46,444 bases of DNA from Elusimicrobia bacterium GWA2_56_46. Its GTDB lineage: Bacteria; Elusimicrobiota; Elusimicrobia; Elusimicrobiales; UBA9959. The stretch lies in contig MGTT01000029.1 in NCBI GenBank assembly GCA_001799575.1, forward strand, positions 1 to 46,444. The letters are read 5' to 3'. The notes below the pieces were generated by a model, which made no database searches, was not told the DNA's origin, and was given only the letters and a program-made list of their open reading frames with translations. Both the position numbers and the translations under genes were made by a program. Of the stretch, positions 1 through 46,444 are shown piece by piece (position 1 is the first letter of the stretch; each line of letters starts with the position of its first letter).

Positions 1-1808
1 GCCATGTCGGTGACTGTAAATTTAACCTGATTGGTCGCGCCGCAGGGCGACGCTCCGTTGCAGGTCTGCGTATTGGTGGACTGGACCAGATTAAGACCCC
101 GGGCGGTCAGTGTCTGCGCGGCCAAGTTACCGTCGACGCCGGTCAGCGCAGCCGCCACCGGCGAAACCTGGAAGACCTTCCCATTATTGCCGCTCCCGGC
201 GTAGAGCCTGCCGTTGAACGCAGACAGGCTCCGGATATGGATCTCCCCGGGGCCGCTCATAATATGTTTCCAACTCACGCCGTCAGCGGAAGAATAGATC
301 ATGCCGCTGGAGTATGTCCCGGCGTACAGCTTGCCATTAAGTACAGCCAGGCTGTTAATGTAAGCCTCCCCTGTACCGCTCAGTGCTTGCGTCCAGGCCG
401 TCCCGTCGGCGGAAGAATAGATTTTACCGTTGGCCCCGGTGCCGGCATACATCCTGCCATTGAACACGGTAAGACTATAAATGCTTATCTCTCCGGTGCC
501 TCCCATAACTTGCGTCCAGACCGATCCGTCCGCGGAAGAATAGATCTTGCCGTTGGCGCCGGTCCCGGCATACAGTTTGCCATTGAATACGGCCAGGCTG
601 TAGATATAAGTTTCCCCGGTGCCGCCCAGCACCTGCGCCCAGCTCGTTCCATCCGCGGAAGAATAGATCTTGCCGTTGGGACCGGTCCCGGCATAGAGCT
701 TGCCGTTAAACACGGACAAGCTCCGGACGACCTGCTCGCCGATGCTGGGTAATGCCACCGTCCAATTTAAACCATCAGCGGAAGAATATATCACACCGCT
801 ATTCCCGGTGCCGGCATACAGTTTCCCGTTGAATACGGCAAGACTGTAAATACCAATAGCCCCTATACCGTTCATAGACGGCGTCCAGCTCAGTCCGTCA
901 GCGGAAGAGTATATCTTGCCGTTTGCCCCGGTTCCGGCATACAACTTGCCGTTGAACGCGGCAAGACTAAAAAGAGAAGACTCCCCCGTCCCGGACAGCG
1001 TCGCCGTATACGTTGACCAGTCCACCCAGCTTGCGCCCGCGTTCGTGGAATACATCACGCCGTAGCCGCTGGTCGCCCCGGGATCGTCGTGGCCGTCGCC
1101 TCTGTGGATCAAGGCCCCGGTTGAAACCGCCAGGCCCGACAGGATATCCTGCACCGTTATCTGCGCTGTCACGCCCGAAGCCAGATTGTTCCATTGCGTC
1201 TCGCCTGAAATCCCGGAGGTCGAGTTGTAGCTCATGAAGCCTGAAACCGTCGGGCTCGCGAAATCGGTGACAAAACTGAACACCTGCGACCAGGGTGAAT
1301 CGTTACCGATCACGCTCCGCCCGCGCACGCGCCAGTAATAAGTAGTCGAGTTCGCCAGCGTATAAGTCGAAATATAAGCCCCGGCCCCCACGCTCGTCAT
1401 CGTGCTGGTAAACGCCGGCGTAGAAAGGTTAATCAAAGTAGTAGCGAAAGACGGATCATTGGTTGAAACCTGCAACTGATAGGAAGCCAGCCCCACAGCC
1501 GTCCCCGTGCTGGGCCCGATCCAGTTGAAGTTAGGCTGCATATTCACATAGCTAGTATTAGCCGGAAAAGACGGCGTTGAAACAGCCGTATTCACCGGGC
1601 ACAATTCCACCGGCGCCGGATTCCCCCCATAAGCCGACCCATTGCCGGGGTAAAGATCCGCGGCGTAAAGAAGGGATGAGGGATGAAGGATAAGGGATGA
1701 AACCAGGAAAAAAACAAACCCAAAAGCGCAGGAACCTGAAAAGGTACCTGTTACCTTTTTGAAGGTGTTTAGCGCCTTATCGGCCTTTTTTGCCGTTTCC
1801 TGAGTCAT
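1..1808 (-). CDS. Secreted repeat protein with Asp-box/propeller-like units (C-terminus cut by window edge)
   Basis: The frame is open from the ATG at 1808 to base 1 (602 codons, no stop), so the C-terminus lies outside the window. Residues about 27-50 are a hydrophobic signal peptide ending near LLYAA. Residues about 70-155 form a fibronectin-III-like module (TTYYWRVRGRS), similar in style to the next gene. From about residue 280 a 41-residue unit repeats at least six times, built around LAVFNGKLYAGTG and IYSSADGxxW. The S-x-D-G-x-x-W element resembles an Asp-box, suggesting a beta-propeller-like fold. It is probably exported to the surface or medium; ligand and function are unknown. No clear Shine-Dalgarno site precedes the ATG, and the DNA of the first 50 codons carries an inverted repeat and a heptamer repeat, so the exact start is less certain than the frame. 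Confidence 0.8.
   Translation of the reverse strand, partial: MTQETAKKADKALNTFKKVTGTFSGSCAFGFVFFLVSSLILHPSSLLYAADLYPGNGSAYGGNPAPVELCPVNTAVSTPSFPANTSYVNMQPNFNWIGPSTGTAVGLASYQLQVSTNDPSFATTLINLSTPAFTSTMTSVGAGAYISTYTLANSTTYYWRVRGRSVIGNDSPWSQVFSFVTDFASPTVSGFMSYNSTSGISGETQWNNLASGVTAQITVQDILSGLAVSTGALIHRGDGHDDPGATSGYGVMYSTNAGASWVDWSTYTATLSGTGESSLFSLAAFNGKLYAGTGANGKIYSSADGLSWTPSMNGIGAIGIYSLAVFNGKLYAGTGNSGVIYSSADGLNWTVALPSIGEQVVRSLSVFNGKLYAGTGPNGKIYSSADGTSWAQVLGGTGETYIYSLAVFNGKLYAGTGANGKIYSSADGSVWTQVMGGTGEISIYSLTVFNGRMYAGTGANGKIYSSADGTAWTQALSGTGEAYINSLAVLNGKLYAGTYSSGMIYSSADGVSWKHIMSGPGEIHIRSLSAFNGRLYAGSGNNGKVFQVSPVAAALTGVDGNLAAQTLTARGLNLVQSTNTQTCNGASPCGATNQVKFTVTDM
209..990 (-). repeat. Tandem 123-bp coding repeats (41-aa propeller-like units)
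   Basis: On the + strand the element CGTCnGCGGAAGA recurs near 281, 404, 527, 650, 773 and 896, an exact 123-bp period. A partner element (CCGTTGAA-type, encoding FNGKLYAG) recurs with the same spacing. The units are similar but not identical, consistent with expansion by tandem duplication followed by drift while staying in frame. Confidence 0.85.
1672..1699. repeat. Heptanucleotide tandem repeat inside a signal-peptide coding region
   Basis: Four consecutive 7-bp units read AGGGATG, AGGGATG, AAGGATA, AGGGATG on the + strand. They encode about residues 37-46 (SSLILHPSSL), the hydrophobic core of the signal peptide of the minus-strand gene ending at 1808. Because 7 is not a multiple of 3, gain or loss of one unit would shift the frame. 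Confidence 0.75.
1739..1759. repeat. Variant of the dispersed AAAAGGTGCC-type palindrome
   Basis: 21 bp with arms AAAAGGTA (1739-1746) and TACCTTTT (1752-1759) and a 5-nt centre. Length and plan match the palindromes at 8091, 9502, 10738 and 12196, with a compensating change in the arms. Unlike the others it lies inside a coding region (codons about 17-23 of the gene starting at 1808). Confidence 0.6.
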
Positions 1809-1829
1809 AATTTTAGAAGTCAGATCTTT

Positions 1830-1850
1830 TCTAACCTCTTACCTCTTCCC
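1830..1850. repeat. Heptanucleotide repeat, intergenic
   Basis: Three 7-bp units TCTAACC, TCTTACC, TCTTCCC lie in the short gap between the genes ending their frames at 1808 and 1908. They have the same period as the repeats at 1672 and 15113 but a different unit sequence. Confidence 0.5.
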
Positions 1851-1870
1851 CAGCTTTAGCCTCTGCTATC

Positions 1871-1892
1871 TTTCCCAGGTGTAAATGGGAAA
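1871..1892. terminator. Hairpin downstream of the FGE-domain gene
   Basis: TTTCCCA (1871-1877) can pair with TGGGAAA (1886-1892) across an 8-nt loop, 16 bp past the stop of the gene at 1908-3659. There is no clear T-tract, so a terminator role is tentative. Confidence 0.3.
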
Positions 1893-1907
1893 AAGAGCAA
1901 GGGTTAA

Positions 1908-3659
1908 CTAAGGCGTCCTGGCACAACGCGCACCGAAGGAGCTGCTACGACTAGTGTTAGCCCAACTAGTGAAGTAGCGGTCAGACACGCGTACGTACGA
2001 CGCAATGTATGACCAGCCGCCGCCGCGCAGGCCGGCGTTAGTGGCACCCGGCACGGGCCATCCTCCAGGCCAGTATACCGTCCCGGTTCCGTTCGCGGGT
2101 ACGCTCGCGTAACTGCTGTTTAATATGAACTCCCACACATTACCGGCTAAATCAGGTATACCCCACGGCGATGCTCCGGTTTCGGCTGCTGTTCTATACA
2201 TATCTCCGCTCATATACCGGCCCACGTCAAGCACTTTTGTGCACCCTGCCGTATTGTTGTAATTAAGGTACTTACTTATGCAGGTTCCGCCCTCGTTCGG
2301 CGGAGTGTAGGTTAGAATGTCCGGCGCGGTATTGCCCCAGGGGTATGTCCGGGTGTCGCCGTTGATATCACGCCCCGCTTTCTCAAATTCCATCTCGGTA
2401 ATCGGCCGCAACCCCGCCCAGCTCATATAGCTCCAGGCGTCGGATACCGACAGATAGTTCTTGGCCGCGTTCCTGTCCACAGCCGCATATTTGTTCGGAT
2501 ACGTTCCGGAGTTGGTCATATTATGCCCGTTTGCCACGCCGCTGTAGTAAAGCACCGCCGCGGTGCTGGACCATACGGTGTTCAGGAAATCAGCATACTG
2601 CCCCTGCGTTATCTCGTAACGCCCTATATAAAAACTGTTGTAGCCATTGGGCCAGCCTGCCGGCGCGCCGGTTGGAATATCATTTGCGGACGCCACCGTC
2701 GCCTGCGCGCCGCCGCCGTAATTATTGTATAAACTGCCGCCTATGCCGCCCGCGTTATAGACGAAACTGCCGGACGGCACGCGCACCATGGAGACGGCGA
2801 AGACTTTCACCATGGCGGAATTGGCCGCGGTCGCGCCGCCGGCCGCGTAATTCCAGGTCAGCGTCACGGTAGAAGACCAGAGGCTTTGGGCGGCGGTATG
2901 GTTCAGAAAAACGCCCATGTTGTCGCTTGCCGCTGTAAATGCCGCGCCCGCGCCCACGGAACCGCCCGTAAGCGCGGCGTGGTTCCAGGAGCCGTCCGCC
3001 CCGGCCTGGGTTGAAAACTTGACAAAGATCCAGTCAGCCGTATTATACTCGCCGCCTCCCGGGGACGTGCCGGTGGAGACGTTGTTTTCCCGGATATTGA
3101 AAGTGATGACGGCCGACGAATCCGTGGGGCTGGAAATGGAAACGTTGCCTATAAAAATATTGTTAACCGGCGCCGGCGCCGCAAATTCCCCCGTGGTGAA
3201 ACTGGCCGTGCCTGACCACGCGCCGTAAGCGCCGCCCGAAGGCTTGGCCCGCGCCCGCCAGTAATACAAGGTATTGGCGCTAAGCCTGGCACTTGAGGAG
3301 TAAAACGCGAAAGTGGCCGTGCTTAGGCTGTTGTAAGCGTCGCCCGTAACTGTAATGGTGGAATCCTGACCGCTGAACGCCCCCGAAGACGCGAATACCT
3401 GCGCCGAGGTCTGGTCGAAGTCGCCCTGCGGCGAGCCCCCCTGAGAGTCCATCGTCTGCACCGTGTCCACCTGGAAATGGTACTGCACCGAGGCGCCAAG
3501 CGTCAGATCCGCCGCGCTAAGCGCCGGGCTCTGGGAAACGGCCGCCGCGGCCGCCGCCGGGGAAAGCAGGGAGGGAGCGGCAAACAGCGGCGCCGCGGCC
3601 GCCATAAGCGCCGGCGCAAAAACAACTCCCGTCATCATCAGCCGTTTAATAAGGTTCAT
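1908..3659 (-). CDS. Secreted FGE-sulfatase-domain (SUMF1-like) protein with Fn3-like N-terminal region
   Basis: 583 aa. Residues 1-28 are a signal peptide. Residues about 50-158 look like a fibronectin-III-type module (LYYWRARAKPSG, SFTTGEF). Residues about 291-583 match the formylglycine-generating-enzyme/SUMF1 fold (MVRVPSGSF, GRYEITQGQYADFLN, GLRPITEMEFEKAGR, YPWGN, GNVWEFI, LRGGGW). Proteins with this fold outside true sulfatase activation often act as ligand-binding or scaffold modules. I see no sulfatase nearby, so formylglycine formation is not claimed. The ATG at 3659 is the natural start because the signal peptide begins there, although no good Shine-Dalgarno site precedes it. A second FGE-domain protein lies at 5567-6646. 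Confidence 0.85.
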   Translation of the reverse strand: MNLIKRLMMTGVVFAPALMAAAAPLFAAPSLLSPAAAAAAVSQSPALSAADLTLGASVQYHFQVDTVQTMDSQGGSPQGDFDQTSAQVFASSGAFSGQDSTITVTGDAYNSLSTATFAFYSSSARLSANTLYYWRARAKPSGGAYGAWSGTASFTTGEFAAPAPVNNIFIGNVSISSPTDSSAVITFNIRENNVSTGTSPGGGEYNTADWIFVKFSTQAGADGSWNHAALTGGSVGAGAAFTAASDNMGVFLNHTAAQSLWSSTVTLTWNYAAGGATAANSAMVKVFAVSMVRVPSGSFVYNAGGIGGSLYNNYGGGAQATVASANDIPTGAPAGWPNGYNSFYIGRYEITQGQYADFLNTVWSSTAAVLYYSGVANGHNMTNSGTYPNKYAAVDRNAAKNYLSVSDAWSYMSWAGLRPITEMEFEKAGRDINGDTRTYPWGNTAPDILTYTPPNEGGTCISKYLNYNNTAGCTKVLDVGRYMSGDMYRTAAETGASPWGIPDLAGNVWEFILNSSYASVPANGTGTVYWPGGWPVPGATNAGLRGGGWSYIASYVRVSDRYFTSWANTSRSSSFGARCARTP

Positions 3660-3802
3660 AAGTGTGGCTGTACGGCACCCTGCGGCCGGTATCCAGCAAC
3701 CGGCACGACATAGTGTACGTGATTCGTTTCAGCAAATCCCGAAGAAATTCCGAAGTTTTTTATTTTTTTTCATTCCGGCGAAGCCTTATTAAAAAGATAA
3801 CG
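3660..3802. other. 143-bp intergenic region, AT-rich
   Basis: It separates two leftward genes. It contains an A/T run (about 3755-3771) and a short hairpin-forming stretch (GCCGGT/ACCGGC near 3684-3703) in the leader of the FGE gene. It probably holds that gene's promoter, but no convincing -35/-10 pair was found. Confidence 0.4.
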
Positions 3803-4372
3803 CTATTTTGAGGGCGATTGCATTGTTTTTCCGACCATTTCGCGGAGCCGGTTCAGTATTACGGTTAAATATTCCAGCTTGTTCTCCAGATCGCCTATGG
3901 ATGAGGCCGTTGAAGCCTGGTTCTTTTCCTGCCGCGCAAGCTTCCCCGAAAACCCGGTAAAAGCGGCCTCGATAACCCCCATTTTACGCACACAGAAACG
4001 GAGTTCCTCCGCGGAAACCGGGGTGTTTTCCAAAGCTTCCCGGATCTCGCTTATTCCGGCTTTCAGCTTATCCATGGAAGCGAAATTCTCTTCCAGTCCG
4101 GCAAGCCTTTCGAGAGCCTCTTTCAGCTTCCGGGCGGAAATCTCCTCCCTGGCGCCAAGAGCGTCCAGGCCATCTTCCAGCCGTTCCAGACTCCCGGCCT
4201 GCGCGGCCGCGGACTCCCCGGACAATTCCTGCTTGACGGAGAGTTCCCGCAGCCTGCGGTCAATTCTGTCGAATTTGGCCTTTACGGCGGACTCCAGGGC
4301 GGCGAATCTCGCGTCGCTTTCCGCTTTAAATCCGGAAAAACCGGGATCCTCTTCGTTTGCGCCTGAACTCAC
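3803..4372 (-). CDS. Coiled-coil protein of unknown function
   Basis: 189 aa, starting with GTG at 4372; GGAGG lies 6 nt upstream, which decides the start. There is no signal peptide or membrane segment. Almost the whole chain is predicted helical with heptad-like patterns rich in Glu, Lys, Ala and Leu (KFDRIDRRLRELSVK, LERLEDGLDALG, LKEALERLAGLEENF, DLENKLEYLTVILNRLREMV), so an elongated cytoplasmic coiled coil is likely. No family is recognised. It lies downstream of the histidine kinase at 4489-5433 on the same strand with a 116-bp gap, so co-transcription is possible but unproven. Confidence 0.7.
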   Translation of the reverse strand: MSSGANEEDPGFSGFKAESDARFAALESAVKAKFDRIDRRLRELSVKQELSGESAAAQAGSLERLEDGLDALGAREEISARKLKEALERLAGLEENFASMDKLKAGISEIREALENTPVSAEELRFCVRKMGVIEAAFTGFSGKLARQEKNQASTASSIGDLENKLEYLTVILNRLREMVGKTMQSPSK

Positions 4373-4488
4373 GACTCCCCTCCCTCCGCGTTATACGGGC
4401 TCTTTAGGCCGCTACACCCATATTATACGATTTGGGCCGTATACAGGGTATTGCCGAAAAATTAAGGAACTGTTAACCCGGGAGCCTG

Positions 4489-5433
4489 TCAGGGAAAGAC
4501 GGCGGGGACTTTGAACCAGAAAGTGGAACCCTTGCCCAGACCGGCGCTGGTAGCGCCTATCTCCCCCCCATGCCGGACAATGATCTCCCGGGCGATTGAA
4601 AGGCCCAGCCCCCAGCCCAGTTTGCGAAGCTTCTCGTCTTTCTGGTGCCTGGCCTGATAAAATTTCTCAAAGATCTTGCGGGTCTCGCTCGGATGAATGC
4701 CTGCGCCGGAATCTTTCACGTTCACTATCAGCCAGCGGCCCTCCGCCCGGGTGCCGACTTCCACAAGCCCGCCCGCCGGGGTGAATTTGACGGCGTTGTT
4801 CAAAAGATTCTGAAGCACCTGGGAGAGGCGGAACTTGTCCCCGTCCACTACCGCTTCGGAGTGGACCCGGTCGTATTTCAGAACCACGCCCTTGCCGCGC
4901 GCGATTACCTCCATAGAGGGCAGCAGACCGCTTATCAGGGCGCCGAAAGCGAACCGCGCGCGCTCGATCTTGAGTTTTCCGGCCTCTATCATGGCCACGT
5001 CGGTCAGGTCGGCGATAAGGCGGCCCAATTGGTCGGTGGAAGTAACGATGTTCTTGAGGTACCGCGCCTCTTTTTCTCCGGCATTTTTTTTGAGCAGCAA
5101 TTCGCTGAAGCCCCTGATGGAGGCCAGCGGGGTCCGTACATCGTGCACCACCATGGAAAGGAATTTGGACTTCATGTTGTCCATCTGCTCAAGTGTCAGA
5201 TTGGCGCCGGCCAGCTTTTTGGCGAGTTCCTCCAACTGCCGGGATTTGACATACAGCCGGTTTTCCGAAACGGCCATCGCCCGCGTAAACTGCTGTATCA
5301 GCCTGTCAGACCGCACTTCGCGGATCCCGCCCAGCGTTGAATTTATATACTCCGCGCCCCGGAAGAGCACGAAAAGCGCGACGAGCAGCCCAAAGCCGCA
5401 TACCCCCAGCAGCACCAGGATCTCAGGGGCCAT
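4489..5433 (-). CDS. Orphan sensor histidine kinase
   Basis: 314 aa. One N-terminal membrane helix (residues 4-24) is followed by a short linker with no sensor domain of note, a HisKA dimerisation domain with the phospho-acceptor His97 in FLSMVVHDVRTPL, and a HATPase domain: N box around Asn212-Asn213 (NLLNNAVKF), G1 at 241-245 (DSGAG), F box IFEKFY, and G2 at 273-277 (GWGLGL). All catalytic motifs are intact. No response regulator is adjacent, so the partner is encoded elsewhere. The lack of a periplasmic loop suggests it senses a membrane or cytoplasmic signal, or works with a partner. Confidence 0.9.
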   Translation of the reverse strand: MAPEILVLLGVCGFGLLVALFVLFRGAEYINSTLGGIREVRSDRLIQQFTRAMAVSENRLYVKSRQLEELAKKLAGANLTLEQMDNMKSKFLSMVVHDVRTPLASIRGFSELLLKKNAGEKEARYLKNIVTSTDQLGRLIADLTDVAMIEAGKLKIERARFAFGALISGLLPSMEVIARGKGVVLKYDRVHSEAVVDGDKFRLSQVLQNLLNNAVKFTPAGGLVEVGTRAEGRWLIVNVKDSGAGIHPSETRKIFEKFYQARHQKDEKLRKLGWGLGLSIAREIIVRHGGEIGATSAGLGKGSTFWFKVPAVFP

Positions 5434-5566
5434 AATACCTGTTTCGCCCTATCAACATCCTCATATGATACAAATTACGAGTTACAAAATTATTGCGGGA
5501 GGGGGCGGAGATTTTTGTATACTTTATATCCGAAAGTCACATTACGACGACTGTTGAAATACCTGA
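5434..5566. promoter_or_regulatory. Divergent intergenic region between histidine kinase and FGE/POT genes
   Basis: 133 bp. A possible rightward promoter is TTGCGG (5493-5498) with TATACT (5518-5523), but the 19-bp spacer is longer than ideal. No Shine-Dalgarno site precedes the ATG at 5567. Confidence 0.3.
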
Positions 5567-6646
5567 ATGCCAAAAACACCCGGCGCAAAAAAGATCTGTC
5601 CACACTGCGGAAAATCCACCCCGGACAAGACAAGCATCCCCCCGCATATCTTTATTTCAGCGCTGCTGCTCGGCGCGGCCTTTGTTTTCTGGGCCTCCGG
5701 CCGCGGACGCCAGAGCGCGCAGCAGTTTATGCCTGTTTCCGGCAAGCTGACCGACGGTATCATAGCTTATATCAACTCTCCCGAGGCGGATACCGCCTGC
5801 GGTCCATGCCTGGCCTCGGCCAATAATTTTCTGAAAGAAAAAAAAGAGGCGGAACTGCGGGAAAAAACGAAAGATATGGCTCGCCTGCCCGCCGGAGAAT
5901 ATTTTATGGGCTCTCCCGAGGGCGCGGGAGATCCCGACGAGCATCCACGGCACGCCGTTTATCTGGACGCTTTTTACATTGATAAATACGAAACCACTAT
6001 CGGAGACTATATGCGGTTTGTGAAAGACACTTCCGGGAATTATCCCGAATGGGCCAAACCGAACGGAAAATTCAACATAGACTCCGGCAAAGAAGATTAT
6101 TACAAGCGGCTTTATTCCCTGCTTAAGACCTGCGAAACCTGCCCCATAGCGGGAGTCACGGCCCAGAACGCGCAGGCCTATTGCGCCTCAAAGAACAGGC
6201 GCCTGCCCACCGAGGCGGAATGGGAAGCGGCCGCCCGCGCCGGCTCGGAAACCGAGTTTTCTTTCGGAGGGAACTCGGTCCCGGCCGGGGATTATGCCTG
6301 GCACGATGGGAATTCCGGCGCGAAACCGCACCCCGTGGGCGAAAAGAAACCCAACCCCCTCGGCCTCTACGACATTCACGGCAATGTCTGGGAATGGACA
6401 AGCGACTACTATGAGAAATGGTACTACCAGAAAAGCCCCAACAGAGATCCCCGGGGCCCGGAGAAAGCGGAAGAGCGCGTGATCAGGGGCGGCTCCTGGG
6501 CTTTTGACGCGGACGCCGCCAGATCCGCCAACAGAGCCAGCAACGACAGATCCAACGATGATATCGGTTTCCGCTGCGCCGTCTCCGAAAGCGCGCTTTC
6601 AGCCGGAGAAGAAACCGCCGCGAATCTGGCGATAGAAAAACAATGA
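5567..6646 (+). CDS. Membrane-anchored FGE-sulfatase-domain protein with N-terminal zinc-ribbon-like CxxC
   Basis: 359 aa. Residues 11-14 are CPHC in a short zinc-ribbon-like head, followed by a membrane helix at about 28-43, a second CxxC at 77-80, a charged helix, and an FGE/SUMF1 domain at about 103-345 (MARLPAGEYFMGSPEG, RLPTEAEWEAAARAG, NPLGLYDIHGNVWEWTSD, RVIRGGSW, DIGFRC). The topology suggests a cytoplasmic head and an extracytoplasmic FGE domain. The gene overlaps the POT transporter start by 4 bp (ATGA), which implies translational coupling and perhaps a functional link. Enzyme activity is not claimed: members of this fold often only bind ligands. Confidence 0.85.
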   Translation: MPKTPGAKKICPHCGKSTPDKTSIPPHIFISALLLGAAFVFWASGRGRQSAQQFMPVSGKLTDGIIAYINSPEADTACGPCLASANNFLKEKKEAELREKTKDMARLPAGEYFMGSPEGAGDPDEHPRHAVYLDAFYIDKYETTIGDYMRFVKDTSGNYPEWAKPNGKFNIDSGKEDYYKRLYSLLKTCETCPIAGVTAQNAQAYCASKNRRLPTEAEWEAAARAGSETEFSFGGNSVPAGDYAWHDGNSGAKPHPVGEKKPNPLGLYDIHGNVWEWTSDYYEKWYYQKSPNRDPRGPEKAEERVIRGGSWAFDADAARSANRASNDRSNDDIGFRCAVSESALSAGEETAANLAIEKQ

Positions 6647-8094
6647 GCATACACCATAACCAGCCGAAAGGACTGTTCCTCCTGTTCTTCGTAGAGATGT
6701 GGGAGCGCTTTTCCTATTACGGGATGCGCGCGCTTTTAGTGCTCTACATGGTGAAGTATCTCCAGTTTTCCACCGAGAAATCCGGCCAGATCTACGGCTG
6801 GTACACCGGAATGGTGTATCTTACGCCGCTGCTCGGCGGCTATATCGCCGACCGCTACCTGGGACAGCGCAAGTCCATCGTAATCGGCGGAACGCTGATG
6901 GCGCTGGGGCATTTCGCGATGGCTTTCCCGCCGCTGCCGTTCTTCTTCTCCGCCCTGATACTGCTGATAATGGGCAACGGGTTTTTCAAGCCTAATATTT
7001 CCACGGTGGTCGGCTCGCTTTACGAAGAAAACGACCCGCGGCGCGACGCGGGCTTCACTATCTTCTATATGGGGATAAATCTGGGCGCTTTCTTCTCGCC
7101 GCTGGTGTGCGGAACCCTGGGAGAAAAAGTGGGCTGGCATTACGGCTTCGGGGCCGCCGGTGTCGGCATGGTGCTGGGACTTGTGATGTACCTGTGGGGA
7201 CAGAAGGCCCTGCTGGGCGACAAGGGGCTCAGGCCGGCCGCCGCGGGCGGAAAGCCCTATGTCCCTTTTGTGCTTATCGGGATCGTTCTGGCTTTCCTTA
7301 CGGCCAGCGCCTTCCAGTTCAGCGGCTACGATATAAAGGGAATGATCCCCTCGTATGCCTACACGCTGCTGATCCTGGCGGTTCTGGGCGGTCTGGTATA
7401 CGCCTACGCCGCGAAGCCGGAGAAATCCAACCTCACCCATACGGAGAAACAGCGCATAGCCGTGATCTTTATAATGGTCTTCTTCAGCATCTTCTTCTGG
7501 TCGGCTTTCGAACAGGCCGGCAGTTCGCTTACGCTGTTCGCCGACCGGGAAACCGACAGGGTGATAAGCCTGTTCGGCTGGAGCTGGGAAATGCCGGCCA
7601 GCTACTTCCAGTCCATCAACCCGCTGCTGATATTCATCTTAGCGCCGTTCTTTTCCAGGATGTGGGTAAGCCTGGGAGAGGCCGGCAAAGAACCGTCAAG
7701 CCCCGTCAAGTTCGTGATCGCCCTGGGGCTCCTGGCCATCGGTTTCGTCGTCATGATAGCGGCCGCCGCGATGTATCAGCAGTCGGGTCCCGTGAGCGTA
7801 ATGTGGCTGATAGGCGCGTACTTCTTTCACACCCTGGGCGAGCTGTGCCTGTCGCCCGTCGGCCTGTCCCTGGTCACGAAACTCGCGCCGGTGCAGTTCG
7901 GCTCGCTTATGATGGGCGTCTGGCTCCTTTCAAGTTTCGCGGCCAACTTCGCGGGCGGCTTCTTCGCCGGAAATTACGACGCGATGAACCACACGCTGTT
8001 CTACATGGTTCCGACCGGCACCGCGCTCGGAGCCGCCGCGCTCCTCCTCCTGATCACCCCCAAATTAAAAACCTGGATGCACGGCATACACTAA
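6643..8094 (+). CDS. POT/PTR family proton-coupled di-/tripeptide transporter
   Basis: 483 aa inner-membrane protein with about 12-14 hydrophobic segments. The POT signature ExxER is at residues 18-22 (EMWERFSYYGMRALLVLY), followed by the MFS-like loop GGYIADRYLGQRKSI and the conserved FYMGINLGAFFSPLVCG and GELCLSPVGLSLVTKLAP segments. The family imports di- and tripeptides with protons. The start codon overlaps the stop of the preceding FGE gene. The TAA stop lies inside a 27-bp palindrome that probably terminates transcription. Confidence 0.93.
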   Translation: MSIHHNQPKGLFLLFFVEMWERFSYYGMRALLVLYMVKYLQFSTEKSGQIYGWYTGMVYLTPLLGGYIADRYLGQRKSIVIGGTLMALGHFAMAFPPLPFFFSALILLIMGNGFFKPNISTVVGSLYEENDPRRDAGFTIFYMGINLGAFFSPLVCGTLGEKVGWHYGFGAAGVGMVLGLVMYLWGQKALLGDKGLRPAAAGGKPYVPFVLIGIVLAFLTASAFQFSGYDIKGMIPSYAYTLLILAVLGGLVYAYAAKPEKSNLTHTEKQRIAVIFIMVFFSIFFWSAFEQAGSSLTLFADRETDRVISLFGWSWEMPASYFQSINPLLIFILAPFFSRMWVSLGEAGKEPSSPVKFVIALGLLAIGFVVMIAAAAMYQQSGPVSVMWLIGAYFFHTLGELCLSPVGLSLVTKLAPVQFGSLMMGVWLLSSFAANFAGGFFAGNYDAMNHTLFYMVPTGTALGAAALLLLITPKLKTWMHGIH

Positions 8095-8117
8095 AAAGGT
8101 GCCTGGCACCTTTTTAG
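8091..8117. terminator. Palindromic terminator, AAAAGGTGCC family
   Basis: Perfect 27-bp palindrome: a 13-nt arm CTAAAAAGGTGCC, a central T, and the exact complement. It contains the stop codon of the POT gene and ends just before the stop of the convergent protease gene. A GC stem flanked by A and T tracts on both sides suits a bidirectional intrinsic terminator. Confidence 0.7.
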
Positions 8118-8135
8118 TCCTGCGCGGATGACCGG

Positions 8136-9392
8136 CTATTGTTTTGCGGGGATATTGCCGACGTTTATAAGACCGAAGCCCTGCTGGTCGGAGGTGAGGC
8201 CTGGGAGTTTTACGGCGGCCCGTTCAAGCGCCCCTCTTATTTCAGCCGGAGTGACATAGCCGAAACTCATGGCGAGGGCGGCGGCGCCGGCCACGTGCGG
8301 AGCGGCCATCGAGGTGCCGTTCATCGTGTTGTAAGAACCTTCCAGCGCGGTCGAGTAGATAATCTGGCCGGGCGCTATGATGTCCACTTCGGGGCCTGTG
8401 GACGCAAGAGGGTCGACGCCCTCCGGTGTAAGAATTCCAGACACGCTCCAGGTTTCGGGCGTGAGGGCCGAAACGGCTATAACTTCAGGATACGCCGCCG
8501 GATAGGAGACAGAGGCTTTAGGATCGTTACCGGAGGCGGCAATGATGGTCACGCCTTCGGCATAAACGGCTTTTATAGCTTTGTATGCGGCTTCCGACGG
8601 CTTCGGGCTGCCGAGGCTCATGTTGACTATCCTGGCGCCTTTATCCCTGCACCAGCCCAACCCGTCTATAAGCCATGAAATCTTGCCGCCGCCTTTTGCG
8701 TCCATGGTCTTCCCCACATACAGCGACGCCCCTGGAGCCATGCCTATAACGCCGAAACTATTATGCGCGGCGGCGATTATGCCTGAGACATGGGTGCCGT
8801 GACCTGTGTCGTCTTCCGGAGCGGCGCCGGGATTCACAAAGTTATAGCCGTCGGCATAATTAGCCGCGAGATCAGGATGATCGGTGTCTATGCCGGTGTC
8901 CAGAACGCAGACTTTCACACCCCGGCCCGTAACTTTCTGCCAGGCGGCCGAGGCCCCCATTCTTTTCATGCCCCACGGCAGTTTCTGGGTGCTTACGGGC
9001 TGTTCCGCCGGCCGCGCCGCGGGGACCGGCGCCTGGGCCGCGGCCCGCATGAAATTTTCGAGAGACGGAATGCCGGAAGGAATCTCCTCCCCGAGAAGCC
9101 AATATAAATATTCGTCATTTTCCACCAGTACCACGCCGGGCATCCGGTTCAGGGACTGCGAAGCGCTCTCCTCCGAAGGAAAGCTGGCCACGACAGCGTT
9201 GATGAGGTTCAGCTCTCTCGTTATTTCCCCCCCGCCCCGCGTTATGACGGAAGCAGCGCGGTTTAAGTGTGAAGATCCGCTGAAAACCACTATTTTCTCC
9301 ACCGGGCCGCTCCAGGCGGAAACGGAGGACAAAAGCATCAAAACCGGCAGAGAAAGGCCGACCGCCCCCAAAAAACCCGTGGATTTACGCAT
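8136..9392 (-). CDS. Secreted subtilisin-like serine protease (S8) with I9-like propeptide
   Basis: 418 aa. The signal peptide is residues 1-28. Residues about 31-98 resemble an inhibitor-I9 propeptide (VEKIVVFSG to VVLVENDEYLYW). The catalytic domain covers about 139-415 with the full triad and oxyanion residue: Asp165 (VCVLDTGID), His198 (DTGHGTHVSG), Asn289 (IIAASGN) and Ser361 (NGTSMAAPHVAG). No extra C-terminal domain is present, so the mature enzyme is compact and soluble. GGGAGGT about 10 nt upstream of the ATG at 9392 supports the start. It is a single gene ending next to a palindromic terminator. Confidence 0.94.
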   Translation of the reverse strand: MRKSTGFLGAVGLSLPVLMLLSSVSAWSGPVEKIVVFSGSSHLNRAASVITRGGGEITRELNLINAVVASFPSEESASQSLNRMPGVVLVENDEYLYWLLGEEIPSGIPSLENFMRAAAQAPVPAARPAEQPVSTQKLPWGMKRMGASAAWQKVTGRGVKVCVLDTGIDTDHPDLAANYADGYNFVNPGAAPEDDTGHGTHVSGIIAAAHNSFGVIGMAPGASLYVGKTMDAKGGGKISWLIDGLGWCRDKGARIVNMSLGSPKPSEAAYKAIKAVYAEGVTIIAASGNDPKASVSYPAAYPEVIAVSALTPETWSVSGILTPEGVDPLASTGPEVDIIAPGQIIYSTALEGSYNTMNGTSMAAPHVAGAAALAMSFGYVTPAEIRGALERAAVKLPGLTSDQQGFGLINVGNIPAKQ

Positions 9393-9501
9393 ATGATATT
9401 CGACCTCCCGGTTAGGAACTCACGGCTGAATGATATTGTACAAATCGCCGGGAATCCCCAAAAGGGCCGAAAGACCCCTAAATAAAAACCATAAGACCCC
9501 C
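9393..9501 (-). promoter_or_regulatory. Leader and probable promoter of the subtilase gene
   Basis: On the minus strand a TACAAT box lies about 50 nt upstream of the ATG at 9392, with only weak -35 candidates. GGGAGGT just before the gene is the ribosome-binding site. Confidence 0.35.
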
Positions 9502-9522
9502 AAAAGGTGCCAGGCACCTTTT
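9502..9522. terminator. Palindromic terminator, AAAAGGTGCC family
   Basis: 21-bp perfect palindrome with arms AAAAGGTGCC and GGCACCTTTT around a central A. It abuts the TAA stop of the phospholipase-D-like gene at 9522, the same placement as the copy at 8091. Confidence 0.7.
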
Positions 9523-10724
9523 TAGATTTTTTTGACGGGGATGTATGTTTTGGCGGGGTCTACGGGAGTTACGTAGGGGCCGTTCCAGGCCCGCGCGAAA
9601 ATATCTTCCAGCGGGGCGGCCCCGGCCGCGCCCTCCACGATAAGCGCCGCGCCGCGGGTGGCCGTAAAATAGTCGGGAGACCAGTTGGACGTGCTCAGCA
9701 TGGCTTTCTCACCGTCAACGACAATATATTTGGAATGATCCACCCGCGAAAACGGCACAAAACCTTTGCTATTGACCGGGAAGGACGCTATCTTCACGCT
9801 GACATTTATCGCCTGGGACAGGCTTTTGATATCCTTATCGTCCCTGCCGCCCATGGACCAGTCCGCGAAGATCATCTCCACTTTCACCTCTCTTTTACCG
9901 GCCTCGCGCAGGGCATTATCAAGCTCTTCCCAGCGGTTTTTTTTGCCGTACGGGAAAAGGGAATAATTCATCACCTGGACATGGATGGTCCGTCTCGCCC
10001 CTTTTATCAGCTTGAGCAGTTCCTTTATCTCGATATCAAAGCCGCGCGGAAGCAGGCCTGCCGGGCTGAAAGCCAGGCGGTATTTTACCGCGGCGCCGCC
10101 GACAAGGGCCGTCTCCGGATTGGCGGCGTTAAGCGGTTTGGCCGTTTTTCCGAACGCTTTCCCGGGTTCCGCGCCGCCGGCCATGGCCCAATCCGCCTCG
10201 AAGATCGCTCCGAAGTCCCGCGCCGCGCGTTCGCTCTTTATACGCGCGCCCACTTCGTGGATCTGGCTCAGCGCGCGCCAGTCGAAGTTCTGGCTGCCCA
10301 CAAAAACCTCCCGCCCGTCGGCCACGATGAATTTGGCGTGCTGGATCCCGCCGCCTATTTTTTTGAACTCTATTATCCGCGCCTCTATATTTTTTCCGGC
10401 CGTCAGACCGGGCAGCGCGTTTGAAGTCTCTTTCATCATCGCTTTTTCCACTATAATGCGCACCTTTACCCCGCGGGCAGCGGCGGCCCTGACCACCGCC
10501 AGGACCGGCTCCAGGGCCTCGCCAGGCTTATCGGCGATATAAAACTGCTCAAGCTCCAGGGTCTTGGACGCCCCGTTTATCATCTCTATCCACATCTGTG
10601 CGGGGCGCGCTGTGAGCGTGGAACCGTAAACAGTTTCCTCCGGCACGCTCTCGGCGAATTCGATTTCCGCGGCCCTCAAAGACGGCGCGGCCAGCAGCAG
10701 AATAACCAGCAATCTCTTTTTCAT
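9522..10724 (-). CDS. Secreted phospholipase D-like protein with two HKD motifs
   Basis: 400 aa, signal peptide residues 1-18. Two complete HxK(x)4D motifs are present: His129/Lys131/Asp136 (HAKFIVADG) followed by GSQNFDWR, and His330/Lys332/Asp337 (HSKYIVVDG) followed by STSNWSPDYF. Two motifs in one chain form a full active site of the PLD superfamily, which cleaves phosphodiester bonds in lipids or nucleic acids. The layout, with the N-terminal sequence LELEQFYIADK, resembles the PLD3/PLD4 branch; the substrate cannot be told from sequence. AGGAGA 5 nt before the ATG supports the start. It is likely co-transcribed with the small gene at 10757-11167, although a variant palindrome lies between them. 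Confidence 0.88.
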   Translation of the reverse strand: MKKRLLVILLLAAPSLRAAEIEFAESVPEETVYGSTLTARPAQMWIEMINGASKTLELEQFYIADKPGEALEPVLAVVRAAAARGVKVRIIVEKAMMKETSNALPGLTAGKNIEARIIEFKKIGGGIQHAKFIVADGREVFVGSQNFDWRALSQIHEVGARIKSERAARDFGAIFEADWAMAGGAEPGKAFGKTAKPLNAANPETALVGGAAVKYRLAFSPAGLLPRGFDIEIKELLKLIKGARRTIHVQVMNYSLFPYGKKNRWEELDNALREAGKREVKVEMIFADWSMGGRDDKDIKSLSQAINVSVKIASFPVNSKGFVPFSRVDHSKYIVVDGEKAMLSTSNWSPDYFTATRGAALIVEGAAGAAPLEDIFARAWNGPYVTPVDPAKTYIPVKKI

Positions 10725-10737
10725 TTAGTTCTCCTTA

Positions 10738-10758
10738 AAAAGGAGCCAGCCTCCTTTT
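10738..10758. terminator. Variant palindromic element between two leftward genes
   Basis: 21 bp with arms AAAAGGAG and CTCCTTTT around CCAGC. The T-to-A change in the left arm is matched in the right arm relative to the main family. It overlaps the stop codon of the gene at 10757-11167 and sits just upstream of the ribosome-binding site of the next gene. Confidence 0.6.
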
Positions 10759-11167
10759 AGCGGCTGTAGATGTACGCCACCGCAACTATACCCGTACCTG
10801 AAGGGGTCTTTCTGACATCTTCGATATCTAACAGCATCTCGGTGCAGCCCATATGCTTGCCGCCCGGAAAACGCGGCATCCTGCCGTAATTGGAAACGGC
10901 TAAACGGGCGTTCATATCGGCCCTGTAAAACACCTCATGCTCGGAAATATTCTGCACGCACCAGAACACATGCTTCCCAATATATGTACTTTTGCCAGAG
11001 ACGACTTTCTCATAATCCAGAGCCAGGTTTTTGGCCTCTTTTATCGTCGGGGCCATTTGCCTGTCCATTTCCCAGTCCGCCGCGGGATACGCCAGGTAAA
11101 GCCACGCGACGGCCAGCAACACAGCCGCCGCGGCGCCGACAGCATAAGCCATTTTTTTATAATCCAT
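10757..11167 (-). CDS. Small single-pass membrane protein of unknown function
   Basis: 136 aa. A short basic N-terminus (MDYKK) is followed by one membrane helix (about residues 7-27), then a roughly 105-residue extracytoplasmic domain with two cysteines (CVQN and MGCTEM) that could form a disulfide. No family is recognised. GGAGG 7 nt before the ATG supports the start. It lies in a leftward run between an EamA transporter (15-bp gap upstream) and the PLD-like gene, so it may share their transcript. Confidence 0.72.
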   Translation of the reverse strand: MDYKKMAYAVGAAAAVLLAVAWLYLAYPAADWEMDRQMAPTIKEAKNLALDYEKVVSGKSTYIGKHVFWCVQNISEHEVFYRADMNARLAVSNYGRMPRFPGGKHMGCTEMLLDIEDVRKTPSGTGIVAVAYIYSR

Positions 11168-11181
11168 AACAATTCCTCCGT

Positions 11182-12081
11182 TTACACCGGCAATATTTCT
11201 TTTTTTACGGCGCGCGGGAAGTAGAACTTGGAGAACTCGCCTGTTACCATGCCGGCGACTATCAGCAGGCCCCCGGCGGCTTTTATCGGGACAAAGTTCT
11301 CTCCACCCAGAGTCCAGGCGAAAGCGGCGGCGAAAACCGGCTCCAGAGTGAAGATGATGCCGACCTTGAAAGGCTCTGAAGTCTTCTGGGCCAGCATCTG
11401 TATATAAAACGCCGTCAGCGTGGGGAAAATCGCTAATAATATTATAACGCCCCAGCCTTTCACCCCACCCACCCCCAGCGGGCAGCCCGTCAGCAGCGCT
11501 ATGGCGAAAGAAAAAAGCGACACCAGCCAGAACTGGTGGAAAGCCAGCATTACCGTGTCGGCACCGGCTTTCACATATCTGTCAGTAAAGATCAGGTGCG
11601 CGGAGTAAGAGGCCGCCGCCCCCAGCGTCAGCGCGTCCCCGAGGTTAAATCCGTTCACCCCCCCGGTAAGCAGCCACATGCCCGCAATGGCCAGCCCCGC
11701 GGACGCAAGCTGCGTACGGGCGGGTCTTTCGCCCCTCAAGAGGAACATAAAAGCGGGAATGAAGATTATGAAAAGGCCGGTTATGAAGCCGGAATTGGAG
11801 GCGGAAGTGTACACGAGGCCAATGGTCTGGGCGAGGAAAAGGGCCGAAAGGAAAAAAGAAAGAATAAAACTCTCTTTCAACATCGCGGCCTTATTTTTCC
11901 GTTTAAGAACCCAGGGCAGCAGCAGGAGGGCTGCGATGAGGAACCGCATTCCCACCATCGACACAGGATGCACCGAATCCAGCGCGCCTTTCACCAGAAC
12001 GAATGTGGAGCCCCAGATAGCGGCGCAATAAACAAGGCCTATGTCGGAGAATACGCTCCTCCGGCCGACAGGCATTTCCAT
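11182..12081 (-). CDS. EamA/DMT-family transporter
   Basis: 299 aa inner-membrane protein with about ten hydrophobic helices arranged as two EamA repeats (IWGSTFVLVKGALDSVHPVSMVGMRFLIAALLLLP in the first half as the hallmark; FPTLTAFYIQMLAQKTSEPFKVGIIFTLEPVFAA in the second). DMT carriers of this type export amino acids or other small metabolites; the substrate is unknown. No Shine-Dalgarno site precedes the ATG, but TATAAT ends exactly 6 nt before it, which predicts a leaderless mRNA starting at the ATG. Confidence 0.9.
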   Translation of the reverse strand: MEMPVGRRSVFSDIGLVYCAAIWGSTFVLVKGALDSVHPVSMVGMRFLIAALLLLPWVLKRKNKAAMLKESFILSFFLSALFLAQTIGLVYTSASNSGFITGLFIIFIPAFMFLLRGERPARTQLASAGLAIAGMWLLTGGVNGFNLGDALTLGAAASYSAHLIFTDRYVKAGADTVMLAFHQFWLVSLFSFAIALLTGCPLGVGGVKGWGVIILLAIFPTLTAFYIQMLAQKTSEPFKVGIIFTLEPVFAAAFAWTLGGENFVPIKAAGGLLIVAGMVTGEFSKFYFPRAVKKEILPV

Positions 12082-12087
12082 TTAAAA

Positions 12088-12093
12088 ATTATA
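12088..12093 (-). promoter_or_regulatory. -10 box of a predicted leaderless promoter (EamA gene)
   Basis: TATAAT on the minus strand, then TTTTAA, then the ATG at 12081. The normal start point about 7 nt past the -10 box falls on the A of the ATG. No good -35 is seen; that position lies inside the adjacent repeat element. Confidence 0.55.
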
Positions 12094-12107
12094 CCTTTTT
12101 AGAAAAG

Positions 12108-12188
12108 CCGTCATCCCGGCAATCTGTAAGCCGGGATCCATCGGGGGGAAATTTATGGATTCCTGCTAACGGCACGCAGGAATGACGG
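12108..12188. repeat. 81-bp dispersed-type inverted-repeat element (MITE-like)
   Basis: The ends are CCGTCATcCC and GGaATGACGG, near-perfect inverted repeats. Two inner hairpins are visible (CCCGGC/GCCGGG at the left, ATTCCTGC/GCAGGAAT at the right) plus GGATCCAT facing ATGGATTCC. The sequence style (GTCAT-CCC-GC ... GGGATCCA) matches a class of short non-coding palindromic repeats seen in many bacterial genomes. It has no coding potential. Confidence 0.7.
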
Positions 12189-12195
12189 TGCCCCC

Positions 12196-12216
12196 AAAAG
12201 GTGCCTGGCACCTTTT
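12196..12216. terminator. Palindromic terminator, AAAAGGTGCC family
   Basis: 21-bp perfect palindrome with arms AAAAGGTGCC and GGCACCTTTT and a central T. It lies 10 bp past the stop of the FecR-domain gene, at the end of the four-gene operon that starts at 20950, and directly next to the 81-bp repeat. Confidence 0.7.
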
Positions 12217-12226
12217 GAGTTGTGGG

Positions 12227-13864
12227 TTATTTTATGGCGAAAGTGTTGGGGGTGTCGGTCGCACCTTTTTTCTGCGATAGTATTTCTGGGGCCAGCAGCA
12301 CGTCTATGTTGCGGCCCTGGAAAAGGTTCGAGGTTACCACCATTTCAAGGTTGAAGCTGCCCTCTTTCAGGAAAGAGGTGGAATCGGCCAGGCCGGGGAT
12401 CCCGAGGATCTCGCCTTCGTTGGAAACCAGGAGCTTTCTCGACGATAAGGTCGAGCCGTCCCTATAGGTGGTGCTCACCAGGTAGTCCGCTTTACCCGGA
12501 CCGCTGGGATTGGAGACCGTGGTTACCGGACTTATCGTGAGATTCTCGGTACCGTTGTAAAGGCCGCCGTTGTCCACAATATCGTTCGTGTAACCGTATT
12601 CCTGTACGTCTACGGTGCTGGTCGGGTCTAAGGTTATCTGTTCCAGCACTCCAAGATTGCCCAGATTATTGATCACGCTCTGCGTCCAGGTGAACTGGCC
12701 CGGAGTGGTGGCGTTATAGTCCTGCAACTGCCGGAACTGCATACGCTCGTCGGCGTTGAGGCCGCCCGCGCCCGCGCCGGGGGCCAGGGCCACCCCCGGA
12801 CCGGAAAGGATCTGCTTGTAATCCACAAAAGAGGGATAGTAGCGCGAACCGATATCGGCGCCGTAGCCGGAAAAATCGACCGGCACCGGATTGCCGAAAT
12901 CTATTGTTTCTTTCACGCTGTCTACGGTATTCGTCAGGTAGACCTCAAAATACTTCAACCAGTTGGCGGGCATGGTCTTCGAAAAATACATGCCGTCGAT
13001 AATTTTGCCGACCTGGCTTATATCGTCCGGTATTTTGGAATTAAACCGCTCCGTAAGACGGCCCCAGTCCAGACTGTCGGCCTCGGCGCGGCGGCTGAGG
13101 AACAGCACCTGGAATTCCTTATTGGAGGGCCTCAACAGATACTCTTCGATGCGGACGCGCTTGCCGAAAGCGTCAATGGAATCCTTGCCCAGCTGCGCCT
13201 CGTTGGCTTTCAGCTCGCGGTTGCGCAGTTCCTCCATCATGGTGCGGGTGCGCTCGCGGGCGGTTTCCTGGCGCACTGCCATGGGGCGGGCGGCCATGCC
13301 GGCGCGCTCGTCGCCCAGAGAGATCGTTTCCGGCCTGGACATGCCGTCCATGCCGACCTTTATCCTTTCTTCGGAAGAAACCACGGCCATGGCGCCTTTG
13401 GAATCATTCACCTCCACCAGACCTTCGGCGACGTTCATCTCCGTGCCGCCGTTCTGCGCGACGTCTATATCGAACTCGGTGCCGCGCACGGCGCAGACGG
13501 CCGACGGGGTTCGTACCTCGAAGCGGTTTGAAAACAACCCGGCGACGGCGGCTTTCAGGCGGCCGAATTTAAGCTGGAAGCCGGCTTTCTTTTTATTGGC
13601 GGTGTCTACGGAGAAAAGGGTATTGTTACCCAGCATGAACCTGGAACCGTCCGGGAGAAAGACCCCGGCCTTGGAATCCTTGCCCGTGCGTATTTCGGCG
13701 CCGGGGGCTATCCTGACGTTGCTCTCCACCGGGATCCACTCCGAAGAGGGGCCGGTGCGCGCCTCCACTCTGCCCGCCGGGGACATTATTATGTCGGCGT
13801 TCGCGCCGAGACATGGCCGCGCAACAAGGAGCGGCAGAAGAAAAAGATAATTTATTCCCCTCAT
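12227..13864 (-). CDS. Periplasmic/secreted FecR-domain protein
   Basis: 545 aa, signal peptide residues 1-20. Residues about 24-170 form a FecR-type domain (AGAEIRTGKDSKAGVFLPDGS, FEVRTPSAVCAVRGTEFDIDV, GLVEVND). The middle is charged and helical (ARERTRTMMEELRNRELKANEAQ); the C-terminal 300 residues are of unknown fold. It lacks the anti-sigma N-terminal region of true FecR, so it is more likely a structural or binding protein. The gene starts 3 bp after the outer-membrane barrel gene, with its GGAGGT site inside the last codons of that gene, so the two are tightly coupled. It is last in the operon. Confidence 0.85.
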   Translation of the reverse strand: MRGINYLFLLPLLVARPCLGANADIIMSPAGRVEARTGPSSEWIPVESNVRIAPGAEIRTGKDSKAGVFLPDGSRFMLGNNTLFSVDTANKKKAGFQLKFGRLKAAVAGLFSNRFEVRTPSAVCAVRGTEFDIDVAQNGGTEMNVAEGLVEVNDSKGAMAVVSSEERIKVGMDGMSRPETISLGDERAGMAARPMAVRQETARERTRTMMEELRNRELKANEAQLGKDSIDAFGKRVRIEEYLLRPSNKEFQVLFLSRRAEADSLDWGRLTERFNSKIPDDISQVGKIIDGMYFSKTMPANWLKYFEVYLTNTVDSVKETIDFGNPVPVDFSGYGADIGSRYYPSFVDYKQILSGPGVALAPGAGAGGLNADERMQFRQLQDYNATTPGQFTWTQSVINNLGNLGVLEQITLDPTSTVDVQEYGYTNDIVDNGGLYNGTENLTISPVTTVSNPSGPGKADYLVSTTYRDGSTLSSRKLLVSNEGEILGIPGLADSTSFLKEGSFNLEMVVTSNLFQGRNIDVLLAPEILSQKKGATDTPNTFAIK

Positions 13865-13867
13865 ATA

Positions 13868-15091
13868 TTAAAACCTCCATTCCAGACCGGCAAAATACAT
13901 CGCGCTCTCGTAGTTGTAGCGGTAAACCTGTTCGTAGCGGGTATTGGACCGGGAAACCGCCCAGCTGCCCTGCAGTTTAAGATCCAGCGGACGGGCCAGC
14001 GGATAGACGGCCTCAAAACTGACGCTGCTGGAATACTGCGCGAGGCGCCCCGAAGCGTAAACCCCGTCCGACTCCTGCGCCAGCCTCTCGACGTACCTGC
14101 GCGCGGCGAATTCGTAACCCAGGCGCGTTATGAGACCGGAGGAAAGAAAAGTGAACTGCGCGTTCGGGGCCAGGCGCGTCTCCCAATAGTCATAGTAAGA
14201 CCTGATGAATTTAAGATGCTTGGGATCGGTGTCCAGGTGGTTCTGGTTGGAGATCAGATTGGCCAGGCCGGCGGTGACCCCCAGCACGGGGCGGATCCCG
14301 CCCAGCGCGTCCAGGTCATTGAAGCGCTTCGACAGCCCCAGGTTAAGCGCCTGATACGAATCGGAACGCTTGGAGGACAGATAACTGCCGGCCGAGTTTA
14401 TGACTTTCTGATCCGGGTAATCTATGAGAGAAAGCGCGGCAAAAAGATCCGCTTTCATGAAACCCGGCAGATCCAGCTCGCTTTCATAGGAGAACTGGTT
14501 GGTTATGGTGTCCAGAACCCTGCTGCCGGGATCGGGAGCCGAAAGTTCCTGTCCGTACTGGCTGGCCAGGGATTTAAACCGCGTATACCGCGTGCTGTAT
14601 ACGTCCCAGGACAACTGGTAAAGCCACGGGGTGGACAGGCCCAGGCGCGTCTTGCGCTCAAGGGTAAGGCCCGCCTCGTAACGCCAGAAGTCGTACAGGC
14701 CGCACCCCCATTTTTCGTCCTTGGTTTCACGGAACAACTGGTTCTTGGCGCCTATCCTGGGCTTAAGCGAGAAACCGCCCTCAAAGCGCTTGATCCATTT
14801 CGCGCCCAGGGAATTGTCCATGCTCTGCTGGAAAAGAGTGCCGCCGCCGGACAGCTCGTTCACCTGTTTGAAGCCGGTGTAAATAGAGCGGGCGCTGACA
14901 AAAAAGCCCGAACTGGAAGAATAACTCTTGGCCAGTTGGGCGTCGAAACTGCCGTAGCCGTTAAAAGCTCCCGACTGTTTTTCGAAGAAATACTGGCCTC
15001 CGAAAAGATCCAGTTTCCCCGTAAATTCAAACCCCCTGGCTCCGGCGCAGGCCGGCGCCAGCAGCGACACCGCGATTATTATTTTTTTCAA
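13868..15091 (-). CDS. Outer-membrane beta-barrel protein of unknown function
   Basis: 407 aa, beginning with a TTG codon at 15091 supported by AGGAG 6 nt upstream; residues 1-19 are a signal peptide. The rest alternates polar and hydrophobic residues with many aromatic ends (YQLSWDVYSTRYTRFKS, LITRLGYEFAARRYVERL) and finishes in GLEWRF, the C-terminal aromatic signature of barrels inserted by BamA. No specific family is recognised. Position between the PorV-like gene and the FecR-domain gene suggests a surface assembly partner of both. Confidence 0.8.
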   Translation of the reverse strand: MKKIIIAVSLLAPACAGARGFEFTGKLDLFGGQYFFEKQSGAFNGYGSFDAQLAKSYSSSSGFFVSARSIYTGFKQVNELSGGGTLFQQSMDNSLGAKWIKRFEGGFSLKPRIGAKNQLFRETKDEKWGCGLYDFWRYEAGLTLERKTRLGLSTPWLYQLSWDVYSTRYTRFKSLASQYGQELSAPDPGSRVLDTITNQFSYESELDLPGFMKADLFAALSLIDYPDQKVINSAGSYLSSKRSDSYQALNLGLSKRFNDLDALGGIRPVLGVTAGLANLISNQNHLDTDPKHLKFIRSYYDYWETRLAPNAQFTFLSSGLITRLGYEFAARRYVERLAQESDGVYASGRLAQYSSSVSFEAVYPLARPLDLKLQGSWAVSRSNTRYEQVYRYNYESAMYFAGLEWRF

Positions 15092-15112
15092 TGCAGGCTC
15101 CTGTTAACAGCC

Positions 15113-15140
15113 AGTGGTTAGTGGCTGGTGATTAGTGGTT
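15113..15140. repeat. Heptanucleotide repeat between barrel and PorV-like genes
   Basis: Four 7-bp units on the + strand: AGTGGTT, AGTGGCT, GGTGATT, AGTGGTT. They fill the 47-bp gap and run into the stop codon of the PorV-like gene. Same period as the repeats at 1672 and 1830. Confidence 0.7.
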
Positions 15141-16047
15141 AAAAGTTAAAACCGAAAGTCATCCTGTGGGTGTCGCCCAGGTCGCCGAAAGGCACATAGG
15201 CGTAATCCAGGCTCATCCGGTCCAGCTTAAGTCCCAGTCCGGCGCCCAGCCCCACCAGGCCGCTGTTCAACTCGTCCTGGCTGCGGCCTATCTGATAGCC
15301 GGCCCTGAAAGACAGATGCTTGCTGAGCGCGTAATCCGCGCCCAGATCCGCGTAGAACCGCTCGTCGTACACCAGCCAGTCCAGGTCGGCCGCCACGGAC
15401 AGTTTGCCCTCAAAAAAACCGGTCGCCGCACCGCCTTTCAAAGTCAGGGGCAGCTTGTCCGGGCCTATTTTGGTGCCGAAATTGCGCACCGTGAAAGCCG
15501 CCGTCCAGTCGGAATTGATTTTATATGAAGAACCCAGGTCCAGCGCTATCGCCTTGTCGTTCTGGGTATCCAGTTTCTGCTGTATATACTTGAGACTGGC
15601 GCCCAGGGACAGGTTGGGGCTAACTTCCGCCCTGGCGTAGGACAGGTTGACGGCGGTATTATTGTTGTCGAACTTGGAATCAGCGGCTTCCGTATCCCCG
15701 GCGCGCTTTTCGATGTCGGCTACGGTCAGATAGTTGACTCCGAAGCCGATAACGCCGGTATTATTTTTGAGCGGAGAGGCGTAGCCCACGAAGCCCTGGG
15801 ACTCGTCTATGAAGAGCATATTATAGCTGGCGGTCAGGCTCCGCTCTTTCAGCCCGGCGAGGCGGCCGGGGTTCCAGTTGACGGAATTCGCGCCTTCGGT
15901 AAGCACGCTCGCGGCCGAACCCATGGCAAGCTCTTTCGCGCCAACCCCCACCTTAAGGAATTGCGCGCCCGTGGTTCCCACGCCCGCGGCCCGGGCCGCG
16001 GACGCCGCCAGCATTAAAACCGCTGAAAGCAATATTTTCAGTTTCAT
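15139..16047 (-). CDS. PorV/PorQ-family outer-membrane protein
   Basis: 302 aa, signal peptide residues 1-20. The N-terminal signature (GTTGAQFLKVGVGAKELAMGSAASVLTEGANSVNWNPGRLAG, here in part) is typical of the PorV/UPF0164 family of FadL-like 14-stranded barrels, and the chain ends in MTFGFNF, a barrel terminus. In Bacteroidota PorV shuttles C-terminal-domain cargo of the type IX secretion system. The gene upstream in the same operon encodes a large protein with a FlgD-Ig-like C-terminal domain, a fitting cargo. AGGAGA before the ATG supports the start. Confidence 0.87.
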   Translation of the reverse strand: MKLKILLSAVLMLAASAARAAGVGTTGAQFLKVGVGAKELAMGSAASVLTEGANSVNWNPGRLAGLKERSLTASYNMLFIDESQGFVGYASPLKNNTGVIGFGVNYLTVADIEKRAGDTEAADSKFDNNNTAVNLSYARAEVSPNLSLGASLKYIQQKLDTQNDKAIALDLGSSYKINSDWTAAFTVRNFGTKIGPDKLPLTLKGGAATGFFEGKLSVAADLDWLVYDERFYADLGADYALSKHLSFRAGYQIGRSQDELNSGLVGLGAGLGLKLDRMSLDYAYVPFGDLGDTHRMTFGFNF

Positions 16048-16072
16048 AGTCTCTCCTATTAAGTGACCGGCC

Positions 16073-19000
16073 CTACTTTATTACAGCCATTTTGAAAGTG
16101 GCGTCTTTCAGGTTCGGCGACTTGCCGGCCAGTTCCACAACTCCGTAATATACGCCGTTGGCGACCTGTTTGCCGTTCTTGTTCCGGCCGTCCCAGTTTA
16201 CGTAATTATGCTTCGCGGCCTCGAAGTTGACGCTTATATCTTTCACAAGTTCGCCCGCCAGCGTATAGATGCGCACATGTCCCGCGCCGCCGTTGGCCGC
16301 GGGAACTTCCACGTGAATGGTGGTGCCGCCGGTATCGGCGACGGTGGCGCCGAAGTTGGAAGTCACGGTCTTGGATTTCAGGTTGAAAGGGTTCGGGAAG
16401 TTGAACACTTTCAGTTTGCTGCCCGTATAAGCGGCGCCGGCCACCGAGGGCTTTATGACCGCGAACGTGCCGGACAAAACTCCCGTCCCGGACGTCTGAG
16501 GCCTGACCACATATTCCCTGCCGTTGAACACGCCCATGGGGGCGGAACCCCGCTTGGCCGCCAGCACGGAAGCCAGTTGTTTAAGTTTCACTTTTACGGT
16601 GCCTTTTACGGGATTGATCGTGGCCACGGCGGGAACGTCCTCCCACTTGGCGGTGGCGCTGTTATAACTCGCTACCGCAAGGTCGTTAAGGTCGGCCGTG
16701 GCCTTGTCGTAGGCCAGGGTCAGGTCGAAACCCTTGTCCTCGTTCGGCGCCACGCTTGACAGCGAGACGGTATAGAGATTGCCCGCGAAAGCGCCGGCGC
16801 CCAGCGCGTCAACCTTGGCGGATACCGAGGCGTCGCCCTTGTCGGTGCCGGAGAACGTGCAGGAGGGGATGGCGGCCGTTGAAACCGGCTGCATGGCCCC
16901 GGCCGGGAACACCAGGGACGAGGAATCTCCTCCGGATTTGTCCATAGGGGCTTCGTTGCTCTTACGGCCCATGCCGTCGTCGGAGTCGTCTCCTATGATG
17001 AAGTCATCGATATGCTGGTCGGCGTTGCCCTTGTAGCTTCTGCCGAACAGCAGTTCCTTGTCCACGGTTTTGCCGGAATAGGAGGTAGCGTTACCGTGCA
17101 GGACGTACGTGATCCCCGCGGCAAGCTGGCTGAGCGGTATGGAACCGCGCAGTTCGCCGCTGGAAAGTTTTTCAAGGTTGAGCTCGGTCGCGGCGCCGGC
17201 ATTGTACGGCGCGGCGCTCCATTTGGCGCTTCCTTCCTTGAAGTCCTGAGGATTGAGCACCGTGAACTCATACGCGTTCTCGCCAAGCCTGCCAAACAGC
17301 TCTATATCCAGCGGCTTGGTCAGCATGGTGAAGTCTATCCCGGGAAGCACGCCGCCGGTGGCCGTAACCGACTGGTTCAGCGTGTACTTGCCTTTTACTT
17401 TGAGAAACACTTTATATGTGTCCCCGGCGACAAGTCCTGAAAGGGAATAAGTGCCGTCGGAACCTGTGATCGTCTTAAGCAGGGGCAAAGGCAGGGCGGG
17501 GTTATTCCCGTTATAGGTATCGTTATACGCGTAGATCAGCGCGCCCGGCTGCACCTTGGCAAAAGGCATTTTCTGCGAGTACACCGTTCCGCTTATGGAG
17601 CCGGCCGCGGCCGACAACGCAAAATTCTGGGTGTAAACGCTGCTCCCGCTCAATTCTTTCTCCGCCTCGCCTGAAGCGTAGCCGGAGATGGACACCTTTA
17701 TTCTGACATCGCCCGCCGGCAGCCCTTCGAACTTGTAGGCGCCGGAAGAATTGCTCACGACCGTACGCGGGTCTATGCCCTCTCCGGAAAGGGCGACATC
17801 GGCGTTCGCGAGCACAACGCTATTGGTGTCTCTCACCACCCCCTGCAGAGTGGCGCCGGCGCCCACGGCCGTATCCAGATTGACGGACATTGTCGTGGTC
17901 GAACCGGCCACCCCCGTACAGATCCGGCTCTGGTAAGGGGGATAGTTGGGAGTTGTCAGCACCGCCGTATAGCAGGTGACGGGAGCGAGCGACCTTATCT
18001 GGTAACCGAAAGTGCCCGCCGAATCCAGCAGATTCTTGAACGCCGGATAACCCTGCGCGAAAGCCAGGTCGAATTCCTTATCGTGCTGGGCTATAAACTG
18101 CGGGGAAGGAATAACTATACCGGCCGCTTTGAACGCCCCGTTGGCGTCGTAAAGAGAAACCACCGGCAGATACTTGGTGAATTTGTCGAAATCGCCGCCC
18201 GTAGCGTCGTAATCGCTGTTCCTGAAGAAGTTGGCCGCGCTCACGGCCCCGAACAGGGTGGCGTTACCCCGGCCCGACAGATCGGAGGGCGGGGTAAGGT
18301 TCACCAGCACGCCGCTGGCGGTTGACATGGAATAGGCCGGGCGCACGGAAGCGATGGCGTGAGCGTCATCAATGATGACGTTCCTGGACGAACTTACCAG
18401 CGTAAAGTGCGGATAGGGCGTATCGCTCACCGTATTAGTGGATTTGCCGAAATCCCCCGAATGCACAAGGTAGAAATCGTAAACCGTCGGAGACGGGATG
18501 CTCGCGGCGCAGAAACCGCCGGGCCAGTTGTTACCGCACGGCCCGCCCTCGGCGCCGGTGACGGGGGAATACCGCATGGTGCTGTTGTAGCCCTCATCCC
18601 CGCCGACAAGCATTTTTGTTATGGTTTCGCTCTTAATGACCGAACCCGCCGGCAGAGGAATGACCTTAAAACCCAGCAACGCGTCGGATTCGCTCAGCAC
18701 TATGGACTTATCCGGGGCCCAGGCGAGATTAAAGGCTATGCCCACGTAATTTGAATTCACGAGATTCAGATTGACCGTGGCGGTGCTCCCGGCCACCACC
18801 GTAACCGTCGGCGCCGGGGAGGGAACGGCATAATTAAAGGTACTGCCGTCGCCGCTGGCTGAAATTGAAATCCTGTTGACTCCGGGCAAAGCATCGGTCA
18901 TGCTGAAAGTTCCGTCTTTCTGCAATTGAGAGCCTGTCCAGCCGTTATTGGTGCCGGCGCTGACCCAGATCCACTGGTTGTTCGCGGGCGTAAAGACGGT

Positions 19001-20950
19001 GCCGTCGGGTTTATAAACGGTGCCGGAGATGGCGCCGGCCCTGGCGAATTCCATATCTATCGTAACCGTGCCGGTGGACTCCATATGGACGGAGTTGTCC
19101 CCGCCGCCGCGCTGCACCCGGCCCCAGCCTCTGGAGAGAACATTCATGTAGTAAGAAAAGCCGCTTGAGACGTTTATTGTGTATGGATAACTATCTGCCG
19201 CGGTGCCGCCTACCGCCGTGAAATTACCGCTGACCCCGGCGGGGCAGCCGGTGGTTCCGCAATTGGGATACAGCGTTATCATTATCGGGGTATCGGTCAG
19301 ATCCGTAACACCCGGGAATTTGAGCGTGCCTTTAACCACCCCGGAAGTGTTGCCACCGGCGGATACTATATAGGTAATAGAAGAAAGCGCAACGCCATCG
19401 CCGTCAAGAACAAACACCCCGCTACTGTCATAGATATGCAGCGACTGCGCGGTGTTGGTATCAACCGCGATACGGTAGTCGTTTACCCCAGTGCCGTAGC
19501 AGTGGGCCTGGACCCAGTCGGCGTTGACGGTGTCCACGCCGAAAGCGGTAAAACCATCCCCATTGCCGTTGTATGGCGCGGGGCCGGTGCCGCTATTGGA
19601 GAAAGGCGTCCAGACGTTTATCATATAATTGCCGCTGGGAAGGCCGGTAAGGTCGGCGCAGCCGGTGGCGCCGGTATTTACGGTTTTATTGGAAAATCCT
19701 GGGCTGGAAAAATAAACCGCAAAGTCGTTGTGGGTCTGGCAACCGGTCCCGACTTTTGGCCACGGACTGGAATCCGGATTAACATTGACGTTGGCGTTGG
19801 GGATAGAAAGGCCTGAAGAAGATTTTACGCACACCTTTATGACGCCGGTGCTCTCCAGCATCTCATCAAGCTCTATTCGGTGATATACCGCGTCTGAGCT
19901 CACGTAGACAATATCCTTTGATGCAACGGTCAGAGCGCTAGTATCGGCGGCGCATACATCCTGCGCATTATACCCGGGGCTGCTGTAAGGCGCATAGCAG
20001 GCGCCGGGGCCGTTCTGGGTCCAGGTGCAGCCGCCCATAGCCTGCACGTAATAAGTGACGCCGAGGGTAAGGCCGTAAAGCTGGAAACGGCCGTTCTCGT
20101 CCGAGTTGGCCCAGGTATTCCATTGGGTTCCAATGCAAGCTTTAATGCCCAGGCCCATATGGGAGATGGCCACGCCGCCGGTGCTGACGAGCATGCCTTC
20201 GACGCTGGCGCCGGAAGAACCGGATCCGCTCTGGGCAGAATTCTCAACCCTGGCCGGGGGCACGGACTGGTTAAAATTGAGGGCGGCATAGGAAATGGTC
20301 TGGCTCCCCGGATACTGCGAAGAACCATCCCCGAGATCGCTCATCACGTTGCGGCCTATTCCCTTGTTCTGTTCCGGATCGTAAATACCTACATTGTAGG
20401 TATTGGCCAGCGCGAAAGGGACATTATCTACTACCAGAGTGCCGGCCCCCGCGCCCGTGTACACTATACCAGAGGCGCCCTGCTGCTGGGAAAGCATATT
20501 GTAAACACCGCCGAAAAGGACTTTGTCGGCGGTAGCGCCTATAAACGGCTGCACGATCCTGCCTACCCCGGTCAGGCCGGAAGTCACGGTAAAAGTGGAG
20601 TAATATTCACTGGTGCCGGTAGTATAGACATACCTGTTGGGATCATACGCGGGGTTATTGAACTGGTCGGAAATGCTGGGGGAATAGCCGTGGGAACTGT
20701 AATAGAGGTTAAAACCTTTGTTATTCTCCAGGGTAAGAACCGCAGACCCGTTGGAACCGGTGAGGCCCACCTGCGTATAAGTGGACGGGCCGTTCATGCC
20801 GAACTCGATGGCGGCCACGGTTACGCTGGAGACTGGATTGCCCGCCTGGTCCTTTATATAAACATGCAGAGTGTTTGTGACCGCCGAAGCGTAACTGAAA
20901 GGGATCAGGACAAGTGCCGCCGCTATGAAGTTCCTTATAATTCTGCGCAT
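16073..20950 (-). CDS. Large secreted protein with carboxypeptidase-regulatory-like repeats and FlgD-Ig/T9SS-type C-terminal domain
   Basis: 1625 aa. The start at 20950 is chosen because GGAGG lies 9 nt upstream and a signal peptide (MRRIIRNFIAAALVLIPFSYASA, residues 1-23 here abbreviated) begins there; the frame runs further up but without such signals. Many CarboxypepD_reg-like beta-sandwich units occur along the chain (GVVRDTNSVVLANADVALSG, SNSSGAYKFEGLPAGDVRI, GTVYKPDGTVF). The last ~90 residues resemble FlgD-Ig/type A sorting domains (FNFPNPFN, VRIYTLAGELVKDI, WDGRNKNGKQVANGVYY). It is probably a surface or released adhesin-like protein, exported with help of the PorV-like protein encoded 25 bp downstream. 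Role otherwise unknown. Confidence 0.87.
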   Translation of the reverse strand: MRRIIRNFIAAALVLIPFSYASAVTNTLHVYIKDQAGNPVSSVTVAAIEFGMNGPSTYTQVGLTGSNGSAVLTLENNKGFNLYYSSHGYSPSISDQFNNPAYDPNRYVYTTGTSEYYSTFTVTSGLTGVGRIVQPFIGATADKVLFGGVYNMLSQQQGASGIVYTGAGAGTLVVDNVPFALANTYNVGIYDPEQNKGIGRNVMSDLGDGSSQYPGSQTISYAALNFNQSVPPARVENSAQSGSGSSGASVEGMLVSTGGVAISHMGLGIKACIGTQWNTWANSDENGRFQLYGLTLGVTYYVQAMGGCTWTQNGPGACYAPYSSPGYNAQDVCAADTSALTVASKDIVYVSSDAVYHRIELDEMLESTGVIKVCVKSSSGLSIPNANVNVNPDSSPWPKVGTGCQTHNDFAVYFSSPGFSNKTVNTGATGCADLTGLPSGNYMINVWTPFSNSGTGPAPYNGNGDGFTAFGVDTVNADWVQAHCYGTGVNDYRIAVDTNTAQSLHIYDSSGVFVLDGDGVALSSITYIVSAGGNTSGVVKGTLKFPGVTDLTDTPIMITLYPNCGTTGCPAGVSGNFTAVGGTAADSYPYTINVSSGFSYYMNVLSRGWGRVQRGGGDNSVHMESTGTVTIDMEFARAGAISGTVYKPDGTVFTPANNQWIWVSAGTNNGWTGSQLQKDGTFSMTDALPGVNRISISASGDGSTFNYAVPSPAPTVTVVAGSTATVNLNLVNSNYVGIAFNLAWAPDKSIVLSESDALLGFKVIPLPAGSVIKSETITKMLVGGDEGYNSTMRYSPVTGAEGGPCGNNWPGGFCAASIPSPTVYDFYLVHSGDFGKSTNTVSDTPYPHFTLVSSSRNVIIDDAHAIASVRPAYSMSTASGVLVNLTPPSDLSGRGNATLFGAVSAANFFRNSDYDATGGDFDKFTKYLPVVSLYDANGAFKAAGIVIPSPQFIAQHDKEFDLAFAQGYPAFKNLLDSAGTFGYQIRSLAPVTCYTAVLTTPNYPPYQSRICTGVAGSTTTMSVNLDTAVGAGATLQGVVRDTNSVVLANADVALSGEGIDPRTVVSNSSGAYKFEGLPAGDVRIKVSISGYASGEAEKELSGSSVYTQNFALSAAAGSISGTVYSQKMPFAKVQPGALIYAYNDTYNGNNPALPLPLLKTITGSDGTYSLSGLVAGDTYKVFLKVKGKYTLNQSVTATGGVLPGIDFTMLTKPLDIELFGRLGENAYEFTVLNPQDFKEGSAKWSAAPYNAGAATELNLEKLSSGELRGSIPLSQLAAGITYVLHGNATSYSGKTVDKELLFGRSYKGNADQHIDDFIIGDDSDDGMGRKSNEAPMDKSGGDSSSLVFPAGAMQPVSTAAIPSCTFSGTDKGDASVSAKVDALGAGAFAGNLYTVSLSSVAPNEDKGFDLTLAYDKATADLNDLAVASYNSATAKWEDVPAVATINPVKGTVKVKLKQLASVLAAKRGSAPMGVFNGREYVVRPQTSGTGVLSGTFAVIKPSVAGAAYTGSKLKVFNFPNPFNLKSKTVTSNFGATVADTGGTTIHVEVPAANGGAGHVRIYTLAGELVKDISVNFEAAKHNYVNWDGRNKNGKQVANGVYYGVVELAGKSPNLKDATFKMAVIK

Positions 20951-21104
20951 AATTTTGTTCCTCCGGATAAGATACACACCATCCGCCGTGAAAATTCCGA
21001 CGCGCAACCCCGGCCCGCGGAGCCGCGCTTCAAATCCGATCCCTGGTGTTGAACACGAGCAAGTCGCTAAGCATGATGCGGTCTGAAACACCCGTACCCT
21101 GAAT

Positions 21105-21133
21105 ATTATAGCCGCGCCGGCGCCGCCGGTCAA
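21105..21133 (-). promoter_or_regulatory. Near-consensus sigma-70-type promoter of the 20950-12227 operon
   Basis: On the minus strand TTGACC (21128-21133), a 17-bp spacer, and TATAAT (21105-21110). The start point would be near 21098, leaving a ~148-nt untranslated leader before the ATG at 20950. Confidence 0.75.
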
Positions 21134-21226
21134 GGGATAAAAATATCAATTCCGGATTTTAATTTCCCCCGCCGCCGCCCGGCCCAAAACCGCCGTCTGA
21201 GAAACCCCGGAGGCCTCCGCCCCCCC

Positions 21227-21242
21227 TGTGACCAAAGTCACA
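21227..21242. promoter_or_regulatory. CRP/FNR-family operator (perfect TGTGA-N6-TCACA)
   Basis: TGTGACCAAAGTCACA is a 16-bp perfect inverted repeat and matches the CRP core consensus. Its centre is about 60 bp upstream of the predicted start of the GMC oxidoreductase transcript, the classic class I activator position. Confidence 0.6.
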
Positions 21243-21259
21243 CGCGCGGCGGCCCGCGT

Positions 21260-21288
21260 TTGCGCCCGAACTTTTTTTTGAGTATCCT
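21260..21288 (+). promoter_or_regulatory. Promoter of the GMC oxidoreductase gene
   Basis: TTGCGC (21260-21265), a 17-bp spacer containing a T-run, and TATCCT (21283-21288). AGGAG lies 8 nt before the ATG at 21322. The weak hexamers fit an activator-dependent promoter. Confidence 0.5.
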
Positions 21289-21321
21289 ACACTCCGGGCA
21301 CGGATTACAGGAGACGCGCGG

Positions 21322-22626
21322 ATGGCGGAGACTCTGAAGGAAAAATACGACGTTATAGTGGTCGGTACCGGCCCGGGCGGAGCCATGACCGCCAAATGCC
21401 TCGCCGAGAAAGGTAAAAAAGTACTCATGCTGGAGTGGGGAAGCGGCGCCGCGGTGAAAGGCTCCAAAACGCAGGGGCTCTCTTATTTCGCCGGGCTCAA
21501 TAAATCCGTGTATTTCACGGACGAAATGGTAATGCTGGTCAGGGCCATTACCGTGGGAGGCGGCTCAATAGTGTTCCACGCGACCGCTTCGGAACCGCCC
21601 TACGGGCTCTTTGACAAATACGGCATCGATCTCCGCGGCGCGATAGCGGAAGTAAAGACGGAAGTCCCGGCCGCCCCCCTGCAGGACGGGCTCATCGGCC
21701 CCATGGCTAAAATTATCGCCCGGAGCGCGCGGAATCTCGGTTATGACTGGAAACCCCTCAATAAGTTCGTTTACCAGGATAAATGCCGCCCCAACTGCGG
21801 CAAATGCAGTCTAGGCTGTCCGTATGGGGCCAAATGGAACGCGCGCATGCTGGTCGGAACCGCCCTGGAGAACGGCGCGGAGCTTCTGGATCTCGCGCGG
21901 GTCGACCGGATCATAGTGGAGAATAAAAAAGCCGCGGGCGCGGCTTTCACGCGCAAAGGCAGAAAACTGATAGCCCGGGCCGACAAGATAGTTTTAGCGG
22001 CCGGCGGGATAGGCTCGCCCATGATCCTCCAGAACAGCGGGATCGCCGAAGCGGGCTCCGACTTTTTTTACGATCCTTTCATAACGGTTTTCGGAACTCT
22101 CCGCGACGCGGCCGGGGGCGCGGAGTTTCCGATGGCTATGGGCGCGGAATTCCCGGAAGAGGGCTACAGCATAACCGACATGACCCTGCCATGGATGATC
22201 TACGAAATGTTCGCCGCGCGGGCCGGGCGCATTGACAAGCTGGCCTCGCATTCGCGCCAACTGACCGTCATGGTGAAAGCCCGCGACGGGCTGGGGGGCA
22301 GGATCACCGTCGGCGGTTCCATAAGAAAACCCCTGACCGAGGCGGAAAAAGGGAAACTAACGAACGGGTATGCCCGCGCCCGGCAAATCCTGCGGAACGC
22401 CGGGGCGGTGGATATCTTCAAGTCCTGGTGGATGGCTTCGCATCCCGGCGGCACGTGCAAAGTCGGAGACATCGTGGATTCGAACCTCAAAACCAGGTAC
22501 GACAACCTCTATGTGTGCGATTGTTCGGTCATTCCCGAGGAATGGGGCCGGCCTCCGGTGCTCTCTCTATTGGGTCTGGGGAAACGTCTGGCCGGGCATC
22601 TGGAAGGGCGGAAGCCCGGCCGGTGA
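21322..22626 (+). CDS. GMC-family FAD-dependent oxidoreductase with Cys-rich insert
   Basis: 434 aa cytoplasmic flavoprotein. The Rossmann GxGxxG is at residues 15-20 (VVGTGPGGAMTAKCLAEKG) and the GMC substrate/FAD features are present (GGGSIVFHATAS, IVLAAGGIGSPMILQNSG). The C-terminal GMC domain carries SHPGGTCKVG with the conserved His, and DNLYVCDCSVIPEEWGRPPVLSLLGLG binding the flavin. A CxxxCxxCxxxC-like segment (CRPNCGKCSLGCPYGAK) at about 154-170 is shared with long-chain-alcohol-oxidase-type GMC proteins and could hold a metal or disulfide. The family oxidises alcohols or related groups; the substrate is unknown. Upstream lies a perfect CRP-type site, suggesting catabolite control. 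Confidence 0.87.
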   Translation: MAETLKEKYDVIVVGTGPGGAMTAKCLAEKGKKVLMLEWGSGAAVKGSKTQGLSYFAGLNKSVYFTDEMVMLVRAITVGGGSIVFHATASEPPYGLFDKYGIDLRGAIAEVKTEVPAAPLQDGLIGPMAKIIARSARNLGYDWKPLNKFVYQDKCRPNCGKCSLGCPYGAKWNARMLVGTALENGAELLDLARVDRIIVENKKAAGAAFTRKGRKLIARADKIVLAAGGIGSPMILQNSGIAEAGSDFFYDPFITVFGTLRDAAGGAEFPMAMGAEFPEEGYSITDMTLPWMIYEMFAARAGRIDKLASHSRQLTVMVKARDGLGGRITVGGSIRKPLTEAEKGKLTNGYARARQILRNAGAVDIFKSWWMASHPGGTCKVGDIVDSNLKTRYDNLYVCDCSVIPEEWGRPPVLSLLGLGKRLAGHLEGRKPGR

Positions 22627-22654
22627 AAATTCACGATCCTTTACCGGCGTCTTT

Positions 22655-23017
22655 TCATTTGCGCTTTTTCCATTTTTTGAACACGGCTTCAAAGTCCTTG
22701 TTCAAGTCCGATATCAACTTTTCCTGATCTTTCTTCACCTGTTTCTGATAGGTCTCTTCCTTTTTGAGCCTGGCTTTAGCCGCTGCCTCTTCGGCGGCGG
22801 ACAGCTTACGAACGCTTTCACCCGCGGACGGAAGAGGCGGGATGATATACCTGTAGGAGTATTCGGAAGCCTCCGGAGGCAGCGGCACCCCTTCCGGCTC
22901 AGGAATAATACTCTGAACCGGCTGGGACGCGGGAGCGTAATAGTTTTTTTGCACAACGCGCAAATATATTATGGCGGACAGCAAAACCACGAGGATCAGG
23001 ATAAACCATTTATTCAT
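22655..23017 (-). CDS. Small membrane-anchored protein with helical tail
   Basis: 120 aa. The start at 23017 is preferred because it lies 1 bp after the stop of the gene upstream and begins directly with a membrane helix (NKWFILILVVLLSAIIYLRVV); a longer frame upstream overlaps that gene. After a Pro-rich linker (residues ~33-60) comes a Lys/Glu-rich helix (LSAAEEAAAKARLKKEE, VKKDQEKLISDLNKDFEAVFKKWKKRK in part) that may form a coiled coil. No family is recognised. It is almost certainly co-transcribed with the secreted protein gene at 23019-23597. Confidence 0.7.
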   Translation of the reverse strand: MNKWFILILVVLLSAIIYLRVVQKNYYAPASQPVQSIIPEPEGVPLPPEASEYSYRYIIPPLPSAGESVRKLSAAEEAAAKARLKKEETYQKQVKKDQEKLISDLNKDFEAVFKKWKKRK

Positions 23018-23018
23018 A

Positions 23019-23597
23019 TCAGTATATCGGAGTCTTACCCACGGAAGTACATGCATGGTATTCCGACTGCGGGGAAACCACAACCAGGCACGTCGAATAA
23101 GCCCAGAGCTGTCCCACGCAGCCATAACTGGCCCAGGCCCCTGCGGAGACACCATTAGCCGTGTAAGATACCGGACAGCGGTAAAGCGCGGCATAGCACG
23201 GTTTATTAGTGGAATTTTCAGGCGTTCCGGCGTTGTTGCAATTCGGCAGCCCGCCCCCGGGGAGCTGCCAGGTGGCCGCCCCGTCGGCGTCCGACGTCAG
23301 GATCTTGCCGGCGCCCTGCGTGCCATCATCCAGCAGAAAACTGCCTTTCACATGCAGCTTGGCCGAAGGCGAGTTTGTTCCCACCCCCACCAGCCCGCCT
23401 TCCCTGGCCAGCAAGGTTTGCCCTGTGGTCAGGAGAGTGGCGTAGCCGCCGTACGGCGCGGGATAATACGTGGTCAAAGTCAGCGTCTCGGAATTCAGGG
23501 AGCCGGGACGCCAGCAGAGGAAAAAAGCCGCCAGGGAAAAAATCGCTTTTCTCCGGGTCAACCGCAATCGCAAAGTTAAGACCTTTCCGTTTTCCAT
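23019..23597 (-). CDS. Small secreted protein with tail-fibre-head-like motif (TYYPAPYG type)
   Basis: 192 aa, basic N-terminus and signal peptide to about residue 36. Then ETLTLTTYYPAPYGGYATLLTTGQT, followed by VGVGTNSPSAKLHVKGSFL, a motif common in trimeric tail-fibre and endosialidase-chaperone-type proteins, then a Cys-containing C-terminal region (five to six cysteines). A surface fibre or pilin-like role is possible but unproven. GAAGG 5 nt before the ATG supports the start. The promoter upstream is TTGCCG-18-TAGAAT with a palindrome across the -10 box. Confidence 0.75.
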   Translation of the reverse strand: MENGKVLTLRLRLTRRKAIFSLAAFFLCWRPGSLNSETLTLTTYYPAPYGGYATLLTTGQTLLAREGGLVGVGTNSPSAKLHVKGSFLLDDGTQGAGKILTSDADGAATWQLPGGGLPNCNNAGTPENSTNKPCYAALYRCPVSYTANGVSAGAWASYGCVGQLWAYSTCLVVVSPQSEYHACTSVGKTPIY

Positions 23598-23656
23598 AAA
23601 AACCTTCTCCCGCTATCGCCGCCGCCGAAGACTGCCGCGAAGCCGGCCGCGCCGGG

Positions 23657-23671
23657 AGATAGATTCTATCT
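23657..23671. promoter_or_regulatory. 15-bp palindrome overlapping a -10 box (operator candidate)
   Basis: AGATAGA-T-TCTATCT, a perfect 7+1+7 inverted repeat covering the -10 hexamer of the minus-strand promoter (23663-23668). Its position suits a repressor site controlling the 23597-22655 operon. Confidence 0.5.
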
Positions 23672-23692
23672 ATTTCCCCCCCTTTCCGGCAA
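23663..23692 (-). promoter_or_regulatory. Promoter of the small secreted protein operon
   Basis: Minus strand TTGCCG (23687-23692), 18-bp spacer, TAGAAT (23663-23668). The leader would be about 60 nt. Confidence 0.5.
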
Positions 23693-23718
23693 ACTCCCTC
23701 CGCCCCCCCGACTTTTGG

Positions 23719-23724
23719 TATCAT
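23719..23724 (+). promoter_or_regulatory. -10 box of a predicted leaderless promoter (radical SAM gene)
   Basis: TATCAT, then TAAAAA, then the ATG at 23731; the A of ATG is the expected +1. No Shine-Dalgarno site is present and no good -35 was found. Confidence 0.45.
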
Positions 23725-23730
23725 TAAAAA

Positions 23731-24777
23731 ATGCTTTCAGGCGGATATGGGTTGACCGAATATATTTCGCGGCTGGCCGGGCGGGCGGCGGAAACGGCCC
23801 GGCGCGTTTTGCGGCGCAAAGGAGACGCGGACTTTCTTTATCTGGAGGTTACGCACCGCTGCAATCTGCGGTGCATCTGCTGTTACACGGGGGCGGGCGT
23901 AGAGAAGCCGGATGCGCTGACGCTCGCGGAGCAGAAAGCGGTGATCAGACAGGCTTACCGCATGGGGGCGCGGACGGTGTCATTGAGCGGCAGCGGCGAG
24001 CCGCTGCTTTACGGACATATACGCGGGCTTATCGATTACATCGGCTGGCTCGGGATGCGGGTGATCATATTCACCAACGGAACGACGCTGGACAGGGAAA
24101 CGGCGGATTGGCTGATAAACCGGCGGGTGAGGATATGCTTTAAACTGTATAGTCTGGAGCCGGCGGTATATGACAGAATGGCCGGGATGGCAAAGGCCTG
24201 CGAATGGGTCGAGCATGACTGCGGAAGCTCCGGGAGATTCCGGATCCCGGCCGGTTTAAAACATCTGCTGGACGCCGCGCAAAAGGCGGGAGAGAAAAAT
24301 CTTATCGGCATCGAGGCCGTGACTACCCGGCTGAACCGCGGTTCACTGGCGGAGGTGGCCGGATTCAGCCTGGCGGCGGGGGTGTTCTTCTATCTTGAGA
24401 CGCCGATCTTCGCTGGCAGGGCGATCGAGAATTATGAGGCTCTGGCGCTGAGCGGGGAGGAGTACCGCGGACTGCGTAAGGATCTGGAAACGATCCTGGG
24501 AAAAGAATATTTTAAAACCCATCTCGCTCAGCGCTGTCCCGTTGAGCGGAATCCCGCGGTGTGGACGAACGGCGAGATCGGATTTTGCAGCGGCAGACCC
24601 GCGAACATAGGCAACGTGCGGAAAACACCCCTGAAAAAACTTTTTGCGCTGGCGCAGAAAGAAAAGCGAAAACAGGATGCTTCGATCACGCCGGCCGGAC
24701 TGAACGGCAACTGCTTCCGGAGCTGCGCGACAAAGCGGTATTACGCGGCGAAGCACGGGATAAGCTGCGATTATTGA
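23731..24777 (+). CDS. Radical SAM enzyme with Cys-rich C-terminus
   Basis: 348 aa. The [4Fe-4S]/SAM motif CxxxCxxC is Cys44, Cys48, Cys51 (THRCNLRCICCYTG), followed by the glycine-rich SGSGEPLLYG strand. The C-terminus has more cysteines (RCPVERNPAVW, GEIGFCSGRPANIGNV, NCFRSCATKRYY, ISCDY), the pattern of a SPASM or twitch extension that binds auxiliary clusters. SPASM proteins often modify peptides, but others act on small molecules; the substrate is unknown. It is the first of six radical SAM genes in this half of the window and is predicted to be transcribed without a leader. It converges on the TMTC-like gene with a 3-bp gap. Confidence 0.87.
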   Translation: MLSGGYGLTEYISRLAGRAAETARRVLRRKGDADFLYLEVTHRCNLRCICCYTGAGVEKPDALTLAEQKAVIRQAYRMGARTVSLSGSGEPLLYGHIRGLIDYIGWLGMRVIIFTNGTTLDRETADWLINRRVRICFKLYSLEPAVYDRMAGMAKACEWVEHDCGSSGRFRIPAGLKHLLDAAQKAGEKNLIGIEAVTTRLNRGSLAEVAGFSLAAGVFFYLETPIFAGRAIENYEALALSGEEYRGLRKDLETILGKEYFKTHLAQRCPVERNPAVWTNGEIGFCSGRPANIGNVRKTPLKKLFALAQKEKRKQDASITPAGLNGNCFRSCATKRYYAAKHGISCDY

Positions 24778-24780
24778 ATT

Positions 24781-26529
24781 TTACAGCAATCCGATACCAC
24801 GATAATATTTTTTCAGCTCCTTAAGAGCGCGCCTGTCCGCGGGCCCAAGACCCGCGGACGGCCTGTTTTCGGCCAGCATGAGCGTAAGGCGGGCTTCGGG
24901 ATGATCCGGATCCGCTTTTAAAGCCCTTTGCAAAAAGTCTTTAGCGGCGCGGCTGTCGGATTTAAGGCGCAGCATCCCCGCCAGGAACAGCGCGTCGGCC
25001 CAGCGGGGCCGTTTTGTAATTATAGCGTCGGCCTCCTGCGCGGCTTCGGCGCGCCGGCCGCATTTGGCCAAAGCGTAAGCCCGGAGCAGTCTTAACTGGA
25101 AATTCCGCGGATCCGTCCCGGCCGCCTGTCCGAGCTGATCCAGGGCGGCCGGGCAGTCGCCGGAATGCATGTACATCGCGGCCAGATTGACCCGCGCCCT
25201 GGGCACGGACGGGCCGTTTTCCACGGCTGCGGAAAAAAATGAAAAATTATCCCTGAAGTCCGGGATCCGCCCGACGCTGTTAAAAGCCAGCGCCGCCGCC
25301 CAAAGCCAGGCGGCCCCGGCCAGGTAAAACCGCGGTGTTCTCCCCAGGCGCGTTATAAGGATAAATATCTGCGCGGCAACCACCGCAAATCCGGCGAGCG
25401 GCAGATACAGGTAGCGGTCGGCTTTTATGTTGTATATCGGCCAGATATTCAGCACGGGCAGAAGAGTTATAAGGATAAGGGCCAGGCCCAGCCCCTCAAG
25501 GCGTCTCTTTACAAGGAGCAGGACGGCCGCGGCCGTTACGGCAAGGTTCGCCGCCAGCGGCCAAAGCCCCCGCACGGCCGAGATGATCACCGGAGGATTA
25601 TAGTCCGAATTGAGATACAGCGGGAGCGGAAAGGCCGTGAGATAGTCAAGCGCCACGCGCGACATAGTGTAAAGCCTTGCCATGGGGTTTTCATAGATCA
25701 GCCGCCAGGGAAGAACCATGGAAACCTGGCTTGTTTTATGCGCGGCGTAAGGAAAAAGGAATTTCGGATAGAAGAAGGAAAACCCCGGGATGCCGGGACT
25801 GGACACTCCCGGCATCGCGTAACCACTGCGCGGTATTCTGAACCATAAATAGAAAACGGCCGCGAGCGCCAGCGCCGCCATAAGCGGACGGATCCTTCCC
25901 ATGCCCTCTTTCCCGCTTTCAAAATAAACCGCCACGAGCGCCGCGGCCGGCATGACTACCGCGGTTTCCACGCTGAGCATGGCGGACAAATAGCAGACCG
26001 CCGCCATGACCGCGGTTAAGAGGTTTGGTTTCCTTGAGTGGAAGATCACGGCCGCCAGCCCCGCCGTGAAAAAGAAAAAACCCAGGAGATGCGAGCGGAA
26101 AGTGATCACGTGCACGGTTTCCGCGGACGCGGGATGCAGGGCAAAAACCAGGGCTCCGAAAAAAGCCGGCAAACCGGAGCCGCAAAGCACGAGAATAAGC
26201 AGAAACACCAGAACCGAATTGAAAGCGTGAAGGAGGGAATTTGTCAGATGCAGTCCCCCGATGCTTCCGCCGGCGCAGGCATCGGCTATCAGGGTGGCGT
26301 TCACCACCGGCCGCGCGCTCATAGGAACAGGCAGCATCCTGAACAGGTTGAGCGGATTAACGGCCGGGCCCAGATTCGCGCAGTCGCCGGCGAAAGCGTT
26401 ATGCTCCACCAGATAGTAGTCGTCCCATAACAGTTCGCGCGGCGCGAAAGGCGCGTAAAGCGCCAGCGCCGCGGCAAAGACAAGCAGCGCCCCCAGCAGT
26501 ATCCTCCGCGGTTTTTCCACGCAGACCAT
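24781..26529 (-). CDS. TMTC/PMT-like membrane glycosyltransferase with C-terminal TPRs
   Basis: 582 aa. About 10-12 membrane helices fill residues 9-435. The first luminal loop carries WDDYYLVEHN with Asp36-Asp37, as in GT-C enzymes such as TMTC and protein O-mannosyltransferases that use lipid-linked sugars. The helix-loop RSHLLGFFFF and the late YNIKADRYLYLPLAG segment are also typical. Residues about 445-560 are TPR-like (ARVNLAAMYMHSGDCPAALDQLGQAAG, LRAYALAKCGRRAEAAQEAD). Likely role: transfer of a lipid-linked sugar to a protein or glycan outside the cytoplasmic membrane. The GT2 at 27855 could supply the lipid-linked donor. A TATCAT box lies 7 nt before the ATG. Confidence 0.85.
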   Translation of the reverse strand: MVCVEKPRRILLGALLVFAAALALYAPFAPRELLWDDYYLVEHNAFAGDCANLGPAVNPLNLFRMLPVPMSARPVVNATLIADACAGGSIGGLHLTNSLLHAFNSVLVFLLILVLCGSGLPAFFGALVFALHPASAETVHVITFRSHLLGFFFFTAGLAAVIFHSRKPNLLTAVMAAVCYLSAMLSVETAVVMPAAALVAVYFESGKEGMGRIRPLMAALALAAVFYLWFRIPRSGYAMPGVSSPGIPGFSFFYPKFLFPYAAHKTSQVSMVLPWRLIYENPMARLYTMSRVALDYLTAFPLPLYLNSDYNPPVIISAVRGLWPLAANLAVTAAAVLLLVKRRLEGLGLALILITLLPVLNIWPIYNIKADRYLYLPLAGFAVVAAQIFILITRLGRTPRFYLAGAAWLWAAALAFNSVGRIPDFRDNFSFFSAAVENGPSVPRARVNLAAMYMHSGDCPAALDQLGQAAGTDPRNFQLRLLRAYALAKCGRRAEAAQEADAIITKRPRWADALFLAGMLRLKSDSRAAKDFLQRALKADPDHPEARLTLMLAENRPSAGLGPADRRALKELKKYYRGIGLL

Positions 26530-26536
26530 GCTGGTT

Positions 26537-26581
26537 ATGATACCTAATTATTTGAAACTCTGAGGCAAGAAAAGGTAAACT
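26537..26581. promoter_or_regulatory. Divergent promoters with (near-)leaderless geometry
   Basis: Leftward: TATCAT (26537-26542, minus strand) ends 7 nt before the ATG at 26529. Rightward: TTGAAA (26552-26557), 18-bp spacer, TAAACT (26576-26581), 9 nt before the ATG at 26591. Neither gene has a Shine-Dalgarno site in this 61-bp gap. Confidence 0.5.
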
Positions 26582-26590
26582 GACAGTCCC

Positions 26591-27838
26591 ATGAAAGAAA
26601 AAATCCTGAAAAAGATCGAAAGCTACGAAGCTTACGCGATAGAACTGCAGAAAGGCCTGACTGCCATACCGGCCATCTCCCCCTCAAGCGGCGGCGAGGG
26701 CGAATACGACAAGGCCGTCTATCTGGAAAAAGAGCTGAAAAAACTTAAATTTGATTCCATCGAATGGATAAACGCCCCCCATAAAGAGGCCAAGAACGGC
26801 ATACGGCCCAACCTCATCGCCCGTTACAACGGGACTAAACGCGGAAAGACCCTGTGGCTTATGTCCCACCTGGATGTCGTCCCGCCCGGCGAGCTGAAAC
26901 TCTGGAAATCCGACCCGTACAAACTGAAAGTGGAGGGCCGGAATCTCATAGGCCGGGGCGTGGAAGACAACCAGCAGGCCGTTGTTTCAAGCCTGCTGGT
27001 GGCGCGCGCCATGATGGATCTGGATTTCAGGCCGGAACTGGATCTCGCGCTTTTGTTCTGCGCGGATGAAGAGACCGGCTCCGGCTTCGGAGCGGACTAT
27101 CTCGTCGAGCACCATCCCGGGCTCTTCGGCAGGGAAGATATGTTCTTCGTGCCCGATTCCGGCACGGAAGACGGCTCCGCCATAGAAGTGGCGGAAAAAT
27201 CCATCCTGTGGCTGAAAGTTTCCACGCACGGCAAGCAATGCCACGCTTCCCGGCCGGCTCTGGGCGTCAACGCTTTCAGGGCCGCGAGCGCGCTGGTGAT
27301 CAAATTCGGCTCTCTGTATGAAAAATTCCCGCACAGGGACGGCCTGTACGACCCGCCCATCAGCACCTTTGAGCCGACCAAGAAAGAGGCCAATGTTCCC
27401 AACGTCAACACCCTGCCCGGGGAAGACGTGTTCTATATGGACTGCCGCGTCATGCCTAAATACCAGCTTTCCGACGTTAAAGCGGAAATGCGCCGCCTGG
27501 CCGACGAGGTGGAAAAAACGCACGGTGTAAAGATAGCTTTTGAACCGCAGCAGGAATCCCAGGCCGCCCCGCCCACCGACCCCGGCGCGCAGATCATTAC
27601 GGCCCTTAAAAAAGCCATAAAAGAGGTCTATAAAGTGGAGCCCAAAGTTCTGGGCATAGGCGGCGGCACAGTGGCGGCCTGCTTCAGGCATCTCAACCTC
27701 CCCGCGGCGGTCTACTCGCGCCTCAACGAAAGCGCGCACCAGCCCAACGAATACTGTATCCTGGACAATCTGATAGGCGACGCCAAGGTGTTCGCGGTCT
27801 CAGCGCTGCTCCTCGGCGGCAAACAGACAGCCGCGTAG
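26591..27838 (+). CDS. M20-family metallopeptidase (dipeptidase/deacylase type)
   Basis: 415 aa cytoplasmic di-zinc hydrolase. The M20 metal ligands and catalytic residues are all visible: His93 and Asp95 (SHLDVVPPG), bridging Asp126 (GRGVEDN), catalytic Glu160 and ligand Glu161 (ADEETGSG), Asp189 (VPDSG), and C-terminal His383 (ESAHQPNEY). The dimerisation insert with His218 (HGKQCHASRP) is present. The family cleaves dipeptides, acetylated amino acids or succinyl-diaminopimelate; sequence alone does not decide which. The promoter TTGAAA-18-TAAACT is good. Downstream genes start 16 bp later, so it may be the first gene of the biosynthetic run. Confidence 0.92.
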   Translation: MKEKILKKIESYEAYAIELQKGLTAIPAISPSSGGEGEYDKAVYLEKELKKLKFDSIEWINAPHKEAKNGIRPNLIARYNGTKRGKTLWLMSHLDVVPPGELKLWKSDPYKLKVEGRNLIGRGVEDNQQAVVSSLLVARAMMDLDFRPELDLALLFCADEETGSGFGADYLVEHHPGLFGREDMFFVPDSGTEDGSAIEVAEKSILWLKVSTHGKQCHASRPALGVNAFRAASALVIKFGSLYEKFPHRDGLYDPPISTFEPTKKEANVPNVNTLPGEDVFYMDCRVMPKYQLSDVKAEMRRLADEVEKTHGVKIAFEPQQESQAAPPTDPGAQIITALKKAIKEVYKVEPKVLGIGGGTVAACFRHLNLPAAVYSRLNESAHQPNEYCILDNLIGDAKVFAVSALLLGGKQTAA

Positions 27839-27854
27839 CCGCGGAAATTTCTTA

Positions 27855-28607
27855 ATGATGGCAAACGATCCCCACGGCTCCTGGACGGACGGCGGCGATT
27901 TCCGGACGAAGCGGGCGCCGGAAGTTTCGGTCATCATACCCTGCCTCAACGAGGCCTTGAACGCGGCGCTTTACGAGGAGACTCTTTTCACGCCCCTTGC
28001 CGCGGCCCCTTTCGACAGCGAGGTGATCTTCTCGGACGGCGGCAGTTCGGACGGCACTCCTGAAATAATAGAGCGGCTCTCCGCGCGAAAAACGGAAGTG
28101 CGGGTGCTCAGATCGGAAAACAACACGTGTTTTGCCGAGTCTATCGCCAGGGCGCTGGCCGTCTCCAAAGGCGAATACATAGTTCTGTTCGAGGCCGACC
28201 TCTCTTTTGCGCCCGGGGACATCTCAAAATTGCTTGCTGCCGCGAAAGCCGGGAATTACGACTGCGTCTGCGGGTCTCCTTTCCTGGGAAGTTTCGAGGG
28301 CCTCGGCTTTACAAGGGAAGCCCTGACGCGCTTTGCCAATCTGCTTCTGCGCCTGCGCTTTGACGGCAGCGTCACCTCCTACACGCAGATCTTTAAACTT
28401 TTCAGGGCCGACTCGCTCAGAACCCTGGATTTTGAAAGCAAAGGATTTTCCCTTGACGCCGAACTCCTGGCGAAATGCCTGTCGCGCGGGTTCAGGATCA
28501 ATGAAGTGCCGGTAATAATGAAAGGCCGGGAACTTGGCGACTCCAAATTGAACGTGGTGCCCGAGATCCTCAACTGCCTGGGCCTTATCTTAAAGGGCGT
28601 ACGGTAA
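27855..28607 (+). CDS. Family 2 glycosyltransferase, dolichyl-phosphate-sugar-synthase-like
   Basis: 250 aa, GT-A fold, no membrane helices. PEVSVIIPCLNEA at the N-terminus, FSDGGSSDGTPEII and EYIVLFEADLSF are the nucleotide-sugar and metal-site strands. The C-terminal part (SYTQIFKLFRADSLR, FSLDAELLAKCLSRGFRINEVPV) matches polyprenyl-phosphate mannose/glucose synthases. Likely reaction: transfer of a sugar from NDP-sugar to polyprenyl phosphate, producing a donor that GT-C enzymes such as the TMTC-like protein at 24781 use. The ATG at 27855 has an alternative ATG 3 nt later. It is 3 bp from the next glycosyltransferase, so the two are co-transcribed. Confidence 0.88.
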   Translation: MMANDPHGSWTDGGDFRTKRAPEVSVIIPCLNEALNAALYEETLFTPLAAAPFDSEVIFSDGGSSDGTPEIIERLSARKTEVRVLRSENNTCFAESIARALAVSKGEYIVLFEADLSFAPGDISKLLAAAKAGNYDCVCGSPFLGSFEGLGFTREALTRFANLLLRLRFDGSVTSYTQIFKLFRADSLRTLDFESKGFSLDAELLAKCLSRGFRINEVPVIMKGRELGDSKLNVVPEILNCLGLILKGVR

Positions 28608-28610
28608 TTT

Positions 28611-29834
28611 ATGAACATTTCACCGGATAGGAACGCGGCCGGAGCAGGGCGCAAGGTGCTGTTGATCACCCCGCGCTTCCCTTTTCCGCCCGTCAGCGGC
28701 GGAGAAAAATGGGCCGCCAGCCTGGCCGGAAGCCTGGCCGCGCGCAACGAGATCTCCCTTTTTTCATTTACAAATCCGGGGACGGAAAGCCATCAGGCCG
28801 CGCTGGCGATGAGTCTGGAGGCCAGGCTTTTTAAAAAGGTCTTCCTTCTGCCCAGGCCCTCCGGCGGGGCGGACAAAAGGCTGCCGTCGCTGCCGGCCAG
28901 TTACTGGTCGCCGGAAGCCGCGGCGAAACTTTCGGAGGCCGTGGCGGAATCCGGCGCGGAAATAGCCCATATACTCTTTTCGGAAATGGCCTGTTACGAG
29001 GCGGCCATTCCCGCCGCCCTGCCGGTGGTCTACACGGAGATAGATTCAAGCTACCTTTACCCGTGGAAGTCTTATCTGCGGGAAACGGCGGGTTTCAAGG
29101 GGTTTTTCAAGGCCGGGGAATTTTTCAAATCCCGCTCCTACGCGCGCAGACACTACGGCCGTTTCGCCGCCGCCACTTTCATAACCGCGAGCGACGGGCG
29201 CGACATAGCCCGCTACCTCGCGACTGGGATAACGGCGGTGACGCCCAACGCGGTAAACCCCGCCGAGTTCACCCCGCCGCCGGAATTTGAAAAAAGACCG
29301 GGGGAAATAGTCTTTCTGGGCCATTACCCCCATTACCCCAACGAGGACGCGGCCCTGCGCCTGGCGCTGGATATTTTTCCCCGCGTCAAGGCGGCGGCCG
29401 GGGGAACAAGCCTGACCCTGGCCGGTTCCTGCCCCACGCCCGCGATCACCGCCCTGGCCGGACCGGATATTTCAGTACCGGGCACCGCCGCCGACATCCG
29501 CCCTTATCTCTGGCGGGCGCAGGTGTTCGCCGCGCCCGTGCGTTACGGTCTGGGCACAAAGGGGAAGATCCTGGAAGCTTTCGCCGCCGGCCTGCCGGTA
29601 GTGGCCTCGAAAGAAGCGGCCGCGGGCGTAGAAGGAGCCGAAGACTCCAGGCACCTGCTGACCGCGTCCTCCGACTCTGATTTCGCGGCAAAAGTCGCGC
29701 GGCTTCTCGGCGATAAAGCGTTAAGGGAACGCCTGGCCGCGGAGGCGCTGAAACTTGTGGGCGGGAAATTTTCCTTTACCGGCGTAGTGTCCACGGTGGC
29801 CGGAATTTACGGGCGGGTGCTGGATGGCCGTTGA
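28611..29834 (+). CDS. GT4-type glycosyltransferase (GT-B fold)
   Basis: 407 aa. The N-terminal acceptor half starts VLLITPRFPFPPVSGGEKWAASL with the glycine-rich loop of GT4 enzymes. The C-terminal donor half has VFLGHYPHYPNEDAALRL, SLTLAGSCP, and the nucleotide-sugar motif YGLGTKGKILEAFAAGLPVVAS followed by Glu643-type acidic EGAEDSRHLL. It would add a sugar in the cytoplasm to a lipid-linked or peptide acceptor. It overlaps the next radical SAM gene by 11 bp and follows the GT2 gene by 3 bp, so all three form one transcription unit. Confidence 0.88.
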   Translation: MNISPDRNAAGAGRKVLLITPRFPFPPVSGGEKWAASLAGSLAARNEISLFSFTNPGTESHQAALAMSLEARLFKKVFLLPRPSGGADKRLPSLPASYWSPEAAAKLSEAVAESGAEIAHILFSEMACYEAAIPAALPVVYTEIDSSYLYPWKSYLRETAGFKGFFKAGEFFKSRSYARRHYGRFAAATFITASDGRDIARYLATGITAVTPNAVNPAEFTPPPEFEKRPGEIVFLGHYPHYPNEDAALRLALDIFPRVKAAAGGTSLTLAGSCPTPAITALAGPDISVPGTAADIRPYLWRAQVFAAPVRYGLGTKGKILEAFAAGLPVVASKEAAAGVEGAEDSRHLLTASSDSDFAAKVARLLGDKALRERLAAEALKLVGGKFSFTGVVSTVAGIYGRVLDGR

Positions 29835-30726
29835 AGCCCTGCATCTGGAACTGCTGCACGCCTGCCCGCTCAAATGCCTGGCCTGCGACCACCGCGCCCT
29901 TGGCGCCGGACGCCTTTCCGCCCGGCGGATAAAAGCGGTTTTCTCCGCCGGAGAATTTAGAAACCTGCGCCTGGTCTCTTTTTCCGGCGGCGAGCCCCTG
30001 CTTCATCCCGGCCTGGCCGGCATAGTCTCGCAGGCGGCTTCCGCCTTTCCGGCCGCCGCGCTGGTGGTGCTGACCAGCCTTTATGACACCGGAAAGTTAG
30101 ATCGTTTTCTGCGGGCGCTCCCGGCGGGACCGCGCGGCAGGCTGCATCTCGGTTCTTCCCTGGACGGCCCGCCCGCGGTGCACGACGAAATGCGCGGCCG
30201 CGCCGGGGCTTTCGACGGACTGAAAGCCTCGGTAAGATCCGCGAGAAAAACTTTTCCTTTTCTTTCCATAGGGTGCACTTTCACCGCCACTTCGCGGAAC
30301 GCCGCCTTTTTCTACGAGGCCTGGCTGGAAGCAAGGCGGACGCTCAACGTCCCCCTGGGAATACAATTCCTTGTTCCGAACGCGAATACCGCGGGACTGG
30401 AACTGACGGCGGCCGACAGAAAGGCCCTGGCCGCCGGGATAAAAGCCGCCTTGTCCGGCCTCGGAAAAGAAAGCCGGCGGAACCCCGGCGGAGAAGCCAA
30501 CTTAAAAGCGGCCCTGAAATTCCTGGACGGCGGAACCCCCGCCGGAGTATGCGGGGCGGGAAAAACCTTTCTGATGCTTTCCCCCGACGGACTTTTCTAC
30601 CTCTGCCCCTTCCACAAGGAGGTAACGGCTCCGCTCCCGGAGATCGCCTCCCTGCGCGGACGGCTGAAAGCGGCCGCCCTGAAAGACTGCTCCGTCTGCT
30701 TCCTCCGCTGCGCGCAAATTGTATAA
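29824..30726 (+). CDS. Radical SAM/SPASM-type enzyme
   Basis: 300 aa. CxxxCxxC is Cys14, Cys18, Cys21 (LLHACPLKCLACDHR), very close to the N-terminus; SFSGGEPLLHPGL follows. The C-terminal part has VCGAGKTFLMLSPDGLFYLCPFHKE and DCSVCFLRC, a SPASM-like set of cysteines for an auxiliary cluster. Such enzymes are commonly peptide or peptidyl-carrier modifying; here the neighbours are glycosyltransferases and a polysaccharide-type exporter. The ATG at 29824 overlaps the stop of the GT4 gene. A promoter for the next gene is embedded in its last codons. Confidence 0.88.
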   Translation: MAVEALHLELLHACPLKCLACDHRALGAGRLSARRIKAVFSAGEFRNLRLVSFSGGEPLLHPGLAGIVSQAASAFPAAALVVLTSLYDTGKLDRFLRALPAGPRGRLHLGSSLDGPPAVHDEMRGRAGAFDGLKASVRSARKTFPFLSIGCTFTATSRNAAFFYEAWLEARRTLNVPLGIQFLVPNANTAGLELTAADRKALAAGIKAALSGLGKESRRNPGGEANLKAALKFLDGGTPAGVCGAGKTFLMLSPDGLFYLCPFHKEVTAPLPEIASLRGRLKAAALKDCSVCFLRCAQIV

Positions 30727-30727
30727 T
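30722..30727 (+). promoter_or_regulatory. -10 box of a predicted leaderless promoter (ABC permease)
   Basis: TATAAT, then CAGACT, then the ATG at 30734. It overlaps the stop of the preceding gene, so the exporter can be transcribed on its own. The -35 region is weak. Confidence 0.5.
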
Positions 30728-30733
30728 CAGACT

Positions 30734-31489
30734 ATGGGAAAGGCCGGATTAAATAAACTTATCGCTTTGGCCGGCGTAGAGTGGCGCCTGCGCCAGCAAA
30801 GCACTTTCCTCGGCTTCCTCTGGACCCTGCTCAACCCCGCCCTCATGTTCGCCGTGCTCTACGGCCTTTTCGTGAAATGGCTGGGCCGCGCCCAGGACGG
30901 CTACGCCGTCTTTCTGCTGATCGGCATAGTACAGTGGAATTTTTTCGCCTCGGCCACCTCAGCCGCCCTTTCAAGTCTTCCCAGGCGCGGCCCGCTGCTG
31001 GAAAACTACCCCCTGGCCCTGGAGATCCCAGTTCTGGCGGCGGTTCTCAGCGTATATTTTTCCCATCTGCTGGAACTGGCCTCCCTGGCCGCTATACTCG
31101 CTTTTTTCCAGGCTCCGCCCTCCGCCGCCTGGCTCTGGCTGATAGGCCTGGATCTGGCCTATCTGGCCCTGGCCGCCGGGATCGGCCTGATCCTGGCCGG
31201 TCTCTTCGCCTTTTACACGGACATGGAGAGGATCTGGAGCATCCTGCTCTCCGCCGGCTTCTTCCTGACCCCGGTCTTTTATCCGCTCTCCGTCATAGCG
31301 CCGGAAAAGGCCCGCCTGATAGGCTCCAGCCCCCTCACCGCCGTCATAGAAAGCTCCCGCGCGGCCCTCTCGGGCGGCGCCCCGCTCCCGGCGGATCTGA
31401 TCCGCCTCTGTCTCTGGGCCGCGGCGGCGGCGGCGGCGGGCGCCGCTTTCATGCGGCTGAACCGCTCCAGGATAGGAGACTCGCTGTGA
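30734..31489 (+). CDS. ABC-2 type permease of a polysaccharide/teichoic-acid exporter
   Basis: 251 aa. The ATG at 30734 is chosen over an in-frame TTG at 30719, because the TTG lies upstream of the -10 box and inside the previous gene. Six hydrophobic helices follow an amphipathic N-terminus; YGLFVKWLGRA, VQWNFFASATSAALSSL and FFLTPVFYPLSVIAPEKARLIGSSPLTAVIES are typical of Wzm/TagG-type permeases that move lipid-linked glycans across the inner membrane. The ATPase gene starts in the overlapping GTGA of its stop. Pairing with the unusual ATPase-deacetylase fusion suggests the exported molecule is processed during export. Confidence 0.9.
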   Translation: MGKAGLNKLIALAGVEWRLRQQSTFLGFLWTLLNPALMFAVLYGLFVKWLGRAQDGYAVFLLIGIVQWNFFASATSAALSSLPRRGPLLENYPLALEIPVLAAVLSVYFSHLLELASLAAILAFFQAPPSAAWLWLIGLDLAYLALAAGIGLILAGLFAFYTDMERIWSILLSAGFFLTPVFYPLSVIAPEKARLIGSSPLTAVIESSRAALSGGAPLPADLIRLCLWAAAAAAAGAAFMRLNRSRIGDSL

Positions 31490-33084
31490 CCGGCCTCTCG
31501 GTAAAGAACATCTCGAAGATCTTCCGCGTGGAGCTCCCGCGCGAGGACACTTTCTCCGCCCTGACCCGGTTTTTCAGCGGCCGCTCCCCCTCCGCCGATT
31601 TCCTCGCCCTGGACTCCGTCTCTCTGGATCTGAAACCCGGTTCGGCCCTGGCGATATGCGGTCCGAACGGTTCCGGGAAAACGACCCTGCTTAAGATCCT
31701 GGCCGGGATCACGCTGCCTTCGTCCGGCTCCGTCTCAGGCGGCGGGAAAAGGGCCTGCCTGCTGGGTTTCTCTTCGATCCTGCAGGAGAGACTGAGCGTC
31801 AAGGAAAACGCCGCGCTCTGCGCCGTCTTTTTCGAACTTCCCGGCCGAACCGCGGATAACGCCGAAAAGATCATGTCCTCGTCTGACCTCGGCCATCTGC
31901 GCAACGCGCGCGCCGGGGAGCTTTCCGCCGGCATGAAGCTGCGCCTGCCGTTCATGGCGGCGCTTGCCTCGGGAGCGGATCTGTTCCTGATAGACGAAAC
32001 GCTGGCCGTGGGCGACGCGGGATTCAAAGCGAGATGCCTGAAAGAACTCCGGGCGCTGCAGGCGCGCGGAGCGATCCTGGTTTTCGCGACGCACGACGCG
32101 GAACTGGCCCGGACGCTGGCCGGCGAGGCCCTGGTGCTTGAAAACGGCCGCGTGATCTTTCACGGCGCTCCGGATAAAATGCCGAAGCCCGGCGGGGCCG
32201 GCATGATGGGAGCGGATTTCGGGAGGGGCCTGGAACGGATCCCGCTCCTTTACTCGCTGCTGAAAGAGGCCGGCTTCGGATTTTCCGGATTCCCTCCGGC
32301 CTCCGACGAGGATCTGCTGCTTGTCCACTCCCGCTCCTGGCTGGCCCGCCTCAAAGCCAACGACCTGAACCCTGAAGAGGAAAAGGAACTGGCCCTGCCG
32401 CATTCAAAATTAATCCTCCCTTATTCCTGGCTTCTGGCCGGCGGCGCCATAGCCGCGGCCCGCGGCGCGCTGGAGCGCGGCCTGGGCATCTTTCCCCGGG
32501 GCGGCGGCCACCACGCTTTCCCGGAGCGCGGCGAAGGCCTTTACCCGGTCAACGATATCGCCGTGGCCGCGCGCGTCCTGCTGAAAGAAAAGCTGGTTAA
32601 ACGGCCGGCCGTCATAGACCTGGACGCCCATCAGGGCAACGGCACGGCTTTCATATTTTCAGGAGGCGAGGTCAAAACTTTTTCCGTCCACAGGGCCGAC
32701 GGCCACCCGCGCAACCGCGTGCGCTCGTCCATGGACGCGGAGATCCCGGCCGGCGCGCGCGACCGGGTCTATCTGGAGGCCGTAAAAAAAGGCGTAAAAG
32801 ATTTCCTGAAAATGGCGAAACCGGATCTTGTTTTCGCTCTTTGTTCGGCGGACGCTTTCGAAAAGGACTCGTTCGGAGGCCTCAGGATCTCTATGGAAGG
32901 GCTGAAAAAAAGGGACACACTGCTGTTTAAAACACTGGCCGGCCTGGGAATACCCGCCTGCCTGGTCCTGGGCGGCTCCTACAGTTCTCCGGAAGAAGCG
33001 GCCCGCATAAATTTAAACACCATAAAAGCCGCCGCCGAAGCCTATCCGGCCTTCGATAAAACCGTCCTGGAGTCCATCCGATGA
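31486..33084 (+). CDS. ABC exporter ATPase fused to a histone-deacetylase-superfamily domain
   Basis: 532 aa from the GTG at 31486, which overlaps the permease stop. Residues 1-230 are a Wzt/TagH-type ATPase: Walker A GPNGSGKT (59-66), signature ELSAGMKLRL, Walker B LFLIDETLAVGD and the switch His in FATHD. Residues about 245-530 are a full HDAC/AcuC/acetylpolyamine-amidohydrolase fold: His342-His343 (GGGHHAF), zinc ligands Asp380 and His382 (DLDAHQGNG), third ligand Asp456 (SADAFEKD), and the transition-state Tyr499 (GGSYSS). There is no stop between the halves; an internal ATG pair at residues 240-241 could allow a separate deacetylase as well. HDAC-fold enzymes remove acyl groups from amines; here it could deacylate the exported product. 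In Wzt the C-terminal extension instead binds the glycan. Confidence 0.88.
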   Translation: MTGLSVKNISKIFRVELPREDTFSALTRFFSGRSPSADFLALDSVSLDLKPGSALAICGPNGSGKTTLLKILAGITLPSSGSVSGGGKRACLLGFSSILQERLSVKENAALCAVFFELPGRTADNAEKIMSSSDLGHLRNARAGELSAGMKLRLPFMAALASGADLFLIDETLAVGDAGFKARCLKELRALQARGAILVFATHDAELARTLAGEALVLENGRVIFHGAPDKMPKPGGAGMMGADFGRGLERIPLLYSLLKEAGFGFSGFPPASDEDLLLVHSRSWLARLKANDLNPEEEKELALPHSKLILPYSWLLAGGAIAAARGALERGLGIFPRGGGHHAFPERGEGLYPVNDIAVAARVLLKEKLVKRPAVIDLDAHQGNGTAFIFSGGEVKTFSVHRADGHPRNRVRSSMDAEIPAGARDRVYLEAVKKGVKDFLKMAKPDLVFALCSADAFEKDSFGGLRISMEGLKKRDTLLFKTLAGLGIPACLVLGGSYSSPEEAARINLNTIKAAAEAYPAFDKTVLESIR

Positions 33085-33920
33085 AACCCGGCGATATATG
33101 GCTCAAAAAAGTGGCGGCCTATTACGATTCCAAAAAAAAGGATCTTAACTGGCGGCTTGCCGCCGACGGCATAATTCATCACCACAACGGCCTGATATTC
33201 GACAAGACGTCTTTCCTCAGGAAAATGAAAACCGCCGGAACGGCCGCCGGAGAAGCCCTCATCCACCGTTCTGAAACGGAACTGTCTGGATTCGGTTTTA
33301 AGTTCCTGGACTGTCCGCGGAAACGCGCGCGGCTGCTTGACGCGGGCTGCGGCCGGGGCGGCTCAAGCCTGCTGCTGGCCGAACGGTATCCGCTGCTGCG
33401 GATCACGGGAGTCACTCTCTCGGCTTATCAGGCCGCCGCGGCGCGCGCGGCCGCCAGGGCGCGCGGCCTGGACGCGAGGATTGAATTCCGCCGCGCCTCG
33501 ATGCTTTCCCTGCCGGTTCCGGAAAACATATTCGACCGGGCCTGGGCCTGCGAGTCTACGGAGCATCTTCCCTCTCTGCCGGCTTTTTTCGGCGAAATGG
33601 CCAGGGTCTGCGTTCCCGGCGCGAGACTGGTGGTGATAGCGGGAGTGCGAAATCCCGGACACCCGGGCGAAAAGCGGTTCACCAGGCTCGCCAATCAGGT
33701 GTATTTCCTGAAACTGCATACGGAAAAAGAATACCTGGACGCCGGAGCCTCCCGCGGCTGGGAACTGACCTGTAAAAAGGATCTGACCCGGCCGGCGGCC
33801 AACTACTGGAATATGCGCGCGATGCTGCAAAAAGGGTCGGGTACGGAATTTTTCGCCGCGCCGGCCTTTACCGGAGGCGCTTTTCTGTACCATCTGTACG
33901 CATACGATCTTGTCAAATGA
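33081..33920 (+). CDS. SAM-dependent methyltransferase (tocopherol/sterol/UbiE-like branch)
   Basis: 279 aa cytoplasmic class I methyltransferase. SAM motif I is LLDAGCGRGGSS (86-97), followed by ITGVTLSAYQ, the acidic-loop and WACESTEHLPSLPAFFGEMARVCVPGARLVVIAG, a set seen in gamma-tocopherol, sterol-C24 and geranyl-diphosphate methyltransferases. The N-terminal sequence YYDSKKKDLNWRLAADGIIHHH also fits that branch. A carbon or nitrogen acceptor on a prenyl or small aromatic molecule is therefore plausible. It overlaps the ABC-deacetylase gene by 4 bp (ATGA), and the next radical SAM gene follows by 10 bp; a UbiA gene is two genes downstream. Confidence 0.85.
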   Translation: MKPGDIWLKKVAAYYDSKKKDLNWRLAADGIIHHHNGLIFDKTSFLRKMKTAGTAAGEALIHRSETELSGFGFKFLDCPRKRARLLDAGCGRGGSSLLLAERYPLLRITGVTLSAYQAAAARAAARARGLDARIEFRRASMLSLPVPENIFDRAWACESTEHLPSLPAFFGEMARVCVPGARLVVIAGVRNPGHPGEKRFTRLANQVYFLKLHTEKEYLDAGASRGWELTCKKDLTRPAANYWNMRAMLQKGSGTEFFAAPAFTGGAFLYHLYAYDLVK

Positions 33921-33930
33921 GGGATCCAAC

Positions 33931-35490
33931 ATGAACCCTATGGAAACCATGCCGGGAAAAGATCCGGACATTCTGCTTGTTTCGGAGGAGGAAAGTACTT
34001 CGTCCAAGACCCAGCCTTTCGCCAGATTCCTGACCGCGCCCCGGGAAGCCGTGTCGGCCAAATTCGGCCTCCCCCCTCTTCCCAAAAATCCCTCCCACCA
34101 GCTTGGCATAGTGGCGCTCGGCACCTACCTGCGAAACAACGGCTTTACTCCCCTTCTGATGGACAGGATCCTGACCGTGCCGGGAAACTGGTCGGATTTC
34201 GAAAAAGTCCTTTCCCGCGGAATACCGGCCGTGGGGATCTCCACCTCGCTTTTGATCACCAAGGAAACCGTTAAAAAGATCACAGACGCGGTCAGGAGCG
34301 CCTCCCCGAAAGCGCTTGTGATCCTGGGCGGGCAGGGCGCTTTGATAAATCCCGACATCATGGTTCTGGGAGATATCACCGTGAAAGGCGCGGGGGAAAA
34401 ACCGCTGCTGGAGATCATGAAAGCGCTGAAGAGTAAAACGCCGCTGAAAAAAATACCCAATATTTACGTGAACCGGGGCGGGAACTGCACTTACACGTTC
34501 GACGCGCCGCCGCTGCCGCTGGACGAACTTCCTAGCCCGGACTGGAGTCTTTTCAAAGAACGCCCCTTCTCCGGCTGCGCGGTAAGAGCCTCGGAAGGCT
34601 GTGTGCACCGCTGCGCTTTCTGCGCCTGGGATCTCCCCGGGAAGCAGGAATTCAGAAGCGCGGCGCTTGTGGTTGAAGAAATGCGTCTCAACAAAGAGCT
34701 CCACGGGTTCACCTCCCAATGGATCATAGATTCCAATTTCACCTCCTCCTCGGCGAGAGTCTCCGCCATATGCGACCTGCTCCTGGAACGCGGGGTCAAG
34801 GCGGAATGGGCCTGTTTCGGCAGGACCGACGATTTCGTAAAGAACCCGGACATGGCGGAAAAGATGCGCGCCGCCGGCTGCGTCAGCGTATTATGCGGGG
34901 TGGAATCCGGAGACGACTCCATTTTAAAGGCGATGCGCAAAGGCACCGACGTAAAAACCAATCTGGAAGGCATCCGCCTCCTGAAAAAGGCGGGCTTACG
35001 CCCCTACGCCAGCTTCCTCATCGGCTTCCCCGGCGAAACGGAGGTCACAATACGGAACACGCTGGACTTTATACGCGGCTCGGAAATAGAAACCTCCGCG
35101 CTCATAGCTTTTCGCGTTCCGACCAATACGCATGCCCGCGTCTGGGTGGAGCGGAAAACTTTCGGGGTGGAAGGCTCCTGGAAAAACTGGAAGCACGGGA
35201 CTATGACCTCTAAAGAAGTCTATATCCATGTGCAAAACGCGATAGAACGGATATGTCTCGAAATGCCGGGCAAGACGCTTGGGGGGCCGATCCCGGATCT
35301 GCTGGGGTTCGGCTTGACCGTGAATGAAGTAAGCGCGTACCTGGGAGCGGTCAGGGATTACAATTTCGCGGAGAAAAAGAACGAAGCCGCGCTGCTGGCC
35401 TCCGCCGAAAACCGGATAGCCGACGCCCTGAAAAAGATCCATTCGATCTGGAACTCCCGGCTGTCCTCTCCAGGCGTTCCCGCCGCCTGA
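33931..35490 (+). CDS. Cobalamin-binding-type radical SAM enzyme (B12-radical SAM)
   Basis: 519 aa. The start ATG at 33931 has GAGGG 8 nt upstream; an in-frame TTG at 33910 lies inside the previous gene and is rejected. Residues about 40-180 look like a B12-binding Rossmann domain (LGIVALGTYLRNNGF, AVGISTSLLITKETVKKI, LVILGGQGALINPDIM), and the radical SAM core has Cys224, Cys228, Cys231 (SEGCVHRCAFC), LCGVESGDDSILKAMRKGTD and FLIGFPGETE. The B12-box His is not certain. This class methylates unactivated carbons or rearranges lipids and cofactors. Expected partners are the methyltransferase before it and the UbiA protein after it. Confidence 0.88.
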   Translation: MNPMETMPGKDPDILLVSEEESTSSKTQPFARFLTAPREAVSAKFGLPPLPKNPSHQLGIVALGTYLRNNGFTPLLMDRILTVPGNWSDFEKVLSRGIPAVGISTSLLITKETVKKITDAVRSASPKALVILGGQGALINPDIMVLGDITVKGAGEKPLLEIMKALKSKTPLKKIPNIYVNRGGNCTYTFDAPPLPLDELPSPDWSLFKERPFSGCAVRASEGCVHRCAFCAWDLPGKQEFRSAALVVEEMRLNKELHGFTSQWIIDSNFTSSSARVSAICDLLLERGVKAEWACFGRTDDFVKNPDMAEKMRAAGCVSVLCGVESGDDSILKAMRKGTDVKTNLEGIRLLKKAGLRPYASFLIGFPGETEVTIRNTLDFIRGSEIETSALIAFRVPTNTHARVWVERKTFGVEGSWKNWKHGTMTSKEVYIHVQNAIERICLEMPGKTLGGPIPDLLGFGLTVNEVSAYLGAVRDYNFAEKKNEAALLASAENRIADALKKIHSIWNSRLSSPGVPAA

Positions 35491-35531
35491 ACCCTCCGGA
35501 GGGGAACGCTGAGATTTTTGGGTTATCCGAT

Positions 35532-36347
35532 ATGAAAACAATACTTGAATTCCTGTCCTTGGCGCGCGTGCAGCCCCCCCTGATGGCCCCGCTCGGAGCC
35601 CTTTACGTTTCCCTCTCGCTGGGGCTTCCCCTTTCCGGCGAACCGCTGCGGCTGGCGCTGGCCAACTGGTTTTTCATACAACTCTCGTTTTCCGCAGACA
35701 GTGCTTTCGCTCCGAAGGAGGACATATTTAATAATTGCTCCCGGCTGCCCGCCGGCCCCGCGGCCAAGGCCGCTTTTTTTATCGCGATGGCGGCTGTCTC
35801 GGCCTACCTTTCCTCCATGCCAGGCCAGTGGATGCTCCCGGCTTCGGGACTGATCGTTATCGCGCTTTACTCCCTGCCCGTTATGGGGCGTTACAGACTT
35901 AAAAATTTTTTCTTCGCCAAAACGCTCATAAGCAGCTTTTTCTTTCTGTGGGCGATAGTGCTTTCTCCGGTCATATTACGCTACGGCTTTTCCTCCGCCG
36001 TTATATACGAGGCGCTGAGCTCAGGAGCCATAATAGTCCCGATAAGCATGTGCCTTTCCGTTCTTTTCGACATCCGCGACGTGAAAGGCGACGCCGCGGC
36101 CGGAATCAGGACCATCCCCGTGCTGATCGGGGCGCGGCCGGCCTCGTTCTCCATCGCCGCGCTGGCGGCTCTGCTTTGCTTTTACGCCGCGCTTCACGGC
36201 AACGCTTACGCGGCGTCATTCTGTTTTATCCTGGCCCTGGGCGGCGCCTTCAGCGCCGGCAAAAGCCGGGCTTATTACGAAGCCTGTCTGCTGGGACTTA
36301 ACCTGGTCTCCGCGGCGGCGCTTGTTCTGAAGATAGCGGCGCGGTAA
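35532..36347 (+). CDS. UbiA-family prenyltransferase, degenerate first Asp motif
   Basis: 271 aa, about eight to nine membrane helices. The second Asp-rich motif is intact (VLFDIRDVKGDAAAGIRTIPVLIG). The first, normally NDxxDxxxD followed by RP-(I/L)-xSG, is SADSAFAPKEDIFNNCSRLPAG: Asp residues are present but the leading Asn is replaced. UbiA enzymes join a prenyl diphosphate to an aromatic or polar acceptor in the membrane (quinones, haem O, arabinose lipids, archaeal lipids). Here the acceptor is unknown; neighbours suggest a modified lipid anchor. There is a 41-bp gap from the B12-radical SAM gene, and the gene converges on 36383-38002. Confidence 0.86.
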   Translation: MKTILEFLSLARVQPPLMAPLGALYVSLSLGLPLSGEPLRLALANWFFIQLSFSADSAFAPKEDIFNNCSRLPAGPAAKAAFFIAMAAVSAYLSSMPGQWMLPASGLIVIALYSLPVMGRYRLKNFFFAKTLISSFFFLWAIVLSPVILRYGFSSAVIYEALSSGAIIVPISMCLSVLFDIRDVKGDAAAGIRTIPVLIGARPASFSIAALAALLCFYAALHGNAYAASFCFILALGGAFSAGKSRAYYEACLLGLNLVSAAALVLKIAAR

Positions 36348-36382
36348 TGCCGCAGAAGAATACGATTTTAGCGCCGGGATCC

Positions 36383-38002
36383 TTATGAGCCGGGGCTGAA
36401 CACCGCCCGCATTTCCTCCCATAACGGGCCGGTGTCGCTCCCGGAAAAGCCGGCTGCGGCCAGCCGATTGCGAAGATAATAGATCCGGCTGACGTCGCGC
36501 GGCAACAGCCCGGGAAGCTCCGGGATCTCTCCGGGATAGGCAGGGGAAATCCACGGGTTGATCAGGGAAGGGAGCGTCTTCATAAAGTCGGTGGCGGCGG
36601 TAGAATCAAAAGTGGAATGACTCCAGTTCCCTCCGTAACCGCGCAGCCCGTAAAGTTTACGCCCTTCCAGTGAGCCCGCGTAACTCATGGCCAGGGGAAT
36701 AAATAAAAGGAATAGATGGCGGTGGGCGGCACTGGCGTCATCGGGATAGGAATTAAGCAGTTCCACCGTCCGTTTAAGCGTCTGTTCCGTTTCCCCGGGA
36801 AAGCCGACCAGAAAATAGTTCTTGGTGTGGATCCCCCTTTCGTGGAGCAGCTTCACCGAGCCGAGGATCCGCCCGATATCATCGCTCTTCCCCATACGTG
36901 AGCGCACGCCGGGATCGCCCGACTCCACACCCAGCAGCGCCTCACGGCAGCCGGAGGCGCGCATAAGATCCGCAATTTCAGCGTCTATTATTTCAGGACG
37001 GATAAAGCCGGTCCAATAAATTTTCATCCCCGAGGAGATCATCGCCCCCATAAGGTCGCTCGCCCTTCGGAGCGACGGAAAAAGGTTATCATCCGTGAAA
37101 AACACCCGCCTTACCCCTTCGGATTCCGGAATCGAGAAGATTTCGGCGATTACAGCGCTAACCTCCCGGTCACGGGATCCGGACGAAACCGAGCTAAAAT
37201 CACAGAAGCGGCAACGGAAAGCGCAGCCCTCTGCGGAGGCCACCGGGAAATATTTATCCGAGGCGGCGGGAAAAGCCAGGTTCCAGTCGACATTGGACAT
37301 TTCCTCGCTCGCGGCCGGGACATCCGGCATATGCCATCGCCCGCCCCGATACCTGGCAAGCCCCTTTACGCTATCCCATGGCCTGCCACCGCATACCGCC
37401 AGCGCAAGATCGGAAAGGATCTCGGCCCCGGTCGGGGAGATAACCGCGGCGTCAAGGGGCGTCGGACGTTGGGGCTCGATAAAATAGTGATGAACGGACG
37501 CCCCCTCCAGGCTCTCCCGGGACAGCGAGCCGGCGCGGGTAAGCTCCAGGATACGATGCGATTTCCAGATAAGGGGCCCGCCGGCGACAACAACCGCGCC
37601 TGGAAGAACGGATTTGACATAAGCCGCCAGCGAATCCACAACCCCGCTGTAGACTATAAACGTCGTCGAGATGGCCACGACCCTGGGCCGGCGGCGCAGG
37701 AAGCTGTCCAACTCTTCTTTCCGCCCTGAAACCGTGTGAAGGGCCTCCGCCCTGAGTCCGAGAACCGAAAGCCGCTGCTGTAAATAAACTGTGGCTCGCG
37801 GTACAAAGCCGGGGAAGCGGAGATCTTCCTCCGCGGCCGAAACCAGCCCCCCCGACCCGAAATAGGCCCGCAGAGCCCTGAGCGTGGCCGGGGCGCGGCC
37901 TATCCGGAGATAGCCTTTTTCACGGTGCTCTTCAGCGATTTCATGCCTGATCTCCCCGCCTATGATCAGCACATCCAGTCCCGGATCTTCCTGTCCGCCC
38001 AT
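36383..38002 (-). CDS. Cobalamin-binding-type radical SAM enzyme
   Basis: 539 aa, leftward. The N-terminal ~220 residues resemble a B12-binding domain (LDVLIIGGEIRH, ATLRALRAYFG, VVAISTTFIVYSGVVDSLAAYVKSVLPGAVVVAGGPL in part). The radical SAM core carries Cys260, Cys264, Cys267 (SAEGCAFRCRFCDF), RRVFFTDDNLFPS, EALLGVESGDPGVRSRMGKSDD and YFLVGFPGETEQTL. It has the same architecture as the 33931 protein but is a clearly different family member. GAGG 5 nt before the ATG supports the start. Substrate unknown. Confidence 0.87.
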   Translation of the reverse strand: MGGQEDPGLDVLIIGGEIRHEIAEEHREKGYLRIGRAPATLRALRAYFGSGGLVSAAEEDLRFPGFVPRATVYLQQRLSVLGLRAEALHTVSGRKEELDSFLRRRPRVVAISTTFIVYSGVVDSLAAYVKSVLPGAVVVAGGPLIWKSHRILELTRAGSLSRESLEGASVHHYFIEPQRPTPLDAAVISPTGAEILSDLALAVCGGRPWDSVKGLARYRGGRWHMPDVPAASEEMSNVDWNLAFPAASDKYFPVASAEGCAFRCRFCDFSSVSSGSRDREVSAVIAEIFSIPESEGVRRVFFTDDNLFPSLRRASDLMGAMISSGMKIYWTGFIRPEIIDAEIADLMRASGCREALLGVESGDPGVRSRMGKSDDIGRILGSVKLLHERGIHTKNYFLVGFPGETEQTLKRTVELLNSYPDDASAAHRHLFLLFIPLAMSYAGSLEGRKLYGLRGYGGNWSHSTFDSTAATDFMKTLPSLINPWISPAYPGEIPELPGLLPRDVSRIYYLRNRLAAAGFSGSDTGPLWEEMRAVFSPGS

Positions 38003-38012
38003 TTAGTCCTCT

Positions 38013-38037
38013 GCCCGCGCTGAAGCCTTCAGCGGGC
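38013..38037. other. GC-rich hairpin in the divergent gap between two radical SAM genes
   Basis: GCTGAA (38019-38024) pairs with TTCAGC (38028-38033), extended by GCCC/GGGC with a 2-nt bulge, followed by CTTTT on the + strand. It lies in the leader of the minus-strand gene and could be an attenuator or a rightward terminator. Confidence 0.35.
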
Positions 38038-38086
38038 CTTTTCGTTCGCACTGGAGATAAAATGGAAGCCATTCTTCAATATGTCC

Positions 38087-38092
38087 TATAAT
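38087..38092 (+). promoter_or_regulatory. -10 box of a predicted leaderless promoter (radical SAM gene)
   Basis: TATAAT, then ACCACA, then ATG at 38099. An earlier in-frame ATG (38081) precedes the -10 box, so it could not be translated from this transcript; 38099 is taken as the start. Confidence 0.55.
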
Positions 38093-38098
38093 ACCACA

Positions 38099-39361
38099 AT
38101 GGCGGCTGCACAGACAAAATCGGCGCATGACAGGCCGCTTGATCATAAGAATTACTACCGGCTTCCCTGGAGCGCCAACGATAACGCCTGTGCCTGGCTG
38201 GAACCCACAAAAAACTGCAACATGGCCTGCGAGGGATGTTACAGCGCCAATGATACGGGCGTACATAAGACCCTGCATCAGGTGCGCCAGGATCTGGATG
38301 TTATAGGCCGCTACCGCAATACCCACACCGTCATGATCTCCGGCGGCGACCCGCTCACTCACCCCCAGGTGGAGGATGTCGTGCGGCTTGTCTCCGCGAG
38401 AGGTTACGTTCCTGTCCTGCTTACCAACGGCTTGGCGCTTACGCCGCGGCTGCTGGACGGACTCAAACGTGCCGGGCTGAAAGGCTTTAACTTTCATGTG
38501 GACAGCAGACAGAAACGGCCCGGCTGGACCGGGAGGAACGAGATTGAATTAAACGAGCTGCGCCGCACTTACGCTGAAATGGTGGCCCGGCCGGGGGGGC
38601 TGACCTGCTCGTTTCATACCACCGTGTACGGAGACACGCTGAAACACGTCCCTGGTATTTTAAAGTGGGCGCAGCGGCATATAGAGTCGGTTCATCTTAT
38701 GACTTTCATCGCTTTCAGGACATTCAGGGAATACATGCCGGAAGGCCGCTTTGAGTATTTTGCCAACGGCAAAAAGGTGGCGCTGCCGGCGGCTTCGGAC
38801 GACGCCGGCGGCGCCGCCTCAAGAACGGATATAACTTCCAGGGAAATCGTGCGAGAAATACGCCGGGAATATCCGGATTTCGAACCATGCGGCTACCTGG
38901 GAGGGACCGAGGACCATGACGCCCTGAAATGGCTCTTTACCATACGGATCGGAAAAAATGACGGGATATACGGCTGCCTGGGACCGAAACTGATGGAGAT
39001 CTTCCAGATCTTCCATCATATGTTCACAGGAAAGTACCGCGCGAATATACCTCCGGGGATCCGCGCGGCCTCGAAATGGCTGTTCCCGGCCGCGCTTATA
39101 GACAAGCCCGCCGCTATGGCTTTTAGGCGATACTTGAGCGCCTGCCTGAAAGATCCGTCAAAACTGCTGTCTCCCGTCCATACGCAGGAGGTGGTGATCC
39201 TGCAGCCGCCGGATATACTTGCCGACGGCCGTCAGTCCATGTGCGACGCCTGTCCGGATATGACGGTGTGGAACGGACGGCTTGTATGGTCCTGCAGACT
39301 TGAAGAGCTTACGCGCTTCGGCTGTTTTCTTACCCCGGTTCCGAAGCCGGAACAGCCCTGA
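38099..39361 (+). CDS. Radical SAM enzyme with C-terminal Cys motif
   Basis: 420 aa from the ATG at 38099. CxxxCxxC is Cys40, Cys44, Cys47 (PTKNCNMACEGCYSAN), with MISGGDPLTHPQ as the SAM-binding strand. The C-terminal region has MCDACPDMTVWNGRLVWSCRLEE, a CxxC plus a further Cys that could ligate an auxiliary cluster. A middle segment (residues ~290-345) is rich in aromatic and hydrophobic residues (FQIFHHMFTGKY, WLFPAALI) and may touch a lipid. The class resembles lipid- or cofactor-modifying radical SAM proteins more than SPASM peptide maturases, but the substrate is unknown. The next radical SAM gene starts 9 bp later. Confidence 0.86.
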   Translation: MAAAQTKSAHDRPLDHKNYYRLPWSANDNACAWLEPTKNCNMACEGCYSANDTGVHKTLHQVRQDLDVIGRYRNTHTVMISGGDPLTHPQVEDVVRLVSARGYVPVLLTNGLALTPRLLDGLKRAGLKGFNFHVDSRQKRPGWTGRNEIELNELRRTYAEMVARPGGLTCSFHTTVYGDTLKHVPGILKWAQRHIESVHLMTFIAFRTFREYMPEGRFEYFANGKKVALPAASDDAGGAASRTDITSREIVREIRREYPDFEPCGYLGGTEDHDALKWLFTIRIGKNDGIYGCLGPKLMEIFQIFHHMFTGKYRANIPPGIRAASKWLFPAALIDKPAAMAFRRYLSACLKDPSKLLSPVHTQEVVILQPPDILADGRQSMCDACPDMTVWNGRLVWSCRLEELTRFGCFLTPVPKPEQP

Positions 39362-39370
39362 CCTCAATCT

Positions 39371-40312
39371 ATGTTTAAAGCGGGAAAAACTCGCGGCAGC
39401 AAAACCCCGGACGGAATAAAAATCTCCGGCAGGGTAAAGCTGGACCTGGCCGTGTTGAACGCCAGGCTGCCGGCCCTCCCTCCCGGGGCGCCCCGCTATC
39501 TTTTCCTCGGCCTCACTTCCCGCTGCGACCTTGCCTGCCCCCACTGCAAATATTCCGGCGCGGACGTGCCGGCGCGGAAAGCGGATATGCCAGCCGGCCT
39601 GCTTGAACGCGTCCTCGGGGAGGCCGCTGGCGCCGGGATACCGCGCGTGGTTTTTTTCGGCGGAGAGCCGCTGCTGTACCGCGGCCTTGAGAACGCCGTA
39701 TCCGCCGCGGCCAGGCTGGGCCTTTTCACGGAACTGGACACCAACGGGCAATCCCTGGATAACGCCAGGGCCGCGCGGCTGGCCTCGGCCGGACTCTGCG
39801 CGGTACGCATAAGTCTCCATTCGTCCTCCCCGGCCCGGCACAACGCCCTGTCGGGAAAAGGGACTTTCGGCAAAGCGTTGTCCGCGATCGCCGCCGCAAA
39901 GAGGGCCGGCCTTCTCACGTACATTTCCTCCTGTATTTTCTCCGGCGGCCTGGCCGCCGGGGAACCGGAAAAGCTCGCCTTTTTCGCCGGACAACACGGC
40001 GTGCACGGCTTAAGGTTTCTGGCCTATTCCCCCCGGAGCGGAGTCTCCCCGCTCCCGCTGCGGCTTTCAGCCCGCCTGGCGCGCCTCGCCCCGGACGGCT
40101 ACGCAAGAACCTGCGTTCCGCCGGGAAAAAAGAAGTGCGCGGCGCTCCGCGGAGAACTGCTTTACGCCGACCCTGGCGGAACCGTGAAGACCTGCCCGTA
40201 CTCCTCCTCCACGCTCGGCTCGCTGCTGAAAAATGATCTTAAAAGCATCCTGCGCGGCGCCCGCTTCGGGCGGGCCGCCGGCCGCGGCTTCCCATGCCAA
40301 AAATCGGGTTGA
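39371..40312 (+). CDS. Radical SAM/SPASM enzyme, probable RiPP maturase
   Basis: 313 aa. CxxxCxxC is Cys52, Cys56, Cys59 (TSRCDLACPHCKYSG); FFGGEPLLYRGL and FTELDTNGQSL follow. The C-terminus has TCVPPGKKKCAALRGELLYADPGGTVKTCPYSSSTLGSLL and a last Cys in GFPCQK, a SPASM-like pattern. Directly downstream lie a PqqD-type recognition protein and a short peptide gene, the same order of parts as in PQQ, mycofactocin and other radical SAM RiPP loci. I infer that this enzyme modifies that peptide. The peptide contains no Cys, which argues against a thioether (sactipeptide) product. Confidence 0.86.
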   Translation: MFKAGKTRGSKTPDGIKISGRVKLDLAVLNARLPALPPGAPRYLFLGLTSRCDLACPHCKYSGADVPARKADMPAGLLERVLGEAAGAGIPRVVFFGGEPLLYRGLENAVSAAARLGLFTELDTNGQSLDNARAARLASAGLCAVRISLHSSSPARHNALSGKGTFGKALSAIAAAKRAGLLTYISSCIFSGGLAAGEPEKLAFFAGQHGVHGLRFLAYSPRSGVSPLPLRLSARLARLAPDGYARTCVPPGKKKCAALRGELLYADPGGTVKTCPYSSSTLGSLLKNDLKSILRGARFGRAAGRGFPCQKSG

Positions 40313-40318
40313 TTTTGC

Positions 40319-40324
40319 TACAAT
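40319..40324 (+). promoter_or_regulatory. Extended -10 box of a predicted leaderless promoter (PqqD-like gene)
   Basis: TG-C-TACAAT (40316-40324), then AAACAT, then the ATG at 40331. The extended TGn helps compensate for a weak -35. Confidence 0.55.
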
Positions 40325-40330
40325 AAACAT

Positions 40331-40615
40331 ATGCCCGCGGAAAAAAAGAACCCATCGATCTCGGAAGCCGTAACCTGGCGCAAGACCGGGGAAGAAGCGG
40401 TGATCCTTAATCTGGAGACTTCCGAATATTATTCCACCAACGGCGCCGGCGCCTTTATCTGGGAATTGCTGAATTCAGGCAGGAACCACTACAGGATCGC
40501 CGAAGCCCTGGCCGCGGAATACGGCATCCCGGTGAAGCAGGCCGCCGCGGACACGGCTGAGTTCCTGAACGATCTGAGAAAACTTAAAATACTGGATCCG
40601 GAGGCTGGCAGATGA
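40331..40615 (+). CDS. PqqD-family RiPP recognition element protein
   Basis: 94 aa, the usual stand-alone PqqD size. EEAVILNLETSEYYSTNGAGAFIWELLNSG (residues 21-50, in part) forms the three beta strands and first helix that bind a leader peptide, and RIAEALAAEYGIP with FLNDLRKLKIL completes the winged-helix fold. PqqD proteins bring a precursor peptide to its modifying enzyme. Upstream (18 bp) is a SPASM radical SAM; downstream its stop overlaps by 4 bp (ATGA) the start of a 49-aa peptide whose sequence has a known type of RRE-binding motif. No Shine-Dalgarno site; a -10 box ends 6 nt before the ATG. Confidence 0.92.
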   Translation: MPAEKKNPSISEAVTWRKTGEEAVILNLETSEYYSTNGAGAFIWELLNSGRNHYRIAEALAAEYGIPVKQAAADTAEFLNDLRKLKILDPEAGR

Positions 40616-40761
40616 AGAACCAGAAGAAATCCGCGCGGAAACCCGGGCCAGCCGCGGACGGCGCGGCAAAGGCCGGCGGCGGCCAGACGGCCGGATACAC
40701 GAAACCCCGGATAAAATCCCATGGCAAGATAAGTGAAGTCGCTTCCGCGTTCAAACCGTAA
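40612..40761 (+). CDS. Putative RiPP precursor peptide, lasso-leader-like, nearly coreless (49 aa)
   Basis: Short frame from ATG 40612 (overlapping the PqqD-like stop as ATGA) to TAA 40759-40761. Residues 1-28 are basic and rich in Gly, Ala and Pro. Residues 29-44 read YTKPRIKSHGKISEVA and match the lasso-leader pattern Y-x2-P-x-L-x3-G-x5-T with Tyr29, Pro32, Ile34, Gly38 and Ala44 in place of Thr; this motif is what PqqD-like RREs bind in lasso systems. Only five residues (SAFKP) follow, so there is no normal core. No Cys or Trp is present. The last 29 bp overlap the next gene. The peptide may be a recognition tag, a carrier, or be modified within its own motif. Confidence 0.68.
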   Translation: MKNQKKSARKPGPAADGAAKAGGGQTAGYTKPRIKSHGKISEVASAFKP

Positions 40762-41719
40762 AACGGCTTTCCTGTTCCCCGGCTCGGGCGCCCAGCATCT
40801 GGGCATGGGCCGGGCGCTCCGGGACGCTTTCCCTGACATAGAGAACGGGCTGATGGAAATAAACGGCGTCCTGGGCTGCGACCTCGCCTCCGCGATGGAC
40901 GGGCCGCCGGAACTACTGTTCCCCCCCGTAGATTCGCGCACCCCTACCATTTTCATGGAAGTCACGATGGCCCTCTCCCTGGCCGTGGCCCGCTCGCTGG
41001 CCCGGGCCGGGGCTTTTCCGGACGTCCTTGCCGGGCGCAGCATGGGAGAGTACAGCGCCGCCTCTTTTGGCGGAGTATTTGGAACGGGCGACTGCTTCCT
41101 GATGGTAAAAACCGTCACGCTGTACGGGCAGGAGGACTGCCTTGAAAACCCCAGTTCCCTGGTCACTATTTACGGACTGAGCAGAATGGAATTGGGCAAG
41201 GTGGCGGAGGAAATGTCCGCGGCGGGACATCTGTGCGAAGTGGTGGCTTTCTACGACAAACCCCGCATAGGAGCGGCGGGGCTCAGAAATTCCTCCCTGG
41301 AGGAACTCAGAAAACGCCTGGCTCCGTTCAGGCACAGGATCTCCGTTTCAAAGGAAGTGGGCGCTTTCCACAGCTCCCTTTTCGACAGGCTGGCGGGAAG
41401 GGCCCGCGGCTTCTTTTCCGGCATCCCTTTTTCTCCTCCCGCGCGCCCGCTTTACATGAACCTGGACGCGGCGCCGGAAGTTTCGCCGGACGGCATAAAG
41501 GAGAAACTGGCTTCCGCGCTTAACAGCCCCGTGCTCTGGCAGGAAACCATACGGAATATGCTGGCCGCGGGCGTGCGCACTTTCGTCGAGATGGCCCCCG
41601 GAGCCATGCTGACGGAATTCATCTGCGACCTTCCCCAGGACGCGGAGGTGCTGCGCACCGATACGCCGGAACATTACAAACAGACCATGCGGCGCCTCGC
41701 GGAGAAACCTCGTGCATAA
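40733..41719 (+). CDS. FabD/malonyl-transferase-like acyltransferase
   Basis: 328 aa from GTG 40733, the only start near the family's usual N-terminus (KTAFLFPGSGAQHLGMG). Catalytic Ser103 lies in AGRSMGEYSAAS and catalytic His213 in GAFHSSLFD, so the enzyme should be active. The Arg that binds the malonyl carboxylate in FabD (RG within the helix after the nucleophile domain) appears as Tyr131 in KTVTLYGQ, which suggests a non-carboxylated acyl group. No acyl carrier protein or ketosynthase lies in the window. The gene overlaps the peptide gene by 29 bp and the HprK-like gene by 8 bp, so it belongs to the RiPP-like unit and may acylate its product. Confidence 0.85.
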   Translation: MKSLPRSNRKTAFLFPGSGAQHLGMGRALRDAFPDIENGLMEINGVLGCDLASAMDGPPELLFPPVDSRTPTIFMEVTMALSLAVARSLARAGAFPDVLAGRSMGEYSAASFGGVFGTGDCFLMVKTVTLYGQEDCLENPSSLVTIYGLSRMELGKVAEEMSAAGHLCEVVAFYDKPRIGAAGLRNSSLEELRKRLAPFRHRISVSKEVGAFHSSLFDRLAGRARGFFSGIPFSPPARPLYMNLDAAPEVSPDGIKEKLASALNSPVLWQETIRNMLAAGVRTFVEMAPGAMLTEFICDLPQDAEVLRTDTPEHYKQTMRRLAEKPRA

Positions 41720-42722
41720 CGCCGCTTTTGATTTTCACGGCTGCGGACTTGAATTCAGGTCCGAAGACCCGGAACTTGTTGCGTGGCTCTCGTCTGATTT
41801 CTCCGCTTTCGCCAGTACGCGCGCCGCGGCGCCGCTTATAACAGTAACGGCCCTGCGGCGCGACCCCGCGCTTCAGGAACCGCTTCCGGCGATCCTGAAA
41901 ACCAAAAAATTACATATCCTTGCCGCACCGGCCGGACGGCGGCGCGTCTGGTATCCCGAGGGCGCCCTCTGCGAATACGACTACCGGGCCGGAGCCGGTC
42001 TTGTGATGAGCCGAGACACCGACCTCCTGCGTGAATTGTCCTATCTGCTCATACTTTCCCGGGTGGGGGAGGCGCTGGATCTGCGCGGACTGCACAGACT
42101 GCATGCCGGCGCGCTGGCGTATCGCGGCAAAGCTCTTATTTTCTGCGGCCGGCAGGGAGCGGGAAAAACCACTCTGCTGCTGGAACTGCTGCGCGATAAG
42201 GATTTCTTTCTGCTTTCGGATGACACGCCGCTCATTTCCGGGGACGGCGGGGTGCACCCTTTCCCGGCGCGCATAGGTCTGGGAGAGGACAACCCTCATC
42301 TGCCGCGGCTGGGCCGGCTGCGCGGCTTCAGACGCAGGCATTATCCCCCGAAACGCCTTCTGGATATTTCCGGCTGCGGCATAACGGTTTCCGGGCCCAC
42401 GCCCCCGGCCCTCATATTCAGGCTGGAAAGAGGCGGCCAGCCGCGCTTCCTCCGCCCAGGCCCGCTTGCCGGAGCGCTGGAGGGAGCAAAATCTCTCGTG
42501 GCCGGAGCCGGAACTCCGCAAATGGCCGAATATTTTCTCAGGGCTTCGCCGGAGGATCTGGCCCGCAAAGTTAAAATAGCGGCCTCCCGCGTCTCCGCGG
42601 CCAGGTCGCTTTTCGCCAAAACTCCGTTCTGGATCTTCAGGAGAGGTCCGGATCCGGCCTCCAACGCCGCAGCTTTTAAAGAATTCCTTCGCAGCGGCAG
42701 CGTAACGGCTTTCTCCTCCTGA
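41712..42722 (+). CDS. HPr-kinase-like P-loop kinase
   Basis: 336 aa from GTG 41712. Walker A is GRQGAGKTTLL starting at residue 146, preceded by LHRLHAGALAYRGKALIFC and followed by the acidic FLLSDDTPLI (Asp170-Asp171), the layout of HprK-type kinases. The first ~120 residues are a separate domain of unknown fold, as often in HprK homologues of RiPP and exopolysaccharide loci. In paeninodin-type lasso clusters an HprK homologue phosphorylates a C-terminal Ser of the precursor. Here the peptide has Ser36, Ser41 and Ser45. Overlap of 8 bp with the acyltransferase gene indicates co-translation. The 3' end overlaps the convergent GT2 gene by 47 bp. Confidence 0.85.
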   Translation: MHNAAFDFHGCGLEFRSEDPELVAWLSSDFSAFASTRAAAPLITVTALRRDPALQEPLPAILKTKKLHILAAPAGRRRVWYPEGALCEYDYRAGAGLVMSRDTDLLRELSYLLILSRVGEALDLRGLHRLHAGALAYRGKALIFCGRQGAGKTTLLLELLRDKDFFLLSDDTPLISGDGGVHPFPARIGLGEDNPHLPRLGRLRGFRRRHYPPKRLLDISGCGITVSGPTPPALIFRLERGGQPRFLRPGPLAGALEGAKSLVAGAGTPQMAEYFLRASPEDLARKVKIAASRVSAARSLFAKTPFWIFRRGPDPASNAAAFKEFLRSGSVTAFSS

Positions 42723-43695
42723 AAACTTTTTCCGCCATAAATTCTGCCGCGCCATAAAGCCAGCCCGCGGCGTATGCGGAGTGCAAGGCCGGAAACAACG
42801 GTATGAGCGACGCCTTAATCTTCCAGCCGGGCCCGGAGAAAGCGGCGGCGGCGCAGGCGGCGCCATACGCCGCGGCAAGCGGGACGAAACCGGAAGGGAA
42901 CACGGCCGCGGAAAAACCGCCCAGGAAAAGCGCCGCCGGCGGCAGCAGGGTAAAGGCCGAAAAACCGTCGCGGCTTAAGAGCGTGATCTGGGCCCGCCCG
43001 CGGCCCGAACTGAAAACCTGCGCCAGGAAATCCGGCAGGCCGCTCCGCCGCCTGTGAACAAGGTTCAGATCCCCGCTTAAGATCATCCCGGCCCCGGCCG
43101 CCGCCATGCGGTTCATCAGCAGATTTTCCTCCGCGCTGGTCAGATGGCCCTCGAACGAGAGGCTGTGTTCCGTAAGGAATTTACGATCCACGATCAGGTT
43201 GCAGAGTATGAATTTTTCCGGGCCGGCGGGCCGGGTCCCCCGCACCGGGGAAAATCTCTCCGTAAAAGGCCCGCCGCCCCAGCGCGACGACAGCAGGGCG
43301 TAAACCACGGCTTCAAAATAACCGGCCCCGGCGTACAGCTCCTGCCCCCCGCCGAAAACGGAACAGTCCGGATTTTTTTCGATAAGCGCCGCCAGCCGCG
43401 TGAAATACCCCTCCGGAACGACGGTATCGTCGTCGAGGAAACAAAGCCAGCGCCCGCGCGCCGCGGAAACAAGAGCGTTGCGCGCCTCGCCTCTGCACAT
43501 ACGGCGCAGGTTTACGGCCCTCACGGTATCTTTAAAGCTTTTAATCACAGCCAGCGACTCCGGATCCTCCCCGTTGACGCCGGCTATTATTTCCGGCGGC
43601 CCGCCGCCGGCTATAACGCTTTCAAGGCAGGCCCGCAGCAGCGCGGGACGCCCGCGCGTGATCATGATAACGCTCATCCCTCCGTCAACCGCCAT
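42676..43695 (-). CDS. Family 2 glycosyltransferase with C-terminal membrane helices
   Basis: 339 aa. The ATG at 43695 is chosen because GGAGG lies 6 nt upstream; it overlaps the stop of the preceding gene by 11 bp. GT-A features: SVIMITRGRPALLRACLESVIAGG, GEARNALVSAARGRWLCFLDDDTVVPEGYF with the DDD metal site, and an acidic TSAEENLLMNRM segment. Two to three hydrophobic helices at about residues 255-320 anchor it to the membrane. It probably adds a sugar to a lipid-linked or peptide-linked glycan made by this locus. It is translated together with the beta-helix/nucleotidyltransferase gene. Confidence 0.87.
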   Translation of the reverse strand: MAVDGGMSVIMITRGRPALLRACLESVIAGGGPPEIIAGVNGEDPESLAVIKSFKDTVRAVNLRRMCRGEARNALVSAARGRWLCFLDDDTVVPEGYFTRLAALIEKNPDCSVFGGGQELYAGAGYFEAVVYALLSSRWGGGPFTERFSPVRGTRPAGPEKFILCNLIVDRKFLTEHSLSFEGHLTSAEENLLMNRMAAAGAGMILSGDLNLVHRRRSGLPDFLAQVFSSGRGRAQITLLSRDGFSAFTLLPPAALFLGGFSAAVFPSGFVPLAAAYGAACAAAAFSGPGWKIKASLIPLFPALHSAYAAGWLYGAAEFMAEKVFRRRKPLRCRCEGIL

Positions 43696-46444
43696 CGACC
43701 GCCTCCATAAGAGCTGTTGTCTGCGCCGCGATAAACTCATAATTGCCGCGCCCGGCCCCGCCGGCCAGATATGCCCGCCAGTCCGGAAAAGAATCCCCGA
43801 AAGCCGCGCGAAAACTCTCCGAAAGTTCCGCGGGACGGGAGAAAGGCGGGGAGGAGCCTTTTTCGATCAGGAGACGCAGGCCGGCCGCCCGCGTATAGAA
43901 GTAGTGCGGGGGCATTTCGCCCCAGAGTCCGCGCCAGGAAGCCGAGAAATGCCCGGCCGCCAGAGCGGCGCAGGTCTTCAACTCGGAAGAAGCGGGCGGC
44001 GGCGGAACCTCCGCTCCGGAACTGTAAATACCTCCGTCCTCCGGCGACACGCCCGCGGCGGGGCGCGCGAGGTCAAGCCAGAAAAGCGGATTATTCAGAT
44101 AAGGCAGGCGTGAAAGTCCGCGGAAAGCGGAGCGGGTGAGCAGCAATGGCGCGGCCGAAAAACAGGACGCGGCAAGGGAGGCGGCGCGCAGGGCGGACGC
44201 CGCCCGCAGAAAGGCCGCCTTGTCCCCATAAACTTCGTCGGGGAGCACAAGGTAAACCCGGTACAAAGGATCCAGCACCACTCCGCTCCCGCGCCCCGCG
44301 GCCTCCGATAAAGAGGCGCCGGCCGCCTCAAAAGCGCGCCGGTTGAACCAGCCGCCCGGCGGCGCGTCCGCCGGCCCCGTTCCCGGGCCGGCGGCCGGAG
44401 AAGCGGCGTGCAGCGCGCGGAAAGATTCGAACGCCGCTTCGGAAAGATCGAAAGCGGAAACGCCCTCAAGATCAAGCCCCAGCCCGGCGGCGTAGGCGCT
44501 CCTGGAGGCCCGCAGCGGAGAGGAGAAATCAAGATAACGTTTAACGTCCACCATATTTTTAAGACAATTTCTTAACCGGAAAGACGGAGGCATCTCCTCC
44601 GCGAAAAAATGCCGCAGCAGCAGCGTATAGGCGTAAAAAGCCTCAGTCTGATCCGCGGCGCGCCCGCCGCCGGGCGGCCGGGAAGAGATACCCGGGCCGG
44701 CCAACAGTCTGGAGGCGGCCGGGAATTCAGCCCCCTTTACGCCCCAGGAAGACATAAAATAGGAAAAATGCTTCTCCGGCGCCGTAAGAATTTCCCCGGT
44801 AAAAGGGAAAACCGCCCTGAAAGCGCGGAGACGGCGGCGCAGGGACTTGTATGAAAACCAGTCTTCCGCCGGCGTCCGGCGTTCCAGAACCAGAGCAAGA
44901 TCCATGTCGCTGAGAGCGGGAACCCAGCCGGGAGCGGCCATGCCGCGGTAAAGGTAAAGGGAGCCTCTTCCGCGCGGCCGCAGAAAAACTCCCGCCGCCC
45001 GAGCGGCCGCCAGGTAGATAAGACGGTAAAAGGAGGAGAACACCGGAAGACGGGCAGTAGCCGCGGAAAATCTGAACAGCGCCGCGCGCGCCGTATAAGT
45101 TTCAGCCGAGGAACCCGGCGGACGCCAGGGAACGCCTTCAAAAACAACATTCCTGCAACTGAGCAGGGCGCCGCCTTCCGCGGAAAGTCCCGGGTGCGGC
45201 GAGCCGCTCAAAACCGCTCCGTCGAAACGGGCGCTGCCGCCGGAAATATGAACCCCGCCTCTGGCGCCGCCGGAGGCGCGCAGGCCTGAAACGCGCAAAC
45301 GGACCCCGGAGCAGTTCACGGCATAATCACGGGCCCGGATCTCAAGTTTTTTCGCGCGCACCTCGGAGGGGAAAGACGCCAGCAGCCCGCCGGCCCCCGT
45401 CGCGGAGACCGAGCGCAGAACAGCCCGCGCCATCGAAAGGTTCAGGGCCGCTCCGGAATCTGAAAAAAGAGAGCAGGCCTCCAGCGTTATAGAGGAGCGG
45501 CCGCGCGCGAAAACGGCGTCGGAACCGGACTTGAACTCGGAGCGGGCGGCGTGAAAAAAAGCCAGACCGTCCAAAGAAACCGCCGGACCTCCGGAACTGT
45601 CCGCCATTGAGCGTGAAACCGAGGCGCGGGAGCGTCCGGCCAGAAGCAGGGAGGCCGGGACTCCGCTAAAAGAACACTCCGCGGCGGAAAGTTCCGCTCC
45701 GTCGGAAAGTTCGAACGAGGGGCCGGCGTTCCGGTCAAAGCGGCAGGCGCGGGCCTCCCCCCTGGAAAGGCCGGAAAAAGCGGCGCCTGAAATATTGTCC
45801 GTAAAAGTAGAGTTTTCAAGCCGTACAACGGCGCGCCCGGAACACAGCAGCGGAGCGCCGCGCTGGTTCTCAAAGGCGCACCCGGCCGCCAGGGCGGAGA
45901 CTTCTCCTGAAAAATCTGCGCCTACGGAATTACCCCTGAAAACGGATCGGGAAAGATCCGCCCTGCCGCGCCCGGAAGAGCAGAGGGCGGGCCCGGTGTT
46001 CTCCTCAAAGACACAGTTCCCGATCACAAGTCGGGAATAGTTCCAGGGGAACGGGGAAGCCTCAAGGGAAATACCGGCCGCGTTCCCCCTGAAAACAGAA
46101 TCCGCGGCGGACAGCGACACCAGCCGTTCCACACGGACGGCGTGACCGCGGATCCCGGAGAAAGAGGACGATCTTATTTCTACGCGGTTAAGACCCCCCC
46201 CCTCTATTCCGCTCTCACCGTTTTCAAACACGCAGCGCCGCGCGCTGAAAGACGCCCTGCCTGCCAGGCTGACTGCCTGCCCGGAATTACCGGAGAACCG
46301 GCAGTCGTCCATCCTGGTCTCATTGCGCCCGAAAGCGCAGAAGGCGGGGCCGGTATTCTTCTCAAAAATACAATTCCTGATCAAAAAACGGGAACGGTTC
46401 CAGGGGAACGGGGAAGCCTCAAGGGACATGCCGACAGCGTTCCC
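43685..46444 (-). CDS. Right-handed beta-helix protein fused to a nucleotidyltransferase domain (N-terminus outside window)
   Basis: At least 919 residues; the frame is open to the right edge, and the first Met in the window sits inside a repeat, so the true start lies beyond 46444. The first ~460 visible residues are parallel-beta-helix coils (NCVFEENTGPALCSSGRG, SVFRGNSVGADFSG, STFTDNISGAAFSG). Then, near 44880-44990, comes a nucleotidyltransferase-like motif: GSLYLYRGMA and VPALSDMDLALVLERR, with the SDxDL metal-binding acidic pair. The rest (~400 residues) is helical and unknown. Fusion of a surface-type beta-helix to a cytoplasmic-type transferase is unusual. The stop overlaps the GT2 start. 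Confidence 0.8.
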   Translation of the reverse strand, partial: GNAVGMSLEASPFPWNRSRFLIRNCIFEKNTGPAFCAFGRNETRMDDCRFSGNSGQAVSLAGRASFSARRCVFENGESGIEGGGLNRVEIRSSSFSGIRGHAVRVERLVSLSAADSVFRGNAAGISLEASPFPWNYSRLVIGNCVFEENTGPALCSSGRGRADLSRSVFRGNSVGADFSGEVSALAAGCAFENQRGAPLLCSGRAVVRLENSTFTDNISGAAFSGLSRGEARACRFDRNAGPSFELSDGAELSAAECSFSGVPASLLLAGRSRASVSRSMADSSGGPAVSLDGLAFFHAARSEFKSGSDAVFARGRSSITLEACSLFSDSGAALNLSMARAVLRSVSATGAGGLLASFPSEVRAKKLEIRARDYAVNCSGVRLRVSGLRASGGARGGVHISGGSARFDGAVLSGSPHPGLSAEGGALLSCRNVVFEGVPWRPPGSSAETYTARAALFRFSAATARLPVFSSFYRLIYLAAARAAGVFLRPRGRGSLYLYRGMAAPGWVPALSDMDLALVLERRTPAEDWFSYKSLRRRLRAFRAVFPFTGEILTAPEKHFSYFMSSWGVKGAEFPAASRLLAGPGISSRPPGGGRAADQTEAFYAYTLLLRHFFAEEMPPSFRLRNCLKNMVDVKRYLDFSSPLRASRSAYAAGLGLDLEGVSAFDLSEAAFESFRALHAASPAAGPGTGPADAPPGGWFNRRAFEAAGASLSEAAGRGSGVVLDPLYRVYLVLPDEVYGDKAAFLRAASALRAASLAASCFSAAPLLLTRSAFRGLSRLPYLNNPLFWLDLARPAAGVSPEDGGIYSSGAEVPPPPASSELKTCAALAAGHFSASWRGLWGEMPPHYFYTRAAGLRLLIEKGSSPPFSRPAELSESFRAAFGDSFPDWRAYLAGGAGRGNYEFIAAQTTALMEAVDGG
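46041..46426. repeat. 357-bp internal duplication in the beta-helix gene
   Basis: A 29-bp stretch is identical at 46041-46069 and 46398-46426 (encoding SLEASPFPWN), and flanking sequence on both sides stays alignable for at least 50 bp. The offset is 357 bp (119 residues), so coils were duplicated in frame, apparently recently. Confidence 0.8.

Follow-up and report, generated by a model that had tools for sequence, protein, structure and literature searches.

The closest known system to the locus described here is that of the linear polyphosphorylated peptides (LPP; LppA, LppB, LppK, LppS, and LppN), which has been reported from Bacillota only (Popov et al. 2026, PMC13381572). The published LPP leader consensus is YxxPxVLxHQxIxFETxxS, the Pro and Tyr of which are held by an Asn and an Asp (N33 and D70 of LppB) of the RiPP recognition element (RRE), and the leader is cut by a peptidase of the archaeal-type signal peptidase class with the help of the RRE; the peptidase and the transferase are encoded by separate genes, and the studied case has a 45-residue core that is cut after FET (PMC13381572). 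A literature search on Elusimicrobiota RiPPs with radical SAM enzymes found no paper, and that on Elusimicrobia RiPPs or beta-helix/signal-peptidase RiPPs found nothing besides the LPP paper (PMC13381572).

The window analysed in this study is a stretch of 46,444 nucleotides of contig MGTT01000029.1 of Elusimicrobia bacterium GWA2_56_46. The genes and coordinates given in the initial annotation, including the ATGA overlap of the peptide with the PqqD-like frame, were confirmed; however, the span of 3.4 kb assigned to the unit was too small, since the genes for a family 2 glycosyltransferase (GT2) and for a peptidase/beta-helix protein (42676-46444) are conserved alongside. The former is convergent to the unit and the latter is interrupted by the contig end. 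The features are as follows.

39371-40312, + strand: radical SAM enzyme (rSAM_B); Pfam Radical_SAM 5.5e-20, with CxxxCxxC and five invariant Cys
40331-40615, + strand: PqqD-like RRE, lasso/LPP type; Pfam PqqD 1.2e-18, PDB TbiB1 2e-19
40612-40761, + strand: precursor peptide, 49 aa; conserved in 16 other genomes, pN/pS 0.11
40696-40725, + strand: recognition segment YTKPRIKSHG, Y29 to G38, of the peptide
40733-41719, + strand: FabD-like acyltransferase, start codon uncertain; TIGR00128 1.3e-32
40741-40749, + strand: predicted -3/-1 signal-peptidase site A44-S45-A46, cut after Ala46; fixed register
40750-40758, + strand: predicted mini-core Phe47-Lys48-Pro49; kept in all loci with an adjoining acyltransferase
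41712-42722, + strand: HprK-like kinase; TIGR04352/TIGR04355 about 2e-6, below cut-off
42676-43740, - strand: GT2, weakly MftF-like; PF00535 5.4e-16, conserved in 16 loci
43685-46444, - strand: 3' part of the gene for signal peptidase, right-handed beta-helix, and C-terminal domain; Beta_helix 1.8e-27, full-length orthologues
43688-45106, - strand: the C-terminal domain, with a nucleotidyltransferase-like RG...SDxDL motif; invariant R54, G55, S66, D67, and D69
G000:C4:1-1443, - strand: 5' part of the split peptidase/beta-helix gene; signal-peptidase (SpI) domain TIGR02228

N37 and D74 of the PqqD-like protein are invariant (16/16) and align with the leader-binding N33 and D70 of LppB; its sequence identifies it as an RRE of the lasso/LPP type. 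The lasso-type leader motif that had been proposed for the peptide was indeed present. At the level of sequence, the unit has what defines a RiPP locus, namely a precursor gene adjoining an RRE fit for its leader, and in G226 the RRE and the precursor peptide are naturally fused, which offers a ready-made construct for structural work.

The conserved-synteny search proposed with the initial annotation placed the peptide just after the PqqD-like gene in all 16 acyltransferase-bearing relatives; the frame, which might have been missing or disrupted there, is intact and strongly constrained. The peptide is encoded in 17 of 17 family genomes (own included) with an acyltransferase orthologue, and the HprK-like gene co-occurs exactly with it, in the same 19 of 59 family genomes. 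The orthologues have 34-35 aa compared with 49 aa here, and the C-terminal half is the highly conserved part in the family alignment. Over the last 22 codons, 21 third positions were variable against 6 first and 3 second positions, and pN/pS was 0.16 for the codons outside the acyltransferase overlap (0.11 overall). A chance reading frame and a by-product of the acyltransferase frame are both rejected: the codon pattern persists outside the overlap, and the overlapping GTG is missing in two relatives. These codon patterns indicate that the 49-aa peptide is a real gene under strong protein-level constraint. A contig scan with the acyltransferase led to Elusimicrobia MAGs only; the profile searches covered that phylum.

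The Y-T-K and H-G-K triplets had previously been suggested as modified sites. However, the position of Thr30 varies (T, Q, R, or E), and almost every tail type has the Y, the K-P, and the H-G, which is what a recognition segment would show. Radical SAM crosslinks inside Y-x-K or H-G-K are disfavoured because the triplets fall in this shared segment, and the modified part is likely the type-specific tail, which is FKP here. The peptide ends 11 residues after Gly38 and not five, which is the number after the lasso -2 position.

The initial annotation also described the peptide as almost coreless and the leader peptidase as absent, neither of which was supported. The product of full-length relatives of the gene at the contig end combines a beta-helix and a probable nucleotidyltransferase with a signal-peptidase domain of the archaeal type. 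This last domain, whose Ser, His, and Asp are invariant, is encoded beyond the window edge. Of the 20 genomes with mini-core tails, 19 have it, as against none of the 6 that carry the one coreless tail and none of the 3 that lack the peptide. Furthermore, a -3/-1 site in one register followed by 3-9 residues was observed in 11 of 12 distinct tails and in 0 of 20,000 shuffles; the tails compared have a common ancestry, however, and their register had been spotted ahead of the test. The window peptide, with ASA at the site and FKP as the tail, probably has a core. In G021, the acyltransferase is retained alongside different tails, and one of these (AGI before the site, IVRE after it) violates the -3/-1 rule. 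In type D peptides, the leader is kept and the core is absent; hence, the family may include peptides that are not precursors.

Within the FKP subtype, the radical SAM enzyme is a probable tailoring enzyme. Its gene adjoins that of the PqqD-like protein in 15 of 16 loci; the remaining one (L043) begins at a contig edge. The earlier label of SPASM type was loose: besides CxxxCxxC, the enzyme does have five other invariant Cys (C188, C248, C256, C275, and C309), but no Pfam SPASM match. The acyltransferase is confined to FKP-subtype loci (0/23 loci with other tails). Its Ser103/His213 dyad is intact, whereas the position of the malonate-binding Arg117 of FabD is V, Y, F, T, I, or M in 16 of 16 sequences. 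It thus departs from a FabD malonyl transferase, and the acyl group moved would probably be non-malonyl; the acceptor is perhaps the core Lys. The HprK-like kinase has an intact P-loop (GxxxxGKT) and SDDT motif; the AlphaFold model from a five-sequence alignment was poor (pLDDT 55). In LPP, Ser residues of the core are polyphosphorylated. The predicted core FKP contains no Ser, with Ser41 and Ser45 lying in the leader, and it offers no hydroxyl group to an HprK-type kinase, which counts against the explanation we prefer. Several sister cores have Ser where FKP has Lys. The label of probable nucleotidyltransferase for the C-terminal domain of the peptidase protein is weak, which also counts against that explanation; it goes by the motif, at which 1ylq matches weakly (E 0.4). 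Pfam scans of the domain and its remote homologues yielded no transferase family, and its AlphaFold model, also from a five-sequence alignment, was poor (pLDDT 53).

The gene set and its conservation, the match of leader and RRE, the peptidase domain, the co-occurrence, and the shared register, all read from sequence, point to a RiPP-type unit, from a family found across the class Elusimicrobia, that rather probably works like the LPP systems of Bacillota. In the predicted order of steps, the PqqD-like RRE would bind the precursor at its Y-x-x-P-x-I...H-G segment and offer the C-terminal tail to the tailoring enzymes, which in the FKP subtype would be the radical SAM enzyme, the HprK-like kinase, and the FabD-like acyltransferase, the last transferring a probably non-malonyl acyl group. 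The signal-peptidase domain would then cut after Ala46 to give a product derived from Phe-Lys-Pro, and the glycosyltransferase and nucleotidyltransferase may decorate it. The peptide-guided, RRE-dependent pathway proposed initially is retained in this scheme, without its coreless peptide, missing peptidase, and modified triplets. More tentatively, and somewhat short of an even chance, Elusimicrobiota would possess a product family of ribosomal origin, with members of 3-9 residues (FKP, HSY/RSY, FRTFY, FSLLY, WATY, and others). These would share one RRE leader and be set free by a protein that joins the signal peptidase to a beta-helix and a nucleotidyltransferase-like domain; every mini-core would have tailoring genes of its own, and the FKP type its acyltransferase. 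The register, if true, predicts exact few-residue products.

The tail might instead stay unreleased and serve as the anchor for assembling an acyl or sugar unit, with the RRE gripping the leader and the peptidase acting elsewhere or at the end only. The tail is near-invariant in the subtype against enzymes at 44-74% identity, whereas most RiPP cores are variable; no acyl carrier protein lies near the acyltransferase, as noted initially, and type D peptides stop at position 18 and come with no peptidase. However, the occurrence of the peptidase follows that of a mini-core, the cleavage register is fixed, and a short core that does not vary is equally usual in RiPP cofactors such as PQQ and mycofactocin. 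We consider this carrier role, one of those proposed initially, unlikely.

Still less likely is a mycofactocin-like cofactor, in which the mini-core would be turned into a small molecule of redox or coenzyme type and receive its sugar from an MftF-like enzyme, although this could be compatible with the release of short products that we prefer. The mycofactocin system (MftA-F) likewise has a short fixed C-terminal core, a PqqD-like RRE, and a radical SAM enzyme, and Tyr, with which the mycofactocin core ends, terminates most sister cores. However, GT2 scored 42.8 bits against TIGR03965 (MftF; cut-off 280), Tyr is absent from FKP, the leader peptidase and core residues differ, and 19 of 59 genomes do not amount to a family-wide requirement.

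In relatives, the neighbourhood of the locus holds genes for glycosyltransferases, ABC transport, and isoprenoids; isoprenoid/4-HFC-P synthase genes adjoin the locus there and are absent from the window contig. This neighbourhood and the extreme tail conservation would suit an unmodified adaptor bringing the RRE to cell-envelope glycosylation enzymes, but the subtypes swap whole tails and the tails are linked to the peptidase, which makes such a docking role very improbable. A degenerate lasso peptide locus has a negligible chance and a lasso peptide is rejected: the leader motif (YxxPxI...G), the RRE (TbiB1/TfuB1/FusB1 type, nearest in sequence to TbiB1, 5v1u), and the HprK-like kinase, as in paeninodin loci, are lasso-like, but the B2 peptidase (PF13471) occurs in 0 of 17 genomes, the asparagine-synthetase-like cyclase is absent at the locus as first noted (PF00733 matches lie on other contigs in 16 of 16 genomes tested), the core is below lasso length, and the genes are intact and conserved.

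The NCBIfam HprK-related systems A/B (TIGR04352/TIGR04353/TIGR04355) also combine an HprK-related kinase with a PqqD-related protein, but the kinase scored 26.9 bits (cut-off 200) and the PqqD-like protein 17.2 (cut-off 35). The likeness to LPP comprises a discrete RRE with N33/D70 equivalents, a YxxPx[V/I]xxHxxI-type leader, an HprK-like kinase, an archaeal-type signal peptidase (Ser-His-Asp), and the lack of a cyclase; a nucleotidyltransferase may be a further shared trait. Five fixed positions of the LPP consensus fit (Y1, P4, V/I6, H9, and I12), whereas the Q, the F-E-T, and the Ser after them do not, so that the full consensus is not matched. No transporter or MsbA-like exporter of the LPP kind was noticed among the conserved core genes, and the radical SAM enzyme, the acyltransferase, and GT2 are additional here. 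The predicted core has three residues and would be cut two positions later than in LPP. The peptidase, beta-helix, and putative transferase are fused in one protein, an architecture beyond that of the LPP paper (PMC13381572), and the host belongs to Elusimicrobiota, which broadens the range of the newest RiPP type with RRE, HprK, and signal peptidase from Bacillota into this phylum. Taken together, the locus looks like a new RiPP branch with an unusually short product in a poorly known phylum.

The five genes that the initial annotation had grouped into one unit, encoding a radical SAM enzyme (39371-40312), a PqqD-like protein (40331-40615), a 49-aa peptide (40612-40761), a FabD-like acyltransferase (40733-41719), and an HprK-like kinase (41712-42722), were all recovered at these positions. 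The contig, C29, belongs to a 2.66-Mb genome with 98.8% completeness, and the related loci found by the genome-contig search came from Elusimicrobia MAGs. Acyltransferase orthologues (44-74% identity) were present in 16 of the 58 other genomes of the family. All 16 carried, 3' of the PqqD-like gene, a short ORF with the consensus MK..(K-rich)..KKYQKP[RQK][IV]KSHGKISEVASAFKP and an identical stop position. The tail exception was G021, where genes for a SPASM radical SAM enzyme and an AMP-binding ligase stand between two peptides (C-termini TTVAGIIVRE and TKVAGADDDPVR) and the acyltransferase. Variable positions in the last 22 codons of the peptide were mostly third positions (21, against 6 first and 3 second), and pN/pS was 0.11 overall and 0.16 in the part without acyltransferase overlap. 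Judged from this conservation, the 49-aa frame is a gene, and the peptide of the initial annotation, for which a homologous, undisrupted frame in relatives had been set as the test, stands.

The proposed pairing of the peptide with a RiPP recognition element (RRE) was likewise supported. The PqqD-like protein matched NCBIfam lasso RRE models with scores under their cut-offs, and its profile found the solved structures of TbiB1 (2e-19), TfuB1, PbaB1 (9x90), and LppB (9x8z). In LppB, from the linear polyphosphorylated peptide (LPP) system, the leader is held at its proline kink and its tyrosine by N33 and D70, and binding was nearly lost in N33A (PMC13381572). The equivalent residues, N37 and D74, were invariant in 16/16 proteins. 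Furthermore, RRE and family peptide formed a single protein in the genome G226 (L141:7512-7925, plus strand; 137-aa frame, C-terminus SYSKPQLTRHASLEQKSYAWATY), and this fusion provides good genetic evidence of joint function.

Profile searches of 341 phylum genomes showed related peptides in other Elusimicrobia families as well. These kept the leader K-K-Y-x-K-P-x-[LI]-x-K-H-G-x-[LI] and carried subtype-specific tails (TALA[HR]SY, IASFRTFY, AAFSLLY, IRAFQLLY, VYGMEFTPD, SYAWATY, and VLSIVEGD), often near PqqD-like, HprK-like, family 2 glycosyltransferase (GT2), and beta-helix/C-terminal-domain homologues. Among the genomes of the window's family, 19/19 with the peptide and 0/40 others had the HprK-like gene.

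The peptide had been described as almost coreless, which is probably wrong. When 12 distinct tails with a core were numbered from the leader Tyr/Trp as 1, 11 had A/V/I/S/T at position 16 and A/S/G at 18, the pattern of the -3/-1 rule of signal peptidases. Phe was the commonest residue at position 19, where H, R, M, W, D, and I also occurred but small residues did not, and 3-9 residues were left from there on. None of 20,000 tail shuffles reached 11 at any shared register; because the tails share descent and the pattern was noticed before testing, this result is suggestive of a fixed signal-peptidase site and not independent proof. A second line agrees with such a mini-core: of 20 genomes with mini-core tails, 19 had a peptidase domain (at least 50 bits), compared with none of the six in which VLSIVEGD, which stops at position 18, was the sole tail (two of these gave weaker hits, at 34 and 48 bits) and none of three without the peptide. 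The window precursor would be cut at ASA|FKP.

Sister peptides of several genera (L094, L097, L132-L135, L142), whose motif begins with W or Y, end in an invariant HGVLSIVEGD without a mini-core; strong peptidase matches accompanied them only where another tail type was also present. These peptides may be carriers, not precursors.

A leader peptidase, not seen in the initial annotation, was found in full-length orthologues of the gene at 43685-46444 (minus strand), which extends beyond the contig end. Their N-terminus (GHSMRFLLEPGD...GDIALLVKW...YVIHRVL...LLTKGDAN..PD) matches TIGR02228 (E 8e-7, under the curated cut-off), a signal-peptidase domain of archaeal/SipW type, and is followed by a beta-helix and a C-terminal domain. 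In G226, the signal-peptidase-like frame is separate (L141:66-491; 141 aa, TIGR02228 4e-12). The start of the gene in the window's own genome lies on another contig, C4:

G000:C4:1-1443, minus strand: 5' part of the peptidase gene, reading off the first base of C4

Since a GT2 gene lies behind this start as in relatives, the gene appears to be divided between C29 (window 46444) and C4 (G000:C4:1) by an assembly gap, probably situated in its repeats. LppS, the experimentally proven LPP leader peptidase of the same class, requires Ser, His, and Asp (PMC13381572); Ser, His, and candidate Asp residues were invariant in the Elusimicrobia domains. The C-terminal domain is a putative nucleotidyltransferase, a label based on the RG...SDxDL motif, which is invariant, and on a weak match to 1ylq; its predicted model was too low in quality for use.

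Among the putative tailoring enzymes, the radical SAM enzyme kept CxxxCxxC and five further Cys, with no Pfam SPASM match. The acyltransferase kept Ser103 and His213, and its donor is likely non-malonyl because the malonate-binding Arg of FabD is replaced (V/Y/F/T/I/M) in 16/16; no ACP was found near the locus in the nine genomes tested. The kinase kept its P-loop and SDDT. FKP offers it no hydroxyl; core position 2 or 3 is Ser or Thr in several sister types, and position 2 is Lys in the window type. The acyltransferase accompanies this Lys and was found in 0/23 loci with other tails. As a guess, an acyl group might take the phosphate's place in the FKP type.

In many relatives, a divergent gene cluster lies upstream (L042:415-8238, with counterparts at further orthologous loci). 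Its genes encode two polyprenyl synthetases, UbiA, a methyltransferase, a 4-HFC-P synthase (MfnB-like, 240 bits), and a member of the amino-acid-kinase family that may be an isopentenyl phosphate kinase. Apart from a UbiA relative, the cluster is missing from the window contig. A single frame at 30781-33084 (plus strand) joins an ABC-transporter ATPase (PF00005) to a histone-deacetylase-like domain (PF00850, 1e-37), and its homologues lie close to the unit in many relatives. The 46-kb contig has at least five more radical SAM genes (23731-24777, 29824-30726, 33910-35490, 36383-38002 on the minus strand, and 38081-39361); that at 36383-38002 matches the PhpK P-methyltransferase subfamily with 208 bits against a cut-off of 600.

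Taken together, a conserved RRE-guided peptide pathway, widespread in the class Elusimicrobia, is real; its peptidase is an unusual fusion, and its core is probably three residues in the window type. By the MftF criterion, the pathway is not mycofactocin, whose core is of similar size to the predicted FKP. A lasso peptide was ruled out by the B2 peptidase (0/17 genomes) and the lack of a cyclase at the locus. LPP, described as Bacillota-restricted (PMC13381572), has the RRE, the kinase, and a leader peptidase of signal-peptidase type in common with it, and probably the transferase as well. However, the Elusimicrobia peptide does not match the full LPP leader consensus and the window core lacks the Ser acceptor, so the pathway was not assigned to LPP. 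Another short-peptide family, KYQKP[VD]IKSEKIFETAALAC(G/A)KC..., lies near PqqD-like genes and small signal-peptidase-like frames (L083:1486-1632, L085:856-999, L088:1420-1650); because its IFET stretch is reminiscent of the LPP consensus, Elusimicrobiota may also have LPP-like systems. By mode of action, LPP would be the nearest known system to the pathway of the window.
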